DNA of 64,000 bases from positions 1-64,000 of the forward strand of contig JAHBVY010000001.1 of assembly GCA_019637265.1 (NCBI GenBank), written 5' to 3'. Made by a program: the position numbers and the translations under genes. Below, one piece after another: positions 1 through 64,000 of the stretch. Source of the stretch: Polyangiaceae bacterium (lineage in GTDB: Bacteria; Myxococcota_A; Polyangia; Polyangiales; Polyangiaceae). The notes below the pieces were generated by a model, which saw nothing but the letters and a program-made list of their open reading frames with translations, did not search any database and was not told where the DNA came from. How positions within the stretch are numbered: the stretch's first letter is position 1; each line of letters opens with the position of its first letter.

Positions 1-611
1 GTTACGGTGCAAGGTGGTTGGGCGTGCGGTAGGCCCGCGTTTTGGGGACAGGCGAAGCGTTCGCCGGGAGCGCGTGGATGCGCCGTGGCGCTGTTGATGG
101 CGGGCGTTGCTTAGCCTCGCTCGCGATGCGGGTGGCGGCCCTGAGGCGACCGTGCGGGGCTCGTTCCGCGATGCCTTCGCCGCGCCGTGAGGCGATGGCC
201 GCGGGGGGCTCTCAAGGTGAGATGGGCGTGCTAGTCTCGGGGTGGCTTGCGTCGCCATGTAGCAGGCGAGCTGGAGCAACTCGCGATGCGGATCACCCCT
301 ACGTCTCGAACGGCTGCTGGAGCAGGGCGGCTCACTACCGCGGGACCCACGTTGGCTGGGGGATGCCCTGCGCTCGCGTCGGGTCCTGCTGAGCACGTCA
401 CGCAGCTGGGGGGCTTTGCTCGCCTTGGTGGGGGCGCCTGCGCTGTCAACCCCCGGCCTGGGCTCGTTGTGTTCGGTGGAGGCGGGATTGATGACTATTG
501 ATTTTTGTCCACGTAGATAATCTGAAGGACGTTGTGGCGGGACGTCGACGTGGGGGATTGGTCCCCGGGTGGCGACAGTGTTGAGAGGGTAGCCAGAGAG
601 GAGCAGATGTT
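1..611. other. Leading intergenic stretch, no supported gene
   Basis: No reading frame here looks like a protein: the open frames on both strands are short, overlap one another and give Arg/Ala/Gly/Pro-rich translations with no recognisable motif. The last ~130 bases (about 480-610) are clearly less GC-rich and probably hold the promoter of the following ATPase gene, which has a good ribosome binding site (GAGAGGAG, about 596-603). No convincing -35/-10 pair with normal spacing was found. Confidence 0.5.
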
Positions 612-1808
612 ATGTTGCTGGGTAGCTTTGAATTCTCGAACTTTCTGTCTCACAGGAACACGGTCATAAAGTTGCAGCCGGTGACCGTTTTCGTGGGACC
701 TTGTAATTCGGGCAAGTCGGCAGTCTTTGATGGTCTGCTAAACCTGGCTCAGCTTGCGTCCGGGCGCATCAGTCAGGCCTTTGCTCCAGGGCCGTGGTCC
801 TATCTCGCTACGCTGAATCGTCAGGCGGCTCCGAATGGTCAGATTGGATTCAGTGTAACATTTTCTAATCTCGATGTGCGGTATGATGTTTCCTATCGTG
901 AGCTGTGGGATGGTGCTCACGAAGAACCGCGCTACGAGATTCTGACCGAAAGGTTGCTGAAGGAGGGCGTTGAAGTTTTCGATAGATCGAGGAACAAGTT
1001 TGAGGGTGCTCTCTCGGTGCTTCGGGATTCCATGCGTGGCGATCGGGGTCTGGACAAGGGCGTGCTGGCAGCAATCCGTGCGGCCTATCATCAGGGTGGC
1101 GCCGCGGACTTGCCTCGCGATCTGGTTGAAGTGGCTCTAGAGGTAAGCAGGATTGTTAAGTATCGATTTGAGTCATCGAATCTGAGACGAGTTGGTGGAA
1201 TTGACCTCGAGCGTCAGCCCAGGCTGCGGCCTCGAGGGGAGCAGCTTGCGTCGGTGCTGTACTACAATGACAATGGGGACCGGGAGCAGTTCGCAACGCT
1301 GAAGCGTGTTTTAGGCGAAGTTATACCAGGATTCGAGGGGTTCGAGTTTAATACGACCCGGGAGCAGGACGTTGGATTCTCTGTACGCTTTAGTGATGGC
1401 AGAGGGGTGGTGAGTGCGGCTCGGCTGTCTGACGGCACACTTCACTTTATTGGTCTGGCTTCATTGCTCATCTTGGGGGGAGAGGATCTTCCTGCTGTTG
1501 TGTGTCTGGAGGAACCTGAGGTTGGGCTAAACTCGGTTAGCATGCGCAAGCTTGTTACGCTTATCGATGATGTGGCTCAACATCGTCAGATCCTGGTGTC
1601 GACACATAGTCCATACCTGTTGACAAAGCTCTGGAATCGAGAGGGGTCAAATCCTTTTGAGTGCGTACACTACGTAACGATCGAGCAGGAAGGCGAATGT
1701 GCGGGGTTCAGCTGTGTCCGGCCTATGCGAGATGTGCCCGGAGACGCTCCTCTGCGGCTAACGAGCAGTGTTGAACAGGCGGCCAAGATCTTGGATGGTA
1801 GGTTGTAA
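612..1808 (+). CDS. AAA-family (AAA_21/RecF-like) ATPase
   Basis: Predicted soluble 398-residue ATPase of the RecF/SMC/OLD-like class. The N-terminus has the 'F.NF.S..' strand typical of these proteins, followed by a Walker A motif GPCNSGKS at residues 29-36. Near the C-terminus are a Walker B-like segment (VVCLEEPEVGLN) and the 'STHSPYLL' switch histidine motif. No nuclease, TOPRIM or other effector domain follows. The start is supported by a GAGAGGAG ribosome binding site about 9 bases upstream. Base composition is visibly less GC-rich than every neighbour, with many A/T third positions, which suggests recent transfer. It ends 5 bases before the convergent lipoprotein gene. ATPases of this type often belong to anti-phage or overcoming-lysogenisation-defect systems, but no partner is present downstream, so its role is unknown. 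Confidence 0.8.
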   Translation: MLLGSFEFSNFLSHRNTVIKLQPVTVFVGPCNSGKSAVFDGLLNLAQLASGRISQAFAPGPWSYLATLNRQAAPNGQIGFSVTFSNLDVRYDVSYRELWDGAHEEPRYEILTERLLKEGVEVFDRSRNKFEGALSVLRDSMRGDRGLDKGVLAAIRAAYHQGGAADLPRDLVEVALEVSRIVKYRFESSNLRRVGGIDLERQPRLRPRGEQLASVLYYNDNGDREQFATLKRVLGEVIPGFEGFEFNTTREQDVGFSVRFSDGRGVVSAARLSDGTLHFIGLASLLILGGEDLPAVVCLEEPEVGLNSVSMRKLVTLIDDVAQHRQILVSTHSPYLLTKLWNREGSNPFECVHYVTIEQEGECAGFSCVRPMRDVPGDAPLRLTSSVEQAAKILDGRL

Positions 1809-1813
1809 GCCCC

Positions 1814-3598
1814 TCACCCCTTCACGCGCACCACGTGGCCTTCGTCGTCGACGCACGCTGCTTCGCGGCCGCCGTTGCTGATCACGCAGTCGCCTAGGCT
1901 TGCGGTGCCGCCTTCGAGCTCCCATAGCTCGGGCTTGTCGCCGCTCAAGATCACGAGGCCGCGCTCCATGAGGATGACGCTGTGCTTGCCGTCGGGGGAG
2001 CGAGCGGAGCCTGGCACATGGGGGCGCATGATGGCTTCGGCGCGGTTCTTTTCGCCGACGGGGGTGCCCGCGACGTAGCCTTCGAAGCCGCCTTTGCCGA
2101 AGCTCAGGGCGGTGACGCGGGGCGGGTCGGGCGCCTTGTCGCCGCACATGCCGGGGCGGGGGGAGAGCAGGGGGATGGGGTGGGTTTGGCTGCTGCCGGG
2201 GCTGGCGACGAACATCAGGTCCGGGCTGTCGCAGGGCGCGAGCACTTGCATGATGGTGCCGCCTTCGCCGCGCAGGGCGAGCGGCCAGTGGTCGATGGAC
2301 TCGGTGACGTCTTCAGGCTCCGCGCCTTCGGCCAGGCGGGTCACCGCTTCGGCGCGCTGCACCAAGAGCGCGCCGCTCGCTTCGTAGTTCAATGGACTGA
2401 AGCGCAGCTCGGGGCCGCGGCCCAGGGCGCGGGTGCTCAGGCGCTCCTTCGCCGCGCGCTTCACGGTGAAGCCCTTCAGCGCCTCAGTCATTAAAGCTGA
2501 CTTCTGCTTGGGGTCGAAGCGGCCGAACCAACCGTCGCGCTCGAGCGCCGCCAGTGCGCCGAGCGGCTGCTTGTCCTTCAGCGCGGCGCGCACCTCGGCC
2601 TCATTCAAGGTGGCGAGCGCTGTCTCCGCGCGGCAAGGGATGGCGGCGCCCTCCGCGTTGAATAGCCGCGGCGTGCGCCCCTCCGCGCACAGGTTCGACC
2701 ACAGTCGCCTCGCGGCGTCGATCTGGGGCTGGGCCTTCTGGCCCGTCTTCTTGGCCGCGGCGAGCGCCGCCTGAGCCGCCACGTTCAGGCTCCGGGTGGG
2801 CTCACCGTCCTCCACCGCGAGCCCCTGTGCGCGCTGAAACCAACCAAAGCTCGCCGTGGCGGTCGCGCCACCGCGCTCCAGGCGGAACTTGAGTAATACG
2901 TCATCCTGACCATCGTCGTCGCGATCGGTGCTCACCAGCTGGAGCTGGCGCCGCTCACCCTTGGCCACGTCCGCGAGGCGCAGCTCGAGCAGCACGGGCG
3001 CCGCGCGCGTCGGCTCCACCACGGTGAGCGAGCTGATGGGGATGCGCGCGAGCAGGTTCCCGGCGCACGTCGCGCGGGTGATGAGGGTGACTGTCTTGGG
3101 GCCGCTCTGCTCCAGGTGCGTCGTCAGGCGACAGCCCTCACCGGTGGGGACGAACGGCGCCAGCGCGCGGAGCTCGCGCGATTTCCCGGTCGCGGGGTGA
3201 AACCAGAGGCTCGCGGCGGGGCCTTCGCCTGATTTCCGGAGCGACCAGGTGACGGCGTCCGGCTTCTCGTCACCGTCCAGATCGGCGAACACCGCCTGCT
3301 CGAATTCGTGGCCCTTCGGTGCCTCGAGGCTGAGCTCACCCTGGCGCCACTCGGTCGCCCCGGTGGGCGCTCGCATCGCGGCCTTGCCTTGGAAGGGCGA
3401 CTTCTCGAGCGGGGCCGCGTCGGGCGCGGCGCTGGCGGCGGACGGCGGAGGGCTCGCGTCGGCGCCGGCCTCGGCGGAGGCCTCGACGCGGTAGGGGGTG
3501 TACGGCGCGTCGCGCTCACAGCTGTTGCAAGCTGGCAGCGCCAGCAGCGCGGGCAGGGGGAGGGCGAGCGAGCGCCAGCGAGCACGGTTCGGCTTCAT
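1814..3598 (-). CDS. Putative lipoprotein with FG-GAP-like calcium-site repeats
   Basis: A 594-residue exported protein of unknown function. The chosen ATG (MKPNRARWRSLALPLP...) gives a basic n-region, hydrophobic core and lipobox-like LPAC, so it is probably a lipoprotein; the frame stays open 44 codons further upstream but that stretch does not resemble a signal sequence. After an Ala/Pro/Ser-rich linker come two Asp-rich loops, DLDGDEKPD and DRDDDGQDD, which match the calcium-binding loop of FG-GAP/VCBS propeller repeats. The remainder has no family I recognise. It is convergent with the AAA ATPase gene. The function is not assigned; exposure at the cell envelope is inferred from the signal sequence. 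Confidence 0.75.
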   Translation of the reverse strand: MKPNRARWRSLALPLPALLALPACNSCERDAPYTPYRVEASAEAGADASPPPSAASAAPDAAPLEKSPFQGKAAMRAPTGATEWRQGELSLEAPKGHEFEQAVFADLDGDEKPDAVTWSLRKSGEGPAASLWFHPATGKSRELRALAPFVPTGEGCRLTTHLEQSGPKTVTLITRATCAGNLLARIPISSLTVVEPTRAAPVLLELRLADVAKGERRQLQLVSTDRDDDGQDDVLLKFRLERGGATATASFGWFQRAQGLAVEDGEPTRSLNVAAQAALAAAKKTGQKAQPQIDAARRLWSNLCAEGRTPRLFNAEGAAIPCRAETALATLNEAEVRAALKDKQPLGALAALERDGWFGRFDPKQKSALMTEALKGFTVKRAAKERLSTRALGRGPELRFSPLNYEASGALLVQRAEAVTRLAEGAEPEDVTESIDHWPLALRGEGGTIMQVLAPCDSPDLMFVASPGSSQTHPIPLLSPRPGMCGDKAPDPPRVTALSFGKGGFEGYVAGTPVGEKNRAEAIMRPHVPGSARSPDGKHSVILMERGLVILSGDKPELWELEGGTASLGDCVISNGGREAACVDDEGHVVRVKG

Positions 3599-3731
3599 CG
3601 GTGCGGGTGTAGCAAAACGCCCGGCGCCCGGGGGAGCTTCGCGCCCCGGTGTCGATTCTGCGTCTCCGCAGCGATGCCTCCTCATCGGGAGCAGCCGCCC
3701 AGCGTCGCCCGCTGGGGAGCGACCTGCCAAA

Positions 3732-3775
3732 CCCCCCGATCCCCCCGATCCCCCCGATCCCCCCGATCCCCCCGA
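3732..3775. repeat. 9-bp tandem repeat (CCCCCCGAT)n
   Basis: Four perfect head-to-tail copies of CCCCCCGAT followed by a partial copy. It lies upstream of the minus-strand lipoprotein gene and downstream of the minus-strand enoyl-CoA hydratase gene, in a non-coding spacer. Confidence 0.9.
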
Positions 3776-3875
3776 AACACCCGGGGCGCCCCTAGCTGAT
3801 CTGCGCTGTGCCCATTCGCCGACGAACGCGCCTACTTGGCAACGTGTCTACTGGGCACGCTGTGCCTATTGCTGG

Positions 3876-4667
3876 CTACTTGCCAACGAAGCGAGGCTTA
3901 CGGCGCTCCAGGAAGGCGCTGGTGCCTTCACGCTGATCTTCACTGCCGAACAGGGCACCGAAGGCGGTCGCCTCGAGCTCGTTCGCGGTGGTCAGGTCCG
4001 CGTCGTAACCGCGCTCCATCACGCGCTTGCACGCGCTCACCGCGAGCGGCGCCTTCTGCGCGATGAGCTCCGCCGTCTTCATCACGGCGTCGCTCAGCTC
4101 CTCGGCCGGCACCACGCGATTCACGAGGCCGATGCGGAGCGCCTCCTGCGCGTCGATTTGGCGGCCCGTGTAGACCAGCTCCCGAGCCACGCCGAGGCCC
4201 ACGCGCCGCGTGAGCCGCTGCGTGCCACCGAAGCCTGGCATCAGCCCCAGGTTCACCTCTGGCTGCCCGAAGCTCGCGCGCTCCGACGCGAAGATGAAGT
4301 CGCACGCCAACGCCAGCTCACAGCCGCCGCCCAGCGCGAAGCCTTGCACCACCGCGATGACTGGACAGTGAAGCTGCTCGATCACGCGGCCCAGCGCGTG
4401 CCCTTGATCCGTGAACGCCTTCGCCTCCGCTACGCTGAGCGTCTGCATGGCGCCGATGTCCGCGCCCGCGACGAACGCCTTCTCCCCGGCGCCCTTCAGG
4501 ATCACCACGCGCGTCTCCGCGGTGAGCGCGCGGAGGGCCTCCGACAGCTCGCGGATCACGACGGGGCTCAGCGCGTTCAGCTTGTCAGGTCGATTGATGG
4601 TCAGCGTCGTGATCTGACCGCCGGCGCTGGCGGGGGTTTGCTCGACGAGCAAGGTCTCGTAGCTCAT
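3876..4667 (-). CDS. Enoyl-CoA hydratase (crotonase family)
   Basis: 263-residue crotonase-superfamily enzyme that would hydrate enoyl-CoA to 3-hydroxyacyl-CoA. The oxyanion-hole segment AGADIGAM is at residues 68-74 and the signature ALGGGCELALACDF follows at about 111-124. Both catalytic glutamates of true hydratases are present: E117 in GGGCELA and E137 in GQPEVNLGLMPG. The start is the ATG of MSYETLLVEQ, with a GAGGAAG ribosome binding site just upstream; the 22-codon upstream extension is not supported. The gene lies downstream of the 3-hydroxyacyl-CoA dehydrogenase gene on the same strand, so the two probably act in consecutive steps of beta-oxidation or the butyryl-CoA pathway. Exact chain-length preference cannot be read from the sequence. 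Confidence 0.93.
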   Translation of the reverse strand: MSYETLLVEQTPASAGGQITTLTINRPDKLNALSPVVIRELSEALRALTAETRVVILKGAGEKAFVAGADIGAMQTLSVAEAKAFTDQGHALGRVIEQLHCPVIAVVQGFALGGGCELALACDFIFASERASFGQPEVNLGLMPGFGGTQRLTRRVGLGVARELVYTGRQIDAQEALRIGLVNRVVPAEELSDAVMKTAELIAQKAPLAVSACKRVMERGYDADLTTANELEATAFGALFGSEDQREGTSAFLERRKPRFVGK

Positions 4668-4683
4668 GCTTCCTCGGGAGGTT

Positions 4684-4710
4684 CTCGCGTTGGGTTTTTT
4701 GGGGGTTTGG
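4684..4710 (-). repeat. Dispersed CCAACCCCC/A6 motif, copy 1
   Basis: Read on the minus strand this is CCAAACCCCC followed by AAAAAACCCAACGCGAG. It is nearly identical to the copy at 49133-49162. It sits in the leader region of the enoyl-CoA hydratase gene. Confidence 0.6.
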
Positions 4711-4791
4711 CTAGGTAGCTTGGCTGATGTCAAGGCGCCGCAGCGTCGCGCGGCGCTGGGTCATTCGTCAATGTAACTGATGATATGGCGG

Positions 4792-4841
4792 CTTGACGAT
4801 GCAGCTCGAATGACAGCTGCCTTGACGATTCAGCGCTCGAA
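4792..4841. repeat. Imperfect direct repeat spanning the hbd stop codon
   Basis: CTTGACGATGCAGCTCGAA at 4792-4810 recurs as CTTGACGATTCAGC... at 4821-4841, a 29-base offset. The second copy contains the 3' end of the dehydrogenase gene. This looks like a small duplication; no function is evident. Confidence 0.6.
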
Positions 4842-5717
4842 GGCGCGGCCCGTCTTCTGGCCGCGCTCGTCGTACACGTAGAAGCCGCGGCCCACCTTGC
4901 GGCCGTACCAGCCGGCGGCCACCAGGTTACGCAGGGTGGTGGAGGGGCGGTACTTGTCGTCGCCGAACTCGCGGTGCAGCACCTCCGCGATCGCGAGCAA
5001 GGTGTCGAGGCCGATCAAGTCAGCCAGCTCGAGCGGCCCCATCGGGTGATTGAGGCCGAGCTTGGCGCCTTGGTCGATGTCCTCCGGCGACGCGAGCCCC
5101 TCTTGCAGCGCGAAGCACGCCTCATTCAAGAGCGGCACCAGGATGCGGTTCACCACGAAGCCGGGCTGGTCGCGCGTGGTGATGATCGTCTTGCCGAGCA
5201 CCGCCGCGAGCTCGCTCACCACGCGATAGGTGTCGTCGCTGGTTTGCACGCCGCGCACCACCTCCACCAGCTTCATCAGCGGCACCGGGTTCATGAAGTG
5301 CATCCCGATCACCAGCTCGGGGCGCGAGGTTTGCCCCGCGAGGCGCGTGATGGAGATGCTGGAGGTGTTCGAGGCGAGGATAGCTCCGGGGCGCATCGCC
5401 GCGTCCGCCGCCTTGAAGATCGCGATCTTCGTGTCGAGGTGCTCGGTCGCCGCCTCGACCACCAAGTCGCAGCTGGCGAACGAGCCCACGCCCGCCACGG
5501 GGGTGATGCGCGCGAGCAGCGCCTCACGGTCTGCCGCCGCGAGCTTGCCCTTGTCCACCTGCTTCTGGAGGATCTTGCCGATCTTCTGCTTCCCAGCCTC
5601 GGCGCGCTCGAGATCCGCGTCGGACAGCGCCACCTCGATGCCCGCCGCCGCGCACACCTGCGCGATGCCGCCGCCCATCTGCCCCGCGCCGATCACGCCC
5701 ACCTTCTGAATGCTCAT
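4830..5717 (-). CDS. hbd: 3-hydroxybutyryl-CoA / 3-hydroxyacyl-CoA dehydrogenase
   Basis: 295-residue NAD-dependent dehydrogenase oxidising 3-hydroxyacyl-CoA to 3-ketoacyl-CoA. The Rossmann dinucleotide motif GAGQMGGG is at residues 10-17. The catalytic histidine lies in GMHFMNPVP, and the C-terminal dimerisation domain shows FVVNRILVPLLNEA and HPMGPLELADLIGLDT, both typical of the short monofunctional family. The start is the ATG of MSIQKVGVIG; the frame stays open much further upstream, but that part runs antisense through the TPR lipoprotein gene and is not coding. Length matches the family (about 280-300 residues). It precedes the enoyl-CoA hydratase gene on the same strand with a 162-base gap. 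Confidence 0.95.
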   Translation of the reverse strand: MSIQKVGVIGAGQMGGGIAQVCAAAGIEVALSDADLERAEAGKQKIGKILQKQVDKGKLAAADREALLARITPVAGVGSFASCDLVVEAATEHLDTKIAIFKAADAAMRPGAILASNTSSISITRLAGQTSRPELVIGMHFMNPVPLMKLVEVVRGVQTSDDTYRVVSELAAVLGKTIITTRDQPGFVVNRILVPLLNEACFALQEGLASPEDIDQGAKLGLNHPMGPLELADLIGLDTLLAIAEVLHREFGDDKYRPSTTLRNLVAAGWYGRKVGRGFYVYDERGQKTGRAFER

Positions 5718-5885
5718 GCGCTCGCCAGTAACCGCGCGAGGAGCCGTCCGCAAGGCACCAGAGGTCGCGACCGAGGCAGGGTGCGGCGCTTCGAAACGCG
5801 CGCAAGTGACTTCGCACCAGCGCTTGCTTCGCTCGCGCACCGCAGGCTCCTCAGCGCGCGCGTCTTGGCCCATACTGCCAGCGCA

Positions 5886-6740
5886 GTGCGGGCGTTTGGG
5901 AATGGGCCTTGGGTTTGGCAAGTCACTGCAGTCGTCGCCCTGGGCTGCGCCGGGCCCAGCGTTCAGAGCGAAGCGAGCCTGCTCGCGAGCCGTGGTGACA
6001 CCGCGGGCGCCGCGGCGCTGCTGCGTGACCACCTGCGTGAGCAGCCGAGCGATCTCGCGGCGCGCCGGCAGCTGATCCGCGTGCTGGCGGCGGCGGGCCG
6101 CCTCGGTGAGGCGCGGGAAGAGACGGAGGCGCTGCGCGCCAGGCTCCCGGAGGGCGATCCACGTCCCTTGGTGGAGCTCGGTCACGCGTTCGAGCTGAGC
6201 CACCGCTATGAAGAGGCGCTCGCGCTGTACGACGCCGCGGCGGAGCTCGCACCGAACGATCCGCTGGGCCCCAAGGCGGGCGGCTCGCGAGCGGCGCGCT
6301 GGGGTGAGCTGGCGATCGCGCTGCCGCGGCTGATCGAGGCGCTGCGGCGCGACCCCAAGGACGCGGAGGCCTGGCACACCCTGGGTCTGGTGCGCGCTCA
6401 GCTCGGCGACCTCGAGCTGGCGGAGCAGGCCTACACCCGTGGCCTCGTCGCCGACCCCGACGCCGCGGAGAACCTGCTCGGCCTGGCGACCCTGGCGGTG
6501 AAGCAGGATCGCCCGGAGGAGGCCCTGCGACGTTACCGTGAGCTGACGGCGGCGCGCCCTCGGTTCGCCGACGGGTACCTGGGGCAGAGCTGGGCGCTGC
6601 TCAGGCTGGGCCGGCTCGACGAGGCGGAGCGCGCCCTGAACCGCGGCGTGGCGCTGGGCGCGGAGCGGCAGGCCGCCGCGCGTCAGCGCGCCCTGCTGAA
6701 GCGCCTCCGGGAAGTCGAAGAAGTCAAGGAAAAACGCTGA
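5886..6740 (+). CDS. TPR-repeat lipoprotein
   Basis: About 284 residues. From the GTG start chosen here the protein begins with a short hydrophobic stretch ending in a lipobox (VVALGC), then consists of tetratricopeptide repeats: several units contain the A..L......P....AL signature, for example LRDHLREQPSD, YDAAAELAPNDPLG, LIEALRRDPKDAEAWHTLG and AYTRGLVADPDAAENLLGLA. TPR solenoids bind other proteins, so an envelope-anchored scaffold is the likely role. The start is uncertain: no strong ribosome binding site is visible and a TTG a few codons upstream is also possible. The gene is divergent from the dehydrogenase gene and ends 94 bases before the giant TPR gene, with which it may be co-transcribed. 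Confidence 0.75.
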   Translation: MRAFGNGPWVWQVTAVVALGCAGPSVQSEASLLASRGDTAGAAALLRDHLREQPSDLAARRQLIRVLAAAGRLGEAREETEALRARLPEGDPRPLVELGHAFELSHRYEEALALYDAAAELAPNDPLGPKAGGSRAARWGELAIALPRLIEALRRDPKDAEAWHTLGLVRAQLGDLELAEQAYTRGLVADPDAAENLLGLATLAVKQDRPEEALRRYRELTAARPRFADGYLGQSWALLRLGRLDEAERALNRGVALGAERQAAARQRALLKRLREVEEVKEKR

Positions 6741-6834
6741 CTTCAGAGGGTTGTGGTGGGGAGGCCCGCGGCGTACTCTCGCGCGCCACAGGGCCACCGC
6801 CAGCGCGGTGGTTCGCCACTTTGACGGGTGAGGA

Positions 6835-9800
6835 ATGGATTCGAACACGATCCGCACGGCGCTTGGTCAGCTACAAGACGATCCTGAGCTTCAGAGCGCG
6901 TGGGAGGCGCTCAGCGCGGCGCTGAAGGCCCCGCCGGGGGATCTGGAACAGGGCGAGCTGGTGCGGCTCCTCGACGCCGCGCGGCAACGGCACGAGGAGC
7001 GCGGGGAGTGGCGCGCGGCGGCGACGCTCTTGGAGCTGTCGACCGATCTCGTCAGTGAAGAGGACGAGATCACGCGCCAGCGTGAGCTGGCCACCCTGCG
7101 TGGCGATCGGCTGCTCGATGAGGAGGGCTTCGAGCTGGCGCTGCTGCGCGTGCTCGAGCTCGCGCCGGAGGACGCCGCGGCGCAGGCCGCCCTGTCAGAG
7201 TCCGAGGGCAAGCGGGGCCGCGCCGCGGAGCTGACGGCGAGCTACCTGGCGGAGGCCGAGAACGCGCCCGACGAGGTCTATCAGAGCTCGATGCTGATGC
7301 GGGCGAGCGAGGTGGAGCTCCGCTACGGCGGTGAGTCACTGAACCTCGGGGCGGCGATCGAGCGGCTCGATCAGGCGGCGCGCCTCGACGCGACCAACCT
7401 GCGCGCCGCGTGGCTGCTCGAGCTGGCGCTGCGTCGCGCGGAGAAGTGGGAGGGGCTCGATGCAGCGCTGGCGCGCGTGCTCGATCGCGGCGGCGAGGTG
7501 AAGGCCCAGGTCGCGGCGGGGATCCGCCTGGCGCGGCTACGGCTCAAGCAGGGCGCGCCGGATCGCGCCGCCAAGGCCTTCGAGCGCACGTTGGCGCTCG
7601 AGCCGAGCCGGGGTGAGGCGCGGAGCTTCTTGGCGGAGCACTACTCGAACGAAGAGCGTTGGGATGCCTTGGTGCAGATGTACGAGCGTGAGCTCGACAG
7701 CGCCGCGCTCGAGGCGGCCGATCGCCTCGGCGACATGCTGCAAATCGCGATGCTCCACTGGAAGAAGCGCGAGCGCGCGAGCGACGCCGAGCCGTGGTTC
7801 GAGCGCATCCGGCGCCTGGAGCCGGCCAACCCGCTGTGCCTCACCTTCTTCCGTGAGTACGCCGAGGCGGAGGGCGACGAGGGGCGGCTCTACAGCGTGC
7901 TCCAGGCGGCGCAGCGGGTGATGACGGAGGGCCCCGAGAAGTCGGAGGTGACCGCGCAGCTCGCGCGGCTCGCCGAGAGTCAGCAAGACGCGCAGCGCGC
8001 CATCGAGCAGTACAAGGGCGTGCTGCGCCAAGATCCGGCGAACACGGAGGCGCGCGAGGCGCTGAAGCGCCTGTACCGTAAGACGGAGGGCCACAACGCG
8101 CTGGTCGAGCTACTACGTCAGGAGCTCGAACGAGTCGACGCGGAGGACGCCGACGCGCGGCTCGCGCTGCTGCGCGAGGTGGCGTCCATCTATCGTCAGT
8201 TCATCAAGAGCGAGACGGCGCTGGTCACGGTGCTCACGCAGATCACTCAGCTGGCCCCGGAAGATCCCGCGCCGGTGCGAGAGCTGGTGACGCTGTACGA
8301 AGGGCTCGGCCGCTGGCGTGATTTGCTCACGCAGCAGCAACGCTTGGCGGAGCTCACGGAGGACCCGACGGAGCGCGCGGAGATCTTGCGCGGCGTCGCG
8401 CGGCGTTGGCTCGATCAGTTCTCCAACGTGCAGAACGCGACGGAGGCTTATCAGCGTCTGCTGGAGGCCGCGCCGACGGACGCCGAGGCGCTCGAGCGCC
8501 TCGAGGAGCTGTTCAAGAAGCGCCGCGCCTGGGCCAGCCTGTACGATCTCTACGCGGGGCAGCTCGAGGGCGCGGAGCCTTCCCGGCGACTCTCGCTGCA
8601 GCGTGAGATGGCGCGGCTCGCCGCCGAGCGGCTCCAACGGCCCGACGAAGCGATCCAGCTCTATCAGCACATCCTCGAGGAGGATCCAGCGGACCGCGCG
8701 ACGCTCGACCAGCTCGAGCGCCAGTCGGAGCGCAGCAAGAACTGGCCGGTGTTGGCGGGCGCGCTCGAGCGCCGCGCGACGCTCCAAGCGGAAGAAGGCG
8801 CCGACGAGAAGGAGCGCCTCACGGTGCTGCAGAAGCTCGGCGCCGTGTACGGCGATCAGCTGAGCGACTTCGACGGCGCCGCGCGCGCTTGGCGTCGAGT
8901 GCTCGAGATCCAGCCGGGCAACAGCCGCGCGCTGCGCACCCTGCGCGACGCGTACATCGAGCGCCGCGACTACGAGGCGCTCGAGCAGCTGTACGCCGCG
9001 CAAGACGACTTCGAGGCGCTCGCCGATGTATTGAGCAGCGCAGCTGACAAGGCGAAGGATCCCGAGACCAAGGTCGATCTCTCCTACCGCGCGGCGCAGG
9101 TCTATGAAGAGCGGCTGAGCCAGCCGGATCGCGCGTTCCGCTCCTATGAGCGGGTTTTGTCAGTGAACCCGACGGACGCGCGCGCCGCCGGCGCGCTGAT
9201 CCCCATCTACGAGTCGGAGGAGAAGTGGGGTCGCCTGCCGGCGCTGTACGAGGTGCTGCTGGCGCAGGCGACGAGCGACGACGAGCGGCTGAGCCTGCTC
9301 AGCAAGTTGGTGGAGGTCACCGGCTCCAAGCTGAACGATCGCGCTCGCGAGGCGCAGTACGCCAAGCGCGCCTATGAGCTGGTGCCGGACAGTGAGCAGG
9401 CGCTCGCCCTGCTCGAAGAGAGCTGCCGCGCGGCGGGCAGCTGGGCGCCGCTCGCGGAGGCCCTGGAGGCGCGGCTAGGTTCCTTGGAGTCGCAGGGCGC
9501 GCCGGACCTTCAAGACGCGGAGCGGCGCCGGCTGCAGCTCACGCTGGCTGGGGTGTACGGCAGTGAGCTCATGCGCGTGGACGAGGCGGTGGCCACGTAC
9601 CGGCGCCTGCTCGAGGCCGATCCCGCGGACGCCGACGCCGCGCAGGCGCTCGAGGCTATTTTGCGCCGTGAGGGCAAGCAGGAGGAGCTGCGGTGGCTGC
9701 TCGAGCTGCGGGTGACTCACGCGCGGTTCGATGAGGACCGGGTGCGCATCCTCAGCGAGTGGGCGACGCTGGAAGAAGAGGTGTTCGAGCAGCCACCGGC

Positions 9801-12800
9801 GGCGGCGGCGCTGTACCAGCGGGTGCTCAGCTTGGCTGACGACCCGGTGGCGCTGAGCGCGCTGCCGCGGCTCTTGTCGGCGGAGGGTGACTTCGTCGGC
9901 GCCGCGCAGGTGATCGAGCGGCACCGCGATCTGCTCGCGGGCGAGGAGCGCGCGGAGCGGGAGATCGAGCTGGCGGAGCTCTACCTCACGCGGCTCGAGC
10001 GCCCGGTGGACGCGCTGGAGGCCTCCGTGCGCGCGCTCACGCAGCGGCCGGGGGAGCCGCGGGTGGTGCGGGTGCTGGAGCGCCTGGTGGAGCTGGAGGA
10101 CACCAAGGGGCGCGCCGCCGAGGTGCTGGCCACGGCTTACGCCGCGGGCGGCGAGTCGCGGCGCGAGGCGGAGGCCTTGGAGATCTTGCTCGGCAGCACG
10201 ACGGAGCGCACCGCGCGGCTCGAGCTGTGGAGTCGCCTCGCGGATGTCCACGAGGAGAAGCTCAGTGAGTTCGGGGCGGCCTTCGAGGTGATGACGCGGG
10301 CGATCGGCGAGTTCCCCGCGGAGCTCGACTTGTGGTCTCGGGCAGAGTCCCTGTCGGTTTTGTCAGGGCGACCGACGGAGCTGGCGGAGGCCTTCCGCTT
10401 GGTGATGCAGGGCGAGCTGGAGCCCGAGGTGGAGGTGGAGCTGGCAGAGCGCGCTGCGGGGCTCCACGAGGACAAGCTGGGGGACCCGCTGGGCGCCACC
10501 CCTTACCTCGAGCGGGTGCTGCGGCTCGATCCGAGCAAGCACGGCGCCTTCGCGAGGTTGAAGGACATCCTCACCGCGGCGGAGCGCTGGGGTGAGCTGG
10601 AGGCGCTGTACGAGCGCGCCAGCGCCGCCACGGACGACTTGAGCCGGCGCACGGACATGCTGGTGGAGGTGGCGCTGATCTGCGAGGAGATCATCGAAGA
10701 TCCAGCCAAGGCCACCAAGCACTACGAGGCGATCTTGGAGCTCGATCCGGTGCACGAGACGGCGCTCGTGTCACTCGATCGACTGTACGTGGCGAGTGAG
10801 CGCCATGAGGATCTGGCGCGCCTCTTGGAGCAGCGCCTGGAGACGGCGGTCGGCGATGAGGTGCTCGAGCTGAAGCGGCGCTTGGCGGCGCTGTACATCG
10901 ACCGCCTGCACCGTCCGGACGCCGCCGTCGCGCCGATCGAGGCGGTGCTCGCCGAGCAGGTGAACGACGTGGAGGCGCGCGAGCTGGCAGAGAAGCTGCT
11001 CGGCATCGGGGAGCTGCGCGAGCGCGCGGCGCGGCTGCTCGAGGGCGTGTACGAGAGCCGCAACGAGACGCGTGATTTGGTGCGGGTGCTCGCGGTGCAG
11101 CTCGAGTGCCTGAAGCCTCGAGAGGGGGAGTCGCTCAGCGAGGAGCAGCAGGGCGCGCGGCGCGATTTGCTGCGGCGCATCGCCACGCTCCGCGATGAAG
11201 GGCTGCGGGAGGATGACGGCGCGTTCGAGGCGCTGGCGGAGCTCGCGCCGCTCGATCCAGCGGACAGCGACACGCGGGGGAGGCTCGTCGAGGTGGGGCG
11301 GCGGCTCGGGGTGCACGCGCGGGTCGCCGAGGTGCTGACCCAGACGGCAGAGGCCAGCGACGATCGCGACCTCAAGGGCGAGATCTTGATGCAGGTCGCG
11401 CAGATCCAGGAAGACCTGCTGGGCGAGCCAGCGCAGGCGATCGCGACGTATCGCGCGGTGCTCGAGCTGGGGACGGACGAGGCGCACTTGGCGCTGCCCG
11501 CGGCGCGGGCGCTCGGGCGTTTGTTCGCCGCTGCGGGTCAGTCAGCCGAGCTGGCAGACATGCTGGCGATCCAAGTACGCCTGGAGCCGGACGCGTCGGT
11601 GCAGCGAGAGCTGCTCGGGCGCTTGGGTGAGCTGGCGGAGCACACGCTTCAGGATCGGGATCGGGCGATCGGCGCCTGGCGTCAGCGACTGGATGAGGAC
11701 CCGGTGGACGCGGAGGCGCTCTCGGCGCTCGATCGGCTGTACCTGGAGACGGAGCGCTGGCAGGAGCTGGCCGACGTGCTCGAGCGCCGCGCGGAGGAGG
11801 AGAGCGACGCGGACGCGCGCCGCGCGCTGCGGGTGCGCCGCGCGGAGCTGCTCCGCGATCGGCTCGCGCGACCCGAAGAGGCGATCGACGCCTGGCGCCA
11901 GGTGGAGGACGAGTTCGGGCCTGCGCTCGACACGTCCAGCGCGCTGGCGGCGCTCTATCAGGGCGCTGAGCGCTGGGACGAGCTGGGGGAGAGCTATCAG
12001 GCGCAGCTCGACCTGGTGGAGGACCCCGCCGCGCGGCTCGATCTGCTCGCCAAGCTCGGCGCGCTGCGCGCGCGTCACCTGTCCGACGTGGACGGCGCGC
12101 TCGCGGTGTATCGCGAGGCGCTCACCGTCGACAGCAAGCACGCCGCGAGTCGTGAGGCGCTGGCCGAGCTGCTCAGCCACGAGAGCGACGCGGCCCGCCG
12201 CGAGGCCGCGGCGATCTTGCGTCCGATCCACGAGGAGGAGGGCGACTCGGAGCGGCTGCTCGCGGTGCTCGAGATCGAGGTGGCGACCGCGGACGATCCG
12301 CTGGCCCAGCTCGAGGGCTTGGAGGCCGCCCTGCGCGTCGCCGATGGCCCCCTGGAAGATCCGCCGCGGGCGTTCGGCTACGCCGAGCGCGCGGTGCGCG
12401 CCGCCGTCGGTCACACGGATCTGACCCCGTGGCTCGCGGAGCTCGATCGCTTGGCGGCGGCGACCGAGCGTCAGGCGCAGCACGTCCAGCTGCTCACCGA
12501 GGTGGTGCCCGACATCTTCGACGGCGACGTGCAGCTGGCCGTCACCTTGAAGATCGCCGAGCTGTCACGTAGTCAGCTGGGCGATCGAGAGCGCGCGCGG
12601 GAGTACTACACCAAGGCGCTCGAGCTGCAGTCGGACGACCGCACCGCGCTGGTGGCGCTGGAGTCGCTGTACGAGGAGGCGGGGGACGGCCCGGAGCTGC
12701 TCGCCATCTTGGAGCGCCGGGTGGAGGCCGCTCGAGACGACGAGGAGCGGCGCGCGCTGCTCTTCCGGCGCGCGCAGCTGCTCGCGGAGGTGCTCGAGGA

Positions 12801-15800
12801 GCGTGACCGCGCGATCGAGGTGTACGAGTCGATCCTCGATCTCTCGCTCGACCAGACCGCGATCGCGCGCTTGATCGACCTCTACACCCAGGCCGCGCGT
12901 TGGGATTCGCTGATCGAGCTGTACCAGCGTCAGCTGGACGCGGAGCCCGCCGAGGCAGCCAAGTTGCACGTGGCCATCGCGGAGGTCGCCGCGCGGCGCC
13001 TCTCGGATCTGCCGCGCGCCTTCGACGAGGTGGAGCTGGCGCTCGAGAGCGAGCCGAGCCACGCGGGCGCGACGGCGCTGCTCGAAGGCTGGCTCAAGGA
13101 GGCGGAGGACGCCGAGCACCGCGCGCGCGCCGCGACGCTGCTGGAGCCGGTGTACCTGCGGCAGGGCGACTTCGCGAAGGTGAAGGACACCTTGGCGGCG
13201 CGCCTCGACTTCAGTCAGGACCCTGACGAGCGGCGTGAGCTGCTGACGCGCCTGGCGCAGATCCACGAGGAGCAGGAGGAGAACTACCCCCAGGCGCTCG
13301 AGACGATGGCGCGCCTGCTGGCGGAAGATCGCGAGGACGAGGGCACGCTCAGCGAGCTCGAGCGCCTGGCGAAGGTCGCCAGCGCCGAGGGCCGCTTGGC
13401 GGAGATCTACGCCGCGCAGGTGGAGGAGGTCGTCACCGACGAGGGCGGGCAGCGGCTGGCGAGGAGGTCAGCCGAGCTGTTCGCTGAGCTGGGGCAGCGT
13501 GACCGCGCGCTCGAGCTGTATCGCAAGGCGCTGGCCTTCGAGCCCGAGAGCCTCGCGCTGTTCGAGGCGCTCGACGCGCTACTCGTGCAGGGAGAGCGCC
13601 ACGAGGAGCGCGCGGAGCTCTACCGCGCCGCGCTCGACCACCGCTTCGAGCCGAGCGATCGCTTGGCGGCGCTGCACGTGATCGCCAGCCTGAAGCGGGG
13701 GCCCTTGGGGCGCTCCAGCGAGGCGATCCAGACCTACGTGGAGGCGCTGGACGTCGAGCCGAACGACGTGCCCGCCCTGGAGGCGCTCACGGAGCTCTAC
13801 CAAGCGGCGGAGCGCTGGGACGAGCTAGCGGAGCTGTACCTGCGCCGCGCCGAGTCCGAGCCCGGCGCGAGCGGCGCGGGCTACCGCCTGAAGCTCGCCG
13901 AGCTCTGCCAGACCCGCCTGAGCGATACGCCGCGCGCCATCGAGCAGCTCCAAGAGATCGTGATGAACGACCCGGCTCACAGCGGCGCCATCGCGGCGCT
14001 GGAGGGCCTCTTGGGCGATCCGGAGCACAAGGAGCAGGTGGTGGAGATCTTGCGTCCGCTCTACCAGGAGGCGGACGACTGGCAGCGGCAGATCCGGCTG
14101 AACGAGGAGCGCTACGCGCTGGCGACGGATCCTGCCGAGCGGGTGGAGGTGCTGCGCGAGACGGCGCGCCTGTGGGAGGCGCGGGGGGGCGATCCGCAGC
14201 GCGCGCGGCGGGCGATGGCCGCTGCCTTCGAGCTGTCCCCTGACGACAGCGACGTGCGCCTCGCGTACCAGCGGCTGACGGAGGACACGGAGGCCTGGGA
14301 CGAGCTGGCGGCGACCTACCGCCGGGTGTTGGAGGAGCACCCCGACTTGCTCGGCGCGCGCGACGTGCTCCTGTACCTCGCGGAGGTGCACGACAAGCAC
14401 CGCGACGATCCGCGCGCCGCGCTGAACACCTACGAGCGCCTGCGCGAGCTGGAGGACGGCGACCTCGAGCCGATCCAGAAGATCGAGCAGCTGGCCACCC
14501 TGCTCAGCGACTGGGATGCGCTCGTCCGCGTACTGGTCGTGAAGGCTGACTTGGTGTTCGACGACGAGGAGCGCGCGTCCATCTGGCGCCGGGTGGGCGA
14601 GTCGAAGCGCGACATGCTGGAGGATCGCGCGGGCGCGATCGCGGCGTACGAGCAGGCGGCGGAGCTCGAGCCGACCTCGGCCTTCACCTTGGACCAGCTG
14701 ATCGAGCTGTACGAGGGCGGGGAGTCACCCGAGCGCCTGGTGGAGCTTCAGCTCCAGCGCGTGGAGCTGTGCGACGAGGACGACACGGATCTCCGCTACG
14801 AGCTGCTGGTCGCCGCGGCGAAGACCTACGAGGAGCGCCTGAACGATCGTCCGAGCGCCATCGACGCGCTGACGCGTGCCTTGGAGGCGCGCCCCGGTGA
14901 CGCCGAGGTGCTGCGCGGGCTCGGGCGCCTTTACCGCGCGGAGGAGCGCTGGCCAGAGCTGCTCGACAGCTTGAAGCTGGAGGCCAGCACCGAGGAGGAC
15001 GCGGCGCAGCGCGTGCTTATCCGCAAGGAAATCGGCGAGATCTTGGCGGCTCAGCTGCACAGCTACGACGAGGCGCTCGAGGCCTATCGGTTGGTGTTGG
15101 AGGAGTCGCCGGACTCGGAGTCCACCCGCCAGGCGGTGCGCAAGCTCGGTGAGGAGCATGAGGACCTGCGCCAGGTGGTGGCGGAGATCTTGGTGCCGGT
15201 GCTGCGCGGGCGCGGCGCCTACCTCGAGCTGGTGGACGTGCTCGAGCTGCGGCTCAGCGTGGAGACCGAGCCGAGCGAGCGCAGCGAGACGCTCCAGACC
15301 ATCGCCGCGGTGTTCGAGCACAACCTGACGCAGCCCGGGCCCGCGCTCTCGGCGGTGCTGCGCGCCTTGAGCGAGACGCCGGAGTCGACCGAGCTCCACG
15401 CGGACGCGGAGCGCCTGGCGGAGGCGAGCGATGGCTTCGCGGACTATGCCAAGGCGCTCGAAGAGCGCGCCGGGGCGAGCTTCGACGCCGACTTGGTGAA
15501 GGACTTGTACACGCGCCTCGGTGAGATCGCCGAGCGCCGCCTCGCGGATCCGAAGCGCGCTATCTCGGCCTACACGCGGGCGCTGGAGCAGGCAGGGGAG
15601 CTGCCTGAGCTGCTGGTCGCCCTGAGCCGCCTGTACGAGCAGGTGGAAGATCACGTCGCGCTGGCGGACACGCTGGAGCGCCGCGCGCTGGCGAGCGACT
15701 CGGCCGACGAGCAGGCGGCCATCTATCACCAGCTCGCGCTGGTGCAGATCCAGAAGTTCGAGGAGCCCGAGCGCGGCCTGGGGTCGCTTCGTCAGGCGCT

Positions 15801-18084
15801 GGAGCGCGTGCCGGGGCACGCGCCGTCGACGGAGGCGCTCGAGGGGCTCACGCAGCACCGCGAGTTGTTCCAAGAGGTGTCGGAGCTGCTCGAGGAGGTG
15901 TACCGCGCCGCGGGTCGCACCAGCGATCTCGCGAAGCTGTACGAGCAGCGGGTGAGCTTTGCGGAGACGCCGGGTGAGCGCATCGAGCTGCGTCGGGGGC
16001 TCGCGCGAGTGCTCGAGGAGGACGTGGGTGATCCCGCGGCGGCTCAGCGCATCATCCACGCGGCGTTGGCTGACGACCCGAGTGAGGCGTCGGTGCTCGC
16101 GGAGCTCGAGCGCCTGGCGCCCATCACGAGCAACTGGGAGGGCGCCGCGGCGGCGCTCGGCAGCGCCATCGCGGCGCACCCGGAGCTGGCGCCCGATCTC
16201 GCCAAGGAGCTCAGCCTCAAGCAGGCGGCTTGGTACCGCGATCGAGTGGAGGATCCGGCGCTGGCCGAGACCGCGCTGATCAAGGCCTTGGAGTTCGATC
16301 CGGAGAGCGACGAGGTGCTGCTGCAGCTCGATCAGCTCCAGCGCGGGGAGGGCCGCGAGCGCGACTTGATCGCCACGCTGCGCCGCCGCGCGCGGCTCCA
16401 GCTCGATGTGTCGATGCGCGAGCTACTCTATCAGCAGGCGAAGGACTTCGCCGATCAGTTGGAGGATCGCGCGCTCGCCGAGTCGCTGCTCCGTGAGCTC
16501 TTGGAGCAAGACGACGCCAACCTGTGGGCGCTCTCGGAGCTCACCGAGCTGCGCGAGCGGGCGGGGGACGCTCAGGAGACGTTCGACTTGCTCATCCGCC
16601 GCGCGGAGCTGCGCGCCGACGCTCAAATCCTGCGTGACCTCCGGCACCGCGCGGCGCGCGTCGCCGAGGAGCAGCTGAAGGATCCCGAGCGCGCCGCCTC
16701 GCTCTACGAGCAGCTGTTCGAGGATGACCCGACGGACAGCGCCGCGGCCTCCGCGCTCCGCACCCTGCTCGCTCAGGCGGAGCGCTGGGACGACCTCGGG
16801 CGGCTGCTCGAGCGCCTGATCGACCTGACGGACGCCACCAGTGAGCGCAGCGATCTGCGGCTCGCGCTGGCTGGCCTCGCGCGGGAGCGCTTCGGCTTGC
16901 CGGACGCCGCCATCGAGCAGCTCCGCGCCACCTTGGAAGAGGAGCCGGGGCGCCCCGAGGCGGTGGTGCTCCTGAGCGAGCTCTACGTGGAGACGGAGCG
17001 CGACGAGGAGCTGGCCGAGCTGCTCGAGTCGCAGATCGAGGCGGCGCGCGAGCGCGGCGACACGGACGCCGAGCTGACCTTCGAGGTGCGCCTCGGCGAG
17101 CTGTACGAGACGCGCCTGAGCGATCGCGCGAAGGCCATCGAGACTTACCGTTCGGTGCTCGGTCGCTCCGCGCGGCACCCCGGCGCGCTCACGGCGCTGG
17201 CGCGGCTCTACCTGGCGGATGAGCAGCCGCGCGAAGCGGCGGAGATGCTGAGCCAGCTGCTCGACGACAGCGATGGTGAGGAGGCCTGCCGGCTCTCGGC
17301 GGAGCTGGCGGACGTCTACGAGCAGCAGAGCGAGCTCGAGTCGGCGGCCCAGGCGCTCGAGCGCGGGCTCACCCGCGGCTCGAATCCGCCCGCGCTGCGT
17401 GAGCGCCTGGCGGAGCTGTACACGCGGCTCGAGGCCTGGGACAGGCTGGCCGCTCACCTGGCCGCGGACGCGGAGGCGACGGAGGACGTCGACGCCCAGG
17501 TGGCGCTCTTGGTGCGCGCGGCTGACCTCCACGCGAAGCGCCGCGGGGATCTGGCGGCGAGCGCCGAGCTGCTCGAGCGCGCCAGTCAGCTGAAGCCAGA
17601 CGATCGCGAGCTGATGCTGGCGCTGTGCGACGCGTACAGCGCCTCGGGTCGCGCCAAGGCGGCGGTGGAGGTGCTCGAGCGCATCGTGGAGAGCTACGGC
17701 GGGAAGCGCTCGAAGGAGCTCGGTGACATCCACCGACGGCTCGCCACGGCTTACCTCGCGGATGGGGACCAGGGGCGCGCGCTGGAGGAGCTGGACAAAG
17801 CCTTCCGCATCGAGCCCGGCAACATCCACGTGCTCAAGCAGCTGGGCACGGTGAGCCTCGACGCGGGGGATCTGAAGAAGGCGCAGCAGATGTTCCGCGC
17901 GCTCTTGCTCCAGAAGCTCGACGACGACTCGCCGATCACCAAGGCGGAGGTGTTCTACAACCTCGGGCGCGTCCACCACGCGCTGGGGGAGAAGCCCAAG
18001 GCGGTGCAGATGTTGGAGCGCGCGGTGCAAGCCGACGCCGAGCTCAGCGCCGCCGCGGAGCTCTTGCTCGAGCTCAAGGGCTGA
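6835..18084 (+). CDS. Giant TPR solenoid protein (3749 residues)
   Basis: One uninterrupted 11.25-kb frame starting at an ATG preceded by GGGTGAGGA. There is no signal peptide or membrane segment, so it is probably cytoplasmic. Nearly the entire protein is a degenerate helical repeat of roughly 70-76 residues (my estimate, about 50 copies): a '...DP.DA.AL.AL.RLY...ERW.ELA..LERR.E' half followed by '...D..ER..LL..LA.LYE.RL.D...AI..Y...LE'. Pairs of such halves match TPR helices with a conserved Trp after the E-R turn. Composition is dominated by Glu, Ala, Leu and Arg. The last ~200 residues are more canonical TPRs (AYLADGDQGRALEELDKAFRIEPGN, split over two helices). The same long repeat occurs in the kinase-like protein at 49208-54520. 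A very large scaffold is inferred; partners are unknown. Confidence 0.9.
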   Translation: MDSNTIRTALGQLQDDPELQSAWEALSAALKAPPGDLEQGELVRLLDAARQRHEERGEWRAAATLLELSTDLVSEEDEITRQRELATLRGDRLLDEEGFELALLRVLELAPEDAAAQAALSESEGKRGRAAELTASYLAEAENAPDEVYQSSMLMRASEVELRYGGESLNLGAAIERLDQAARLDATNLRAAWLLELALRRAEKWEGLDAALARVLDRGGEVKAQVAAGIRLARLRLKQGAPDRAAKAFERTLALEPSRGEARSFLAEHYSNEERWDALVQMYERELDSAALEAADRLGDMLQIAMLHWKKRERASDAEPWFERIRRLEPANPLCLTFFREYAEAEGDEGRLYSVLQAAQRVMTEGPEKSEVTAQLARLAESQQDAQRAIEQYKGVLRQDPANTEAREALKRLYRKTEGHNALVELLRQELERVDAEDADARLALLREVASIYRQFIKSETALVTVLTQITQLAPEDPAPVRELVTLYEGLGRWRDLLTQQQRLAELTEDPTERAEILRGVARRWLDQFSNVQNATEAYQRLLEAAPTDAEALERLEELFKKRRAWASLYDLYAGQLEGAEPSRRLSLQREMARLAAERLQRPDEAIQLYQHILEEDPADRATLDQLERQSERSKNWPVLAGALERRATLQAEEGADEKERLTVLQKLGAVYGDQLSDFDGAARAWRRVLEIQPGNSRALRTLRDAYIERRDYEALEQLYAAQDDFEALADVLSSAADKAKDPETKVDLSYRAAQVYEERLSQPDRAFRSYERVLSVNPTDARAAGALIPIYESEEKWGRLPALYEVLLAQATSDDERLSLLSKLVEVTGSKLNDRAREAQYAKRAYELVPDSEQALALLEESCRAAGSWAPLAEALEARLGSLESQGAPDLQDAERRRLQLTLAGVYGSELMRVDEAVATYRRLLEADPADADAAQALEAILRREGKQEELRWLLELRVTHARFDEDRVRILSEWATLEEEVFEQPPAAAALYQRVLSLADDPVALSALPRLLSAEGDFVGAAQVIERHRDLLAGEERAEREIELAELYLTRLERPVDALEASVRALTQRPGEPRVVRVLERLVELEDTKGRAAEVLATAYAAGGESRREAEALEILLGSTTERTARLELWSRLADVHEEKLSEFGAAFEVMTRAIGEFPAELDLWSRAESLSVLSGRPTELAEAFRLVMQGELEPEVEVELAERAAGLHEDKLGDPLGATPYLERVLRLDPSKHGAFARLKDILTAAERWGELEALYERASAATDDLSRRTDMLVEVALICEEIIEDPAKATKHYEAILELDPVHETALVSLDRLYVASERHEDLARLLEQRLETAVGDEVLELKRRLAALYIDRLHRPDAAVAPIEAVLAEQVNDVEARELAEKLLGIGELRERAARLLEGVYESRNETRDLVRVLAVQLECLKPREGESLSEEQQGARRDLLRRIATLRDEGLREDDGAFEALAELAPLDPADSDTRGRLVEVGRRLGVHARVAEVLTQTAEASDDRDLKGEILMQVAQIQEDLLGEPAQAIATYRAVLELGTDEAHLALPAARALGRLFAAAGQSAELADMLAIQVRLEPDASVQRELLGRLGELAEHTLQDRDRAIGAWRQRLDEDPVDAEALSALDRLYLETERWQELADVLERRAEEESDADARRALRVRRAELLRDRLARPEEAIDAWRQVEDEFGPALDTSSALAALYQGAERWDELGESYQAQLDLVEDPAARLDLLAKLGALRARHLSDVDGALAVYREALTVDSKHAASREALAELLSHESDAARREAAAILRPIHEEEGDSERLLAVLEIEVATADDPLAQLEGLEAALRVADGPLEDPPRAFGYAERAVRAAVGHTDLTPWLAELDRLAAATERQAQHVQLLTEVVPDIFDGDVQLAVTLKIAELSRSQLGDRERAREYYTKALELQSDDRTALVALESLYEEAGDGPELLAILERRVEAARDDEERRALLFRRAQLLAEVLEERDRAIEVYESILDLSLDQTAIARLIDLYTQAARWDSLIELYQRQLDAEPAEAAKLHVAIAEVAARRLSDLPRAFDEVELALESEPSHAGATALLEGWLKEAEDAEHRARAATLLEPVYLRQGDFAKVKDTLAARLDFSQDPDERRELLTRLAQIHEEQEENYPQALETMARLLAEDREDEGTLSELERLAKVASAEGRLAEIYAAQVEEVVTDEGGQRLARRSAELFAELGQRDRALELYRKALAFEPESLALFEALDALLVQGERHEERAELYRAALDHRFEPSDRLAALHVIASLKRGPLGRSSEAIQTYVEALDVEPNDVPALEALTELYQAAERWDELAELYLRRAESEPGASGAGYRLKLAELCQTRLSDTPRAIEQLQEIVMNDPAHSGAIAALEGLLGDPEHKEQVVEILRPLYQEADDWQRQIRLNEERYALATDPAERVEVLRETARLWEARGGDPQRARRAMAAAFELSPDDSDVRLAYQRLTEDTEAWDELAATYRRVLEEHPDLLGARDVLLYLAEVHDKHRDDPRAALNTYERLRELEDGDLEPIQKIEQLATLLSDWDALVRVLVVKADLVFDDEERASIWRRVGESKRDMLEDRAGAIAAYEQAAELEPTSAFTLDQLIELYEGGESPERLVELQLQRVELCDEDDTDLRYELLVAAAKTYEERLNDRPSAIDALTRALEARPGDAEVLRGLGRLYRAEERWPELLDSLKLEASTEEDAAQRVLIRKEIGEILAAQLHSYDEALEAYRLVLEESPDSESTRQAVRKLGEEHEDLRQVVAEILVPVLRGRGAYLELVDVLELRLSVETEPSERSETLQTIAAVFEHNLTQPGPALSAVLRALSETPESTELHADAERLAEASDGFADYAKALEERAGASFDADLVKDLYTRLGEIAERRLADPKRAISAYTRALEQAGELPELLVALSRLYEQVEDHVALADTLERRALASDSADEQAAIYHQLALVQIQKFEEPERGLGSLRQALERVPGHAPSTEALEGLTQHRELFQEVSELLEEVYRAAGRTSDLAKLYEQRVSFAETPGERIELRRGLARVLEEDVGDPAAAQRIIHAALADDPSEASVLAELERLAPITSNWEGAAAALGSAIAAHPELAPDLAKELSLKQAAWYRDRVEDPALAETALIKALEFDPESDEVLLQLDQLQRGEGRERDLIATLRRRARLQLDVSMRELLYQQAKDFADQLEDRALAESLLRELLEQDDANLWALSELTELRERAGDAQETFDLLIRRAELRADAQILRDLRHRAARVAEEQLKDPERAASLYEQLFEDDPTDSAAASALRTLLAQAERWDDLGRLLERLIDLTDATSERSDLRLALAGLARERFGLPDAAIEQLRATLEEEPGRPEAVVLLSELYVETERDEELAELLESQIEAARERGDTDAELTFEVRLGELYETRLSDRAKAIETYRSVLGRSARHPGALTALARLYLADEQPREAAEMLSQLLDDSDGEEACRLSAELADVYEQQSELESAAQALERGLTRGSNPPALRERLAELYTRLEAWDRLAAHLAADAEATEDVDAQVALLVRAADLHAKRRGDLAASAELLERASQLKPDDRELMLALCDAYSASGRAKAAVEVLERIVESYGGKRSKELGDIHRRLATAYLADGDQGRALEELDKAFRIEPGNIHVLKQLGTVSLDAGDLKKAQQMFRALLLQKLDDDSPITKAEVFYNLGRVHHALGEKPKAVQMLERAVQADAELSAAAELLLELKG

Positions 18085-18204
18085 GGGCTCGAGCGCCGAG
18101 CGGAGCCCGTGCTCTAGGTATCGTGGCTCCGCTCGCTCGGCTCAATCGGTCCTACGGTCGGAGCGCCGCTCGCCGCGCCCCGACCGTCGTCGAGTGAGGC
18201 GCCG

Positions 18205-18903
18205 ATGACGCGCGCAGCCCTGAGTCAATCAGACCAGCAGACTAGCTGGTCCGCGCGGCTTCGGTGGCTCCTCGGCGCTTGGCTCGCGCTCGTGGTGAGG
18301 CTCTGGGTGTGGACGCTGCGGGTCCGTGTGGTGGGCCCGCCGGCACCTGGCTTGCCGACGCCCGGCTCGCCAGCAGAGGGCTCAGCGACCGAGCCGCCGA
18401 GGCGGGTGTTCGTGTTCTGGCACGGCGATCAGCTCCCGCTGCTCGCCTTGCAGCGCTCGCGGCCTACCTGCGTGCTCGTCAGCTGGTCTGATGATGGTGC
18501 GCTCCAGGCGGGGGTGATGACGCGGCTCGGCTTCCAGGTGGTGCGCGGCTCCTCGTCGCGGGGCGGCGCGGCGGGGCTCCGCGGCTTGGTCAAGGCGCTG
18601 CCCGCCGCCGATCTCGCCTTGGCGGTGGATGGACCGCGTGGCCCTCGGGAGCGCGCGAAGCCCGGCGCGGTGCTCGCGGCGCGCCTCGGTGGGGCGGAGC
18701 TCACGCCGCTCGGGGTCGCCTGCGCGCGGGCGAGGCGGCTCGGGAGCTGGGACGCGTTCTCGCTGCCGTGCCCCGGTTCGCGGGTGGTGGTGGCCTGCGG
18801 GGAGCCGGTATTGGTTCGTGATACTGATGAAAGCACCCTCGGCGCGCTCGAAGACGCGCTCGCCGCCGTGCGCGCCCAGGCAGCCGCGGCGCTCGACGCT
18901 TGA
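18205..18903 (+). CDS. DUF374 lysophospholipid acyltransferase-like protein
   Basis: 232 residues of the DUF374 branch of the lysophospholipid acyltransferase superfamily, which transfers acyl chains to lipid or lipid A-like acceptors at the inner membrane. An N-terminal hydrophobic helix (about residues 20-40) is followed by the active-site-like FWHGDQLPLL, then VVRGSSSRGGAAGLRGL and AVDGPRGPRERAKPGA, the two further family blocks. The acyltransferase H-x4-D signature is replaced by HGDQ, as is usual in this branch. The ATG start has a GAGTGAGG element just upstream. It lies 120 bases after the giant TPR gene and 31 bases before the aminotransferase gene, likely in one transcript. The acceptor is not predictable. 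Confidence 0.85.
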   Translation: MTRAALSQSDQQTSWSARLRWLLGAWLALVVRLWVWTLRVRVVGPPAPGLPTPGSPAEGSATEPPRRVFVFWHGDQLPLLALQRSRPTCVLVSWSDDGALQAGVMTRLGFQVVRGSSSRGGAAGLRGLVKALPAADLALAVDGPRGPRERAKPGAVLAARLGGAELTPLGVACARARRLGSWDAFSLPCPGSRVVVACGEPVLVRDTDESTLGALEDALAAVRAQAAAALDA

Positions 18904-18934
18904 CGTCGCTGAGCCGAAGGCGCACACGCGGCGG

Positions 18935-19819
18935 GTGACCCGGCTGGTGAGCGTGAATGGCCGCATCGTCGCGCCCGAGGACGCGAAGGTGAGCGTGTAT
19001 GACCGTGGCTTCCTCTATGGGGACTCGGTGTTCGAGACGCTCAGGACCTATGAGCGCGTCCCGTTCGCGCTCACGGAGCACCTCGCGCGCCTCGAGCGCA
19101 GCGCGACGCTCGTCGCGATGGAGCTCCCGGTGTCGCTCGAGCAGCTCCAGCGAGAGCTACTCGAGGTGCTGGAGGCGGCGGGCGATCAGGAGAGCTACGC
19201 GCGCCTGATGATCACGCGCGGTCAAGGGGAGCTGGGGCTCGCGCCGAGCGAGGCCGAGGCGCTGCGCGTGATCTTGGTGGAGCCGCTCACGCCGCCACCG
19301 GTAGCGCAGCGGGAGCGCGGCATCGCGGTCACCCTGTACGGCGCGCGGCGCGCGACCGACGCGACCTTGGCTGCGGGCGCCAAGGTGGGGAACTACCTGA
19401 CGAGCGTGCTGGCCATGGCCGAGGCGCGCCGAGCCGGCGCCGCCGAGGCGCTGATCGTGGACGGCGAGGGTCAGGTGCTCGAGGGCGCCACCTCCAACGT
19501 GTTCGTGGTGAAGGACGGCGCGCTGATCACGCCTCCTATTTCCGTGGGGATATTGCCGGGCATCACCCGCGCCGCGGTGCTGGCCCTGGCGCGTGAGCTG
19601 GGCATCCAGGCGCGCGTCGCCCCGCTCGACGTGAGCGCGCTCTTGGCCGCCGACGAGGTCTTCATCACCTCCAGCATCCGCGAGCTGCTCGGTGTGGTCC
19701 GCGTCGCGGATCAGATCATCGGCGACGGAAAGCCAGGTGAGCTGACGCATCGGCTCCACAGCGCCTTCCAGGAGCGCGTGCGGTCCGGAGCGCCGTTCTC
19801 GCTCAGCCACGGCGAGTGA
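18935..19819 (+). CDS. Class IV PLP aminotransferase (IlvE/DAAT/PabC family)
   Basis: About 294 residues, fold-type IV pyridoxal-phosphate enzyme. The N-terminal VYDRGFLYGDSVFETLRTY block, the PLP lysine in AAGAKVGNYL (K150 from the chosen start), the ALIVDGEGQVLEGATSNVF phosphate/PLP block and GILPGITRAAVLALARELGI are all present. These motifs are shared by branched-chain aminotransferase, D-amino acid transaminase and aminodeoxychorismate lyase, and the sequence alone does not separate them; IlvE or D-amino acid transaminase is favoured by length. The GTG at 18935 was chosen because of GAAGG upstream and because it clears the preceding gene; a second GTG at 18947 is possible. The frame's upstream extension overlaps the DUF374 gene and is rejected. 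Confidence 0.88.
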   Translation: MTRLVSVNGRIVAPEDAKVSVYDRGFLYGDSVFETLRTYERVPFALTEHLARLERSATLVAMELPVSLEQLQRELLEVLEAAGDQESYARLMITRGQGELGLAPSEAEALRVILVEPLTPPPVAQRERGIAVTLYGARRATDATLAAGAKVGNYLTSVLAMAEARRAGAAEALIVDGEGQVLEGATSNVFVVKDGALITPPISVGILPGITRAAVLALARELGIQARVAPLDVSALLAADEVFITSSIRELLGVVRVADQIIGDGKPGELTHRLHSAFQERVRSGAPFSLSHGE

Positions 19820-20247
19820 CGCGCTGCCGTCCAATGCCACGGTACCGGATCGTTTGTAGCGAGGTGGTCGCGAAGCTTCGACGTTGGGGCGTGGTTTTTT
19901 CGGGGTTGGAAGGGCTCGGTCGCGCCTTGGGTGGCTCCCGCTAGTTGCCTCATCCAGCCATGGCTCGGGCTCAGCGCTGGGCGTCTTTGGGCGCGGCGGC
20001 TGGGGGGCACAGCCTTCCTGGCGCCGCCCGACGCGGTGCCGGCAAACCCCCAACCCTGTCCTCGCCTGCTCCCGTTCCAGCAAGAGCGGATGCAGCGTGA
20101 ATAGCGGCGCGTGGCCCCCGTCAGAGTCGGTGGCGTCGCGCTGGCCCCCATGCTCAAACTGCTAGACGAATCGAGCGGCTGCCAGGGAAGAGCGGCACCT
20201 TGGGCGCGTACATCTCCCGGCGTCTTTTTCTGATGAGGACTTGGAAC
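19820..20247. other. 428-base intergenic region
   Basis: Spacer between two plus-strand genes. It contains one copy of the dispersed CCAACCCCC motif (minus orientation, 19893-19909) and a C-rich CAAACCCCCAACCC at about 20045-20058. No open frame resembles a real protein on either strand. The leader of the following lipoprotein gene lies at the right end. No promoter with convincing spacing was found. Confidence 0.5.
19893..19909 (-). repeat. Dispersed CCAACCCC/A6 motif, copy 2
   Basis: The plus strand reads GGTTTTTTCGGGGTTGG, 74 bases after the aminotransferase stop codon. It is a member of the dispersed intergenic motif family. Confidence 0.5.
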
Positions 20248-21153
20248 ATGAACCTGAAAAAACTCGCTGCCTTGAGCTCTATTGGCCTCGGGATCTTAGT
20301 TGGCTCCACCGGCTGCTCGCTCCAGTGTGAGGAGAACGAGGAGGACAACGGCACCACCTGCGTCGCCAAGCCCCTCAAGTTCGTCCAGGCGAGCAACCCC
20401 AAGGTCTCGCGGGTGAACTACCGCTCCGGCGGCAGCTTGGACCTGGCCGTCGTCAACGGCTCCATCACCATCGTTCGGGGTGAGGGAGATCAGGTCGTGG
20501 TGGAGTCCACCCCGCGCACCGGCAAGCCGCAGGAGACGCCAGACGAGGAGTTCACCGCGGAGCTCGAGGACCTGAACGAGCGCACCCTCGTGGAGGGTAA
20601 CGCCCAGGGCGACACCATCGTGACCGCGCCCGGCGGCGGCTTCAAGTCGGTGTCCGTGGTGGTGCGGCTGCCCCCGGCCTTCAACGGCACCATCAAGCTG
20701 AGCCAGGGCAACGGCTCCACCAAGATCAACGATTCGGCTGGCGCCACCGCCATCGACGTCTTGAGCGAAAACGGCTCTTGTGATCTCAGGGGCTCGACCA
20801 GCGTGGTCTCCACCTTGGTGAACTGCGAGAACGGCTCGGTTAGCGTCGACGGAGTGGCTGACTACGTGAACATCATCGCGGGCAACGGCGACTTGTTCGT
20901 CCACCTCGCGTCCATCTCGGGTGGCGGAGGGGAGATCACCGCGGACAACGGCGACATCGAGCTGGCGCTACCGCTCGGCGACAGCTACTCGGTGCAGGCG
21001 CGCGCCGGGAGCTCGGTGGACTTCCAGAACCCGAACGGGTGCACCGTCAGTGAGGCGGCCGTCAACTCGAAGACGCTGAGCTGCGGCCAGGGTGGCCCGG
21101 TGTACCAGGTGGAGGCGCTGCGCACCGGCGCGACGATCTCCGCTTCGTACTGA
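20248..21153 (+). CDS. Putative lipoprotein with DUF4097-like beta-repeat domain
   Basis: 301 residues. The ATG at 20248 has GAGGA about 9 bases upstream and gives a clean lipoprotein signal (MNLKKLAALSS...ILVGSTGC); the ATG at 20233 is possible but less well placed. A short Cys/Glu-rich stretch follows the lipobox. The rest is Gly/Asn/Ser-rich with alternating short strands such as GGSLDLAVVNGSITIVRG, TIKLSQGNGSTKI and DVLSENGSCDLRGSTSV, which is the look of the DUF4097 or auto-transporter-adhesin-head type beta-helix. A right-handed beta-helix exposed at the envelope is inferred. No catalytic motif is seen. It is followed by a rho-independent terminator. Confidence 0.75.
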   Translation: MNLKKLAALSSIGLGILVGSTGCSLQCEENEEDNGTTCVAKPLKFVQASNPKVSRVNYRSGGSLDLAVVNGSITIVRGEGDQVVVESTPRTGKPQETPDEEFTAELEDLNERTLVEGNAQGDTIVTAPGGGFKSVSVVVRLPPAFNGTIKLSQGNGSTKINDSAGATAIDVLSENGSCDLRGSTSVVSTLVNCENGSVSVDGVADYVNIIAGNGDLFVHLASISGGGGEITADNGDIELALPLGDSYSVQARAGSSVDFQNPNGCTVSEAAVNSKTLSCGQGGPVYQVEALRTGATISASY

Positions 21154-21177
21154 CCCCTGACAATCAGGTGAGCTGCT

Positions 21178-21215
21178 GGGCGCCCTCGCGGGCGCCCGGT
21201 TGCATTTTGTGTTTT
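21178..21215 (+). terminator. Rho-independent terminator after the beta-repeat lipoprotein
   Basis: A GGGCGCCC-TCGC-GGGCGCCC stem-loop (21178-21197) is followed by GGTTGCATTTTGTGTTTT. It starts 25 bases after the stop codon at 21153, between two convergent genes. Confidence 0.65.
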
Positions 21216-21227
21216 GAGCTGTGGCTT

Positions 21228-21252
21228 GGGCGGGTTTGAAACCCGCCCCTAC
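21228..21252. repeat. REP-like palindrome, copy A
   Basis: Contains the perfect palindrome GGCGGGTTTGAAACCCGCC followed by CCTAC. The same core occurs at 23767-23791. A second, shorter palindrome GGCAAGGTCTTGCC and two direct TTGGGGCAAG copies follow at 21259-21295. The element lies between convergent genes, a usual place for REP-type repeats. Confidence 0.75.
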
Positions 21253-21313
21253 GCATCATTGGGGCAAGCACACACCGTTGGGGCAAGGTCTTGCCTGCGC
21301 GTCGGGTGGTTGC

Positions 21314-22591
21314 CTACCAGTTGTCGTCGACGGGTGCACCGTCAGCTGCGTTGTCTGACTTCGTGCCCTCCGCCTCGTCAGCTGCGCTGTCTGGATCCGC
21401 GGTGGCTGCTTCGGTGAGGGCGGCGCTGGCGGCCTCCGCCTCCGCGGCTTCGGCGAGGGAGGCGCTGGCGGTGGCCTCCACTTCGCGCAGCGCGGCGACA
21501 TCGGGGCTCATCCGGGGGATCGGCAGTGACCCCCGATTCTGAGCGGCGATCTGCGCCAGGCCCTTCTGGAAGAAGCCAACCAGGAACGGCAGCTCGCTCG
21601 GCGGATCCGTGATCAGGCCGCGCGCCTCGATCATGCGGATGGTGGCGGCGACCTCGAGCGCCGCTTGCTCACCGCTGGTCGCCAGCACGCTGATCGCGGC
21701 GTCCTTCAAGCGCCGCACCAGCTGCTCCCGCCGCTGCGGAGAGAAGTAGCGGTCGGCGGCCTCGGCCGCCTTCTTGCTGACGATGTCGCGCGCGAGCTCC
21801 TCATCGGGCGCCTCCGGGAGGGCGCGCCCGAGCTCCTGTAGCAGCTCACGCATCGCCTCGGGCTCCGGCACCCAACCGGCGAGCTCCGGCAGGCGGTGCA
21901 GCGCCAGCGAGGTGCTGGCGAGCTGCCGCGCGTCTTCATCGGCGAGCTCGAAGCCCTCTTCGTCGAAGGGGTGTGGCTCGGGCGCTTCGGGGAGCGGCTG
22001 GAGCAGCTCCGCCGCGCTGGTGAGCCCGAGCGGCTCCGGGGTGCCGAGCGTGCGGTGCAGGAGGCGGCAAGCCTCCACGCGCTGGCGCGCCCAGGGCACC
22101 GGCACCTTCGCCGGCTTGCTGTCCGCCGAGCCGGCGAAATCGCGCATCGCCTTGCGGAGCGCGCTGGCCGAATACTCGCCAGTGTTCAGGCGGTGCAGGC
22201 CCAGCTCGTCATGAGCAATGACGAACGTCGCCTTGTAGCGGCCGTCCTTACGGCGCAGGGTGAAGACGAGCGCGAAGTGCCCCGCTGGATCTGGGCTGAG
22301 CAGCCAAGCCTCGTTCGCGGGCGCCGCCTCTTGGGCGACGGGGCGCGCGGTGTGGGTGAGCGTGGGCGGCTTGATCCCGCGGGACTTCAGCACGTTCAGC
22401 CCGCGCCGGGCCTGCTTGCGAAGGGGTGAGTCGAGCTGACTTGCGGCCTGCACGGCCTCGGCGTTGCCGGCCGCGATCCAGGCGCTTAGCAGGGCCTCGG
22501 CGCCGCCGCCTGCCTCCGTGAGGGTGTGGGCGGCTCGAGCGGCGCTGGCCGTCAGCTGCTCCTGGGTGAAGCTCGGTTGTGCTTGGGTCAT
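21314..22591 (-). CDS. Conserved hypothetical protein, acidic Ala-rich tail
   Basis: 425 residues, no signal peptide or membrane helix, so probably cytoplasmic. It is not assigned to a family. The N-terminal 60 residues look helical (AWIAAGNAEAVQAASQLDSPLRKQARRGLNVLKSRG); the middle has a beta-rich block (NEAWLLSPDPAGHFALVFTLRRKDGRYKATFVI split across strands) reminiscent of a small alpha/beta domain; the last ~60 residues are Ala/Glu/Asp low complexity. The ATG start has a good GAGGAA site 5 bases upstream. It is the last gene of the minus-strand dnaX-recR-ridA group, 69 bases after ridA, and faces the plus-strand lipoprotein gene. A role related to replication or recombination is only suggested by position. 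Confidence 0.75.
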   Translation of the reverse strand: MTQAQPSFTQEQLTASAARAAHTLTEAGGGAEALLSAWIAAGNAEAVQAASQLDSPLRKQARRGLNVLKSRGIKPPTLTHTARPVAQEAAPANEAWLLSPDPAGHFALVFTLRRKDGRYKATFVIAHDELGLHRLNTGEYSASALRKAMRDFAGSADSKPAKVPVPWARQRVEACRLLHRTLGTPEPLGLTSAAELLQPLPEAPEPHPFDEEGFELADEDARQLASTSLALHRLPELAGWVPEPEAMRELLQELGRALPEAPDEELARDIVSKKAAEAADRYFSPQRREQLVRRLKDAAISVLATSGEQAALEVAATIRMIEARGLITDPPSELPFLVGFFQKGLAQIAAQNRGSLPIPRMSPDVAALREVEATASASLAEAAEAEAASAALTEAATADPDSAADEAEGTKSDNAADGAPVDDNW

Positions 22592-22660
22592 GGTGTTCCT
22601 CGATGATGCGCGCGCGCTCGGGCGCGGCGTGTGTCCGGTGAAGCAGCTCGGCGCGGTCAG

Positions 22661-23059
22661 TCAGTCGCGCGCGAGGGCGATGGCCTCGATTTCGACGCGC
22701 GCGCCGCGCGGCAGGCCGGCGACGGCGACGGTGGCGCGCGCTGGGGGCGCCTCGCTGAAGTAGCGCGCGTACACCTGGTTCACGGCCTCGAAGTCGCTCA
22801 TCGCCGTGAGGTAGATGGTGGTCTTGACCACGTCTCGTAGGCTGAGCTGACTGGCGGTGAGCACCGCCTCGAGGTTCTTCAAGGCGCGATCCGTCTCGTC
22901 CCCAACCCCCCCTTGAATCAGCTCCCCCGTCTGGGGATCCATCGGGATCTGCCCGCTGACGAACACGAATCCACCGGCGCGCACGGCCTGGCTGTAGGGC
23001 CCGATGGCGGCGGGCGCGTGGGGCGTGGTGATCACTTCGCGGGTGGGGCGCGGCTCCAT
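22661..23059 (-). CDS. ridA: RidA family deaminase (reactive intermediate/imine)
   Basis: 132 residues, standard length for RidA, which hydrolyses 2-iminopropanoate/2-iminobutanoate released by PLP enzymes. The family motifs are visible: IGPYSQAV near the N-terminus, FVFVSGQIPMDPQTGEL, the conserved arginine in PPARATVAV and the C-terminal VEIEAIAL with the conserved glutamate. The arginine supports the archetypal RidA subgroup rather than an inactive Rid homologue. It lies 52 bases downstream of recR on the same strand and is probably co-transcribed. The PLP aminotransferase gene at 18935 could be one source of substrate, but that link is inference only. Confidence 0.93.
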   Translation of the reverse strand: MEPRPTREVITTPHAPAAIGPYSQAVRAGGFVFVSGQIPMDPQTGELIQGGVGDETDRALKNLEAVLTASQLSLRDVVKTTIYLTAMSDFEAVNQVYARYFSEAPPARATVAVAGLPRGARVEIEAIALARD

Positions 23060-23111
23060 GGGTGCGAATAGTGGAGCGGCGCCTAGGCCGAGGCAACTGG
23101 GAGCGGTGCGG

Positions 23112-23720
23112 TCAATCGAGGTTGCGGCGCCCGTCGATGGCGCGCCCCAGGGTGATGCGGTCGGCGAACTCCAAGTCGCCGCCGTGGGGTACCCCGCTGG
23201 CGATGCGAGTGAGGCGGACTTGGTCCCCCAGCTCGCGCGACAAGAGGAGCGCCGTCGCCTCGCCGTCCACCGATGGAGGTGTCGCCACGAGCACCTCCTT
23301 CACGCCGTCCTCGATGATGCGGCGCTTCAGCTCCGCGAGCGGCAGCTCGCTGGGGCCCACGCCGTCGAGCGGTGACAAGAGCTTGCCGAGCACGAAGTAG
23401 CGCCCGCGCATGGCGCCGCTTCGCTCCACCGCGAGCAGATCTTGCACGCGCGCCACGACGCACAGAAGCTCCGGTTCGCGGCGGGTGTCGCGGCACACGG
23501 CGCAGGTGGCGGGGCCGTCGTCCGTGAGCTCGGCGATGTTGCCGCAGCGTGCGCAGGGCTGCACCCGCGCCGCGAGCTGAGACAGCTCGGCGCCCAAGCG
23601 CGCGGCGAGATCGTCACCGGTGCTGATGAGGTGGAGGGCGAAGCGCTGCGCTGTCTTCTCGCCGACCCCCGGGAGCCGCGAGAGCAGCTGCACCAGCCGC
23701 GTGAGGCTCTCTGGCAGCAT
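23112..23720 (-). CDS. recR: Recombination mediator RecR
   Basis: 202 residues, the normal RecR size. Domains in order: helix-hairpin-helix (SRLPGVGEKTAQRFALHL, residues ~14-31), a four-cysteine zinc finger (CARC...CAVC, about 56-76), a TOPRIM domain (ELLCVVARVQDLLAVERSGAMRGRYFVL) and the C-terminal Walker-B-like segment. RecR acts with RecF/RecO to load RecA at gaps. Its start codon directly follows the 48-bp repeat block downstream of dnaX. In many bacteria dnaX, ybaB and recR are adjacent; here ybaB is not between them. Confidence 0.96.
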   Translation of the reverse strand: MLPESLTRLVQLLSRLPGVGEKTAQRFALHLISTGDDLAARLGAELSQLAARVQPCARCGNIAELTDDGPATCAVCRDTRREPELLCVVARVQDLLAVERSGAMRGRYFVLGKLLSPLDGVGPSELPLAELKRRIIEDGVKEVLVATPPSVDGEATALLLSRELGDQVRLTRIASGVPHGGDLEFADRITLGRAIDGRRNLD

Positions 23721-23762
23721 CAGGGTGCACCTGGGGTGTGCGCGGCGTGGCGCGGTGATTGG

Positions 23763-23896
23763 GTGCGGGCGGGTTTGAAACCCGCCCCTACAGGTGCGTT
23801 GGGTGATTGGGTGTGGGCTGATTTGAAGCCTGCCGCCACGGGTGCGTTGGGTGATTGGGTGTGGGCGGGTTTGAAGCCTGCCCCGGGTGAGTTGGG
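23763..23896. repeat. 48-bp tandem repeat with REP-like core between dnaX and recR
   Basis: Two full 48-base copies (23763-23810, 23811-23858) and a partial third (23859-23896). Each contains GTTTGAA flanked by GC-rich arms; the first copy has the perfect palindrome GGCGGGTTTGAAACCCGCC plus CCTAC as at 21228. Because 48 is a multiple of three, the minus strand stays open with a 16-residue period (GAGFKPAHTQSPNAPV), from inside the dnaX end to the recR start codon. I read this as a repeat array rather than a gene. Confidence 0.85.
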
Positions 23897-23897
23897 A

Positions 23898-26141
23898 TCA
23901 TTCATAGGGGGCGATGCGCTTCACGCGGGCGCCTAGCAGGCGTTCGGCGGCGAGCACGAGGGGGTGGTTCTTGGCGCGCTCGATCGCGGCCAGGCGCTCG
24001 GCCTCGCGGCGCTCGGCCTCCAGGGTGGCCAGGGTGTGGACCTGAGCGTCGGGCAGGTCGAACTCGTAGCGCAGCTTGGGCTCGGCTCCGAAGTGGGCCG
24101 TTGCGTGCTGAAGGATGGCGGCGCGCGCCTCCTGGGAGTCCGTCTGGCCTCGGAACACATCGTGGCGATCGAAGCCGAGCGCCACCTCCTCCGCGCTGAA
24201 CTCGAGCAGCAGCGCGTGGTTCAGCTTCGCGGCGAGGTCCGGGCGCTCGGCGCGCAGCGGGGTGAGCAGCTTCGCCCAGGCCTCGAGGCGCGCGCGGTGC
24301 TCCGCGCTGGGCGGGCCGATGGCGGCCGCACGCGCGAGCAAGTACGTATCTTCCGGGTTGCCGCTCGGGCGCGAAGGCGGCGCGCTGGGCCTGGCGGAGG
24401 GCGGTGCGCTGGGGCGCACTGAAGGTGGCGCGCTGGGCCTGGTGGAGGGTGGTGCGCTGGGGCGCACTGAAGGTGGCGCGCTCGGCCTGACGGAACGCGG
24501 TTCGTCCGTGGATCGAATGGGCTCATGCGGGTGCGGCTCGTCCGTGGAGCGGACGGGTTGATGTGGGCGTGGTTCGTCCGTGGAGCGAACGGGCTCATGC
24601 GGGTGTGGCTCGTCAGCTGGGCGGACCCGATCGAGCGCCTCGTCGCCGTCCGCGGCGCCTCCAGCGTCAGGGGCCGCGGGTGCCGAGGCGGGCGCCAGTG
24701 AAGCGATTTCGGGTGGTGAGGCAGGGGACGGAGCGGCGCGCGGTGGGCTCGGAGCGGCAGCTGGCGGTTCTTCCGCGGGCTCGCTCGGCGCCTGCGCAGC
24801 CGGCGCCGACTCGCGCGGCTGCGGTCGTGCGGGTGGCTGACGGTCCGCGGGTGGGGGCTCACGGCCGCTGGGCTCGCGACCCCCAGGCTCACGACCACTG
24901 GGCTCACGACCACTGGGCTCGCGGCCACCGGGCTCGCGGCCATTGGGCGCCGCGCGCGCCCCTGCGAGGCGCCGCTCGAGGCCTTGCAGGCGCGCGATGA
25001 GATCATCCACCGGGGTGAGCGGCGGGCGCCGCGCGAGGCGGAGCAGCAGCATCTCCAGCGCGGCGCGCGGCTGGGAGCCCCGCGCGACCTCGTCGAACCC
25101 CCGCGAGAACCCGAGGTGCAGCCGGAGCAAATCGTCCGTCTCCGCGCTGGCCGCGAGCGCCGCGAGCTCCTTGAGCTCATCCGCCGTCAGCTGGACGAGC
25201 GGCGCTGGGTCAGCCACCAGCTTGGCGACCACCAGATCGCGCAGCAGGCTCAGCAAATCGCGCGCGACGTGGGTCACGTTGTGGCCGCGCTCCGCCAGGC
25301 CATGGACGCGCTCGAGGCAGCTCGCGGCGTCCCCCGTCAGGAGCGCCGACGCGATCTGGCGTAGCGCCTCGTGGCTGGCGACGCCCAGCACCTCCGCCAC
25401 GCGGTCCGTCGTCAAGTCTTCGCCGAAGGCGATCACCTGATCGAGCAGGCTCATCGCGTCGCGCATCGAGCCGGCGGCCTCCCGCGCGATGATGTGGAGC
25501 GCGCCCTCTTCCGCGCGGATTTGCTCCAGCTCGAGCACCTGACGAAGGCGCTGGCTGATCTGCTGGGCGCCGATCAGCTTGAAGTCGAAGCGCTGCACCC
25601 GGCTCAAGATGGTGGCGGGGACCTTGTGCACCTCCGTGGTCGCGAAGATGAACTTCACGTGGGGGGGCGGCTCCTCCACCGTCTTCAAGAGCGCGTTCCA
25701 GGCGCCGCCCGAGAGCATGTGCACCTCGTCGACGATCACCACCTTGTAGCGGTCGCGCTGGGGACGGTAAGGCAGGCTGTCCTGAAGTCGCCGCACGTCG
25801 TCGACCGAGGCGTTGCTCGCGCCGTCGATCTCGAGGACGTCCACGTCCTTGCCATCCGTGATCTCGAGGCAGGCGGCGCACTTCAGGCAGGGGCTGCTGG
25901 TGGGGCCCGGGTCGGGCCCGCCCGGCGCGTGGGAGCTGGGATCGCCCAGGCAGTTCAGCGCCTTCGCCAGGATCCGCGCGCTGGTGGTCTTCCCAACCCC
26001 CCGAACCCCGGTGAAGAGGAAGGCGTGCGCCAAGCGACCGCTCGCGATGGCGCCGGCCAAGATGCGCGCCACGTGGTCCTGCCCCACCAAGTCGGTGAAG
26101 GTCATCGGCCGGTACTTGCGGGCGAGCACCACGTAGCTCAT
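23898..26141 (-). CDS. dnaX: DNA polymerase III subunit gamma/tau
   Basis: 747 residues from the conserved start MSYVVLARKYRP; the open frame 83 codons upstream is not supported. The AAA+ clamp-loader domain has Walker A GVRGVGKT (45-52), a zinc-binding cysteine set C64, C85, C88, C91, Walker B VVIVDEVHML (134-143) and LLKTVEEPPPHVKFIFATTE. The sensor region reads SRVQRF, with Val in place of the usual Cys of the SRC motif. Domains II and III follow to about residue 390. The next ~250 residues are a low-complexity linker with three tandem arrays: a 5-residue GREPS/G unit, a 12-residue RSTDEP.PH.PV unit and an 8-residue VRPSAPPS unit. A folded C-terminal region resembling tau follows. The protein loads the beta clamp and couples the replisome. 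It is divergent from a lipoprotein gene 82 bases away. Confidence 0.96.
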   Translation of the reverse strand: MSYVVLARKYRPMTFTDLVGQDHVARILAGAIASGRLAHAFLFTGVRGVGKTTSARILAKALNCLGDPSSHAPGGPDPGPTSSPCLKCAACLEITDGKDVDVLEIDGASNASVDDVRRLQDSLPYRPQRDRYKVVIVDEVHMLSGGAWNALLKTVEEPPPHVKFIFATTEVHKVPATILSRVQRFDFKLIGAQQISQRLRQVLELEQIRAEEGALHIIAREAAGSMRDAMSLLDQVIAFGEDLTTDRVAEVLGVASHEALRQIASALLTGDAASCLERVHGLAERGHNVTHVARDLLSLLRDLVVAKLVADPAPLVQLTADELKELAALAASAETDDLLRLHLGFSRGFDEVARGSQPRAALEMLLLRLARRPPLTPVDDLIARLQGLERRLAGARAAPNGREPGGREPSGREPSGREPGGREPSGREPPPADRQPPARPQPRESAPAAQAPSEPAEEPPAAAPSPPRAAPSPASPPEIASLAPASAPAAPDAGGAADGDEALDRVRPADEPHPHEPVRSTDEPRPHQPVRSTDEPHPHEPIRSTDEPRSVRPSAPPSVRPSAPPSTRPSAPPSVRPSAPPSARPSAPPSRPSGNPEDTYLLARAAAIGPPSAEHRARLEAWAKLLTPLRAERPDLAAKLNHALLLEFSAEEVALGFDRHDVFRGQTDSQEARAAILQHATAHFGAEPKLRYEFDLPDAQVHTLATLEAERREAERLAAIERAKNHPLVLAAERLLGARVKRIAPYE

Positions 26142-26223
26142 CGAGAGCGGACGTAGCAGATCGGCCTTGCTGCCCCAAGCCGCCGTTGATGCTCGGCGCC
26201 GTCGGGGCTGGTAGGGTGGGGGT

Positions 26224-27099
26224 ATGCGCACCGCCACCTGGCTCACGGCTGCTTGCCTCACCGCGCTCGGCTGCGCGGCGTCGCCGGGCGTGACGAGCGA
26301 AGCGCCGCCACCGTCGCCGCCCGCCACGTCGAGCGCGCCGCCGGCCGCCTCGATCGATCCGCCGCCCGCGAAGGAGCCCGAGCTCCCCAAGCTGAGCTTG
26401 GAGCCGCTCGAGCCACGCCACGCGGAGGACGCCGCGCTGAACCTCGAGCTGAAGTTCCCGATCCGCGGGCAGCGCGTCCGCCTCGATCGCGCCGCCGCCT
26501 ACAACGTGCGGCTGCAGCTCGACGGGCTTCCGCGCGGAACCAAAGGCCGCGCGCTGCTCCAGCTGGACGATCACCAACCCATCGAGGTGGATCCGAGCAA
26601 GCCGGTGCGGCTGGGCTCGCTGATCGATGAAGATCGCGATCTCACCGCGGGGCCGCACCTGCTGTTCGCGGTGGCGCTGGGGCCGGACGGGCGCGCCCTC
26701 TCGCCGCGGCCCGGCGCCTCGCGTGGCCCGGAGGCTTGGGTGGAGTTCGGGGTGGACACCGCGGAGCTGCCGGAGCGCCCCGCCGTGATTCGGGTGGTGA
26801 GCCCGCGCGGCACCTTCAACGGGCCCGCGCAGGCGGAGGCCGCGGAGCTCGACGTGCGGGTGGGGCCGCCGCTCAGCCAGGGCCCGGCGCGGCGGGTGCG
26901 GCTCGTGATCCGCGGTCCGGCAGTGCTCAGCCAGGACATCGACGCGGGGCCTCACCGCCTGCTCGGCCTAGTCAGTGGTGATTACCACATCACGGCCACC
27001 TTGCTCGACGCGCGCTCGGAGCCGCTCACGCACCCTGGCGCCACCGACGAGCAGATCATCACGGTGAACCTCGACGCGCCCAGCGCGGAGAGCCGCTAG
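26224..27099 (+). CDS. Putative lipoprotein
   Basis: 291 residues. The signal sequence ends in the lipobox LTALGC (residues ~13-18), followed by a Pro/Ser/Ala-rich linker to about residue 60. The remainder looks beta-rich, with pairs of Ig-like strands (ALNLELKFPIRGQRVRL, KGRALLQLDDHQPIEVDP, HRLLGLVSGDYHITATLLD), but I recognise no family. A purine-rich GTAGGGTGGGGGT precedes the ATG. It is divergent from dnaX, so the 82-base spacer must hold two promoters. A surface or periplasmic role is inferred from the signal only. Confidence 0.75.
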   Translation: MRTATWLTAACLTALGCAASPGVTSEAPPPSPPATSSAPPAASIDPPPAKEPELPKLSLEPLEPRHAEDAALNLELKFPIRGQRVRLDRAAAYNVRLQLDGLPRGTKGRALLQLDDHQPIEVDPSKPVRLGSLIDEDRDLTAGPHLLFAVALGPDGRALSPRPGASRGPEAWVEFGVDTAELPERPAVIRVVSPRGTFNGPAQAEAAELDVRVGPPLSQGPARRVRLVIRGPAVLSQDIDAGPHRLLGLVSGDYHITATLLDARSEPLTHPGATDEQIITVNLDAPSAESR

Positions 27100-27131
27100 C
27101 TCACGGTTGACTGCGGGCGATGGACTCGGGT

Positions 27132-27159
27132 GCGGTGCCGTCCAACCCCCCTGAAAACC
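27132..27159 (+). repeat. Dispersed CCAACCCCC motif, copy 3
   Basis: GCGGTGCCGTCCAACCCCC followed by CTGAAAACC. The first 19 bases recur exactly at 60294 and, inverted, at 56682-56700. It lies in the leader between the lipoprotein and histidine kinase genes. Confidence 0.65.
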
Positions 27160-27220
27160 TGAGTATGCTGAGCGCCGCGATGCAGCCTGGCGAGACGATC
27201 CTTGGCTCGGGCAGGGCGCC

Positions 27221-28741
27221 GTGAACTCGGCGTTCCTGTGCGGCGTGATCGCGGCCTGGGCGCTGGCGAAGCTCGCCGTTGGGTCGTTCTTCATCCTGAC
27301 CTACGCGCAGCGCCGGCGCGACGCGGAGTACCTGCTGTTCGGGCTCCTGTGCTTCGCGGTCGCCGTCGTCTCCGCGGGGATTTCTTTGGCGTATGGCGCC
27401 GATGGCTCCGCGAACTGGCAGTTCACCTCACGTTTGTCCCACACCGGCGCGATCGCGGCGGGCGCGCTCAACCTGCACTTCGTGGTGCGCTACACCCGCG
27501 CGCCGTACCTCGGCTGGGTCAAGCTGGCTTACGTGTTGGCGGCGCTCTTCACGGCGGTGAACCTGAGCGGCCACTGGTTCCAGCCAGGGACGGATCAGAC
27601 GCTCAGCTCGGAGGTGCTCGGGAAGGTGGTCACGCACCTGGTGGCGGAGCCGACTCCATTTGGTGCGGCGTTCTACCTCGTCACCACGCTGCAGCTCGGG
27701 TTCGGCTTCTGGCTGATCGGCGCGGTGTTCGCGCGGGGCCAGCGCGAGGCGGGCTGGGTGATGGTGGGCGCCAGCGTGCTGGTGCTCACCTTCGTCAACG
27801 ACGTGCTCCTGACGACCGGCACCATCCCCAGCGTGTACTTGGTGCCGGGCGGCTTCCTCATCTACGTGTTCTCCATCGGCGCCACGCTGCCGGTGCGCTA
27901 CCGGACGAAGGAGCAAGAGCTCGAGGCGGTGACGAGCGATCTCGCGGTCGCCGCGGAGGAGCTCCGCTCGTCTTACGTCGAGCTGCAGGTGGTGCAGGAC
28001 CAGCTGAGCGGCAAGGAGCAGCTGGCTCAGGTGGGGGAGCTGGCCGCGGCGATCGCGCACGAGGTGCGGAACCCGCTGGCGGTGATCGTCAACGCGTGCG
28101 CGAGCCTCCGCCGCCCTCAGCTGGCCGAGGACGATCGCACCATGCTGCTCGGCATCGTGGAGGAGGAGGCGGGCCGCCTCAATCGGCTGGTGACCGATCT
28201 GCTGCGCTTCGCTCGCCCGATGAAGGTGAACCGCTCACCGGTGGCGATGATGGCGCTGCTCCAGCGCGCCGAGGCGCGGCTCTCCGAGGGCGTGGAGCTC
28301 ACCCTCGACATCAGCGACGATCCCGAGGTCCAGACGCTCTGGGTGGACGCGGGGCTCTTGCCGCTGGTGTTCGAGAACCTGGTCTCCAACGCGTGCCAAG
28401 CGATGCCTAGCGGCGGGACGGTCCACATCAGCGCGGCGCTCGAGGCGGTGGGCGATCGCCACGAGGTGCGGATCACGCTCTCCGACTCGGGCCATGGCAT
28501 GGATGAAGACGTGATCGAGCGCGCCGTCGATCCGTTCTTCACCACGCGGCCGAGCGGCACGGGCCTCGGCCTGCCGATCGTGGAGCGCGTGATCAAGGGC
28601 CACGGTGGCAGCCTCGACATCGTGTCGCGCCCGGGTCACGGCACCGACGTCGTGCTCCGGCTCCCGGTGCGGCGTGAGGGGGAGGAGGAGTTCCCGCCGC
28701 GCTTGCAGCGGCTGATCGACGCGGCTAGGCGGAGGCCATGA
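27221..28741 (+). CDS. Membrane-bound sensor histidine kinase
   Basis: 506 residues, GTG start preceded by GCAGGG. The N-terminal ~225 residues hold about seven hydrophobic helices, resembling the 7TM sensor region of bacterial kinases. A coiled-coil stretch (EQELEAVTSDLAVAAEELRSSYVEL, partly) leads to a HisKA domain with the phosphorylated H280 in AIAHEVRNPLA, then a HATPase domain with N-box ENLVSNACQAM (385-395), G1 DSGHGM (422-427), F-box PFFTTRP and G2 GTGLGLPIV. All catalytic motifs are intact. HEVRNPL kinases of this form commonly pair with NtrC-type regulators, and such a regulator lies about 4 kb downstream. The stop codon overlaps the ATG of the DUF2804 gene (ATGA), so the two are translationally coupled. 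Confidence 0.9.
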   Translation: MNSAFLCGVIAAWALAKLAVGSFFILTYAQRRRDAEYLLFGLLCFAVAVVSAGISLAYGADGSANWQFTSRLSHTGAIAAGALNLHFVVRYTRAPYLGWVKLAYVLAALFTAVNLSGHWFQPGTDQTLSSEVLGKVVTHLVAEPTPFGAAFYLVTTLQLGFGFWLIGAVFARGQREAGWVMVGASVLVLTFVNDVLLTTGTIPSVYLVPGGFLIYVFSIGATLPVRYRTKEQELEAVTSDLAVAAEELRSSYVELQVVQDQLSGKEQLAQVGELAAAIAHEVRNPLAVIVNACASLRRPQLAEDDRTMLLGIVEEEAGRLNRLVTDLLRFARPMKVNRSPVAMMALLQRAEARLSEGVELTLDISDDPEVQTLWVDAGLLPLVFENLVSNACQAMPSGGTVHISAALEAVGDRHEVRITLSDSGHGMDEDVIERAVDPFFTTRPSGTGLGLPIVERVIKGHGGSLDIVSRPGHGTDVVLRLPVRREGEEEFPPRLQRLIDAARRRP

Positions 28742-29772
28742 GCGAGGCGAGCCATGGCCTGCCCTTCGAGGCGCCTCCCGCGCGCTTGGTCTCGTCGGGC
28801 GCTCAGCGCTACGGGCGCTTCACCCAGCCACCCCAGCGCGCGAACCTCTTGGACGCGCGCTACTTGGGGTTGCCGCGCCTGCTGCGCCGCGCGCGCCTCA
28901 AGGAGTGGCAGGCAGTTCAGCTGAGCTCCGAGCAGGTGTTCATGAACGTGGCGCTGTTCGATGCCAAGCTCCTCGGCCTGGTGCAGGTGAAGCTCTACGA
29001 CCGCGCGCGCGGCGTGAAGCACGTGTTCGAGCGCCAGCTGCCGCCCGGCTGCCTTAGCCTCACGGATTCGCTGTTCGGCACGCGAAACAGCCACCAAGGG
29101 CGCGGCGTGCAGCTCAGCTTCGACAATCGCTTGGACGTGGGACGAATCCACGTGGTGCTGGACGTGGCGCCGGGGGCGGGCAGGCCCCGCATCACGGGGC
29201 GCTTCAGCCTGCGCGTGGCCGAGGGCGCGCCTCAGTCAGTGAGCCTACCATTTGCCCGCGGCGGCATGTACTCCACCAAGGGCATGTTCCCTGTGTCAGG
29301 TGGCCTGACGATAGGTGATCACCGGCTGACGTTCGGCCCGTCGGACACCTTGGCCACGCTCGACGACCACAAGGGCTATTACCCGCGCGTCATGCGCTGG
29401 GACTGGTTCACGGCGTCCCGCTTCGGGGAAGATGGCGCCCCGCGCGGCTTCAACCTCACGGCCAACCAGTGCCGTGACCCGGAGCGCTACAACGAGAACT
29501 GCCTGTGGGTGGGTGACTCGGTGATCGCGCTGCCGGTGGTGCGCTTCTCGCGCAGCGCCGAGGAGTGGCTCGCGGTGAGCGAAGGGGGTGAGGTGGCGCT
29601 CCGGTTCAAGCCCAGCGTGCCGGGGGACGTGCGGGTGAACGCGGGGGTGATCGAGAGCCGCTACCAGGGGCCGTTCGGCACCTTCAACGGGGAGATCGCG
29701 CCGCGCGGCTCCCCGCGCGTGGTGGTCCGCGATTGGTTCGGGATGGCGGAGGATTTTTACCTGCGCTGCTGA
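28738..29772 (+). CDS. DUF2804 family protein
   Basis: 344 residues of unknown function. The match to DUF2804 rests on the conserved C-terminal blocks: TLDDHKGYYPRVMRWDW, GFNLTANQCRDPERYNENCLW and the terminal VVVRDWFGMAEDFYLRC. There is no signal peptide. The family is common in proteobacteria and has a lipocalin-like, all-beta look, but no ligand is established that I know of. The start overlaps the histidine kinase stop by four bases, which implies co-expression and perhaps a link to the signal sensed. It is convergent with the HExxH gene; the 118-base spacer holds two imperfect copies of TCGTTGAGCTG (29791 and 29821). Confidence 0.85.
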   Translation: MSEASHGLPFEAPPARLVSSGAQRYGRFTQPPQRANLLDARYLGLPRLLRRARLKEWQAVQLSSEQVFMNVALFDAKLLGLVQVKLYDRARGVKHVFERQLPPGCLSLTDSLFGTRNSHQGRGVQLSFDNRLDVGRIHVVLDVAPGAGRPRITGRFSLRVAEGAPQSVSLPFARGGMYSTKGMFPVSGGLTIGDHRLTFGPSDTLATLDDHKGYYPRVMRWDWFTASRFGEDGAPRGFNLTANQCRDPERYNENCLWVGDSVIALPVVRFSRSAEEWLAVSEGGEVALRFKPSVPGDVRVNAGVIESRYQGPFGTFNGEIAPRGSPRVVVRDWFGMAEDFYLRC

Positions 29773-29890
29773 GCGCGCGCCGGAGCTCGTTCGTTGAGCT
29801 GCCGGTCGTCCCGAGATAGCTCGTTGAGCTGTCGTTTCACGCGCAGGCCGTTGGCCGCTGAGCGCCGCTGCCGCTGAAGCAGCCCATCAC

Positions 29891-31162
29891 CTACGCGGCG
29901 GGCGCGTGCTCCGCGGCCCAGGCGTAGAGCTCGGCGAGGCAGCGCTCGCCCAGCTCGGTCGGCTCCGCGTGCTCACGCAGCGTTTGGATGCCATCCAGAT
30001 CTTTCTGGATGATGGCCTGGTAGCGCCGCTCGAAATCGGGGGTGGTGGCCACCGGCGCCTGGGCTTGCTTCAGGCGCCGGTACAGCTCCGCCACGGGGAC
30101 GAAGGCGTGCACCGCGAGCAGCACGCCGTGCAGCGGGCGTGGATCGGGACGGACAGGGGAGGTGACGAGCTGCCCATAGCCATTGTTCAAGATGGGGGAG
30201 GTGGCGATGAGCGCGTTCAGCTTGTTGTGGGAGAACTCGTGGATCAGCGCCTCCGCCAGCGTCATCACGTCCGGGTGCAGGCTCAGGTAGGCGGTGCCCA
30301 CCGCCTCCGCGTAGGAGGCCGACAGGTGCCGCTCCGCGTCGTAGCCCACCGGATGGTAAGCGTGCATGACGAGCTGCATCTCCGCCGCCAGCTCGGGGTA
30401 GTGAGCGTCGATGAGCGCGTAGGCCTCGGCGACGGCCGCCTGCCAAGCCTCCGGCTCACGCCCGCCCAGGTCGAGCGCGTTGCCCTGCTTGTCCGGGTGC
30501 GCCTCCTCGAGCGCGAGCGGGTTGTTGTCCGTGGTGACGAGGTGAATCTCGCCGCAGATGGGGAAGTGGGTGCGGCGCACGCTGAGCGCTACGGCGCCCT
30601 CTGCCGGCGCGGCGTGAGGGTTCTCGGCGCCCGCGCCGATCGCGGCGAGCTGCTCCAGCTCGATGAGGTGAGCCTGCTCACCGAGCTCCACGACGAGCTG
30701 CCCATCGCGGAGCCCGAGGCGCGCGTCGGGGTGGAGGCTGAGCTCCACCTCGAGGCAAGCGACGGCCAACCGGGGGCGAGGCAGCGTCAACTTCACGCCG
30801 CCGGTTGGCAGCTGGTGCGCCACCGCCAGCTCGAACCAGATGAGCGCCGTGAGCTCGCCGAGCAGCGCGTCCAGGCGCCGCACGTCACCATCGCCCCACA
30901 GCTCGCGGTGCAGGCAGCGAATGAGCACGGAGACTGACGGCCTCCGCAAGCAGCGGTAAGCCAGCCCCGCTGACTCACCGCGCAGGAGCGCCGTGAGCTG
31001 CGCCCGCGCGTCAGCGAACGCGTCGAACACCGGCGCCTGAAAGCGCCCCATTGGGATCTGCGTCAGGAGACGCGCGGTGTACTTCAGGTACTGCCCCAGC
31101 GCGCGCCTCGCGGTGGTGGAGTCCGGGAGCGGCAGGGTGATGTCCAGGGGAGCCACGGGCAT
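29891..31162 (-). CDS. HExxH-domain protein (aKG-HExxH peptide beta-hydroxylase-like)
   Basis: 423 residues, ATG of MPVAPLDITL chosen (an ATG four codons upstream is also possible). The C-terminal half contains LIHEFSHNKLNALI, then LVTSPVRPDPRPLHGVLLAVHAFVPVAELYRRL split by short loops; this arrangement, HEFxHxKLNAL followed by DPRPL.G.L...AF, is that of the 'HEXXH motif domain' family, members of which are now described as alpha-ketoglutarate-dependent beta-hydroxylases in peptide (RiPP) pathways. H, E and the second H of the motif are all present, with a third histidine candidate in HGVLLAVHAF. No signal peptide or precursor peptide was found beside it. It is divergent from the ferredoxin gene. 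Peptidase activity is an alternative reading of HExxH but the surrounding motifs argue against it. Confidence 0.8.
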   Translation of the reverse strand: MPVAPLDITLPLPDSTTARRALGQYLKYTARLLTQIPMGRFQAPVFDAFADARAQLTALLRGESAGLAYRCLRRPSVSVLIRCLHRELWGDGDVRRLDALLGELTALIWFELAVAHQLPTGGVKLTLPRPRLAVACLEVELSLHPDARLGLRDGQLVVELGEQAHLIELEQLAAIGAGAENPHAAPAEGAVALSVRRTHFPICGEIHLVTTDNNPLALEEAHPDKQGNALDLGGREPEAWQAAVAEAYALIDAHYPELAAEMQLVMHAYHPVGYDAERHLSASYAEAVGTAYLSLHPDVMTLAEALIHEFSHNKLNALIATSPILNNGYGQLVTSPVRPDPRPLHGVLLAVHAFVPVAELYRRLKQAQAPVATTPDFERRYQAIIQKDLDGIQTLREHAEPTELGERCLAELYAWAAEHAPAA

Positions 31163-31215
31163 GCCCCGAAGCATGGCGCAGGTTGGGTGACGTGGCGTCT
31201 GGATAACGCGCGGGC

Positions 31216-31260
31216 AGCGCGCGATCGGGGGCAGCGCGTGATCGGGGGCAGCGCGGATCA
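31216..31260. repeat. 17-bp tandem repeat in a divergent promoter region
   Basis: AGCGCGCGATCGGGGGC (31216-31232) is followed by AGCGCGTGATCGGGGGC (31233-31249) and a partial third copy. The array lies between the divergent HExxH and ferredoxin genes, where operator sites would be expected. Confidence 0.7.
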
Positions 31261-31376
31261 ATAGGGTGCGGCAGTTTGATCCGCTTGCCGACCGACTTCG
31301 CGCGCTGGGGTGGGCGCTGAGGGTCGCTGACGTCGGCGCCTTGACCGCGGCGTGGCGTCGCCCAAGGCTCCGCCCC

Positions 31377-31727
31377 ATGGCAAGGAGGCGGCGTTACTTG
31401 TTCGTCTGCACCAACCGTCGGCCGGATGACAGCCCGCGCGGATCTTGCGCGGTGAGCGGGGCCGTCGAGATCCACGCGGCGCTGAAGGAGCTCTTGCAGC
31501 GTCGCGGCCTCGCGCGCGTCGAGGTGAGGGCTTGTACCGCGAGCTGCCTCGACGTGTGCTGGGTGGGGCCCGTCATTCACGTCGCGCCGGATGACTACTT
31601 CTATGGCCGGGTCACCCTGGCTGACGTCCCGGGCATCGTGGACGCCCTCGAGCGCGGTGAGCGCTTGGAGCGCCTGGTGCTCAGCGAAACTGACTTCATC
31701 GACCCCTTGCGCCCGGAGGCCTCATGA
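31377..31727 (+). CDS. Thioredoxin-like [2Fe-2S] ferredoxin
   Basis: 116 residues from the ATG of MARRRRYLFVCTNRR; the longer frame upstream is unlike a protein. Cys pattern: C in FVCTNRR and again 13 residues later in RGSCAVSG, then RACTASCLDVC, which fits the cluster ligands of thioredoxin-fold [2Fe-2S] ferredoxins (shethna-type). DDYFYGRVTLADVPGIVDALERGE closes the fold, as in the NuoE-like C-terminal part. It is likely an electron carrier for a nearby enzyme. The ATG of the next gene overlaps its stop codon (ATGA), so it is coupled to the isochorismatase-like hydrolase. It is divergent from the HExxH gene. Confidence 0.85.
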   Translation: MARRRRYLFVCTNRRPDDSPRGSCAVSGAVEIHAALKELLQRRGLARVEVRACTASCLDVCWVGPVIHVAPDDYFYGRVTLADVPGIVDALERGERLERLVLSETDFIDPLRPEAS

Positions 31728-32287
31728 CTCAAGCGACCCCCATGGCCCGGCTCGTGCCGGAGGAGACGGCCATCGTCGTCGTCGACGTTCAGGAGCGGCT
31801 CGCCCGCGTGATGCCGGAGCCGCGCGTCCAGGCGGTGCTCCGCTCCGCGCGCATCTTGCTGCAAGGCGCGAAGCTGCTCGGCGCCAAGGCGCTCATCACC
31901 GAGCAGTACCCGCAGGGGCTCGGGCCCACGGTGGAGGGCGTGCTCGAGGCGGCGGAGGGCGCTCTGCGGCTCGAGAAGCGCTGCTTCAGCGCCTGGGATT
32001 TGGAGGCCTTCCAGACGGCGCTCGGCGCGCCTCGGGCGGTCATCGTGCTGGGGATGGAGACCCACGTCTGCGTGTTTCAGACGGTGCGCGATCTGGTGAA
32101 CGCTGGCTACGCGGTGCACGTCCCGGTGGACGGCGTGAGCTCCCGCCAGGACGATCACCGTGAGGCGGGCCTCCGTTCATGTGAGCGTGCGGGAGCGCTG
32201 CTCACCACCAGTGAGACGGTGGCCTTCGACTGGCTGCGCTACGCCGAGGGCGACGCCTTCAAGGCCTTGTCCCGCGCCATCCGCTGA
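31724..32287 (+). CDS. Isochorismatase family hydrolase
   Basis: 187 residues of the cysteine hydrolase (isochorismatase/nicotinamidase) superfamily. The catalytic triad is visible: Asp in VVVDVQERL, Lys in RLEKRCFSAW and Cys in METHVCVFQT, preceded by the non-proline cis-peptide segment VLGMETH. The length and lack of an aryl-carrier domain match the YcaC-like subgroup of unknown substrate. The ATG overlaps the ferredoxin stop (ATGA), indicating coupled translation. The specific substrate is not predictable; isochorismate or nicotinamide are not implied. Confidence 0.88.
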   Translation: MTQATPMARLVPEETAIVVVDVQERLARVMPEPRVQAVLRSARILLQGAKLLGAKALITEQYPQGLGPTVEGVLEAAEGALRLEKRCFSAWDLEAFQTALGAPRAVIVLGMETHVCVFQTVRDLVNAGYAVHVPVDGVSSRQDDHREAGLRSCERAGALLTTSETVAFDWLRYAEGDAFKALSRAIR

Positions 32288-32320
32288 GTCGTCTGTTTCA
32301 CTGACGAGCGGCGCCCCAAG

Positions 32321-32344
32321 TTTTTTTTGGGGGGGTTGGTCCAG
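32321..32344 (-). repeat. Dispersed CCAACCCCC/A8 motif, copy 4
   Basis: The plus strand reads T8 then a G7 run and TTGGTCC. It begins 33 bases after the hydrolase stop codon. Another GGGACCAACCCCC copy, without the A-run, is at 32547-32560. Confidence 0.6.
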
Positions 32345-32380
32345 GCGCGCGCCGCCGGGCGTCGCTGCAGGCGCTGCGTG

Positions 32381-32502
32381 GTTCCGTGGGGAAACGGTGG
32401 GTGGCACCTGGATGGCTCGAGTGTTTCCGTGTGGAAACATTGAGTGGTGCCTGTTGGTGATTGAGGCTGCGATTCCGTGGGGGGACGATGGGTGGCACCT
32501 GG
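32381..32502 (+). repeat. Three direct repeats with an internal palindrome
   Basis: Imperfect ~31-base copies start at 32381, 32423 and 32472. Each reads TTCCGTG.GG.AAC.. .TG.GTGG.(A/G)CCTG. The second contains the perfect inverted repeat GTTTCC-GTGT-GGAAAC; the first has a nearly perfect one. Spacings of 42 and 49 bases, and position upstream of the activator gene, suggest protein binding sites rather than a CRISPR array. Confidence 0.6.
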
Positions 32503-32642
32503 GGTGGGGCGCGCGGGGACTGTAGGGACGCTCGGTGGGCACCGGCGGGACCAACCCCCTGCCCTGACCGATGAAGCGCCGAGCGGGGTGGCGAAGGCCC
32601 GGTGTGCTGCGTACCGGTGCTTTCAGCCGGGCCTCATTGCTA

Positions 32643-32657
32643 AATCATTGAATGATT
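32643..32657. promoter_or_regulatory. AT-rich perfect palindrome upstream of the activator gene
   Basis: AATCATTGAATGATT is a perfect inverted repeat with 7-base arms and a 1-base centre, in a GC-poor island 66 bases before the NtrC-type gene start. It looks like a regulator binding site; the protein is unknown. Confidence 0.45.
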
Positions 32658-32722
32658 ACAATGGGTTATGGATTCGGCTGGCTTGGCTCGACGAATTGTC
32701 ACGGCGTGTCATAGTGTCACGC

Positions 32723-34129
<1,407 letters not shown>

Positions 34130-34273
34130 CGTGGCCGAGGGCTGCGGCGGGGCGATTTTGTCAATTTGGCACACTGAGCAGGTGTTTCAGGGGGTGGGTG
34201 ACAACCTGGCGGTTCGGGCGCGGGGGTAGGCCGCCAAACCCGCTGAATTTCAACGTGATTGGCCATTGACCGT

Positions 34274-34289
34274 TGGCACGGCTCTCGCT
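34274..34289 (+). promoter_or_regulatory. Sigma-54 (-24/-12) promoter of the gsp operon
   Basis: TTGGCACGGCTCTCGCTT spans the site (34273-34290). TTGGCACG matches the -24 element perfectly; GG (34275-34276) and GC (34287-34288) have the required 10-base spacing; only one base of the TTGCW -12 element differs (TCGCT). The predicted start of transcription is near 34300, about 30 bases before the gspC ATG. The neighbouring gene encodes a sigma-54 activator. Confidence 0.72.
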
Positions 34290-34330
34290 TTAACCCGGGT
34301 GCCCCCGGCTCTGGCCGCACCTGACCGCGT

Positions 34331-35317
34331 ATGTCCCTCGACACCCTCCTCAAGAAGCACTTCGGTAAGCTGGTGCTCGCGCTGCTCGCGGTGACCGCTT
34401 ACCTGCAAGCCGCTGGGACCAACCAGCTGCTCGGTGGGTGGCTGTTCGGGGCGCGCGCGGACGCGCTCGGCGCGCTGCCGAAGAAGTCGCCGGACGTGGG
34501 CGCGCTGAACCGACAGGCCACGAAGACGGCCAGCGCGGATCCCATCATCGAGCGCAACCCCTTCGACTCCGTCACGGGCCCGCTGAACGCGAAGCCGGTG
34601 GAGGAGTTCCCGGAGGAGGTGGGGCCCGTGGACACCAACCCGCTGACCGCGCCGGCGTGTGACGGCGTCACCGTGTCCATCATCACCGAGTCGCCCGATC
34701 CGCTGTGGTCGTTCGCGGCGCTGCGCGGCCCTTCGGATCCGGCGCCCAAGCTGCACCGGGTGGGCGACACCCTAGGCGACAAGACCGTGGCCTACATCGG
34801 GGTGAACCCCGCGTCGCGCAGCCCGTCCGTGTGGCTGGAGGCGGGCAACGCGCTCTGTCAGGTGCAGCTGTTCGGCACGCCGGATGCCCCACCCGCAGCG
34901 CGCCCCACCGCCACGCCCGACAAGAAGGCCGCGGCGGACTCAGCTAGGGCGGCCGCCGTACCTTCGGACATCGCGAACAAGATCAAGAAGGTCTCGGACA
35001 CAGAGTTCGAGGTGGACCGCTCGGTGGTCGACAAGATCCTCGCGGATCAAGCGGTGCTGATGAAGTCGGCGCGCATCGTGCCCGAGCAGAAGGACGGGAA
35101 GGTCGTCGGGATCCGCATGTTCGGGATCCGTGACGACACGCTGCTCGGCACGCTGGGCTTCCAGAACGGCGATCGGCTCGAGAGCATCAACGGCTTCGAC
35201 ATGACCTCCCCCGAGAAGGCGCTCGAGGCCTACGCCCGGCTCCGCACCGCCGGCAACCTCAAGGTCCAAATCAACCGCGGTGGCAAGCCCACCACAGTCG
35301 ACTTCCGCATCAAGTAG
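34331..35317 (+). CDS. gspC: Type II secretion inner-membrane protein GspC
   Basis: 328 residues. GspC links the inner-membrane platform to the secretin GspD in the periplasm. An N-terminal transmembrane helix (LVLALLAVTAYLQAAG, about 14-30) is followed by the periplasmic HR region, recognisable around NPFDS and VTVSIITESPDPLWSFAAL, a Pro/Ala-rich linker, and a C-terminal PDZ-like domain (RMFGIRDDTLLGTLGFQNGDRLESINGFDM split across strands). First gene of the secretion operon, 42 bases after the sigma-54 promoter. No strong Shine-Dalgarno is visible; the start rests on the transmembrane segment position. Confidence 0.92.
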   Translation: MSLDTLLKKHFGKLVLALLAVTAYLQAAGTNQLLGGWLFGARADALGALPKKSPDVGALNRQATKTASADPIIERNPFDSVTGPLNAKPVEEFPEEVGPVDTNPLTAPACDGVTVSIITESPDPLWSFAALRGPSDPAPKLHRVGDTLGDKTVAYIGVNPASRSPSVWLEAGNALCQVQLFGTPDAPPAARPTATPDKKAAADSARAAAVPSDIANKIKKVSDTEFEVDRSVVDKILADQAVLMKSARIVPEQKDGKVVGIRMFGIRDDTLLGTLGFQNGDRLESINGFDMTSPEKALEAYARLRTAGNLKVQINRGGKPTTVDFRIK

Positions 35318-35390
35318 CGGCCGCGCCCGCGCGTCGCCGAACCGCCCTCGGGCGCCCGCGTGAGCGGTCTTCCGCCCTCCTGAGATAGCT

Positions 35391-38072
35391 GTGACATCGA
35401 ACCGAATAGCCCCCTCTGCTCCAGGCTCTGGAGAGCGCGGTCACCCGTCGACTTCCCACGCTGTGTCTTCGTCGGGCACTGTGTTTTCGTCAGGCGCCGT
35501 GCTCTCTGCGTTCTCGTCGCGGCCTGTGCTCTCGTCGCGGCTCGCGCGCTTCGCGCTCGCGGGGGTGAGCCTGGGGCTCTTGTCGCTGGTGAGCGTGGAC
35601 GCCAGCGCGCAGATCCGCGCCCAGCGCCGCCCCACCGCGACGCCCGCGCGGCCGCCGGCTGGGCCTCCTGCTCCGCCCACCACGCCGGGCGCTCCCGCGG
35701 CGGACGATCCGCCGGGCGCCGCCGCGCCGCCGCCGCGCTCGATGGACGCCATCGCGAAGGCGGTGGAGACGGAGTACCGCCCCAAGGGGATGGGGCACCT
35801 GGTGAAGTTCAACCTCCAGGACGCCGACTTGGCGGAGCTGGTGAACCACATCAGCGGGATGACGGGGCGGCGCTTCATCTACGGCGCCAAGGTGCGGCAG
35901 ATCAAGGCGACCGTGGTGTCCCCCACGCCGGTGACGCTGGCCGAGGCCTACGAGGCCTTCCTCAGCATCCTCGAGGCCAACGGCATGACGGTGGTTCCGC
36001 ACGGTCGCTTCTTGAAGATCGTCGACAGCGGCGGGATCTCCACGCAGCCAACGCCGATCTACTCGCGGGGGGCGCCGGTGCCCGGCACCGCGGGCTTCGT
36101 CACGCGCCTTTACCGTTTGCAGCACGTGTCGGCGGATGAGGTCGCGCAGCTGCTGATGAAGTTCAAGAGCAAGGAGGGGGACATCTCCACCTTCTCCGCC
36201 GGGCAGCTGCTCATCATCACCGACACCGGGGCCAACGTGCGCCGCATGATCCGCCTGATCGAGGAGGTGGATGTCGGCGGCGCGGGCACCAAGATGTGGA
36301 TCGAGCCAGTGCACTACGGCTCGGCCGCGGACATGGCCAAGCAGATCGGGGAGATCTTCGAGCTGTCTGGCCAGGGGGGCGCGGGGGGCTCCTCCGGGGG
36401 CTTGGGGAAAGTCACGGCAGATGACCAAACCAACTCGCTGGTGATCGTCGGTACGGAGGACGCTTACCTCCGGGTGCTCGAGTTCATGAAGCGGGTGGAC
36501 GTCGCGCCCGCCGCCGAGGGGAAGATCCACGTGCTCCCGCTGCAGCACGCGGTGGCGGACGAGCTGGCGGCGACGCTCACTCAGATGCTCGGTGGCACCT
36601 CGGCGGCCGCGGCGCGCCCGGGGACGGGCGGCGCTCGCACGGCGCCCGCGATGGCGCCCGGCGCGGCGGGGGAGGGCTCCTTCGAGGGTGAGGTGCGCGT
36701 CACCGCGGACGCCCCCACCAACTCGCTGATCATCACCTCGAGCGCGCGCGACTACGCGCAGCTTCGCATGGTGATCCAGAAGCTCGACATGCCGCGTCGC
36801 CAGGTGTTCATCGAGGCGGCGATCATGGACATCTCCGTTTCGCGCGGGACGCAGCTCGGCATCAACTACCACGGCGGCACCACCTTCACGGCGCGCGACA
36901 ACGACGACAGCGTGCTGTTCGGCGGCTTGAACCCGATCAACTCGGTGCTGCTCACCCCCGATCAGCTCCAAGGCTTCGCGGTGGGGGTCCGCGGCCCGGA
37001 GCTCGACGGCACCTCCAACCTGCTCGGCACTGGCATCAGCATCCCCGCCTTCGGTGTGGTGCTGAACGCGATCGCGACCAGCGGTGACACCAACGTGCTG
37101 GCGACGCCCCACATCATCGCCACCGACAACACCCCGGCGGAGATCAACATCGGGGAGAACATCCCGCTCCAGACCAACATCGGCGGCTTGGGGAACCTGG
37201 GCGCGCTGGCGGGCGCCAGCGGCTTCGGTGGGCTCGGCGCGTTGGGTGGCCTCGGCGGCTTCGGTGGCTTCAGCACCCCGCGCCAGGACGTGGGCACGAA
37301 GATCAAGATCACGCCGCACATCAACGACTCCGATCAGGTGCGGCTCGAGATCGAGGCGGAGGACAGCTCGCCCGGCGCGGCGGCGGGTGATCTCGGCGCC
37401 GTGAGCATCACGCGCCGCAACGCCAACACCACCTTGGTGGTGCGCGATCAGGAGACGGTGGTGATCGGTGGTCTGATGAAGGACTCCGAGCAGACCAGCA
37501 AGACGAAGATCCCGGTGCTCGGCGACCTGCCGGTGCTCGGCTTCCTGTTTCGTCGCAGCGAGACCAGCCTCCGTAAGAGCAACTTACTTTTGGTGCTGAC
37601 GCCCCACATCATCCACGATTCGCGCGATCTACGCGCCATCTTCCAGCGCAAGATGCAGGAGCGCCAAGAGTTCCTCGACCGTTACTTCGTCTTCGGCTCG
37701 AGCAGCTGGAGCCCGCCGCGTGACTGGACGCGCACCAACGGCTTGGTGGAGGACATCCGCCAGAGCTACCTGGAGGCGGAGGAGCGCCGCCAGCTGGAGG
37801 AGCAGCTGGAGCGTCCGAAGGAGCGCCCCGAGCATGAGCCGTCGCCGCCCATCGACATGCCGCAGGTGGTGAAGTCGGGCGGCGGCGCGGGCGCCTCACC
37901 CACGCCCGCCACGCCCAGGCGGCCGACCACGCCGCGCCGCCCGCAGCAGCGCACGCCTCAGCGTCAGGGCGGGGGCGGCTCGTCCCAGCTCGACGCCCCG
38001 TCGGCGCCAGGCAGCGCGGCTCCCCGCATCAACCCGATGGCGCGCAGCGTGGCCGTCGATCGCACGGAGTGA
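35391..38072 (+). CDS. gspD: Type II secretion outer-membrane secretin GspD
   Basis: Up to 893 residues. It forms the outer-membrane channel. N0/N1 domains start near VKFNLQDADLAELVNHISGMTG, repeated secretin short domains follow (LYRLQHVSADEVAQLL, VLPLQHAVADELAATL, PTNSLIITSSARDY), then the secretin core with the typical VPVLGDLPVLGFLFRR signature and NLLLVLTPHII. A Gly/Ala-rich insertion is present in the gate region. The C-terminal ~130 residues are a Pro/Arg-rich extension. The start is uncertain: the GTG at 35391 gives an unusual Ser-rich region before a signal peptide that ends near DASA; GTGs at 35481, 35499 and 35526 would give a more ordinary signal sequence. Its stop is overlapped by the gspE start region. 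Confidence 0.93.
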   Translation: MTSNRIAPSAPGSGERGHPSTSHAVSSSGTVFSSGAVLSAFSSRPVLSSRLARFALAGVSLGLLSLVSVDASAQIRAQRRPTATPARPPAGPPAPPTTPGAPAADDPPGAAAPPPRSMDAIAKAVETEYRPKGMGHLVKFNLQDADLAELVNHISGMTGRRFIYGAKVRQIKATVVSPTPVTLAEAYEAFLSILEANGMTVVPHGRFLKIVDSGGISTQPTPIYSRGAPVPGTAGFVTRLYRLQHVSADEVAQLLMKFKSKEGDISTFSAGQLLIITDTGANVRRMIRLIEEVDVGGAGTKMWIEPVHYGSAADMAKQIGEIFELSGQGGAGGSSGGLGKVTADDQTNSLVIVGTEDAYLRVLEFMKRVDVAPAAEGKIHVLPLQHAVADELAATLTQMLGGTSAAAARPGTGGARTAPAMAPGAAGEGSFEGEVRVTADAPTNSLIITSSARDYAQLRMVIQKLDMPRRQVFIEAAIMDISVSRGTQLGINYHGGTTFTARDNDDSVLFGGLNPINSVLLTPDQLQGFAVGVRGPELDGTSNLLGTGISIPAFGVVLNAIATSGDTNVLATPHIIATDNTPAEINIGENIPLQTNIGGLGNLGALAGASGFGGLGALGGLGGFGGFSTPRQDVGTKIKITPHINDSDQVRLEIEAEDSSPGAAAGDLGAVSITRRNANTTLVVRDQETVVIGGLMKDSEQTSKTKIPVLGDLPVLGFLFRRSETSLRKSNLLLVLTPHIIHDSRDLRAIFQRKMQERQEFLDRYFVFGSSSWSPPRDWTRTNGLVEDIRQSYLEAEERRQLEEQLERPKERPEHEPSPPIDMPQVVKSGGGAGASPTPATPRRPTTPRRPQQRTPQRQGGGGSSQLDAPSAPGSAAPRINPMARSVAVDRTE

Positions 38073-38074
38073 CG

Positions 38075-39841
38075 ATGCGAGAGCAGCGCGCCTTGGGTCA
38101 GGTGTTCGTGCGGCGCGGGGTGCTCACCCCCGAGGTGCTGGAGGGTGTGCTCGCCCAGCAAGCGGAGAAGGCGCAGCCGCTCACCGAGCTCTTGATTCAG
38201 TCGGAGCTGGCCACCGACGCCAGCATCGCGCAGGCGCTCGCGGTGGAGTGTGGGCTCGGCTACCTGGAGAAGGTGGACGCCGACGCGATCGACGCCAGCG
38301 TGGCGATGCGGTTGCCCATCGGGTACGCGCGGAGCCACCGCTTGCTCGTGACGGGGGAGGACGAGACGACGGTGCACGTGGTGTGCGCCGATCCGCTCGA
38401 CACTGCCGCCCTGGATGACATCCGCGCCACCTTCGGCAAGCGGGTGTCGGCTCGGGTGGCGCCGGCGCCGGTGATCGTGGACGCCATCAACCGCGTGTTC
38501 GAGCGCGGCGCCACCTCCGCGGAGCTCAAGAGCGAAGAGTCGTCAGGGGATGACGATGAAGTCGACATCCTCGACTCCGATGACGACGCCCCGATCATCC
38601 GCTGGGTGAACAGCCTGTTTTCCCAGGCGGTGCGCGAGCGCGCGAGCGATATCCACATCGAGCCGGAAGATCGAGAGGTGGTGGTGCGCTTCCGGGTGGA
38701 TGGTCAGCTGCATGTATCCAAGCGCGCGAGCCGGCAGTTCATGAGCGCCGTGGTCGCGCGCGTGAAGATCATGGCGGGGCTGAACATCGCCGAGAAGCGC
38801 CTGCCGCAAGATGGCCGCATCAGCTTGAAGATCGCCGGGCGTGGGATCGACGTGCGCGTCTCCACCATCCCCACCAGCCGCGAGCACGAGCGGGTGGTGA
38901 TGCGCCTCTTGCACAAGACGAACACGCTGCTCGGGCTAGATGAGCTGGGCTTCTCCCCGCGCGATCTTTACCTGATGCACGAGCTGATCGAGCGCCCCAA
39001 CGGCATTATCTTGGTCACCGGCCCCACCGGCAGCGGTAAGACGACCACGCTGTACGCGTGCCTCAACCGCATCAATCGCCCCAACATCAACATCCTCACC
39101 GCGGAGGACCCGGTCGAGTACGAGCTGGGCGGCATTCATCAGGTGCACGTCCAACCGAAGATCGGCCTCACCTTCGCGAGCGCGATGCGCGCCTTCCTCC
39201 GCCAAGACCCGGACGTGATCATGGTCGGTGAGATCCGCGATTTGGAGACCGCCGAGATCGCGATCCAGGCGTCGATGACTGGCCACTTGGTGCTCTCCAC
39301 CATCCACACCAACGACGCGGCGGGCGCCTTCACGCGCCTCATCGACATGAACGTCGACAACTTCAAGGTGCGCTCCACGGTGATCGGCCTCTTGGCGCAG
39401 CGCCTCGTCAGGATCCTGTGCGATGAGTGCAAGGAGCCGTATGAGGCCACGCCGCACGAGCTGGAGCAGCTGGGCATCGATCCGGCGGCCACGGAGCGAC
39501 GGCTCAACCGCAAGGTGGGCAGCGCGTATCGGGCGCCCGGCGTGGAGTACGTGCCCCCAGGCTGGCTGGGCCCGGAGATGCCGACCTTCCACCGCGCGGT
39601 GGGCTGTGATGCGTGTAATGGCAGCGGCTACATCGGGCGTCGCGGCATCTATGAGCTGCTGATGGCCGACGACGACGTGGGTCAGCTGGTGATGGCCAAG
39701 TCAGATGCCCAGAGCATCAAGCGCGCGGCGATCGCCAATGGCATGGACTCCCTGCGTGACGACGGCGCGCGCAAGGTGCTGGCCGGGCGCACCACGGTGG
39801 AGGCCGTGCTCGCGGCCACTCAAGAGGACTCGTACGACTGA
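38075..39841 (+). CDS. gspE: Type II secretion ATPase GspE
   Basis: 588 residues from the ATG at 38075, which has GGAG five bases upstream; a GTG at 38069 overlapping the gspD stop is the alternative. An N-terminal MshEN-type domain is followed by an ATPase core: Walker A GPTGSGKT (316-323), Asp box, Walker B DVIMVGEIRD and His box STIHTND. The tetracysteine zinc motif of GspE is present as CDECKEP ... GCDACNGSGYIGRRG. GspE powers pseudopilus assembly from the cytoplasm. Its TGA overlaps the ATG of gspF (TGATG), so translation is coupled. Confidence 0.96.
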   Translation: MREQRALGQVFVRRGVLTPEVLEGVLAQQAEKAQPLTELLIQSELATDASIAQALAVECGLGYLEKVDADAIDASVAMRLPIGYARSHRLLVTGEDETTVHVVCADPLDTAALDDIRATFGKRVSARVAPAPVIVDAINRVFERGATSAELKSEESSGDDDEVDILDSDDDAPIIRWVNSLFSQAVRERASDIHIEPEDREVVVRFRVDGQLHVSKRASRQFMSAVVARVKIMAGLNIAEKRLPQDGRISLKIAGRGIDVRVSTIPTSREHERVVMRLLHKTNTLLGLDELGFSPRDLYLMHELIERPNGIILVTGPTGSGKTTTLYACLNRINRPNINILTAEDPVEYELGGIHQVHVQPKIGLTFASAMRAFLRQDPDVIMVGEIRDLETAEIAIQASMTGHLVLSTIHTNDAAGAFTRLIDMNVDNFKVRSTVIGLLAQRLVRILCDECKEPYEATPHELEQLGIDPAATERRLNRKVGSAYRAPGVEYVPPGWLGPEMPTFHRAVGCDACNGSGYIGRRGIYELLMADDDVGQLVMAKSDAQSIKRAAIANGMDSLRDDGARKVLAGRTTVEAVLAATQEDSYD

Positions 39842-41067
39842 TGGCCGTCTACGCCTACCGCGGGATCCAGTCGGCGACCGGGAAGCCGACCAAGGGCTTC
39901 AAGGACGCCGACAACCTGAAGGCGCTGCGCGGCGCGCTGCGTCGCGAGGGGATCCTGCTGACGGAGGCGACGGAGGAGGCGGAGCGCAAGCAACGCGCGA
40001 AGAAGGACCTCAACCTCTTCGCGGTGTTTCAGCGGCCCAGCACCAGCGACATCGCCGTGATGACGCGCCAGCTCGCCACCTTGGTGCGCGCCGGCGTGCC
40101 GCTGGTGGAGTCGATCGGCGCCCTGAGCGAGCAGGTGGAGAACGAGCAGCTGGTGATGATCCTCACCGCGGTGCGTGAGAACTTGAACGAGGGCACCAGC
40201 TTCGCCAAGAGCCTCTCGGTACACGCCAAGGTGTTCCCGCCGCTCTACATCAACATGGTGGAGGCGGGGGAGGCCTCTGGCACCTTGGAGGCAGTCCTAG
40301 AACGCCTGGCTGACTTCATGGAGAGCCAGGCGCGGCTCAAGGGCAAGGTGGCTGGCGCGCTCGCCTACCCGATCCTGATGGCGCTGGTGGGGACCTTGCT
40401 GGTCGGCTTCTTGATGGTGGCGGTGGTGCCCAAGGTGACGGCCATCTTCGACAGCTTGGGCCAGCAGCTGCCTTGGTACACGGAGCTGCTCATCTTCGTG
40501 TCGTCCATCGTCGGCGGCTATTGGTGGCTGATTTTGGGGTTGGGGTTTGCCGGCACCTACCTGTTCCGGCGCTGGAAAAAAACCGAGAAGGGTAAGCTTA
40601 AGTGGGACAAGTTCCTGCTTCGAGTCCCGCTGTTCGGGCGCCTCAACCTGCTGGTCGCGGTGGCGCGCTTCAGCCGCACTTTGTCCACCTTGCTCGCCAG
40701 CGGCGTGCCGCTCCTCACGGCCATGAGCATCGTGCGGAGCGTGCTGGAGAACGCGCTGCTCGAGCAGGTGGTGACCACCGCGATCGGCTCCATCCGTGAG
40801 GGTGAGAGCATCTCGGTGCCGCTCAAGAAGAGCGGCGAGTTCCCGCCGATGGTGACCCACATGATCAGCGTCGGGGAGCGCTCGGGTCAGCTCGAGCAGA
40901 TGCTCGAGAACGTGAGCCGCGCGTACGAGGCCGACGTGGAGGTGCGGGTGCAGGCGCTGACGAGCCTGCTCGAGCCGATGATGATCGTGATCATGGGCGG
41001 GCTGGTGGGCTTCATCACGATGGCCATCTTGATGCCCCTCATCCAGATGAATGACATGGTGCAATGA
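39841..41067 (+). CDS. gspF: Type II secretion platform protein GspF
   Basis: 408 residues. GspF is the polytopic inner-membrane platform protein. Two homologous cytoplasmic domains (around 70-170 and 270-370) are each followed by hydrophobic helices (VGTLLVGFLMVAVVPKV; LIFVSSIVGGYWWLILGLGFAG; MMIVIMGGLVGFITMAILMP). Conserved segments include MTRQLATLVRAGVPLVESI, VEAGEASGTLEAVLERLADF and VGERSGQLEQMLENVSR. The start overlaps the gspE stop. The stop is followed three bases later by the next start codon. Confidence 0.96.
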   Translation: MAVYAYRGIQSATGKPTKGFKDADNLKALRGALRREGILLTEATEEAERKQRAKKDLNLFAVFQRPSTSDIAVMTRQLATLVRAGVPLVESIGALSEQVENEQLVMILTAVRENLNEGTSFAKSLSVHAKVFPPLYINMVEAGEASGTLEAVLERLADFMESQARLKGKVAGALAYPILMALVGTLLVGFLMVAVVPKVTAIFDSLGQQLPWYTELLIFVSSIVGGYWWLILGLGFAGTYLFRRWKKTEKGKLKWDKFLLRVPLFGRLNLLVAVARFSRTLSTLLASGVPLLTAMSIVRSVLENALLEQVVTTAIGSIREGESISVPLKKSGEFPPMVTHMISVGERSGQLEQMLENVSRAYEADVEVRVQALTSLLEPMMIVIMGGLVGFITMAILMPLIQMNDMVQ

Positions 41068-41070
41068 CTC

Positions 41071-41487
41071 ATGCTGCGGCGCCGCCGACTCCTGGAGCAG
41101 GACATCTTCTTCCCGTGGGAGGGGAGGGGTGCGCTGCGTCGTCGGCTGCGGGTGGGGCGGCTGCGCCGCGCGCTGGTGCTGATGGGCCTGGTCTTGGTGG
41201 TGCTGGTCATCGCGCTGCGCGAGCGGCAGCGCGCCGGGGTGCGGCAGACGCGGGCGACGCTGCTCGACACGCGGCGGCTGGTGGAGGCCTACCTCGCCGA
41301 TCATCAGGGAGGCTGCCCAGCGAGCCTCGCCGAGCTGGCGCGCCACGCGAAGGTCGCGAAGGTGCCGCAGGACGCTTGGGGGCGCGACTTGAGGCTGATT
41401 TGTCCGGGGCGCCGCGAAGGGTCCCGTTACGAGCTGATGAGCGACGGCCCCGACGGCTTGCCCGGCGGGCTGGATCGCATCGAGTGA
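41071..41487 (+). CDS. GspG-like protein without a prepilin motif
   Basis: 138 residues inserted in the operon between gspF and gspG. The C-terminal half resembles the GspG pseudopilin core: LVEAYLADHQGGCPASLAEL, then PQDAWGRDLRLICPGRREG and a final SDGPDGLPGGLDRIE, corresponding to the GspG 'DPWG...S.GPDG....DDI' end. The N-terminus, however, is a basic stretch and a single transmembrane helix (LVLMGLVLVVLVIAL, about 36-50), with no G/F-T-L-x-E prepilin peptidase site. It would therefore be an anchored, not processed, relative of a pseudopilin. Start codon is three bases after gspF. It may be a degenerate duplicate or a dedicated accessory; see findings. Confidence 0.8.
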   Translation: MLRRRRLLEQDIFFPWEGRGALRRRLRVGRLRRALVLMGLVLVVLVIALRERQRAGVRQTRATLLDTRRLVEAYLADHQGGCPASLAELARHAKVAKVPQDAWGRDLRLICPGRREGSRYELMSDGPDGLPGGLDRIE

Positions 41488-41513
41488 GGGCAGGCACGGG
41501 GGCCTGCCCCTAC
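41488..41513. repeat. REP-like palindrome, copy C
   Basis: GGGCAGGC and GCCTGCCC form inverted arms around ACGGGG, followed by CTAC. It immediately follows the stop codon of the GspG-like gene, inside the secretion operon. It resembles the REP elements at 21228 and 23763 in ending with CCCCTAC but has different arms. Confidence 0.65.
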
Positions 41514-41540
41514 GAACACCGCATGATGGAGCACGAACCG

Positions 41541-42005
41541 ATGAAGAACCTCTCGAATCTACCCCCCTTGACGATCCTGGCGCGCGCCCTGACGCGGCGG
41601 CGCGGCCCGGGCGTGCGCGCCCGCGCCGCCGCGCGCGGCGTGACGCTGTTCGAGGTGCTGATCGTGGTCGCCATCCTCGCGATGGTCGCCGGTGGCGTGG
41701 CGGTGTTCGCGCTGCCGAAGTTCCGCGAGGCGCAGATCAAGACCGCGGAGACCAGCGCGCGGGTGATCCGCACGGCGGTGCAGCAGTGGCAGCAGGTGAA
41801 CAACGAGGTCTCCTGCCCGACCATGAGCCAGCTGGTGCAGGAGAAGCACATCGACTCCGCCACCAACACCGATGACCCTTGGGGTGAGGCCTTCATCCTC
41901 AGCTGCACTGACGATGAGGTGGTGGTGAGCTCCAAGGGCCCCGACAAGAAGAAGGGCACCGCGGATGACATCCGGGTGCCGAAGGGCAGCGCCGCCGAGG
42001 AGTGA
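41541..42005 (+). CDS. gspG: Type II secretion major pseudopilin GspG
   Basis: 154 residues from the ATG with GGAG eight bases upstream; ATGs at 41523 and 41526 are possible. The prepilin cleavage site is RG|VTLFEVLIVVAI, with the essential Glu at +5; residue +1 is Val rather than the usual Phe/Met. The leader of about 33 residues is longer than most. The core ends in DDPWGEAFILSC...SSKGPDKKKGTADDIRVPK, the calcium-site region of GspG. It is the major subunit of the pseudopilus. Stop overlaps the gspH start region. Confidence 0.94.
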   Translation: MKNLSNLPPLTILARALTRRRGPGVRARAAARGVTLFEVLIVVAILAMVAGGVAVFALPKFREAQIKTAETSARVIRTAVQQWQQVNNEVSCPTMSQLVQEKHIDSATNTDDPWGEAFILSCTDDEVVVSSKGPDKKKGTADDIRVPKGSAAEE

Positions 42006-42805
42006 TGTCACGAGCCGCGCCGCACTCTGCCCCTCAGCCTGCCTCTAGTCAGTCCACCGGACCGGACGGGAGGGCTGTGCGCGGCGCGCGCTCGGGGGCG
42101 CTGCGCGGCGCTGCGAGCGGCAAGGGCGCTGCGCGCGGCCTCACCTTGTTCGAGGTGCTGCTGGTGGTGGCGCTGATCGGGGTGATGACCGGCGGGGTGC
42201 TGCTCGGCAGCGGCGCGCTGGGTGGCGCCAAGCTCCGCAGCTCGGCCACGCTGATCGCCGCTGGGGTGCGCTTGGGGCTGAGTCGTGCCAACGCCACCGG
42301 GCGCCCCACGCGGATGGTGTTCGACTTCGAAGAGCGCCGCGTGATCTTGGAGGAGAGCGCGACGCGGATGCTCCGCGAGAAGGACGATGGAGAGTCCACC
42401 GGCGCCGGCGCGGATCCCGCGACCGAGGCGGAGCGAGCGGCTCGCGAGTACGCGGAGGGGCTGGTGAAGGCGCCGCGCGCGCCGCGCGCGCGCTTCAGGC
42501 CCATGAAGGCGTTCGGCTTCGACGGGGACGACGGTGAGGCGGGGCGCGGCCTCGAGTCGGGCATCGTGCTGCGCCAGGTCCAGACCGAGCACGATGGAGA
42601 GCCGCGCACCCAGGGGCGCGCTTACCTCTACTTCTTCCCGGGGGGCGGTACGGAGCGCGCCGTGATCCAGCTCCAACAGGGTAAAAAGGACGATGGGTTG
42701 ACGGTGCTGGTCAACGGCCTCACCGGCGCCACGCGCATCGAGCGCGGCTGGGTGGAGCTGGAGCCGCCGCGTACGGATGACGACCTCGGGGAGCGCTCCG
42801 AGTGA
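42005..42805 (+). CDS. gspH: Type II secretion minor pseudopilin GspH
   Basis: 266 residues. A 45-residue basic, Ala/Ser-rich leader precedes the cleavage site RG|LTLFEVLLVVALIG with Glu at +5. The globular part starts with SSATLIAAGVRLGLSRANATGRPTRMVFDFEERRVILEE, a typical GspH/FimT pattern, and includes an Arg/Ala insertion around residues 120-160. Minor pseudopilins cap or stabilise the pseudopilus. The ATG overlaps the gspG stop codon (TGATG); the GTG at 42002 is an alternative. Its own TGA overlaps the gspI GTG. Confidence 0.88.
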   Translation: MSRAAPHSAPQPASSQSTGPDGRAVRGARSGALRGAASGKGAARGLTLFEVLLVVALIGVMTGGVLLGSGALGGAKLRSSATLIAAGVRLGLSRANATGRPTRMVFDFEERRVILEESATRMLREKDDGESTGAGADPATEAERAAREYAEGLVKAPRAPRARFRPMKAFGFDGDDGEAGRGLESGIVLRQVQTEHDGEPRTQGRAYLYFFPGGGTERAVIQLQQGKKDDGLTVLVNGLTGATRIERGWVELEPPRTDDDLGERSE

Positions 42806-43821
42806 CGCGCGCGCTCGCGAGGGACGGCTCGCGTCGCGCAGCATCCTCTAGCTGCGCGGTGCCTTCGCGTGCAGCGTCTCCGCGCCGCGCGGTGCCTTCG
42901 CGCGCAGCGTCTTCGCGCCGCGCGGTGCCTTCGCGCGCAGCGTCTCCGCGCCGCGCGGTGCCTTCGCGCCGCGCGGTGCCTTCGGCGGAGCGTGGCTTCA
43001 CGCTGCTCGAGGTGTTGGTCGCCGTCGCGATCCTCGGTCTGGGGCTCAGCGTGATTTTGTCGGCTCAGACGGGTCTGTTTCAGAACGCCACCCGCGCCGA
43101 GAACCTCAGCGTCGCCCCCGGGCTCATCCGCTGCAAGATGAACGAGCTCGAGCTCGACCTGCTGCGGGACGGTTACTCCGTGATGGATCAGCACGAGTCG
43201 GGGCCGTGCTGTGAGGAGGACACCAACCGCCGCTTCAGCTGTGATTGGTCCGTTGAGCTGATCAAGCTCCCGGAGCCGCGAGACATCGGCTTCGGCAGCG
43301 GCGACGGGGGCCTCGACATCGGCGGCTCGAGCGGTGGGCTCGGCGCCCTCGGCGCGCTGGCGCAAGCCGACACCTTGGGCGCCTCCGGGCTCGGTCAGCA
43401 AGACTTGGGCGGCGTCGCCAGCATGCTCACCCAGAGCGGCGGCAACCCCATCGACGGCGTGGCCAGCATCGTCATGGGGATGGTCTATCCGCAGATCAAG
43501 CCGATGTTCGAGGCGAGCATCCGCAAGATCACGGTGAAGGTGCGTTGGAAAGAGGGCAAGGTCGAGCGGGACCTCAGCGCGGTGCAGTACGTCGCCAGCC
43601 CGCAGCAGGGCGGGTTCGATCCGAACGCCGCCGCGGGGCTCGAGGGCCTGGAGGGCGTGCTCGGGGGCAGCGGCCTCCAGGGCGGCGGCCTCCAGGGCGG
43701 CGGCCTTCCAGGGGGTCTCCAGGGTGGCGGTCTGCCAGGTAGGGGCCTGCAGCAGGGCCTCCCAGGCGGTGGCCTGCCGAGCCCCAGCCCTCGGCCCAAC
43801 TTGCCGGGAGGTGGGAGGTGA
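42802..43821 (+). CDS. gspI: Type II secretion minor pseudopilin GspI with repeat-built leader
   Basis: 339 residues. The cleavage site ERG|FTLLEVLVAVAILGLG, with Glu +5, lies after an extraordinary 65-residue leader of Arg, Ala, Pro and Ser that is built from an 11-residue unit (RAVPSRAASPR) repeated about three times. The pilin core then shows NLSVAPGLIRCKMNELELDLL and a long Gly-rich region (GSSGGLGALGALAQ...). The C-terminal ~45 residues are a repeating GGGLQ/GGGLP stretch. GTG start overlapping the gspH stop (GTGA). A downstream start inside the repeat (for example GTG codons in GCGGTGCC are out of frame) was not found, so the long leader seems genuine. Minor pseudopilin of the tip complex. 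Confidence 0.88.
   Translation: MTRALARDGSRRAASSSCAVPSRAASPRRAVPSRAASSRRAVPSRAASPRRAVPSRRAVPSAERGFTLLEVLVAVAILGLGLSVILSAQTGLFQNATRAENLSVAPGLIRCKMNELELDLLRDGYSVMDQHESGPCCEEDTNRRFSCDWSVELIKLPEPRDIGFGSGDGGLDIGGSSGGLGALGALAQADTLGASGLGQQDLGGVASMLTQSGGNPIDGVASIVMGMVYPQIKPMFEASIRKITVKVRWKEGKVERDLSAVQYVASPQQGGFDPNAAAGLEGLEGVLGGSGLQGGGLQGGGLPGGLQGGGLPGRGLQQGLPGGGLPSPSPRPNLPGGGR
42854..42984. repeat. 33-bp minisatellite in the gspI leader
   Basis: Three near-identical 33-base copies (42854-42886, 42887-42919, 42920-42952) followed by truncated copies of 18 and 14 bases, all beginning GCGCGGTGCCTTCG. The period is a multiple of three, so the reading frame is kept. Confidence 0.92.
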
Positions 43822-44531
43822 GGGCGCGGCGCGGCTTCACGCTGCTCGAGCTGCTGGTGGCGGTCACCATCCTCGCGTTGGTGAGCTTGCTCATCTACGG
43901 CGCGTTCTCCGGGCTCCGCTCGACGCGCGACGGGGTGGGTCAGGTGAGCGGGCGTTATCACGAGGGGCGGAGCGCCATGCAGCGCATCGCGCGGGAGCTT
44001 CAGGGCTCCTTCCTGTCTTTCAATCGCCCCATCGATGCCTCCTTGATGGTGCGCCAGACGGCGTTCATCGGTCACCGCGGCTCACCCGCGGATCGGGTGG
44101 ATTTCACCTCCTTCGCCCACCGGCGCCTCGATCGCGACTCCCATGAGTCCGATCAGTGTGAGCTCTCTTACTTCGGCTCGCCCGATCCCAAGCAGCGTGG
44201 GGTGACGGACTTGGTGCGCCGCGTGTCCCCCTACATCGACCTCGAGCCGGATCGCGGCGGGCGGGTGCAGGTGCTGGCGACGGACATCGATCTGTTCCAG
44301 CTCGAGTACCTGGACCCTTACACCGGCCGCTGGCAGGAGCAGTGGGACACCACCCAGGCGCTCGGTCAGAAAGACAGACTACCGCTTCAGGTGCGGGTCA
44401 CCCTGGTGCTCAACGGGGGGCGCCGCGCGGCGCGCGGGCGCGCGAAGGGCGCGATCACCTTCGACACCAAGGTGAAGATCCCGATCCAGACCCCGATGGA
44501 CTTCGCGGGGGTGGGGGCGCTGGTCCAGTGA
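43818..44531 (+). CDS. gspJ: Type II secretion minor pseudopilin GspJ
   Basis: 237 residues. A normal six-residue leader MRARRG is followed by |FTLLELLVAVTILALVSLLIYG, Glu at +5. The GTG start has GGGAGG directly upstream and overlaps the gspI stop. Conserved GspJ-like segments are SAMQRIARELQGSFLSFNRP and LEYLDPYTGRWQEQWDT, followed by LPLQVRVTLVLNGGRR. GspJ belongs to the tip complex with GspI and GspK. The stop codon overlaps the gspK start (GTGA). Confidence 0.93.
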   Translation: MRARRGFTLLELLVAVTILALVSLLIYGAFSGLRSTRDGVGQVSGRYHEGRSAMQRIARELQGSFLSFNRPIDASLMVRQTAFIGHRGSPADRVDFTSFAHRRLDRDSHESDQCELSYFGSPDPKQRGVTDLVRRVSPYIDLEPDRGGRVQVLATDIDLFQLEYLDPYTGRWQEQWDTTQALGQKDRLPLQVRVTLVLNGGRRAARGRAKGAITFDTKVKIPIQTPMDFAGVGALVQ

Positions 44532-45982
44532 GCGTGCCCAAGGCCATCCGTTACCGCCTGCGGAGGCGGCGCTCGCGTGAGCGCGGCGTGGCGCTGATCA
44601 TGGTGCTCGGCGCGCTGACGGTGCTCACCGTGATGCTCACGGAGTTCCAGACGGAGTCCGCCGCGGATCTCTCGAGCGCGCTCTCCTATCGGGACTCGGT
44701 GCGCGCCGAGTACGCGGCGGTCAGCGCGCTGAACTTATCGCGGCTCTTGCTCGCCTCGGAGCCCACCATCCGCCAGGCAGCGGCGCCCATCTTCCTCTTG
44801 ATGGGGGGGCGCTCGTTTCAGATCCCGGTGTGGGAGTTCGCGGACCGCATCCTCGGCGCCTTCAACGACGGGGAGGGCCGCGAGCGCTTCGAGAGCCTCG
44901 CGAGCGTGCGGCTCGAGGAGGGTGAGAACCTCGGGATGGAGGGCGCCGGCTTCGAGGTGAAGATCGTCGACGAGGACTCGAAGATCAACATCAACCTCCC
45001 GGCCAAGGGCGACGCCTTCAGCCAGGTGCGCACCGGCAGCGCCATCGCCACCCTGATCAGCGGCTTGCAGTACGATCCGCTGTTCGAGGGCCGCGACGGT
45101 GATGGTCAGTTCACCGACCGTCAGACGCTGTGCGCCGCGATCGTCGACTGGACGGATCCAGACACCCAGCAGGCGGTGTGCTCCATCGGCTCGGAGACGG
45201 CGCAGTCCGCCGCCCCGGAGGACTCCTTCTACCAACAGATTGGTCAGGCTTACTTGCGAAAGAACGCCGCCTTCGACAGCCTGGAGGAGCTGCGGATGGT
45301 GCGCGGGATGAGCGACGACGTGTGGGCGAACTTCGTGGAGCCGGAGCCCGGCGATCACACCCAGCGCACGCTCACCGTGTGGGGCCGCGGCGGCTTGAAC
45401 GTGAACACCGCCAACGCGCAGGCGCTGTGGACCATCATCTGCCAGTACGCGGTGGAGACCACGCCCATGTGCATCGTGCCGGAGGAGGCGATCAAGTTCA
45501 TCTCCATCGTCAGCATGCTCAAGTCCTTCACCAGCGGGGTGCCGCTGTTCAACTCGCCCAAGGCCTTCCTCAGCGCGATGGCGGGGCAGGGCATGTTCGG
45601 CACCGTGCTCTCGGCCATGGCGATCGAGCCAGTGCAGTTCAAGTCGGCGGCCGAGGCGGAGAAGGCGATCACCACCGAGAGCAAGGTGTTCAGCGTGGTG
45701 GTCACGGGTCACGTGCGCTCCGGCAAGCGCGAGACGAACGTGAGGATCCACGCCGTGGTGGACATGGACGGCGCGCCGCCGCCCGCCGAAGGGATCTTGA
45801 ACGCGCTCGGTCAGGCGGGTGGGCAGAACGCCGCTGGGAACCCGACTCAGGGCGCACCCGGGCTCGGCAGCGGCACCGTGGTGGGCACGCAGCCGCTGCC
45901 CGATGGCGCCACGGAGGGCGCTTTATCAGGTTATTTCGCGCCCGATCCGGCGGGGCGCATCCTTTACTACCGGGTCGAGTAG
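44528..45982 (+). CDS. gspK: Type II secretion minor pseudopilin GspK
   Basis: 484 residues from the GTG overlapping the gspJ stop. The leader SVPKAIRYRLRRRRSRERG precedes |VALIMVLGALTVLTVML, which lacks the +5 Glu found in the other pseudopilins; that absence is characteristic of GspK. The large globular domain follows, with FEVKIVDEDSKININLPAKGD, DWTDPDTQQAV and the SAM-like ELRMVRGMSDDVW / GGLNVNTANAQAL blocks. Thus the tip complex I-J-K is complete. It is followed by a 69-base gap before gspL. Confidence 0.93.
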   Translation: MSVPKAIRYRLRRRRSRERGVALIMVLGALTVLTVMLTEFQTESAADLSSALSYRDSVRAEYAAVSALNLSRLLLASEPTIRQAAAPIFLLMGGRSFQIPVWEFADRILGAFNDGEGRERFESLASVRLEEGENLGMEGAGFEVKIVDEDSKININLPAKGDAFSQVRTGSAIATLISGLQYDPLFEGRDGDGQFTDRQTLCAAIVDWTDPDTQQAVCSIGSETAQSAAPEDSFYQQIGQAYLRKNAAFDSLEELRMVRGMSDDVWANFVEPEPGDHTQRTLTVWGRGGLNVNTANAQALWTIICQYAVETTPMCIVPEEAIKFISIVSMLKSFTSGVPLFNSPKAFLSAMAGQGMFGTVLSAMAIEPVQFKSAAEAEKAITTESKVFSVVVTGHVRSGKRETNVRIHAVVDMDGAPPPAEGILNALGQAGGQNAAGNPTQGAPGLGSGTVVGTQPLPDGATEGALSGYFAPDPAGRILYYRVE

Positions 45983-46051
45983 TTCATGCTTAGCTACGCC
46001 CCGCTGCCATAGCGCTGGGCAAGCGGAGGGCTTACCCCTCGCACGAGGACG

Positions 46052-47521
46052 ATGGCCAGAATCATAGGGATCGACATCCGAGACACGCACGTGCGCGCCG
46101 CGCTGCTGCGCACGCGTTTCCGTGTGGTCGAGCTGGAGCGGCTCTCGGAGGTGCAGGTCACGAGCGGCGTGGAGGCGGCGCTCGCGGAGGCGCTGAAGCC
46201 GATGCTCCACCTGGGTGAGCACCTGGCGGTGGCGATCGATGGTCAGCGCGCCTTCGTGCACACCCTCAAGATCCCGAGCACGGCGCTGCGTCAGCTGGGG
46301 GACGTGCTCCCCTTCGAGCTGGAGGCGGAGATCCCCATCGACATCGACGAGGTGGTCTACGACTACCGGCTGCCGAAGGGCAGGGCGTCGGGGCCGGTGA
46401 TGGACGTGCTCACCGCGGCGGCGCGTGAGGCGGACGTGCGCGCGGCGATCCAGCTGGTGAAGGGGGTCACGCGTCGCGAGCCGGAGCGGGTGAGCCTCGG
46501 CGCGCTGCCGCTCGCCAACCTCGGGTCGTTGGCGCCGGCGGCGCTCACGACGCGGCCGGTGGCGCTGATCGACTTCGGCGGCGCTCACACCGACTTCGTG
46601 GTGGTGGACCAGGGCCAGGTGGTGTTCGCGCGCACGCTCTCGCAGGGCGTGGGGGTGCTGCCCGCTGGGGCGGAGTCGCTCGCTGCGGAGCTGAGGCAGA
46701 GCCTCACGGCGTGGCTCGCCAAGGGCGGGCAGGGGGTGGAGGTGGTGTACCTCACCGGGAGCCTCGCGCGCGGCGCCGCGGAGTATTTGGCCTACCACCT
46801 GTCGACCCCGGTGGAGGTGCTGCCGCCCCTCGACTTGAAGCTGGCCGATACCGCGCAGGGGGCGGACGTCCCGCGCTTCGCGCGCGCGATCGGCATCGCG
46901 CTCGGGCTGCGCAGCGGCGCTCAAGATCTGAACCTGCGCCAGGGTGGCGGCGGCTTCCAGTCGAGCTTCGGCGCGCTCAGGGAGCGCGCGCCGGTGCTCT
47001 CGGGGCTCGTGGCGTCGATCTTCGTGTTCTTCTTGTTCTCGAGCTGGGCCGAGCTCCGCGCGCTCGATCGCGATCACGAGGCGCTCGAAGCGGCGCTCAG
47101 CAAGCTGAGCCTCCACGTGCTCGGTGAAGAGACGACCGATCCAGAGCGGGTGTCCGAGCTGCTCGACAAAGGGCCAGGTAAGCAGGACAGCGATCCGATG
47201 CCGCGCTTCGACGCGTTCGACGTGATCGTGGAGATCTCGAAGGCGGTGCCGCACACGGTGACCCACGACATCGAGGACTTCGACGTCCAGCGCAGCAAGG
47301 TGAAGATGAACGGCGTGGTGGGCTCCACGGACGAGGCCCAGAACATCGCCACGAAGCTGAAGGAGCACAGCTGCCTCCACGACGTGAAGGTCTCCAAGTT
47401 CACCCAGGTGGTGAACAGTGAGCGCCAGAAATACGTGCTCGAGTTCGACGCCCTGTGCCCGGAGGATGGCGGCGGCAAGAAGGCGGTCGCCAAGGCCGAT
47501 CCATCGGGGGGTGGTAAGTGA
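46052..47521 (+). CDS. gspL: Type II secretion protein GspL (PilM/PilN-like)
   Basis: 489 residues. The cytoplasmic part (1-~300) is actin-like and PilM-related: IIGIDIRDTHVRAALL, VLPFELEAEIPIDIDEVVYDYR and PVALIDFGGAHTDFVVVDQGQ. A transmembrane helix (LVASIFVFFLFSSWAEL) near 330 leads to a PilN-like periplasmic domain ending in VVNSERQKYVLEFDALC. In this fused form the protein recruits GspE. ATG start with GAGGACG just upstream. The gspM GTG overlaps its stop. Confidence 0.92.
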   Translation: MARIIGIDIRDTHVRAALLRTRFRVVELERLSEVQVTSGVEAALAEALKPMLHLGEHLAVAIDGQRAFVHTLKIPSTALRQLGDVLPFELEAEIPIDIDEVVYDYRLPKGRASGPVMDVLTAAAREADVRAAIQLVKGVTRREPERVSLGALPLANLGSLAPAALTTRPVALIDFGGAHTDFVVVDQGQVVFARTLSQGVGVLPAGAESLAAELRQSLTAWLAKGGQGVEVVYLTGSLARGAAEYLAYHLSTPVEVLPPLDLKLADTAQGADVPRFARAIGIALGLRSGAQDLNLRQGGGGFQSSFGALRERAPVLSGLVASIFVFFLFSSWAELRALDRDHEALEAALSKLSLHVLGEETTDPERVSELLDKGPGKQDSDPMPRFDAFDVIVEISKAVPHTVTHDIEDFDVQRSKVKMNGVVGSTDEAQNIATKLKEHSCLHDVKVSKFTQVVNSERQKYVLEFDALCPEDGGGKKAVAKADPSGGGK

Positions 47522-48084
47522 GCCTGGCGGAGCGCTTCGAGCGCCTGGAACCGCGGGAGCGCCAGCTCGCCCTGGTGCTGCTCGCCGTGTTCGTGCTGCT
47601 GTTCGTGGTCGGGATCCCGGTGCTGGTCCAGAGCTCGGTGTCGAGCGCGCGCGAGGAGAATGAGAACTTGCGCTACGCGCTGAGCTCCATCCGTGAGGGC
47701 CAAGCGAAGTACGCCGCGCGCTCCATGGGGCAGCAGGCGGTGGTGGAGCGCTACGCCAAGACCACCCCCGCGCTGGCCGGCTTCTTGGACAACCTCGCGC
47801 GCCAGAACAAAATCGAGATCGCCGAGAGCCAAGATCAGGCGACGGTTCCACACGGGAAAGTCTACGAGGAGCGCTCCACCCGCATCACCCTGCGCAAGGT
47901 GGGGATGCTGGCGCTCTCGAAGTTCATGGAGGCCATCGAGGTCTCGGGTTACCCCGTGAAGATCAGCCGCCTCAACATCAGGCGGAGCGGCTCACAGCCC
48001 GATCAGTACGACGTGTCGATGACGGTGTCGGCCTTCGACCGTAAAGACCCGAAGGCCACGCCCGCCAAGGGGGACGACGGATGA
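47518..48084 (+). CDS. gspM: Type II secretion protein GspM
   Basis: 188 residues with one transmembrane helix (LALVLLAVFVLLFVVGIPVLV, ~18-38) after a short cytoplasmic head LAERFERLEPRERQ, then a coiled segment and a ferredoxin-like periplasmic domain (KFMEAIEVSGYPVKISRLNIRR split by turns). GspM stabilises GspL at the inner membrane. The GTG overlaps the gspL stop, and its own stop overlaps the gspN ATG (ATGA). Confidence 0.9.
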   Translation: MSLAERFERLEPRERQLALVLLAVFVLLFVVGIPVLVQSSVSSAREENENLRYALSSIREGQAKYAARSMGQQAVVERYAKTTPALAGFLDNLARQNKIEIAESQDQATVPHGKVYEERSTRITLRKVGMLALSKFMEAIEVSGYPVKISRLNIRRSGSQPDQYDVSMTVSAFDRKDPKATPAKGDDG

Positions 48085-49091
48085 GGCGCGTGCTCCGCTA
48101 CCTGGGCTTCGCGGCGTTTTACAGCGTGGCCCTGACCGCTGGCCTCTACCTCACGCTCCCCACGGAGCGCGCCAAGGTGGCGCTGGAGACGGAGTTCAAC
48201 GCGCGTCAGGACGGTGAGAACCCGCTCACCATGAAGATCGGCGAGCTCGACACCTACTGGCTCAGCGGGCTCGAGCTGAAGGACGTGGAGCTGACGGGTC
48301 AGCCAACCGTGGACGCCGACGGCAAGGTGGGTAAGGCGGAGCGCTACCTGATCGACGCCGCGCGGGTGCGCGCCTCGATCTTGAGCGCGGTGACGGGGGG
48401 GCTCTCGGTGGGCTTCGACGCGGAGGCCTTCAGCGGCACGCTGGACGGCACTTATAAGGCGGAGGGGGAGTCGAAGGACATCCGCATCAGCCTCCAGGAC
48501 TTGGCGGCGGGGGAGCTGCCGATGCTCCAGCGCACCACTGGGATCCCGATGCAGGGCACCTTGTCCGGTGAGGTGGAGCTGACCTTGCCCACGGGTAAGC
48601 TGTCCGAATCGGAGGGCAGCGTGGAGCTCACCGTCTCGGGGCTGCGGGTGGCCGACGGCAAGACGAAGATCCGCGACACCCTCGCCCTGCCCGAGATCAA
48701 CGCGGGCACGCTGCGGCTGCGCGCCGAGATAAAAGCAGGCTCACTGACGATTCAGGAGCTGAAGTGCGACGGGAAGGACATCACCGTCATCGTGGAGGGC
48801 AAGGTGCGCCTGCGCGACCCGGTGGAGAGCTCCCTCGCCGAGATGACGCTGCGCTACCAGTTCAAGGACGCCTACCGCAGCAAGAACGAGATGACCGAGG
48901 CGCTGCTCGGCAAGGAGGGCGGCCCCCCGGGCGTGTTGGATTTGGATCCGTCCGTCCGGCGCGCGAAGCAGCCCGATGGCTTCTACGCGTGGCGCTTGAG
49001 CGGCCCGCTCTCGAAGCTCAAGTTCGACCCACTGTCTGGTGCGGCGGGCCGCGCTCCGGCGCGCCAAGGGCTCCGCAATCGCTTGCGCTGA
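48081..49091 (+). CDS. gspN: Type II secretion protein GspN
   Basis: 336 residues. An N-terminal hydrophobic helix (YLGFAAFYSVALTAGLYLTLP) is followed by a beta-rich periplasmic domain: MKIGELDTYWLSGLELKDVEL, LSGEVELTLPTGKLSESEGSVELTVSGL and TLRLRAEIKAGSLTIQEL in separate strands. The pattern fits the long GspN form found in delta-proteobacterial operons, which is optional in other bacteria. Last gene of the operon, coupled to gspM by ATGA. A stem-loop begins at its stop codon. Confidence 0.85.
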   Translation: MRRVLRYLGFAAFYSVALTAGLYLTLPTERAKVALETEFNARQDGENPLTMKIGELDTYWLSGLELKDVELTGQPTVDADGKVGKAERYLIDAARVRASILSAVTGGLSVGFDAEAFSGTLDGTYKAEGESKDIRISLQDLAAGELPMLQRTTGIPMQGTLSGEVELTLPTGKLSESEGSVELTVSGLRVADGKTKIRDTLALPEINAGTLRLRAEIKAGSLTIQELKCDGKDITVIVEGKVRLRDPVESSLAEMTLRYQFKDAYRSKNEMTEALLGKEGGPPGVLDLDPSVRRAKQPDGFYAWRLSGPLSKLKFDPLSGAAGRAPARQGLRNRLR

Positions 49092-49107
49092 GTCAGCTGC
49101 GCTGACT
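49091..49107 (+). terminator. Stem-loop at the end of the gsp operon
   Basis: AGTCAGC-TGC-GCTGACT, a perfect 7-bp stem beginning on the last base of the gspN stop. It lacks a following T-run, so it may be a processing or weak termination signal rather than a classical terminator. Confidence 0.35.
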
Positions 49108-49132
49108 GTGGTGCCGGGCGGGGGCTGACAGC

Positions 49133-49162
49133 GGGACCAACCCCCCAAAAAACCAACGCGAG
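49133..49162 (+). repeat. Dispersed CCAACCCCC/A6 motif, copy 5
   Basis: GGGACCAACCCCCC followed by AAAAAACCAACGCGAG. The A6CC(C)AACGCGAG part is shared with the copy at 4684-4710. On the minus strand the T6 tract lies downstream of the kinase-like gene. Confidence 0.65.
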
Positions 49163-49184
49163 GTGGGTACGGGCCTCGGGCGAC

Positions 49185-49206
49185 CCCCTCAGGCTAAGGT
49201 GAGGGG
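49185..49206 (-). terminator. Stem-loop after the kinase-like/TPR gene
   Basis: CCCCTCA (49185-49191) pairs with TGAGGGG (49200-49206) around an 8-base loop, immediately after the minus-strand stop codon. A T6 tract on that strand occurs about 35 bases further on, within the dispersed motif copy. Confidence 0.4.
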
Positions 49207-49207
49207 C

Positions 49208-52200
49208 TCAGGAGTCCACGCCGATCTCTAGGCGCTGGCGCAGCTCGAAGAACGGCTCGCTGACCGCGTACAGCACCAGCTCCTTCAGGCGCTCTTGAGT
49301 GGGCACCGCGCTCGAGGCTTCGTCAGAGGCCTTGATGATCTCGGCGGTGGTCTCGAGGTCGTGGCACACGATGAGCCCCGCGCGATCCGCCGTCAGATCC
49401 ACGCCGGCCACCCAGCGCTTGAGGTCGAGCGCGCCGCCGCCCTCGAGCAGCTTCGAGACCACCCGCGCCAGCTCGTCGCGCGTCTGCGCCGTGAGGTGCC
49501 GCTCGAGCGCCTCTGTCGCCTCGCGCACCGGGCCCTCCAGCGAGGCCGCGACGGGGAACTGGGGCGCGATGATCTTGATCGCGGCGAACAGCCACGACTT
49601 GAGCCCCGTGCCCGAGGGGATCAGGTGGCGCAGGTACATTCCCGGGCGGAAATACGTGAGGTGCCGCGCGGCGATGAACGCGGCGGCCTGCGGCGGGATC
49701 TCCGCGGCCAGCGCCGCGGTGCCGAGCACGATGGAGGGCGCGTGGGCGTGGAGGAACGAGAGGCCGCCCGGGTCGTTCGGGTTGCGGAAGGTGGGCGGCG
49801 CCGCCATCCCCAGCACGCCGGCCGCGTAGTGGAGCGTCTGGCTCATGGGGTAGGGGTCCGTCGCGAGATCCACCTGATACGACTGATCGTAGCCGAGGTC
49901 GGCGAAGCTCTGACCGCGGGCCAAGATCACCGCCGGCTCGATCAGCGCGAACACGCGGGTGAGGAGCGGATCCGTGTAGCTGTGCTGCACGCGCGCGTCC
50001 CAGTCTTGCTCGTTCATCGCGTCTTGCGCGTGAGCGGGCGTCTCCGAGCGCATGCGCCGGTAGAAGCGCTCCTCGTCGGGCTCCGCCAGGTTCATCACGC
50101 TCAGCGCCTGGCACAGGCACCAAGCGGCGTCCGCGCGCTTCACCTCGGTGTAGAGGCGGCGGAGCAGCTTGTAGGAGTCCGGCCGGTAGGGGTTCTGACG
50201 TAAAATAGCGAGCTGCGCGGTGACCGCCTTGCCCAGGTACTTGTGCGGGTCCGACGCGTAGAGGTTGGCGAGCCGCTCGCTGCGCTCCTTGTTGTCCGGG
50301 TCGAGGGTGTGCGCGGCCTCGAGGGCGTCGATGGCCTTGTCCGTCAGCCCCAGCTCGGTCTCGTAGAGCTGAGCCAGCTCGGTGAAGGTCTCGAGCAGGG
50401 TGGCCGTGTCCTTCTTCTCCGAGGCGCGCCGCAGCCGCCGCTCGAGCAGGCGCTCCACCGCCTCGTGATCGCCGCGCTGGCGCTGGAGCTCGATCAGCTC
50501 CGCGAGCGCCTTGGTCATCTCGGGGTCGAGCTCGAGCACCCGCTCGTAGTAGCCGATGGCCTGCTCCACCTCGCCCAGCTGACGCCCGGAGACGATGGCC
50601 GCGGAGTGGAGGTACTTGGCCTTCTGCCGTGAGTCGTCGACGAACTCCGCGAGCCGGAGCACCACCTCCACCAGCTTGCCCCAGTCTTTCTCCTCGCTGT
50701 AGAGCTGCATCAGCTTGGTGAGCAGCCGGCGGTCATCGGGGCGATCTTCCAGGGCGGCGACGTAGCTCTTCGCCGCCTGGGTGCGGTCGTTCAGCTTCTC
50801 CGAGGCGATGTCACCCATTTCCATGAGCAAACGCACGCGCTCGTCGCCCTCCACCGCCTCCAGGTGCTGCGACTTGATCTGGAGCGCCGCGGCGTAGTCG
50901 CCCTCCGTGAGGTGGATCTCCGCGAGCGAGGTCATGGGGATGAGCTCGGAGGGGTTCAAGTCGAGCGCCTGCTCGAGGGCTTCCTTCGCCGCCGCGAGCT
51001 CGCCGCTCTTCCGCAGCGACTCGCCGTAGCGGTAGAGCGCCGCCGCGCGCTCTGGCTTCGAGAGCTCGCTCGAGAAGCGCTTCAAGAGGTCGTCGTGCAG
51101 CTCGCTCGCGCGCTTGGCGGAGCCGTGCTCGAAGGTGACGCGCGCGACGCGGGTGAGCGCCTCGCGATCGTCAGGGGCGATGCGCAAGAGCGTATCCATG
51201 GGGATCAGCGCCTTCTCGGTGGAGCCGCTCTGGCTCAGCGCGTCCACGTAGTTCACGAGGATGCGCGTCGCCTCGGCCTTGTCCATCGAGTCGGCGTTGT
51301 TCGCCAGCTGCTCGTAGTGCGCCGCCGCCTCCACGTAGCGCGCGGCCTCGAAGGCGAGATCGCCGAGCACCATCAGCGCGGTGGGGTTGGTGGGGTCCAG
51401 CGTCAGCGCGCGCTTGGCGGCGTCCTCCGCCTTGGCGTCGTCCTTCAGGCGGTCGCGCGCGAGCTTCGCCATCTCGGCGGCGAGGCGCGCCTTGGCGCGG
51501 GTGCCCTCCGTCTGCTCGAGCTCGCGCTGGAGCAGCTGGAGCGCCGCGGCCGTGTCGCCGCGCGCGGCGTAGGCCTCACGCAGCGCCGCGGAGGCGGACG
51601 CGTCCTTCGGGTTCGCATCGAGCGCGAGCTTGTAGCGCTCGATGGCTTGGTCGCGATCGCCGCGCGCCTCGAGCAGCTTGGCCGCGCGGATGTACTGCTC
51701 GGCCTTCGCCTCCGGGCTCGCCGCCTTCTGCGCGAGCGCGTCGATGGCGCTGAGCGCCGCGTCGGCGTCGCCGCTCGACTCCCGCAGCCGCGCGAGCGCC
51801 TCGAGCGCGCCGGCGTGCTCCGGATCGGCCTCGAGCACGCGCTCATAGGCGGTGGTGGCGCGCTCTGGGCTGCCGATCTGCTCGCTCAGCACGCGCCCCA
51901 GGGCGAGGCCGAGCTCGATGCGCCGCGGCGCGTCCGTCACCAGCTTGAGGTGCCGATCGTAGAGCTCCGCCAAATCTTCCCAGCGATCGAGCGCGCGGTA
52001 GTGACGTGACAGCGCGGTGAGGGCGCCCTCGTGGGCGGGGTCGATGCTGAGGATCTGCTCCCAGGCGTCCGCCGCCTTCGCGTGGTCGAGGAACTCCTCG
52101 TCATGGATGCCCGCGACACGCTCCCACAGAGTGATCTTCTGGCGCGGGGTGGCGGCGAGCTGGATCTGGCGCGCGAGGTTCTCGAGCAGCTCGTGGAAGC

Positions 52201-54520
52201 GCCCGGCCTTGCTGAGCAGCCGATCGACGCCGCGCAGCGCGTCGAGGTTGGTGTCGTCGAGCTCCAGCGCCGCGCGGTAGCGGCGGGTGGCCTCCACGTC
52301 GTCGCGCAGGTGATCTTCGTAGATCTCCGCCGCGCGGCACATCACGTGGAGCTGCTCTTCGCCGCGCAGCGCGTCGGCGCGCCGATCGAGGATCTTCACC
52401 AGGCCAGCGAAGTCCCCGGTGCGCTGGTAGATCTTGGCGAGCGCTTCGCTCGCGCGAACGTGCCCAGGATCCTCCGCGAGCACCTGCTTATACAGATCGC
52501 GCGCGCCGCCGGAGTCCCCCAGCTGGTGCTCCAAGATCTCGGCGGCCTCGGCGCGCAGGTCACGCGCCTTGGCCGGCGTCGCCGCGGCGTCCGCCCGGCG
52601 CGTGAGCACCATCCCCAGCTCGGGCCACTGCTGGGCCTTGCGGTAGATACGCGTCATGCCGTCGAGCGCCGCCTCGTTGGAGGGCTCCGCGGCGATCACC
52701 GCCTGCAAGCAGGGCAGCGCCAAATCCGGGCGCGATACCCCGTCAGCGTACCAGTCCGCCATGCGCAGCAAGATGAGGCTCTTGGTCTCCTGCGGGATCT
52801 CCTCCGCGATGGCCTCGTTGCAGGTGGCGAGCACGTCGCCCCACGCGTCCTGGCGCTTGCCCACCAGTCGCTCCACCTCGTCGGCGTAGTCGTCGTTCTC
52901 CGCGTCCTCACAGAACGCCTGGGTGTAGGCGATCAGCGCCTGGTCCTGATCGTTCAGCTCGGTGGCGTAGAGCCGGCCGATGTCCGCCAGGGCGCGGGCG
53001 CGCTCCACGCGGCTCTCCGCCTGCTCCGAGCGCGCGAGCAGCATCTCCACCACCTCTTCGTACTTCCCCAGGCGGCGGCGCGTGTCCTCCAAGCCGGTGA
53101 TCGCGATGTCGTCCGTCGGGTCGAGCTCGGTCAGCCACACGTAGGCCTGCTCGGCGCCCTCGTCGTTCTTCGCGTGCTCGTAGAGCCGCGCCGCGCGGAA
53201 CAAGAGGCCCTTCTTCGCCTCCTTGCTCTCCTTGTCCGTCGCCTCCATCTGATCGGCGGCGACCCCGAAGGCCTCGGCCACGCGCTCGGCGCTCGCGCCC
53301 TCGTCCACTGCGGCCTCCAAGGCCAGCGCCGCCTCCGTGTCGCTCGGGTCGGCGACCAGCGCGTCGATGCGGTTGTCGAGCTCCTCGTCGCTGATCTGCG
53401 CCTCGCGCTTGGCCTGTGAGCCACGGCCGAGCAGCTCCAGGCTCTCGAGCAGCACCCGCGCGTCAGCGGGGCGCTTGTCAGGATCTTTGTTCAACAGCCG
53501 CAGCACGAACTCGTCGAGCTCGGTGGTGATCCAGCCGCGGGGGGCGACGCTGCTCGGCTTCGGCGGCTCCCCCTTCAGGTGACCGATGGCGGCGTCGATC
53601 GCCGTCTTCTCGTCGAACAGCGGCTTGCCGGTGAGCACCTCGAACAGGAGCGCGCCGAACGAGTAGACGTCGCTGCGTGGATCGGCGCCCTGACCACGGA
53701 TCTGCTCGGGCGACACCGTCTTCAGCGAGGCGACGGTGGAGAACAGCTCCTTCTGGCCCGCGCGCGCCCGCGCGCGGAGGCGATCGGAGCCGGCGTCGAG
53801 CAGGGTGAGGCGGGTGGCGCCGTCAGCGCCGCGAACCACCAGCACGTTCTCGAGCCGCAAGTCGCCGTGCGCGATGCGGCGGCGGTGCAGCGCGGCGAGC
53901 GGCTCCAAGATCCCTTGCAGCAGCGGGCGCGCCTCGTTGATGTGCATCGGGCCCGTGCGCTCGATGCGCGCCGACAAGAGCTGCCCGTCGATCAAGCGGT
54001 GCGCGACGTAGTAGCGCCCGCCCACGGCGCCCACCTCGAGCCCGCTCGGGAGCCCTGCGTGCTCCGTCTGCGCCACCAGCCGTGTGACCGTGAGGAAACG
54101 CATCAGGCCGCGCTGGTCACGCGCCGCCTCGCTCCGCAGCACCTTCACGCGGTAGTCGGCGTCGCCCCGGCGCCCGACGTAGCTGACCCCGAGGCGACCC
54201 TCACCGAGGCGCCGCGTCAGCGTGAAGTCCCCGAAGGGCTTGCCCACCTCGAGCTCGTCTGGCTGCACCAGACCCTGACTGCGGATCTGCGTGAGCTTCG
54301 GGTTCACCTCGTCGCGGCTCGCCAGCACGGCGTCGCACAGCGCCTCCACCGCGTCCGCCTCCAGGCAGTGGTCCGTGAGGGCGCGTACGAAGGAGCCCTT
54401 CGCGGCGGTGCCGCCCACGGCCTCGGGATCGAGCCCCAGCACGTCGCGGGAGAGGTGGATGATTTCGTCGAGCTCGAAGAGTCGCTCGAGCTCGGCGCGC
54501 AGGATGTCAGTCTCGACCAT
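49208..54520 (-). CDS. Kinase-like/TPR giant protein with degenerate kinase motifs
   Basis: 1770 residues, no signal peptide. Residues 1-~75 are a compact helical domain (ELERLFELDEIIHLSRDVLGL...) that may be a death-like/effector-associated adaptor (inference). A Ser/Thr kinase domain spans ~96-370: glycine loop LGEGRLGVSYVG, Lys126 in YRVKV, catalytic loop HGDLRLEN (218-225), DAG at 242-244 in place of DFG, SPEQIRG and RSDVYSFGALLFEVLTGKPLF. The helix-C Glu is not seen in RFLTVTRLVAQTEH, and HRD is HGD, so activity is doubtful. Residues ~400-1400 are long TPR-like repeats of the same ~70-residue type as in the 3749-residue protein. The C-terminal ~350 residues (AEIPPQAAAFIAARHLTYFRPG, then DLTADRAGLIVCHDLE) resemble a peptidase M48-like fold without the zinc motif. 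It is divergent from the ftsB-like gene. Confidence 0.85.
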   Translation of the reverse strand: MVETDILRAELERLFELDEIIHLSRDVLGLDPEAVGGTAAKGSFVRALTDHCLEADAVEALCDAVLASRDEVNPKLTQIRSQGLVQPDELEVGKPFGDFTLTRRLGEGRLGVSYVGRRGDADYRVKVLRSEAARDQRGLMRFLTVTRLVAQTEHAGLPSGLEVGAVGGRYYVAHRLIDGQLLSARIERTGPMHINEARPLLQGILEPLAALHRRRIAHGDLRLENVLVVRGADGATRLTLLDAGSDRLRARARAGQKELFSTVASLKTVSPEQIRGQGADPRSDVYSFGALLFEVLTGKPLFDEKTAIDAAIGHLKGEPPKPSSVAPRGWITTELDEFVLRLLNKDPDKRPADARVLLESLELLGRGSQAKREAQISDEELDNRIDALVADPSDTEAALALEAAVDEGASAERVAEAFGVAADQMEATDKESKEAKKGLLFRAARLYEHAKNDEGAEQAYVWLTELDPTDDIAITGLEDTRRRLGKYEEVVEMLLARSEQAESRVERARALADIGRLYATELNDQDQALIAYTQAFCEDAENDDYADEVERLVGKRQDAWGDVLATCNEAIAEEIPQETKSLILLRMADWYADGVSRPDLALPCLQAVIAAEPSNEAALDGMTRIYRKAQQWPELGMVLTRRADAAATPAKARDLRAEAAEILEHQLGDSGGARDLYKQVLAEDPGHVRASEALAKIYQRTGDFAGLVKILDRRADALRGEEQLHVMCRAAEIYEDHLRDDVEATRRYRAALELDDTNLDALRGVDRLLSKAGRFHELLENLARQIQLAATPRQKITLWERVAGIHDEEFLDHAKAADAWEQILSIDPAHEGALTALSRHYRALDRWEDLAELYDRHLKLVTDAPRRIELGLALGRVLSEQIGSPERATTAYERVLEADPEHAGALEALARLRESSGDADAALSAIDALAQKAASPEAKAEQYIRAAKLLEARGDRDQAIERYKLALDANPKDASASAALREAYAARGDTAAALQLLQRELEQTEGTRAKARLAAEMAKLARDRLKDDAKAEDAAKRALTLDPTNPTALMVLGDLAFEAARYVEAAAHYEQLANNADSMDKAEATRILVNYVDALSQSGSTEKALIPMDTLLRIAPDDREALTRVARVTFEHGSAKRASELHDDLLKRFSSELSKPERAAALYRYGESLRKSGELAAAKEALEQALDLNPSELIPMTSLAEIHLTEGDYAAALQIKSQHLEAVEGDERVRLLMEMGDIASEKLNDRTQAAKSYVAALEDRPDDRRLLTKLMQLYSEEKDWGKLVEVVLRLAEFVDDSRQKAKYLHSAAIVSGRQLGEVEQAIGYYERVLELDPEMTKALAELIELQRQRGDHEAVERLLERRLRRASEKKDTATLLETFTELAQLYETELGLTDKAIDALEAAHTLDPDNKERSERLANLYASDPHKYLGKAVTAQLAILRQNPYRPDSYKLLRRLYTEVKRADAAWCLCQALSVMNLAEPDEERFYRRMRSETPAHAQDAMNEQDWDARVQHSYTDPLLTRVFALIEPAVILARGQSFADLGYDQSYQVDLATDPYPMSQTLHYAAGVLGMAAPPTFRNPNDPGGLSFLHAHAPSIVLGTAALAAEIPPQAAAFIAARHLTYFRPGMYLRHLIPSGTGLKSWLFAAIKIIAPQFPVAASLEGPVREATEALERHLTAQTRDELARVVSKLLEGGGALDLKRWVAGVDLTADRAGLIVCHDLETTAEIIKASDEASSAVPTQERLKELVLYAVSEPFFELRQRLEIGVDS

Positions 54521-54969
54521 GCTCTATAGTTCCGTATCAGGGGGCGGAGGGTTCAGGCGGTGGGTCGCCTCGCGTTGCGTCGCGGGCGGTCAGGCGACGC
54601 TCGCGTCAGCGTACGCTTGCCGGGGGAGCCGCTAGGATCGCTCGATTCGAGGTGGACCGGCGAGAGACCGGCGTGGATCGTGGGTGGGGAGGGGCGTGTA
54701 GCGCGCGGAGCATAACGAAACGGTCTTGGAAATGACACCTGAACCGGCGGCCGGATCACCCACTCGAAGGACGGGGCACGCAAGTCACCCCCCCGCAGCC
54801 TGGCGCCGACGCGGTGCGCCAGCGACTTGGGCGGAGGCCTCCCCCGGGCGACCACGCGGCGATCCTCGCGCTCCACTCGGCCGCCGTAGGCGTCCGATGC
54901 CGCGGCTATCCAAGCGGCGCTCGTCGCCCATGGGCGCCTAGAACTTGCCCACGCAGCGCGTCACGGGTG
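54521..54969. other. 449-base divergent promoter region
   Basis: Spacer between the minus-strand kinase-like gene and the plus-strand ftsB-like gene. It contains a GC-poor stretch at about 54712-54745 (TAACGAAACGGTCTTGGAAA...) that could hold a promoter for ftsB, and ACTATAG just before the kinase start on the minus strand. The open frames here have no protein-like composition. No repeat or RNA gene was recognised. Confidence 0.5.
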
Positions 54970-55275
54970 ATGGCTCCTCGGATGCTCCACTGGCGCGTGC
55001 TGTTCGAGCGGGTGCTGCCGATCGCTATCTTGGCGGTGGCCTGCGTCTCCGTGCCGTGGCTGATTTTCTCGAGCGACGGCCTGCCGCGCCTCGACAAGCT
55101 GAAGACGGAGCGCGCCGCGGTGGACGAGGAGATCTCGCGGCTCAGTCAGGAGATCCATGAGCTCCGCGCCGAGGTGGCGAGCGTGAAGAGCGACCCGGCG
55201 CGGGTGGAGCAGGTGGCGCGCGACGAGCTTGGCCTGGTGCGTCAAACCGAGGTCGTGTTCCAGTTCACTCGCTGA
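54970..55275 (+). CDS. ftsB: FtsB/DivIC-type septum formation protein
   Basis: 101 residues from the ATG of MAPRMLHWRVLFERV; the upstream open extension is not protein-like. One transmembrane helix (VLPIAILAVACVSVPWLIF, ~14-32) is followed by a coiled coil (LDKLKTERAAVDEEISRLSQEIHELRAEV split in heptads) and the conserved C-terminal part DPARVEQVARDELGLVRQTEVVFQF. This is the FtsB architecture, in which the coiled coil pairs with FtsL in the divisome. Size fits the family (~100). DivIC is an equivalent name; the neighbourhood does not help to separate them. It is followed 55 bases later by the MshEN-GAF-like gene. Confidence 0.85.
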   Translation: MAPRMLHWRVLFERVLPIAILAVACVSVPWLIFSSDGLPRLDKLKTERAAVDEEISRLSQEIHELRAEVASVKSDPARVEQVARDELGLVRQTEVVFQFTR

Positions 55276-55330
55276 GCCGCCTCGCAGGCGCCCGGCTCTG
55301 GCCCCATCCGGGCGCGCTCGGGAGTAGAGG

Positions 55331-56581
55331 GTGGCCCGGCGTCGCTCACGAGGTGCGCGGTTCTTTTGGGGCCGGTCCCTTGCTCGCCCGCGTGGCGTGG
55401 GCGATCCTGCCCGGGTGTCGGTCGATCTCGCGCGGCGCCTGATCCGCATCGGTAAGGTCCCGAGCGTCGCCGTCGAGCGCGCGCTCTGGCGCTGGGTCAA
55501 CCAGGGTGAGCCCTTCCTCAAGGTGCTCACGGAGTCGCAGCCCGAGGTGAGTCAGTTGCTCGAGCGGGTGGCGGAGCGCGCCTCGATCCCGCTGGTGCGG
55601 CGCGTGGTGGCGCACCCAGGGCTCGTCGAAGAGCTCCCGCGCGGGCTGTGCGAGCGCCTGCTCGTGGTGCCCCTGCGGCGGGATCCGCAGAGCGGCAGCG
55701 TTGACGTGGCGGCCGCCGATCCGCTCGATCCACACCTCGCCCGGGAGCTCGGCTTCCACCTCGGCGGGCCCGTGAGGCTACTCCGGGCGGAGGTGCCGGA
55801 GCTGGTGCTCGCGCTCGGCGCGATCGAGCAGGCCGTGGGGCGTGATGACACGGACCGCGACGCGACGCGCGGTGCGCCCCATGAGCCAGGCGCCAGAGCG
55901 CGCCACGCGTTCGACAGTGTGCCTGCCTCTGAGCGCACGCCCGCCTTCGGCACCCCGGTGGTGCGCCCCGATAAAGTCATTTTACCTGTCCATCGCAGCC
56001 CGCGCGCGAGCGACCCGCCGCGCAGCCAAGAGCCTTCGGAGCCTGCGATCCCGCTGGTGAGGCGGGCGCACGAGGCCGCGCCGCCAGCGCCCAACTTGGC
56101 GGAGGTGGAGGAGCAAGCGGACCAACTGGCGAGCGCCGAGCTCGCGATCGCGTCCAGCGCGGACCGGGTGGTCCAAGTGCTGGTGGACGTGCTCGAGACG
56201 GTGTCACACGTCGCCGTGGTGCTCACCAGTCGCGGCTCGGAGTTCGTCGGTCGCGCTGGCACCCAGGGGGTGGATCCTGAGCTGCTACGCGAGGTGCGTA
56301 TCCCCGCGGATACGCCCAGCGTGCTGCTCACGGCGTGCGACGTCGGCTATTACCTGGGTGAGCTGCCCACCACGGAGGCTCACGCCGCGCTGGGGCGCGC
56401 GCTCGCTGAGCCGGGGGAGGTGTTGGTGCAGCCGGTGCGCGTCGGGGGGCGCGCGGCGCTGGTCGTGGTGTGCTCGGTGGGGATGGACAGCGCGCGCGTC
56501 ACGCGGCGGGTGGAGGAGCTCTCGCAGCGCGCGGGGGCGGCGCTCGAGCGGATCTTGCTGGAGCGTAAGCTGCGCAGTTGA
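55331..56581 (+). CDS. MshEN-domain / GAF-like fusion protein
   Basis: 416 residues from a GTG with GGAG six bases upstream; a GTG at 55415 (VSVDLARRL) is an alternative that removes a basic extension. Residues ~28-170 match the GspE N-terminal (MshEN) domain: IPLVRRVVAHPGLVEELPRGLCERLLVVPLRR, then DVAAADPLDPHLARELGFHLG. A Pro/Arg/Ser linker (~170-265) leads to a C-terminal ~140-residue module with DRVVQVLVDVLETVSHVAVVLTSRG and VLVQPVRVGGRAALVVVCSV, which looks GAF-like. There is no ATPase. MshEN domains of other proteins bind cyclic di-GMP, so a c-di-GMP-sensing regulator is possible, but the key binding motif has not been checked. Confidence 0.75.
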   Translation: MARRRSRGARFFWGRSLARPRGVGDPARVSVDLARRLIRIGKVPSVAVERALWRWVNQGEPFLKVLTESQPEVSQLLERVAERASIPLVRRVVAHPGLVEELPRGLCERLLVVPLRRDPQSGSVDVAAADPLDPHLARELGFHLGGPVRLLRAEVPELVLALGAIEQAVGRDDTDRDATRGAPHEPGARARHAFDSVPASERTPAFGTPVVRPDKVILPVHRSPRASDPPRSQEPSEPAIPLVRRAHEAAPPAPNLAEVEEQADQLASAELAIASSADRVVQVLVDVLETVSHVAVVLTSRGSEFVGRAGTQGVDPELLREVRIPADTPSVLLTACDVGYYLGELPTTEAHAALGRALAEPGEVLVQPVRVGGRAALVVVCSVGMDSARVTRRVEELSQRAGAALERILLERKLRS

Positions 56582-56674
56582 CGGCGCTGGTGTCCGTGCC
56601 AGCGTTTCGCGGCGCCGACGCGTGCGGCCGGACGCAGCGCCATCACGGCGCTCGAGCATTCGTCAGGTCGGTTG

Positions 56675-56700
56675 TTTTTTAGGGGGTTGGACGGCACCGC
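56675..56700 (-). repeat. Dispersed CCAACCCCC/A6 motif, copy 6
   Basis: The plus strand reads TTTTTTAGGGGGTTGG then ACGGCACCGC, 93 bases after the stop codon of the MshEN gene. Inverted, it contains the same GCGGTGCCGTCCAACCCCC as at 27132 and 60294. Confidence 0.65.
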
Positions 56701-56775
56701 GCAGGGCGGCGCTGTGGGCTCGCGCCGGAGCGCCGCGTGACTGACGTCAGCGCACCTGATGGTTCCAGTGATGGC

Positions 56776-57246
56776 TCAGCTCGCGTCGTGCGCGGCGATC
56801 ACCTCGGGGGGCGCTTGCACCAGCTCGATCAAGACACCGACGCCCCCCTGCGGCTCCTGCTCGCTCCCCTTCGGGTGAATGAAGCACACGCGGTGACCCG
56901 CTGCGCCCACCCGGATCCCCCCGGGGGTGAAGCGCACGCCGCGCGCCGAGAGCCAGCTGGTTGCGGCGTCCAGATCGTCCACCCACAGCCCGACGTGGTT
57001 CAGCGGTGGCTCGTTCACCCGAGGCTTGCGCGCCGGATCGATCGGCTGCATCAGGTCCACCTCCACTCGGAGCGGCCCGCGCCCGCACACCAAGATGTCC
57101 TCGTCGACGTTCTCCGCCTGGCTCTGAAAGCTCCCCACCTGCTCGAGGCCCAAGAGCTCGAGCCACAGGTGCCGGAGCGGGTCTTTGTCGGCGGCGCCGA
57201 TGGCGATCTGCTGGAGGCCCAGGACACGGAAGGGTCGGTCAGTCAT
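56776..57246 (-). CDS. VOC family protein (glyoxalase / methylmalonyl-CoA epimerase-like)
   Basis: 156 residues of the vicinal-oxygen-chelate fold. Two beta-alpha-beta modules are visible: [33 protein letters not shown] and [23 protein letters not shown]. The C-terminal [23 protein letters not shown] closely follows the methylmalonyl-CoA epimerase end (FLHPK...VLIELCQ). The metal ligand positions would be Gln in LQQIAIG (usually His), His in LNHVGLW and Glu in LIELVQ; the Gln replacement makes epimerase activity uncertain. Lactoylglutathione lyase and dioxygenase relatives remain possible. Confidence 0.8.
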
Positions 57247-57333
57247 GTTTGCTTCGATCTAGATGGAGGACGGCGCTCGATCTGGTCAGCCGTTGTGACG
57301 AAGCCCCGTCCTAGTCAGCTACCTTGATGAGGG

Positions 57334-58074
57334 TTACGGCAGGCGCAGCTGGACCCCGCCGCCGAACTCCATGCTCGCGTTGATGGATCGGAGCACGCCC
57401 ACCGTGGTCCCCGCGGAGAGGTACACCCCGAACACCTTGGCGAAGTCGTACTGAGGGCCCGCCGCCAGGTGAAACTGGAGGTCCCCTTTGTAGTCAGGCT
57501 GATAGGCAGTCGCGTTGGCGAACTGGTACGTGGCGCCGGTGCCGCCCTCCGCCGTGAAGGCCACGGCGGGCTCGATGAAGATCTTGAAGCGGGAGTCGCT
57601 CATCGTGTACGCGCGGAGCCCGGCGCCGAACAGGAGCAGCGGCTCGGTCTCGGTGGCGTCCTCGGCGCCGAGGCCGAAGCGCGCCCAGAGGAACGGCTCG
57701 AGGCCCGCGAAGGGCGCGAAGGAGAGCGCCAAGTCGAGCGCGGGCGGGCCCATGAAGCCGCACAGCTTCTGCTGGTCCTTCACGGGCTTCTCGAGCTCGG
57801 GCGCGCGGCACAGCGGCGACGCGTCGTAGCGCATCACGACTCGATAGGCGCCCACGACCCCCACTCGGAGCCCCGCCTGCATCGCGTGGCTGAAGGTGTC
57901 CTCCTCCGCCTCCGCGTTGCCCTCCTCTGCGTCGCCCGGCGCGCCGCTGGGAGCGATCCGAGGCGACGTGGGGTCCGCGGTCTCCTGGATGGACTCGGCT
58001 CGCGCGCCGCCGGCCCAGGTGACGACGCCCAGCACCAGAACCAACCAAGGTTTGGGGGAGATCCTCGAGCTCAC
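57334..58074 (-). CDS. Putative outer-membrane beta-barrel protein
   Basis: 246 residues, GTG start with AGGTAAG upstream. A signal peptide (WLVLVLGVVTWAGGARA) is cleaved before ESIQ. After a short acidic linker the protein is made of alternating amphipathic strands (ALDLALSFAPFAGLEPFLWARFGLG, LLLFGAGLRAYTMSDSRFKIFIEPAVAF, FGVYLSAGTTVGVL) and ends in a Phe/Leu-rich strand MEFGGGVQLRLP, close to the C-terminal beta-signal of outer-membrane barrels. No family recognised. It lies between the VOC gene and the aconitase-like gene, all minus strand, possibly one transcript. Confidence 0.7.
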   Translation of the reverse strand: MSSRISPKPWLVLVLGVVTWAGGARAESIQETADPTSPRIAPSGAPGDAEEGNAEAEEDTFSHAMQAGLRVGVVGAYRVVMRYDASPLCRAPELEKPVKDQQKLCGFMGPPALDLALSFAPFAGLEPFLWARFGLGAEDATETEPLLLFGAGLRAYTMSDSRFKIFIEPAVAFTAEGGTGATYQFANATAYQPDYKGDLQFHLAAGPQYDFAKVFGVYLSAGTTVGVLRSINASMEFGGGVQLRLP

Positions 58075-58207
58075 CGCGCGAGCTTACCTAGGCGGAGCCG
58101 CGCGCGTCGCGCACTTTTCCACGCTTCGGTGGCGCCGCGCCCCGATGCACCACGCCCCGCGGGATCGGGCCCGCTCCGTGGGGCGGGCTCGGCGTGTCTC
58201 AACGACG

Positions 58208-60010
58208 CTATTTGCGCGTCTTGAGGACGGGCGCGGCGACGTGGGCGGCGCCTCGAGCCACCCAAGCGCGCTCCTCCCCAGCGGCCAGCCACGACGCGGT
58301 GAGCGCGCCGCCCGGGCCCTGGAGCGAGAAGGCGGCGTCCGCAGGCCAGGCGTCGGGTGCGGGGACGCCCACCTGGGTTGCTTGGGTCACCGCTTGCAGC
58401 ACCTCCGGCTCCGCGCGGAGCGCGAGCACCCCCAAGCCGGACAAGAGCGGGACGAAGCCGCTCGGGACGTGAGGCGCGAGCACCGCGCGGAGCTGGGGCG
58501 TCAAGCGAGGGGCGGCTTGGCACAGCGCCGACAGCTCCGCGAGGCCCGCGCACACCACGAGCGAAGGCCCGGCGAGCGACAGGTTCCCTGCCTGCTTCCC
58601 GGCGACCACCGCGAGCTCGGTTGGGCCCGACCAGGCGACGGCCGGGTGAGCCACCGTGGCCCCCGCGTCGTCATCGGTCTTGACCTTGCCTTTACCTTTG
58701 CGCACCACCAGCACGTCGTCCGTGGGGAGGGCGCGCGGCACCGTGACGCGCACCGGGCGCTTGAATCCGCGCGGATCACCCACCTCACCATGAGCGACGG
58801 TGTAGGCCAAGGTCTCCGCGGAGGCGACCACCGCCTGCGCGGTGAGCGAGTGCCCCGCGCCAGGATCCGAATCGAACGTGCGCAGGCTGAGGCCGCCGGG
58901 TGGTGGCGGGTAGAGCTCCCCGGTGAGGATGCGTTGATCGGGCTCGATCAGCCGCGCGCCGGTGGCGATCAAATCGACCAGCGCGCCTGTCTTCGCGAGC
59001 ACCTCCAGCACTTGGCGTGAGGGCGGCGCGAGCAGCAGGTCGAGCTTCGGCGGCACGCGCTTGCTCTTCAGCAGCAGCGCGGCGGCCAGGATGTCGCGCA
59101 GGCCGGCGCCGGTGTCGCCCCCCAGGATGACTTGGCGCACGGGCTTGCCCTTCAGCTCGCGCACCGCCTTGACCTCGCCCGTCTCGTCGAGCACCAGCGG
59201 ATCGACCGCGGAGAGGTCGACGCTGAGCACGTCGTCACACGGGGCGCCGTTGTCCGGGTTGAGCGCGCGGTGCGCCTTGGAGCGCCGCTGATCACGGAGG
59301 TAGACCTCCGTCTTCTCGTCGCTCACGAACACCGCGCTGGCGGCGCCGAGCTGCGGCGCCAGGCTGCAGAGGACGGCGCGATCGGCCACCGGGAGCAGCC
59401 GCGCCGACGGCCCGGCGAACTCGAGCACCACGGGCGCGCCATAGGTGCGATCCACCCGTTCGATGAGCTCCGCCAGGCCGCGCCGGAGCAGCTCGAGCGC
59501 GACGTCGCGGATGCACACGAATGGCCGGATGCGCCCGCTCAAGAGCACCTGCACGCTGCGCGGCGTGCGCACCCGCACCGTGCCGGTGGCGAGCGCGCTG
59601 GCGAGCTCCGAGGGAGAGACCACGAGCGAGAGCATCCCGATCCCCCCCACCGCGGCCATGCGTGGCTCATCGGTGATGGAGAGCCGCGCCGGGGAGCCGA
59701 AGCGCTCGAGGTGCACCGCGGCGGGGAAGCCGATGCCCGGCCGGCACCAGAGCAGCCCCTGCTGAACCCAGCCATCCACGCGGCCTTCGACCCCGCCGCG
59801 TTCCTCCGCCGGAGAACGACGCTGCGTGACGCAGTGGGTGTCGTAGACCACCGCCGTCTCCACCGCGGCCTTCCGCAGGCCTCGCGCGGCGGCGTCCTGC
59901 AGTGTCCGGCTCGGATCCCGCGCCAGGACGACTTGATCGACCTTGACCTTCAGCGTGTCGCTCTGAAGCTGCGGATCGTCACTGCGCCCCGCCAAGATCT
60001 TCTGGGGCAT
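58208..60010 (-). CDS. Aconitase-superfamily protein lacking iron-sulfur cysteines
   Basis: 600 residues from MPQKILAGRS; an ATG 11 codons upstream is possible. The sequence follows the aconitase/LeuC fold from end to end: start KILAG, D-x-H-x-x-T-Q region YDTHCVTQ (57-63), GIGFPAAVHLERFGSPARL (93-110), SGRIRPFVCIRDVALELL, EFAGPSARLLPVADRAVLCSLAPQLGAASAVF and the C-terminal SAETLAYTVAHGEVGDPR. The usual cluster ligands are absent: SCTN of the first ligand is GGDTGAG (297-303) and the CxxC pair is replaced around EPDQRILTG (356-364). SDSHT is ITDEPRM. It is therefore probably not an iron-sulfur hydratase and may be inactive or repurposed. The match is by motif alignment and should be verified with a profile search. 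Confidence 0.75.
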   Translation of the reverse strand: MPQKILAGRSDDPQLQSDTLKVKVDQVVLARDPSRTLQDAAARGLRKAAVETAVVYDTHCVTQRRSPAEERGGVEGRVDGWVQQGLLWCRPGIGFPAAVHLERFGSPARLSITDEPRMAAVGGIGMLSLVVSPSELASALATGTVRVRTPRSVQVLLSGRIRPFVCIRDVALELLRRGLAELIERVDRTYGAPVVLEFAGPSARLLPVADRAVLCSLAPQLGAASAVFVSDEKTEVYLRDQRRSKAHRALNPDNGAPCDDVLSVDLSAVDPLVLDETGEVKAVRELKGKPVRQVILGGDTGAGLRDILAAALLLKSKRVPPKLDLLLAPPSRQVLEVLAKTGALVDLIATGARLIEPDQRILTGELYPPPPGGLSLRTFDSDPGAGHSLTAQAVVASAETLAYTVAHGEVGDPRGFKRPVRVTVPRALPTDDVLVVRKGKGKVKTDDDAGATVAHPAVAWSGPTELAVVAGKQAGNLSLAGPSLVVCAGLAELSALCQAAPRLTPQLRAVLAPHVPSGFVPLLSGLGVLALRAEPEVLQAVTQATQVGVPAPDAWPADAAFSLQGPGGALTASWLAAGEERAWVARGAAHVAAPVLKTRK

Positions 60011-60447
60011 GGTGCGGGGCGGATCGCCCGCTCGCGCGCGCATAGGGGATGGTGGGAGTGGGGGGGTTGGTGCCCCTGCAGGCAGAGCTGGGTAGGGACA
60101 GGCAGGTGATGGGGGACGCCCCGCGTGACCGTGTGGAGCGGCACGAACCTAGCCGGCCAACCTCGCGGGGGTCAAGGCCCAGCGCGGAGCGGGCGCCCTC
60201 GGGTGCGGGCATGGCCCAGCTTCGCCCAGGCCGCAAGCCCCTTACCGGGTGGCAAAGTCCCGGGTTGGGCGCCAGCGTGCGAAGGGGGCAGGCGCGGTGC
60301 CGTCCAACCCCCCCCAACCCGTTCCCGTGCTCCTGCTCGGTCATCGGGGCCAGGCGGCTGGTGGAGCCGCGGCAAGGATTCGGCGCGGCGGCGCAGGTGG
60401 GGCACAAAGGTTCACGTAGGCCCGCGTTCCAGGGTAGATTGGCGGTC
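60011..60447. other. 437-base divergent intergenic region
   Basis: Separates the minus-strand aconitase-like gene and the plus-strand Roadblock gene. It contains dispersed CCAACCCCC-type motifs at 60061-60070 (inverted) and 60294-60320. The plus-strand frame that runs through it into the Roadblock gene gives no recognisable protein before residue 134 of that frame. No RNA gene or terminator was recognised. Confidence 0.5.
60294..60320 (+). repeat. Dispersed CCAACCCCC motif, copy 7
   Basis: GCGGTGCCGTCCAACCCCC continues as CCCAACCCG. Identical to the copies at 27132 and 56675 over 19 bases. It is in the leader of the Roadblock gene. Confidence 0.65.
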
Positions 60448-60804
60448 ATGTTTCGCGAGGCTCTCCAAGGCGTGGTGGAAGGGACCGACGGCGGGGTCGC
60501 CGGTGTGCTGATGGACTTCGAGGGGATCCCCCTCGAGACCTACGTCAAGGAGGGCGCGCTCGACATCGAGGCGGTGGGCGCCGAGGTGAGCGTGGTGGTC
60601 AAGGCCATCCAGCGCGCGACGGAGATGCTCGACGCGGGGGAGACCCAGGAGGTCGCCTTCAAGTCCGAGCGCCTGGTGACCCTGATCCGAGTGGTCAATG
60701 AGACGTACTTCTTGGCGCTCACCCTCAAGCCCGGCGGCAACCTCGGTAAGGGGCGCTTCCTACTCCGCACCACCGCCCCGCGGCTGCTCCCTGAGCTGTC
60801 TTGA
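60448..60804 (+). CDS. Roadblock/LC7 domain protein
   Basis: 118 residues, the usual Roadblock size. Segments REALQGVVEGTDGGVAGVLMDFEGIPLETYVKEG and AEVSVVVKAIQRATEMLDAGETQEVAFKSERLVTLIRVVNETYFLALTL form the alpha-beta-alpha dimer fold of the family, of which MglB, a GTPase-activating partner of the polarity GTPase MglA in myxobacteria, is the best-known member. No GTPase gene is adjacent, so it may serve another small GTPase. The ATG of MFREALQGV was chosen; the longer upstream frame is rejected. Its stop overlaps the TTG start of aroQ (TTGA), so translation is coupled. Confidence 0.85.
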   Translation: MFREALQGVVEGTDGGVAGVLMDFEGIPLETYVKEGALDIEAVGAEVSVVVKAIQRATEMLDAGETQEVAFKSERLVTLIRVVNETYFLALTLKPGGNLGKGRFLLRTTAPRLLPELS

Positions 60805-61301
60805 GCGATCGGGCTCCGCTGGATGAAGCTGGCGCCGCGGGCGCAGGCCCGGTTCGGCTGTTGGTTTTGAACGGGCCCAACCTCGATCGCCTGGGGCGGC
60901 GCGAGCCGGAGATCTACGGTCACCAGACGCTCGCCGATCTCGAGCGAGCGCTGGCGGCGGAGGCAGCGACGCTCGGCGCTGCCATCGTGTGTCGCCAGTC
61001 GAACCACGAGGGTGACTTGGTGGGTTGGGTCGGCGCCGCCGAAGACGAGGGCTTCCACGCCATCCTCCTCAACGCGGGCGCGCTCACTCACACGAGCTAC
61101 TCGCTGTACGACGCGCTTCGTGGATCGAGCCTCCCTTGCGTGGAGGTGCACCTCTCGAACCCCGAGGCGCGCGAGCCGTTCCGACACCAGAGCGTGATCG
61201 CCGCGGCCTGCGTGGGGAAGGTCTCCGGGTTCGGTGTGGCTTCTTACGCGCTCGCTGCGCGCGGCGCCTTGGCGGTGCTCGCGAAGGCAGCGTCAGACTA
61301 G
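60801..61301 (+). CDS. aroQ: Type II 3-dehydroquinate dehydratase
   Basis: 166 residues, the size of the type II enzyme, which converts 3-dehydroquinate to 3-dehydroshikimate in the shikimate pathway. The family blocks are LLVLNGPNLDRLGRREPEIYG (in the last part of this the catalytic Tyr39), CRQSNHEGDLVGWV, ILLNAGALTHTSYSLYDAL and VEVHLSNPEAREPFRHQSV, which hold the active-site His and Arg residues. The first ~16 residues are an extra tail, and the TTG start overlaps the Roadblock stop; a later start is possible only at the loss of part of the tail. The pairing with a Roadblock gene is unusual. Confidence 0.95.
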   Translation: MSDRAPLDEAGAAGAGPVRLLVLNGPNLDRLGRREPEIYGHQTLADLERALAAEAATLGAAIVCRQSNHEGDLVGWVGAAEDEGFHAILLNAGALTHTSYSLYDALRGSSLPCVEVHLSNPEAREPFRHQSVIAAACVGKVSGFGVASYALAARGALAVLAKAASD

Positions 61302-61338
61302 GTTCCTCCCGCGCCGCGAAGGTTGGTACCCTCGCCCC

Positions 61339-64000
61339 ATGGGTGACCGCGCGAGCCGTTTCAGTGTTTACGTCCCTGAGCCCGAGGCGCGCCTCAACAT
61401 GGGGCGGCCGATCCACAAAGAGGAGGACGCGACCCCCTTCGGGTACACCGGCGTGAGCGTGCAGTCCTCGATGCACCTGTTCATCGACGTCAACAAGCAC
61501 ACGCTGGTGCAGGGCTGGGGTCATTCCATGTGGCAAATGGCCGGGAAGGTCCTCCAATACTCCGGCGGTGACACGGTGATGGCCTCGGGCGGCGCGAGCA
61601 CGCTGGCGGCGAGCTCGCGGGTGGTGATCACGGCGGGCGCTGGCCAGGGCTCGTACCACGCGCTGGACCACGGCATGCCGCACATGGCTCCGCGCATGAA
61701 CGACTACAACCGCCTGGATCTGCACTATCAGGTGGAGGGGGCCCACAACGGCGTGAAGGCGCTGCTCTACGGAGAAGCGAGCTGGAAGAAGGCCCAGGAG
61801 CACCCCCAAGACGCGCAGTTGAAGGAGGCGGAGAGCGGCTACGCCGGCGGGCTGCTCGAGGACTTGCGCGCTCGCATGGAGGACGTGGGGCACACGCCGA
61901 GCACCATCACCACGGCGCTGCAGCCCCTCGAGTGGGAGGGCAACCGCATCGAGATGAGGAACGGCCCAGCAGGTGGCCCCGCGAGCGTGTACCCACAGCT
62001 CGCCTCGTTCGATCCGTACCCAGTGGCGAGCGCCCGCTCGCCGATGGGGGCGGCGGCCATCTTCGGGCGTTACCTCCAGACGGTGAACTTCTTTCACCGC
62101 TTCGTGGACGTGCTCGAGAAGATCATGCCGGCCATCACCGAGAACAACTTCGTCTCCAGTCGGCTGCAGACGCTTATTTCCGTATGGGAAAATGCTTGCT
62201 TGATCTTGCCGGCCTCGCTCCGGGTAGCGGACATCGCGCGCTGGAATCGCGCGGACGGCTCCCACAGCGACGCCTGGACGAAGGATGAGTGGTCGGGCGT
62301 CGCGGATCGCCACAAGACGGCGGAGGGGTTCGATCCGACCAAGGCGAAGCTCATGAGCTCGCCGTCGCCTTACACCCTGTCAGGGGACATGAAGCTGAAG
62401 GTGCGTGATGCGCCCGGTGGGGCGTGGAAGGAGCTCACGCTGTCGCCCCAGGGCACCGCGGCGAGCCCGATCTCGATCCAGTTCGCGGAGGGTTACGAGG
62501 CGATTCAGGTGCCGGAGACGGAGGGCGCCGCGGTGGATCTTGCCTTGGGGGTGGCGACCTTCAGGGGCGGCCAGTGGGTCAATGTGCCTGACGGTTTCCA
62601 GGTGGCGGGTGGCGTCTTCTCACGCGAGGATGGCGAGCTGTTCAGCTGGGTGCCGAAGCCGGGGGGCCCCGTGATCTCGCCGCTGGCGAGCGGTAGCCTC
62701 ACCGTGGTCGTGGACGGGACGCCTCACACGGTCTCTTGGGCGGAGATTGGCGTGGTGCCGAAGGCGCAGCGCGCGGACAAGCTCAAGCAGCAGCTGGCGA
62801 GGTTCGATGGCACGCAGGTGACGAGTGAGTTGCTCGGCGCCGCCTCGATGATCGAGGTGCCCGGCAGCAAGTGGCTCGGGACGGCTCACGAGCGGACGTC
62901 GCGCGGCGCGGACGCGGGCACCGCCGCCTGGCTCGCGGCGCAGCTCAACACGCTGGGGCTGAACTTCGAGGCGTCCGAGGACACGGAGTCGGGCCGAACG
63001 GTCTGCTCGATCAAGCACAACGACTCTGGTGAGAGCTCTTACCTGGAGGTCCAGGGCGGGCCCACGGCGGCGTTGTTCGGCTCTGACCCGGCGAAGGACC
63101 AGGGCAAGAGCCCGAGCGCGCTCGAGAACCACAGCACGCTCGCCGCGCTCCAGGTCGAGGTATCCACCTACCCGCTCGACGTCCAGAACACGATGCGTCC
63201 GGTGATCGAGGCGTTCAAAGACGTGATGGCGGTGTACGACGCCATCAAGTCGATCGCCGACAACCTGCTCGACCTCGCTGGCTTGAAGCTCGGCCCGCCC
63301 TCATCGCTGGGCCTGTTCGGAGGCGACGGCATCACCCTGGGGACGGGCGGCCGGCTGTTCAGCGTCTCCGAGGGCATCACCCTGATCTCGGCCTCGGGCG
63401 GTGACCCAGACGAGCGGAAGTTCGCGATGGGGCCGCTGGAGAAGTGGCTCTCCAAGATCAGCGACTGGGATCCGATCAAGGAATACTGGAAGAACCGCGA
63501 CCAGGGGCACCCGTTTCAGGTCAAGAAGAAGCCAACTCATGGGAGCACGGCGGTGCGCGTGGTGAGCGGATCGGACGTCATGGTCATGGCGGCTGACGAT
63601 GTGCGCTCGCTCGCCATCGGCTGCGCCTCACTCGAAGGCAATCGCGTGGAGCTGACCGCGCACCAGGGGGGGATCCACCTGGGCGCGCGCGACTCCAACG
63701 TGCAGGTGCAGGGGAAATACTTGCTCTTCGGCTTGGAGGGGAAGGCGGCCCTCGGTAAGCAAGCGGCGACGGAGGCGATCAGGCTGGTCAGCGCCACGAA
63801 GCTCGAGCTGAAGAACAAGCAGGCCGCTCAGGTGCTGAATGATGGCGTGATCCAGATCGGCGCTCGCGGCAGCCAGGCGTTCGAGGTGGACCTGGACGCG
63901 CCGCGGCTCTACGTGAAGGTCGCGCCGGGGGGCGGTGAGGTCGGGATCGGAACGGGGGACAACAGCGGCGCCGTGGCGAGCGGCGTGCTGGTGGATCACA
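61339..64000 (+). CDS. Large beta-repeat protein, VgrG/tail-spike-like (truncated by window end)
   Basis: At least 887 residues, open to the last base; no stop is reached. No signal peptide. The N-terminal region includes SSMHLFIDVNKHTLVQGWGHSMW and DTVMASGGASTLAASSRVVITAGAG, and the C-terminal part contains SGSDVMVMAADDVRSLAIG, GGIHLGARDSNVQVQGKYLLFG and LKNKQAAQVLNDGVIQIGARG. Such repeating short V/I-x-A-x-G strands look like the beta-prism and DUF2345-type tail of VgrG or phage spike proteins, which are cargo-bearing tips of contractile systems. The middle (200-420) is helical and without recognised domain. Function and completeness cannot be judged from this window; the neighbouring window would tell. 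The ATG has AAGG about 18 bases upstream, so start choice is moderately secure. Confidence 0.6.
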   Translation, partial: MGDRASRFSVYVPEPEARLNMGRPIHKEEDATPFGYTGVSVQSSMHLFIDVNKHTLVQGWGHSMWQMAGKVLQYSGGDTVMASGGASTLAASSRVVITAGAGQGSYHALDHGMPHMAPRMNDYNRLDLHYQVEGAHNGVKALLYGEASWKKAQEHPQDAQLKEAESGYAGGLLEDLRARMEDVGHTPSTITTALQPLEWEGNRIEMRNGPAGGPASVYPQLASFDPYPVASARSPMGAAAIFGRYLQTVNFFHRFVDVLEKIMPAITENNFVSSRLQTLISVWENACLILPASLRVADIARWNRADGSHSDAWTKDEWSGVADRHKTAEGFDPTKAKLMSSPSPYTLSGDMKLKVRDAPGGAWKELTLSPQGTAASPISIQFAEGYEAIQVPETEGAAVDLALGVATFRGGQWVNVPDGFQVAGGVFSREDGELFSWVPKPGGPVISPLASGSLTVVVDGTPHTVSWAEIGVVPKAQRADKLKQQLARFDGTQVTSELLGAASMIEVPGSKWLGTAHERTSRGADAGTAAWLAAQLNTLGLNFEASEDTESGRTVCSIKHNDSGESSYLEVQGGPTAALFGSDPAKDQGKSPSALENHSTLAALQVEVSTYPLDVQNTMRPVIEAFKDVMAVYDAIKSIADNLLDLAGLKLGPPSSLGLFGGDGITLGTGGRLFSVSEGITLISASGGDPDERKFAMGPLEKWLSKISDWDPIKEYWKNRDQGHPFQVKKKPTHGSTAVRVVSGSDVMVMAADDVRSLAIGCASLEGNRVELTAHQGGIHLGARDSNVQVQGKYLLFGLEGKAALGKQAATEAIRLVSATKLELKNKQAAQVLNDGVIQIGARGSQAFEVDLDAPRLYVKVAPGGGEVGIGTGDNSGAVASGVLVDH

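Follow-up and report, generated by a model that had tools for sequence, protein, structure and literature searches.

What switches on the type II secretion system (T2SS) of this Polyangiaceae bacterium? In the 64,000-nt stretch of DNA analysed here (the window), a candidate -24/-12 element lies just ahead of gspC, and the first-pass annotation proposed sigma-54-dependent transcription of gspC under the NtrC-type activator encoded next to it. Conservation, helically spaced upstream palindromes and co-occurrence across relatives support that proposal at the level of sequence. With a probability of roughly 0.87, sigma-54 and the neighbouring activator would control gspC to gspN through two enhancer palindromes (UAS1 and UAS2), together with a gene for a MYXO-CTERM-like protein. 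The comparisons below establish the sequence architecture, its conservation and its co-occurrence with the activator gene.

The promoter, the operon and the activator gene

The putative promoter, TGGCACGGCTCTCGCT, is at 34274-34289 on the forward strand, in the gap that separates gspC from the activator gene (32723-34129). It agrees with the consensus TGGCACGN4TTGCW in 11 of 12 positions, the single mismatch being a C in place of the second T of TTGC, and its GG (34275-34276) and GC (34287-34288) are separated by exactly 10 bases; the single mismatch and the spacing are as first annotated. The close upstream position also stands, although 41 bases rather than 42 separate the site from the gspC start codon (ATG at 34331). 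From sigma-54 promoter geometry, transcription is predicted to start at approximately 34300, some 12 nt past the -12 GC. An rpoN gene is present in the genome, and the predicted fold of the leader (34300-34340) has no unusual structure.

Taken by itself such a match means little. In the whole 5.7 Mb genome there are 53 matches with at most one mismatch, against 31 for a reversed control pattern, a less than twofold enrichment, so a lone match is little proof; in the window, the four matches with at most two mismatches are fewer than the 10.35 expected from shuffles. Judging the site on the window alone was rejected because one-mismatch sites are common. As a predicted promoter, it far exceeds chance only by way of its conservation.

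Downstream, gspC to gspN form a single co-oriented, mostly overlapping operon on the forward strand, ending at 49091, with the gene set and order of a type II secretion operon. Five genes score above curated cut-offs: gspC (34331-35317; NCBIfam GspC_delta, 355 bits, cut-off 150), the secretin gene gspD (35391-38072; TIGR02517, 479.5 bits, cut-off 351), the ATPase gene gspE (38069-39841; TIGR02533, 638.9 bits, cut-off 630), gspF (39841-41067; TIGR02120, 459 bits, cut-off 424) and gspN (48081-49091; GspN, 157.7 bits, cut-off 50). Matches from G to M are weaker. An ORF at 41064-42005 holds gspG, with the pseudopilin in its 3' half and the true start internal (TIGR01710 on residues 191-301, 29 bits, below cut-off), and a small GspG-like protein is encoded at 41071-41487 (Pfam T2SSG, 29.5 bits, cut-off 21). 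The NCBIfam matches to gspH (42002-42805), gspI (42802-43821), gspJ (43818-44531) and gspK (in an ORF ending at 45982) are mostly below cut-off; gspL (46052-47521) has PilM/GspL matches, and gspM (47518-48084) is just under its threshold (T2SSM, 27.5 bits, cut-off 27.8).

The activator gene, also on the forward strand, encodes an NtrC-family response regulator with receiver (REC), sigma-54 AAA+ and Fis-type HTH domains (Pfam Response_reg, Sigma54_activat, AAA_lid_14 and HTH_8, all above cut-off). With the GAFTGA, GESGTGKE and GTLFLDEIGE motifs and the receiver residues D33, D34, D77, T105 and K127 in place, the protein has the Walker A and B motifs, GAFTGA loop, Fis-type HTH and phospho-acceptor Asp of an NtrC-family bacterial enhancer-binding protein (EBP), and the residues for phosphorylation are retained; the earlier description of an intact sigma-54 activator adjoining gspC thus holds. 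Assignments to PrsR (TIGR02915; 384.6 bits against a curated cut-off of 502.6), AtoC (460.9 against 714), NtrC (431.2 against 558.6) and ZraR (420.7 against 760) were all rejected. The ortholog is single-copy in 93 of 108 family genomes, at 68-100% identity, while other paralogs reach at most about 53%; the window genome itself has further NtrC-type paralogs of about 50% identity, and a search of a named genome collection with the activator returned mostly paralogs. Residues of the HTH region and recognition helix are nearly invariant across ten orthologs.

In relatives, the neighbourhood of the activator holds no conserved histidine kinase. The window has one at 27221-28741 whose sensor region is of 7TM type and which weakly resembles NCBIfam T2SS_HK (111.7 of 450 bits); it is a possible partner of the activator, though one that finds no support in the relatives, where no kinase is a conserved neighbour. 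An isochorismatase-family gene upstream of the activator (31724-32287) keeps its place next to it in many relatives, including some in which gspC and the activator are unlinked.

Conservation of the promoter and the paired palindromes

A GspC search covered 108 Polyangiaceae genomes, and 90 gspC loci were read. The predicted promoter is found at 80 of these, usually 28-90 nt before gspC and with the family consensus TGGCAYGNNNCTCGCT. The opposite strand has it at 4 of the 90, and shuffles at a rate of 2.5%. Where an ortholog of the activator is adjacent, the promoter is always present (52/52). The first-pass annotation had named loss of the GG/GC pair in relatives that keep the operon as evidence that would count against it; retention at 80 of 90 loci is the opposite outcome.

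The intergenic regions of the family also share two palindromes, YGNCANNNTGNCR. In the window these are UAS1, TGTCAATTTGGCA, at 34159-34171, and UAS2, TGACAACCTGGCG, 40 bp away at 34199-34211, both predicted activator-binding sites. The spacing within the pair is 40-42 bp in all 57 pairs from relatives (36 at 40, 20 at 41, one at 42), and the motif occurs in shuffled sequence at a rate of 0.025 per 300 nt. At gspC the distance from the palindromes to the -24 element downstream of them is about 57-130 bp and changes in helical steps: relative to the promoter, the starts of UAS1 cluster at -97/-98, -105 to -110, -114 to -119 and -128 to -131, with almost none between. With one value per genus, the roughly 10.5-bp periodicity of these distances exceeds that of a smooth null, a simple one that ignores phylogeny. 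The paired palindromes upstream of the promoter are thus expected, from their position, to be enhancer sites, in the fixed helical relation to the promoter associated with sigma-54. Tandem repeats such as TGCCAATCTGCCAATC (G093:C11; G080:C499 and C104) fit the pair pattern through repetition and are probably unrelated.

Promoter and palindromes together track the activator. Among the genomes with a gspC locus read, they occur there in 76 of 79 with an activator ortholog and in one of six without (Fisher p ~1e-5, without phylogeny correction, the genome counts being non-independent because of shared ancestry). This count scores as ortholog-positive one genome in which a contig end cuts the activator (G097) and one with a frame-broken ortholog (G021). 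The full architecture was seen in 39 of 43 genera. Among gspC loci with no adjacent activator, 17 have a palindrome pair, nine a single palindrome and three none, and nearly all of the genomes concerned have the ortholog elsewhere. Two exceptions run in opposite directions: a fragmented assembly (G004) keeps the sites with no ortholog detected, and another genome (G043) has the ortholog but a gspC without promoter and palindromes. G021 was rejected as an activator-less exception on finding the broken ortholog 3.7 kb upstream of gspC (L351:1533-2911). It is readable in four pieces in different frames, either a frame-shifted gene or the product of sequencing errors, and the promoter and palindromes downstream of it are intact.

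Outside the Polyangiaceae, activator orthologs occur throughout the phylum, and most of 40 non-family regions fetched have gspC and/or gspD just downstream of the activator. Of 27 activator-gspC or activator-gspD intervals among these, which served as a held-out test, 22 contain the exact palindrome. A sigma-54-like site, frequently AGGCACGNNNGTTGCT, is present in 19, counting matches at a minimum of 10 of the 12 positions, although some distant members of the class have no recognisable site. A scan of other Myxococcota for the same site and neighbour, suggested in the first-pass annotation, thus finds the arrangement recurring before gspC, as in Anaeromyxobacter oryzae, where gspCDEF follow the activator (59% identity), with a site matching at 12/12 positions and a palindrome pair 40 bp apart.

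A probable second target, a proposed mechanism and its rivals

When the family was scanned with the palindrome pair alone, promoters of the same layout were found before second copies of gspC and before genes for signal-peptide proteins of about 400-450 aa. The latter resemble NCBIfam MXAN_2561 (NF045522), "MYXO-CTERM-anchored protein", at scores under its threshold (81.1 bits in the window genome and 55-75 bits in four relatives, cut-off 150); against MYXO-CTERM itself (TIGR03901) the protein of the window genome scores 18.1 bits, under the cut-off of 20. The tail shows a Gly-rich segment, a Cys, a hydrophobic stretch and an Arg-rich end. The reverse comparison, starting from 30 loci selected solely with the protein HMM, agrees: a sigma-54 site is present in 24, mostly 24-38 nt ahead of the start codon, and the palindrome accompanies it in 21. 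Of the six loci lacking a site, four are truncated by a nearby contig end.

In the window genome the candidate second target is at C12:719022 (L354:2523-3590), with TGGCACGCTCTGTGCT 30 nt before the ATG, a perfect palindrome at -251 and, at -221, an imperfect copy that matches in 7/8 positions; the two are 30 bp apart and further out than at gspC. The encoded protein has an fn3 domain and the MYXO-CTERM-like tail, and a second signal-peptide ORF follows. The surface display of MYXO-CTERM proteins in Myxococcus, TraA among them, depends on the T2SS (PMC11980579), which makes co-regulation of machine and second target plausible; by the same comparison the second target is probably T2SS cargo. 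Thirteen further sigma-54-like sites in the genome were read and rejected as members of the regulon, 12 having no palindrome within 180 nt and one a single motif. Just two sites in the genome were found to match at all 12/12 positions (C15:423307 and C15:487427; L001 and L002). They too have no palindrome, and one stands before a 435-aa ORF whose start is lipoprotein-like.

In the mechanism proposed, sigma-54 RNA polymerase would transcribe gspC to gspN from the 34274-34289 promoter, held closed there until the activator acts. A kinase would phosphorylate the activator on its receiver domain; the activator, assembled into a higher oligomer, would then occupy UAS1 and UAS2 from one side of the helix and reach the promoter by looping, and its AAA+ domain would open the promoter. 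This protein would also switch on at least one more gene, that for the signal-peptide surface protein with the MYXO-CTERM-like tail, so that the secretion machine and its probable cargo would be made together. A broader claim, that a single-copy sigma-54 activator has ruled the T2SS across the Myxococcota since early in the phylum, with a fixed double enhancer and coupling of the machine to a cognate MYXO-CTERM-type surface protein, seems somewhat favoured.

The palindromes and promoter might instead serve another activator from the same family, one like Nla28 for example, the neighbouring gene being a passenger. This is unlikely, given that the published Nla28 half-site, CT(C/G)CG(C/G)AG (PMC7910581), is unlike the palindromes here, that the ortholog's presence tracks that of the sites even with the genes unlinked, and that activator-gspC adjacency recurs across the phylum, although a T2SS operon of Myxococcus xanthus has been named as a candidate for Nla28 control, with a putative sigma-54 site (PMC9765219), and the window genome does have other candidates in its NtrC-type paralogs.

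Control by the neighbouring protein probably extends to its own gene. A UAS-like palindrome, TGTCATAGTGTCA, stands just before the activator start codon (32707-32719) and another, TGACATGCTGGCG, 21 bp from it within the first codons (32728-32740); a similar motif is near the activator start in 22 of 33 relatives, and in two distant genomes (L330 and L331) the activator has a sigma-54 site and a palindrome of its own. Self-control, of either sign, is therefore likely, with the start-codon palindromes as a possible operator. Their placement looks like that of a repressor site, and the conserved elements as a whole could be read as an operator through which the regulator mainly represses the operon; the palindromes at gspC have enhancer geometry, however, and the GAFTGA loop, needed for sigma-54 contact, is intact, which makes such a reading very improbable. 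Hardly credible at all is a chance -24/-12 match with the operon on a housekeeping promoter, since for all the weak genome-wide enrichment of lone one-mismatch sites, this one is conserved at a set position with linked palindrome pairs, and a scan of 32280-34400 covering some promoter types found no sigma-70-like site.

Comparison with known systems

PilR-pilA is a sigma-54 circuit for type IV pili. In both cases an EBP gene sits immediately ahead of the sigma-54 promoter that serves a machine of the type IV filament class; the present one differs in that a whole T2SS operon would be the target, under a paralogous regulator of about 50% identity. The same genome has a PilR-pilA-like unit, with a sigma-54-like site at C1:576198-576213 (L006), a type IV prepilin-like gene 29 nt beyond it and an NtrC-type regulator just upstream (C1:573693-575021).

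The first-pass annotation's view that gsp operons are usually under other regulators needs qualifying, as the Myxococcus xanthus T2SS operon MXAN2511 is already a candidate for sigma-54/Nla28 dependence (PMC9765219). Sigma-54/EBP control of a myxobacterial T2SS operon has thus been proposed before, but with another half-site, a weak promoter match (GGGCGCG-N4-TTGCA) and a setting in starvation development (PMC9765219; PMC7910581). The work on MYXO-CTERM/myxosortase export through the T2SS (PMC11980579) deals with sorting, not regulation. No description of the activator, motif or regulon was found in the open-access literature searched, a coverage mostly outside subscription journals; the mechanism is an ordinary one, and the target set and phylum-wide conservation are apparently new.

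If the broader, phylum-wide claim is correct, this would be the first described regulon of a secretion machine and sorting-tag cargo in these bacteria. The T2SS places proteins on the myxobacterial surface (TraA, kin recognition) and exports enzymes, so its switch bears on interactions with kin and prey. The data supply a testable regulator, a predicted binding motif and two target classes, and an uncharacterised surface-protein family gains a functional link to the T2SS.

The closest precedent is the control of PEP-CTERM genes by PrsK/PrsR and RpoN, found through matching phylogenetic profiles, with RpoN dependence shown for pepA in Aquincola (PMC1569441; PMC9850573). Both circuits combine an NtrC-family REC-AAA+-Fis regulator, sigma-54 with an upstream motif, and C-terminally tagged exported proteins. 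Unlike PrsR, the gspC activator scores below the PrsR family cut-off and has no linked kinase, and its predicted targets include the secretion machine itself (gspC to gspN) as well as a MYXO-CTERM-like protein. The parallel suggests that sigma-54 control of sorting-tag proteins may have arisen more than once.
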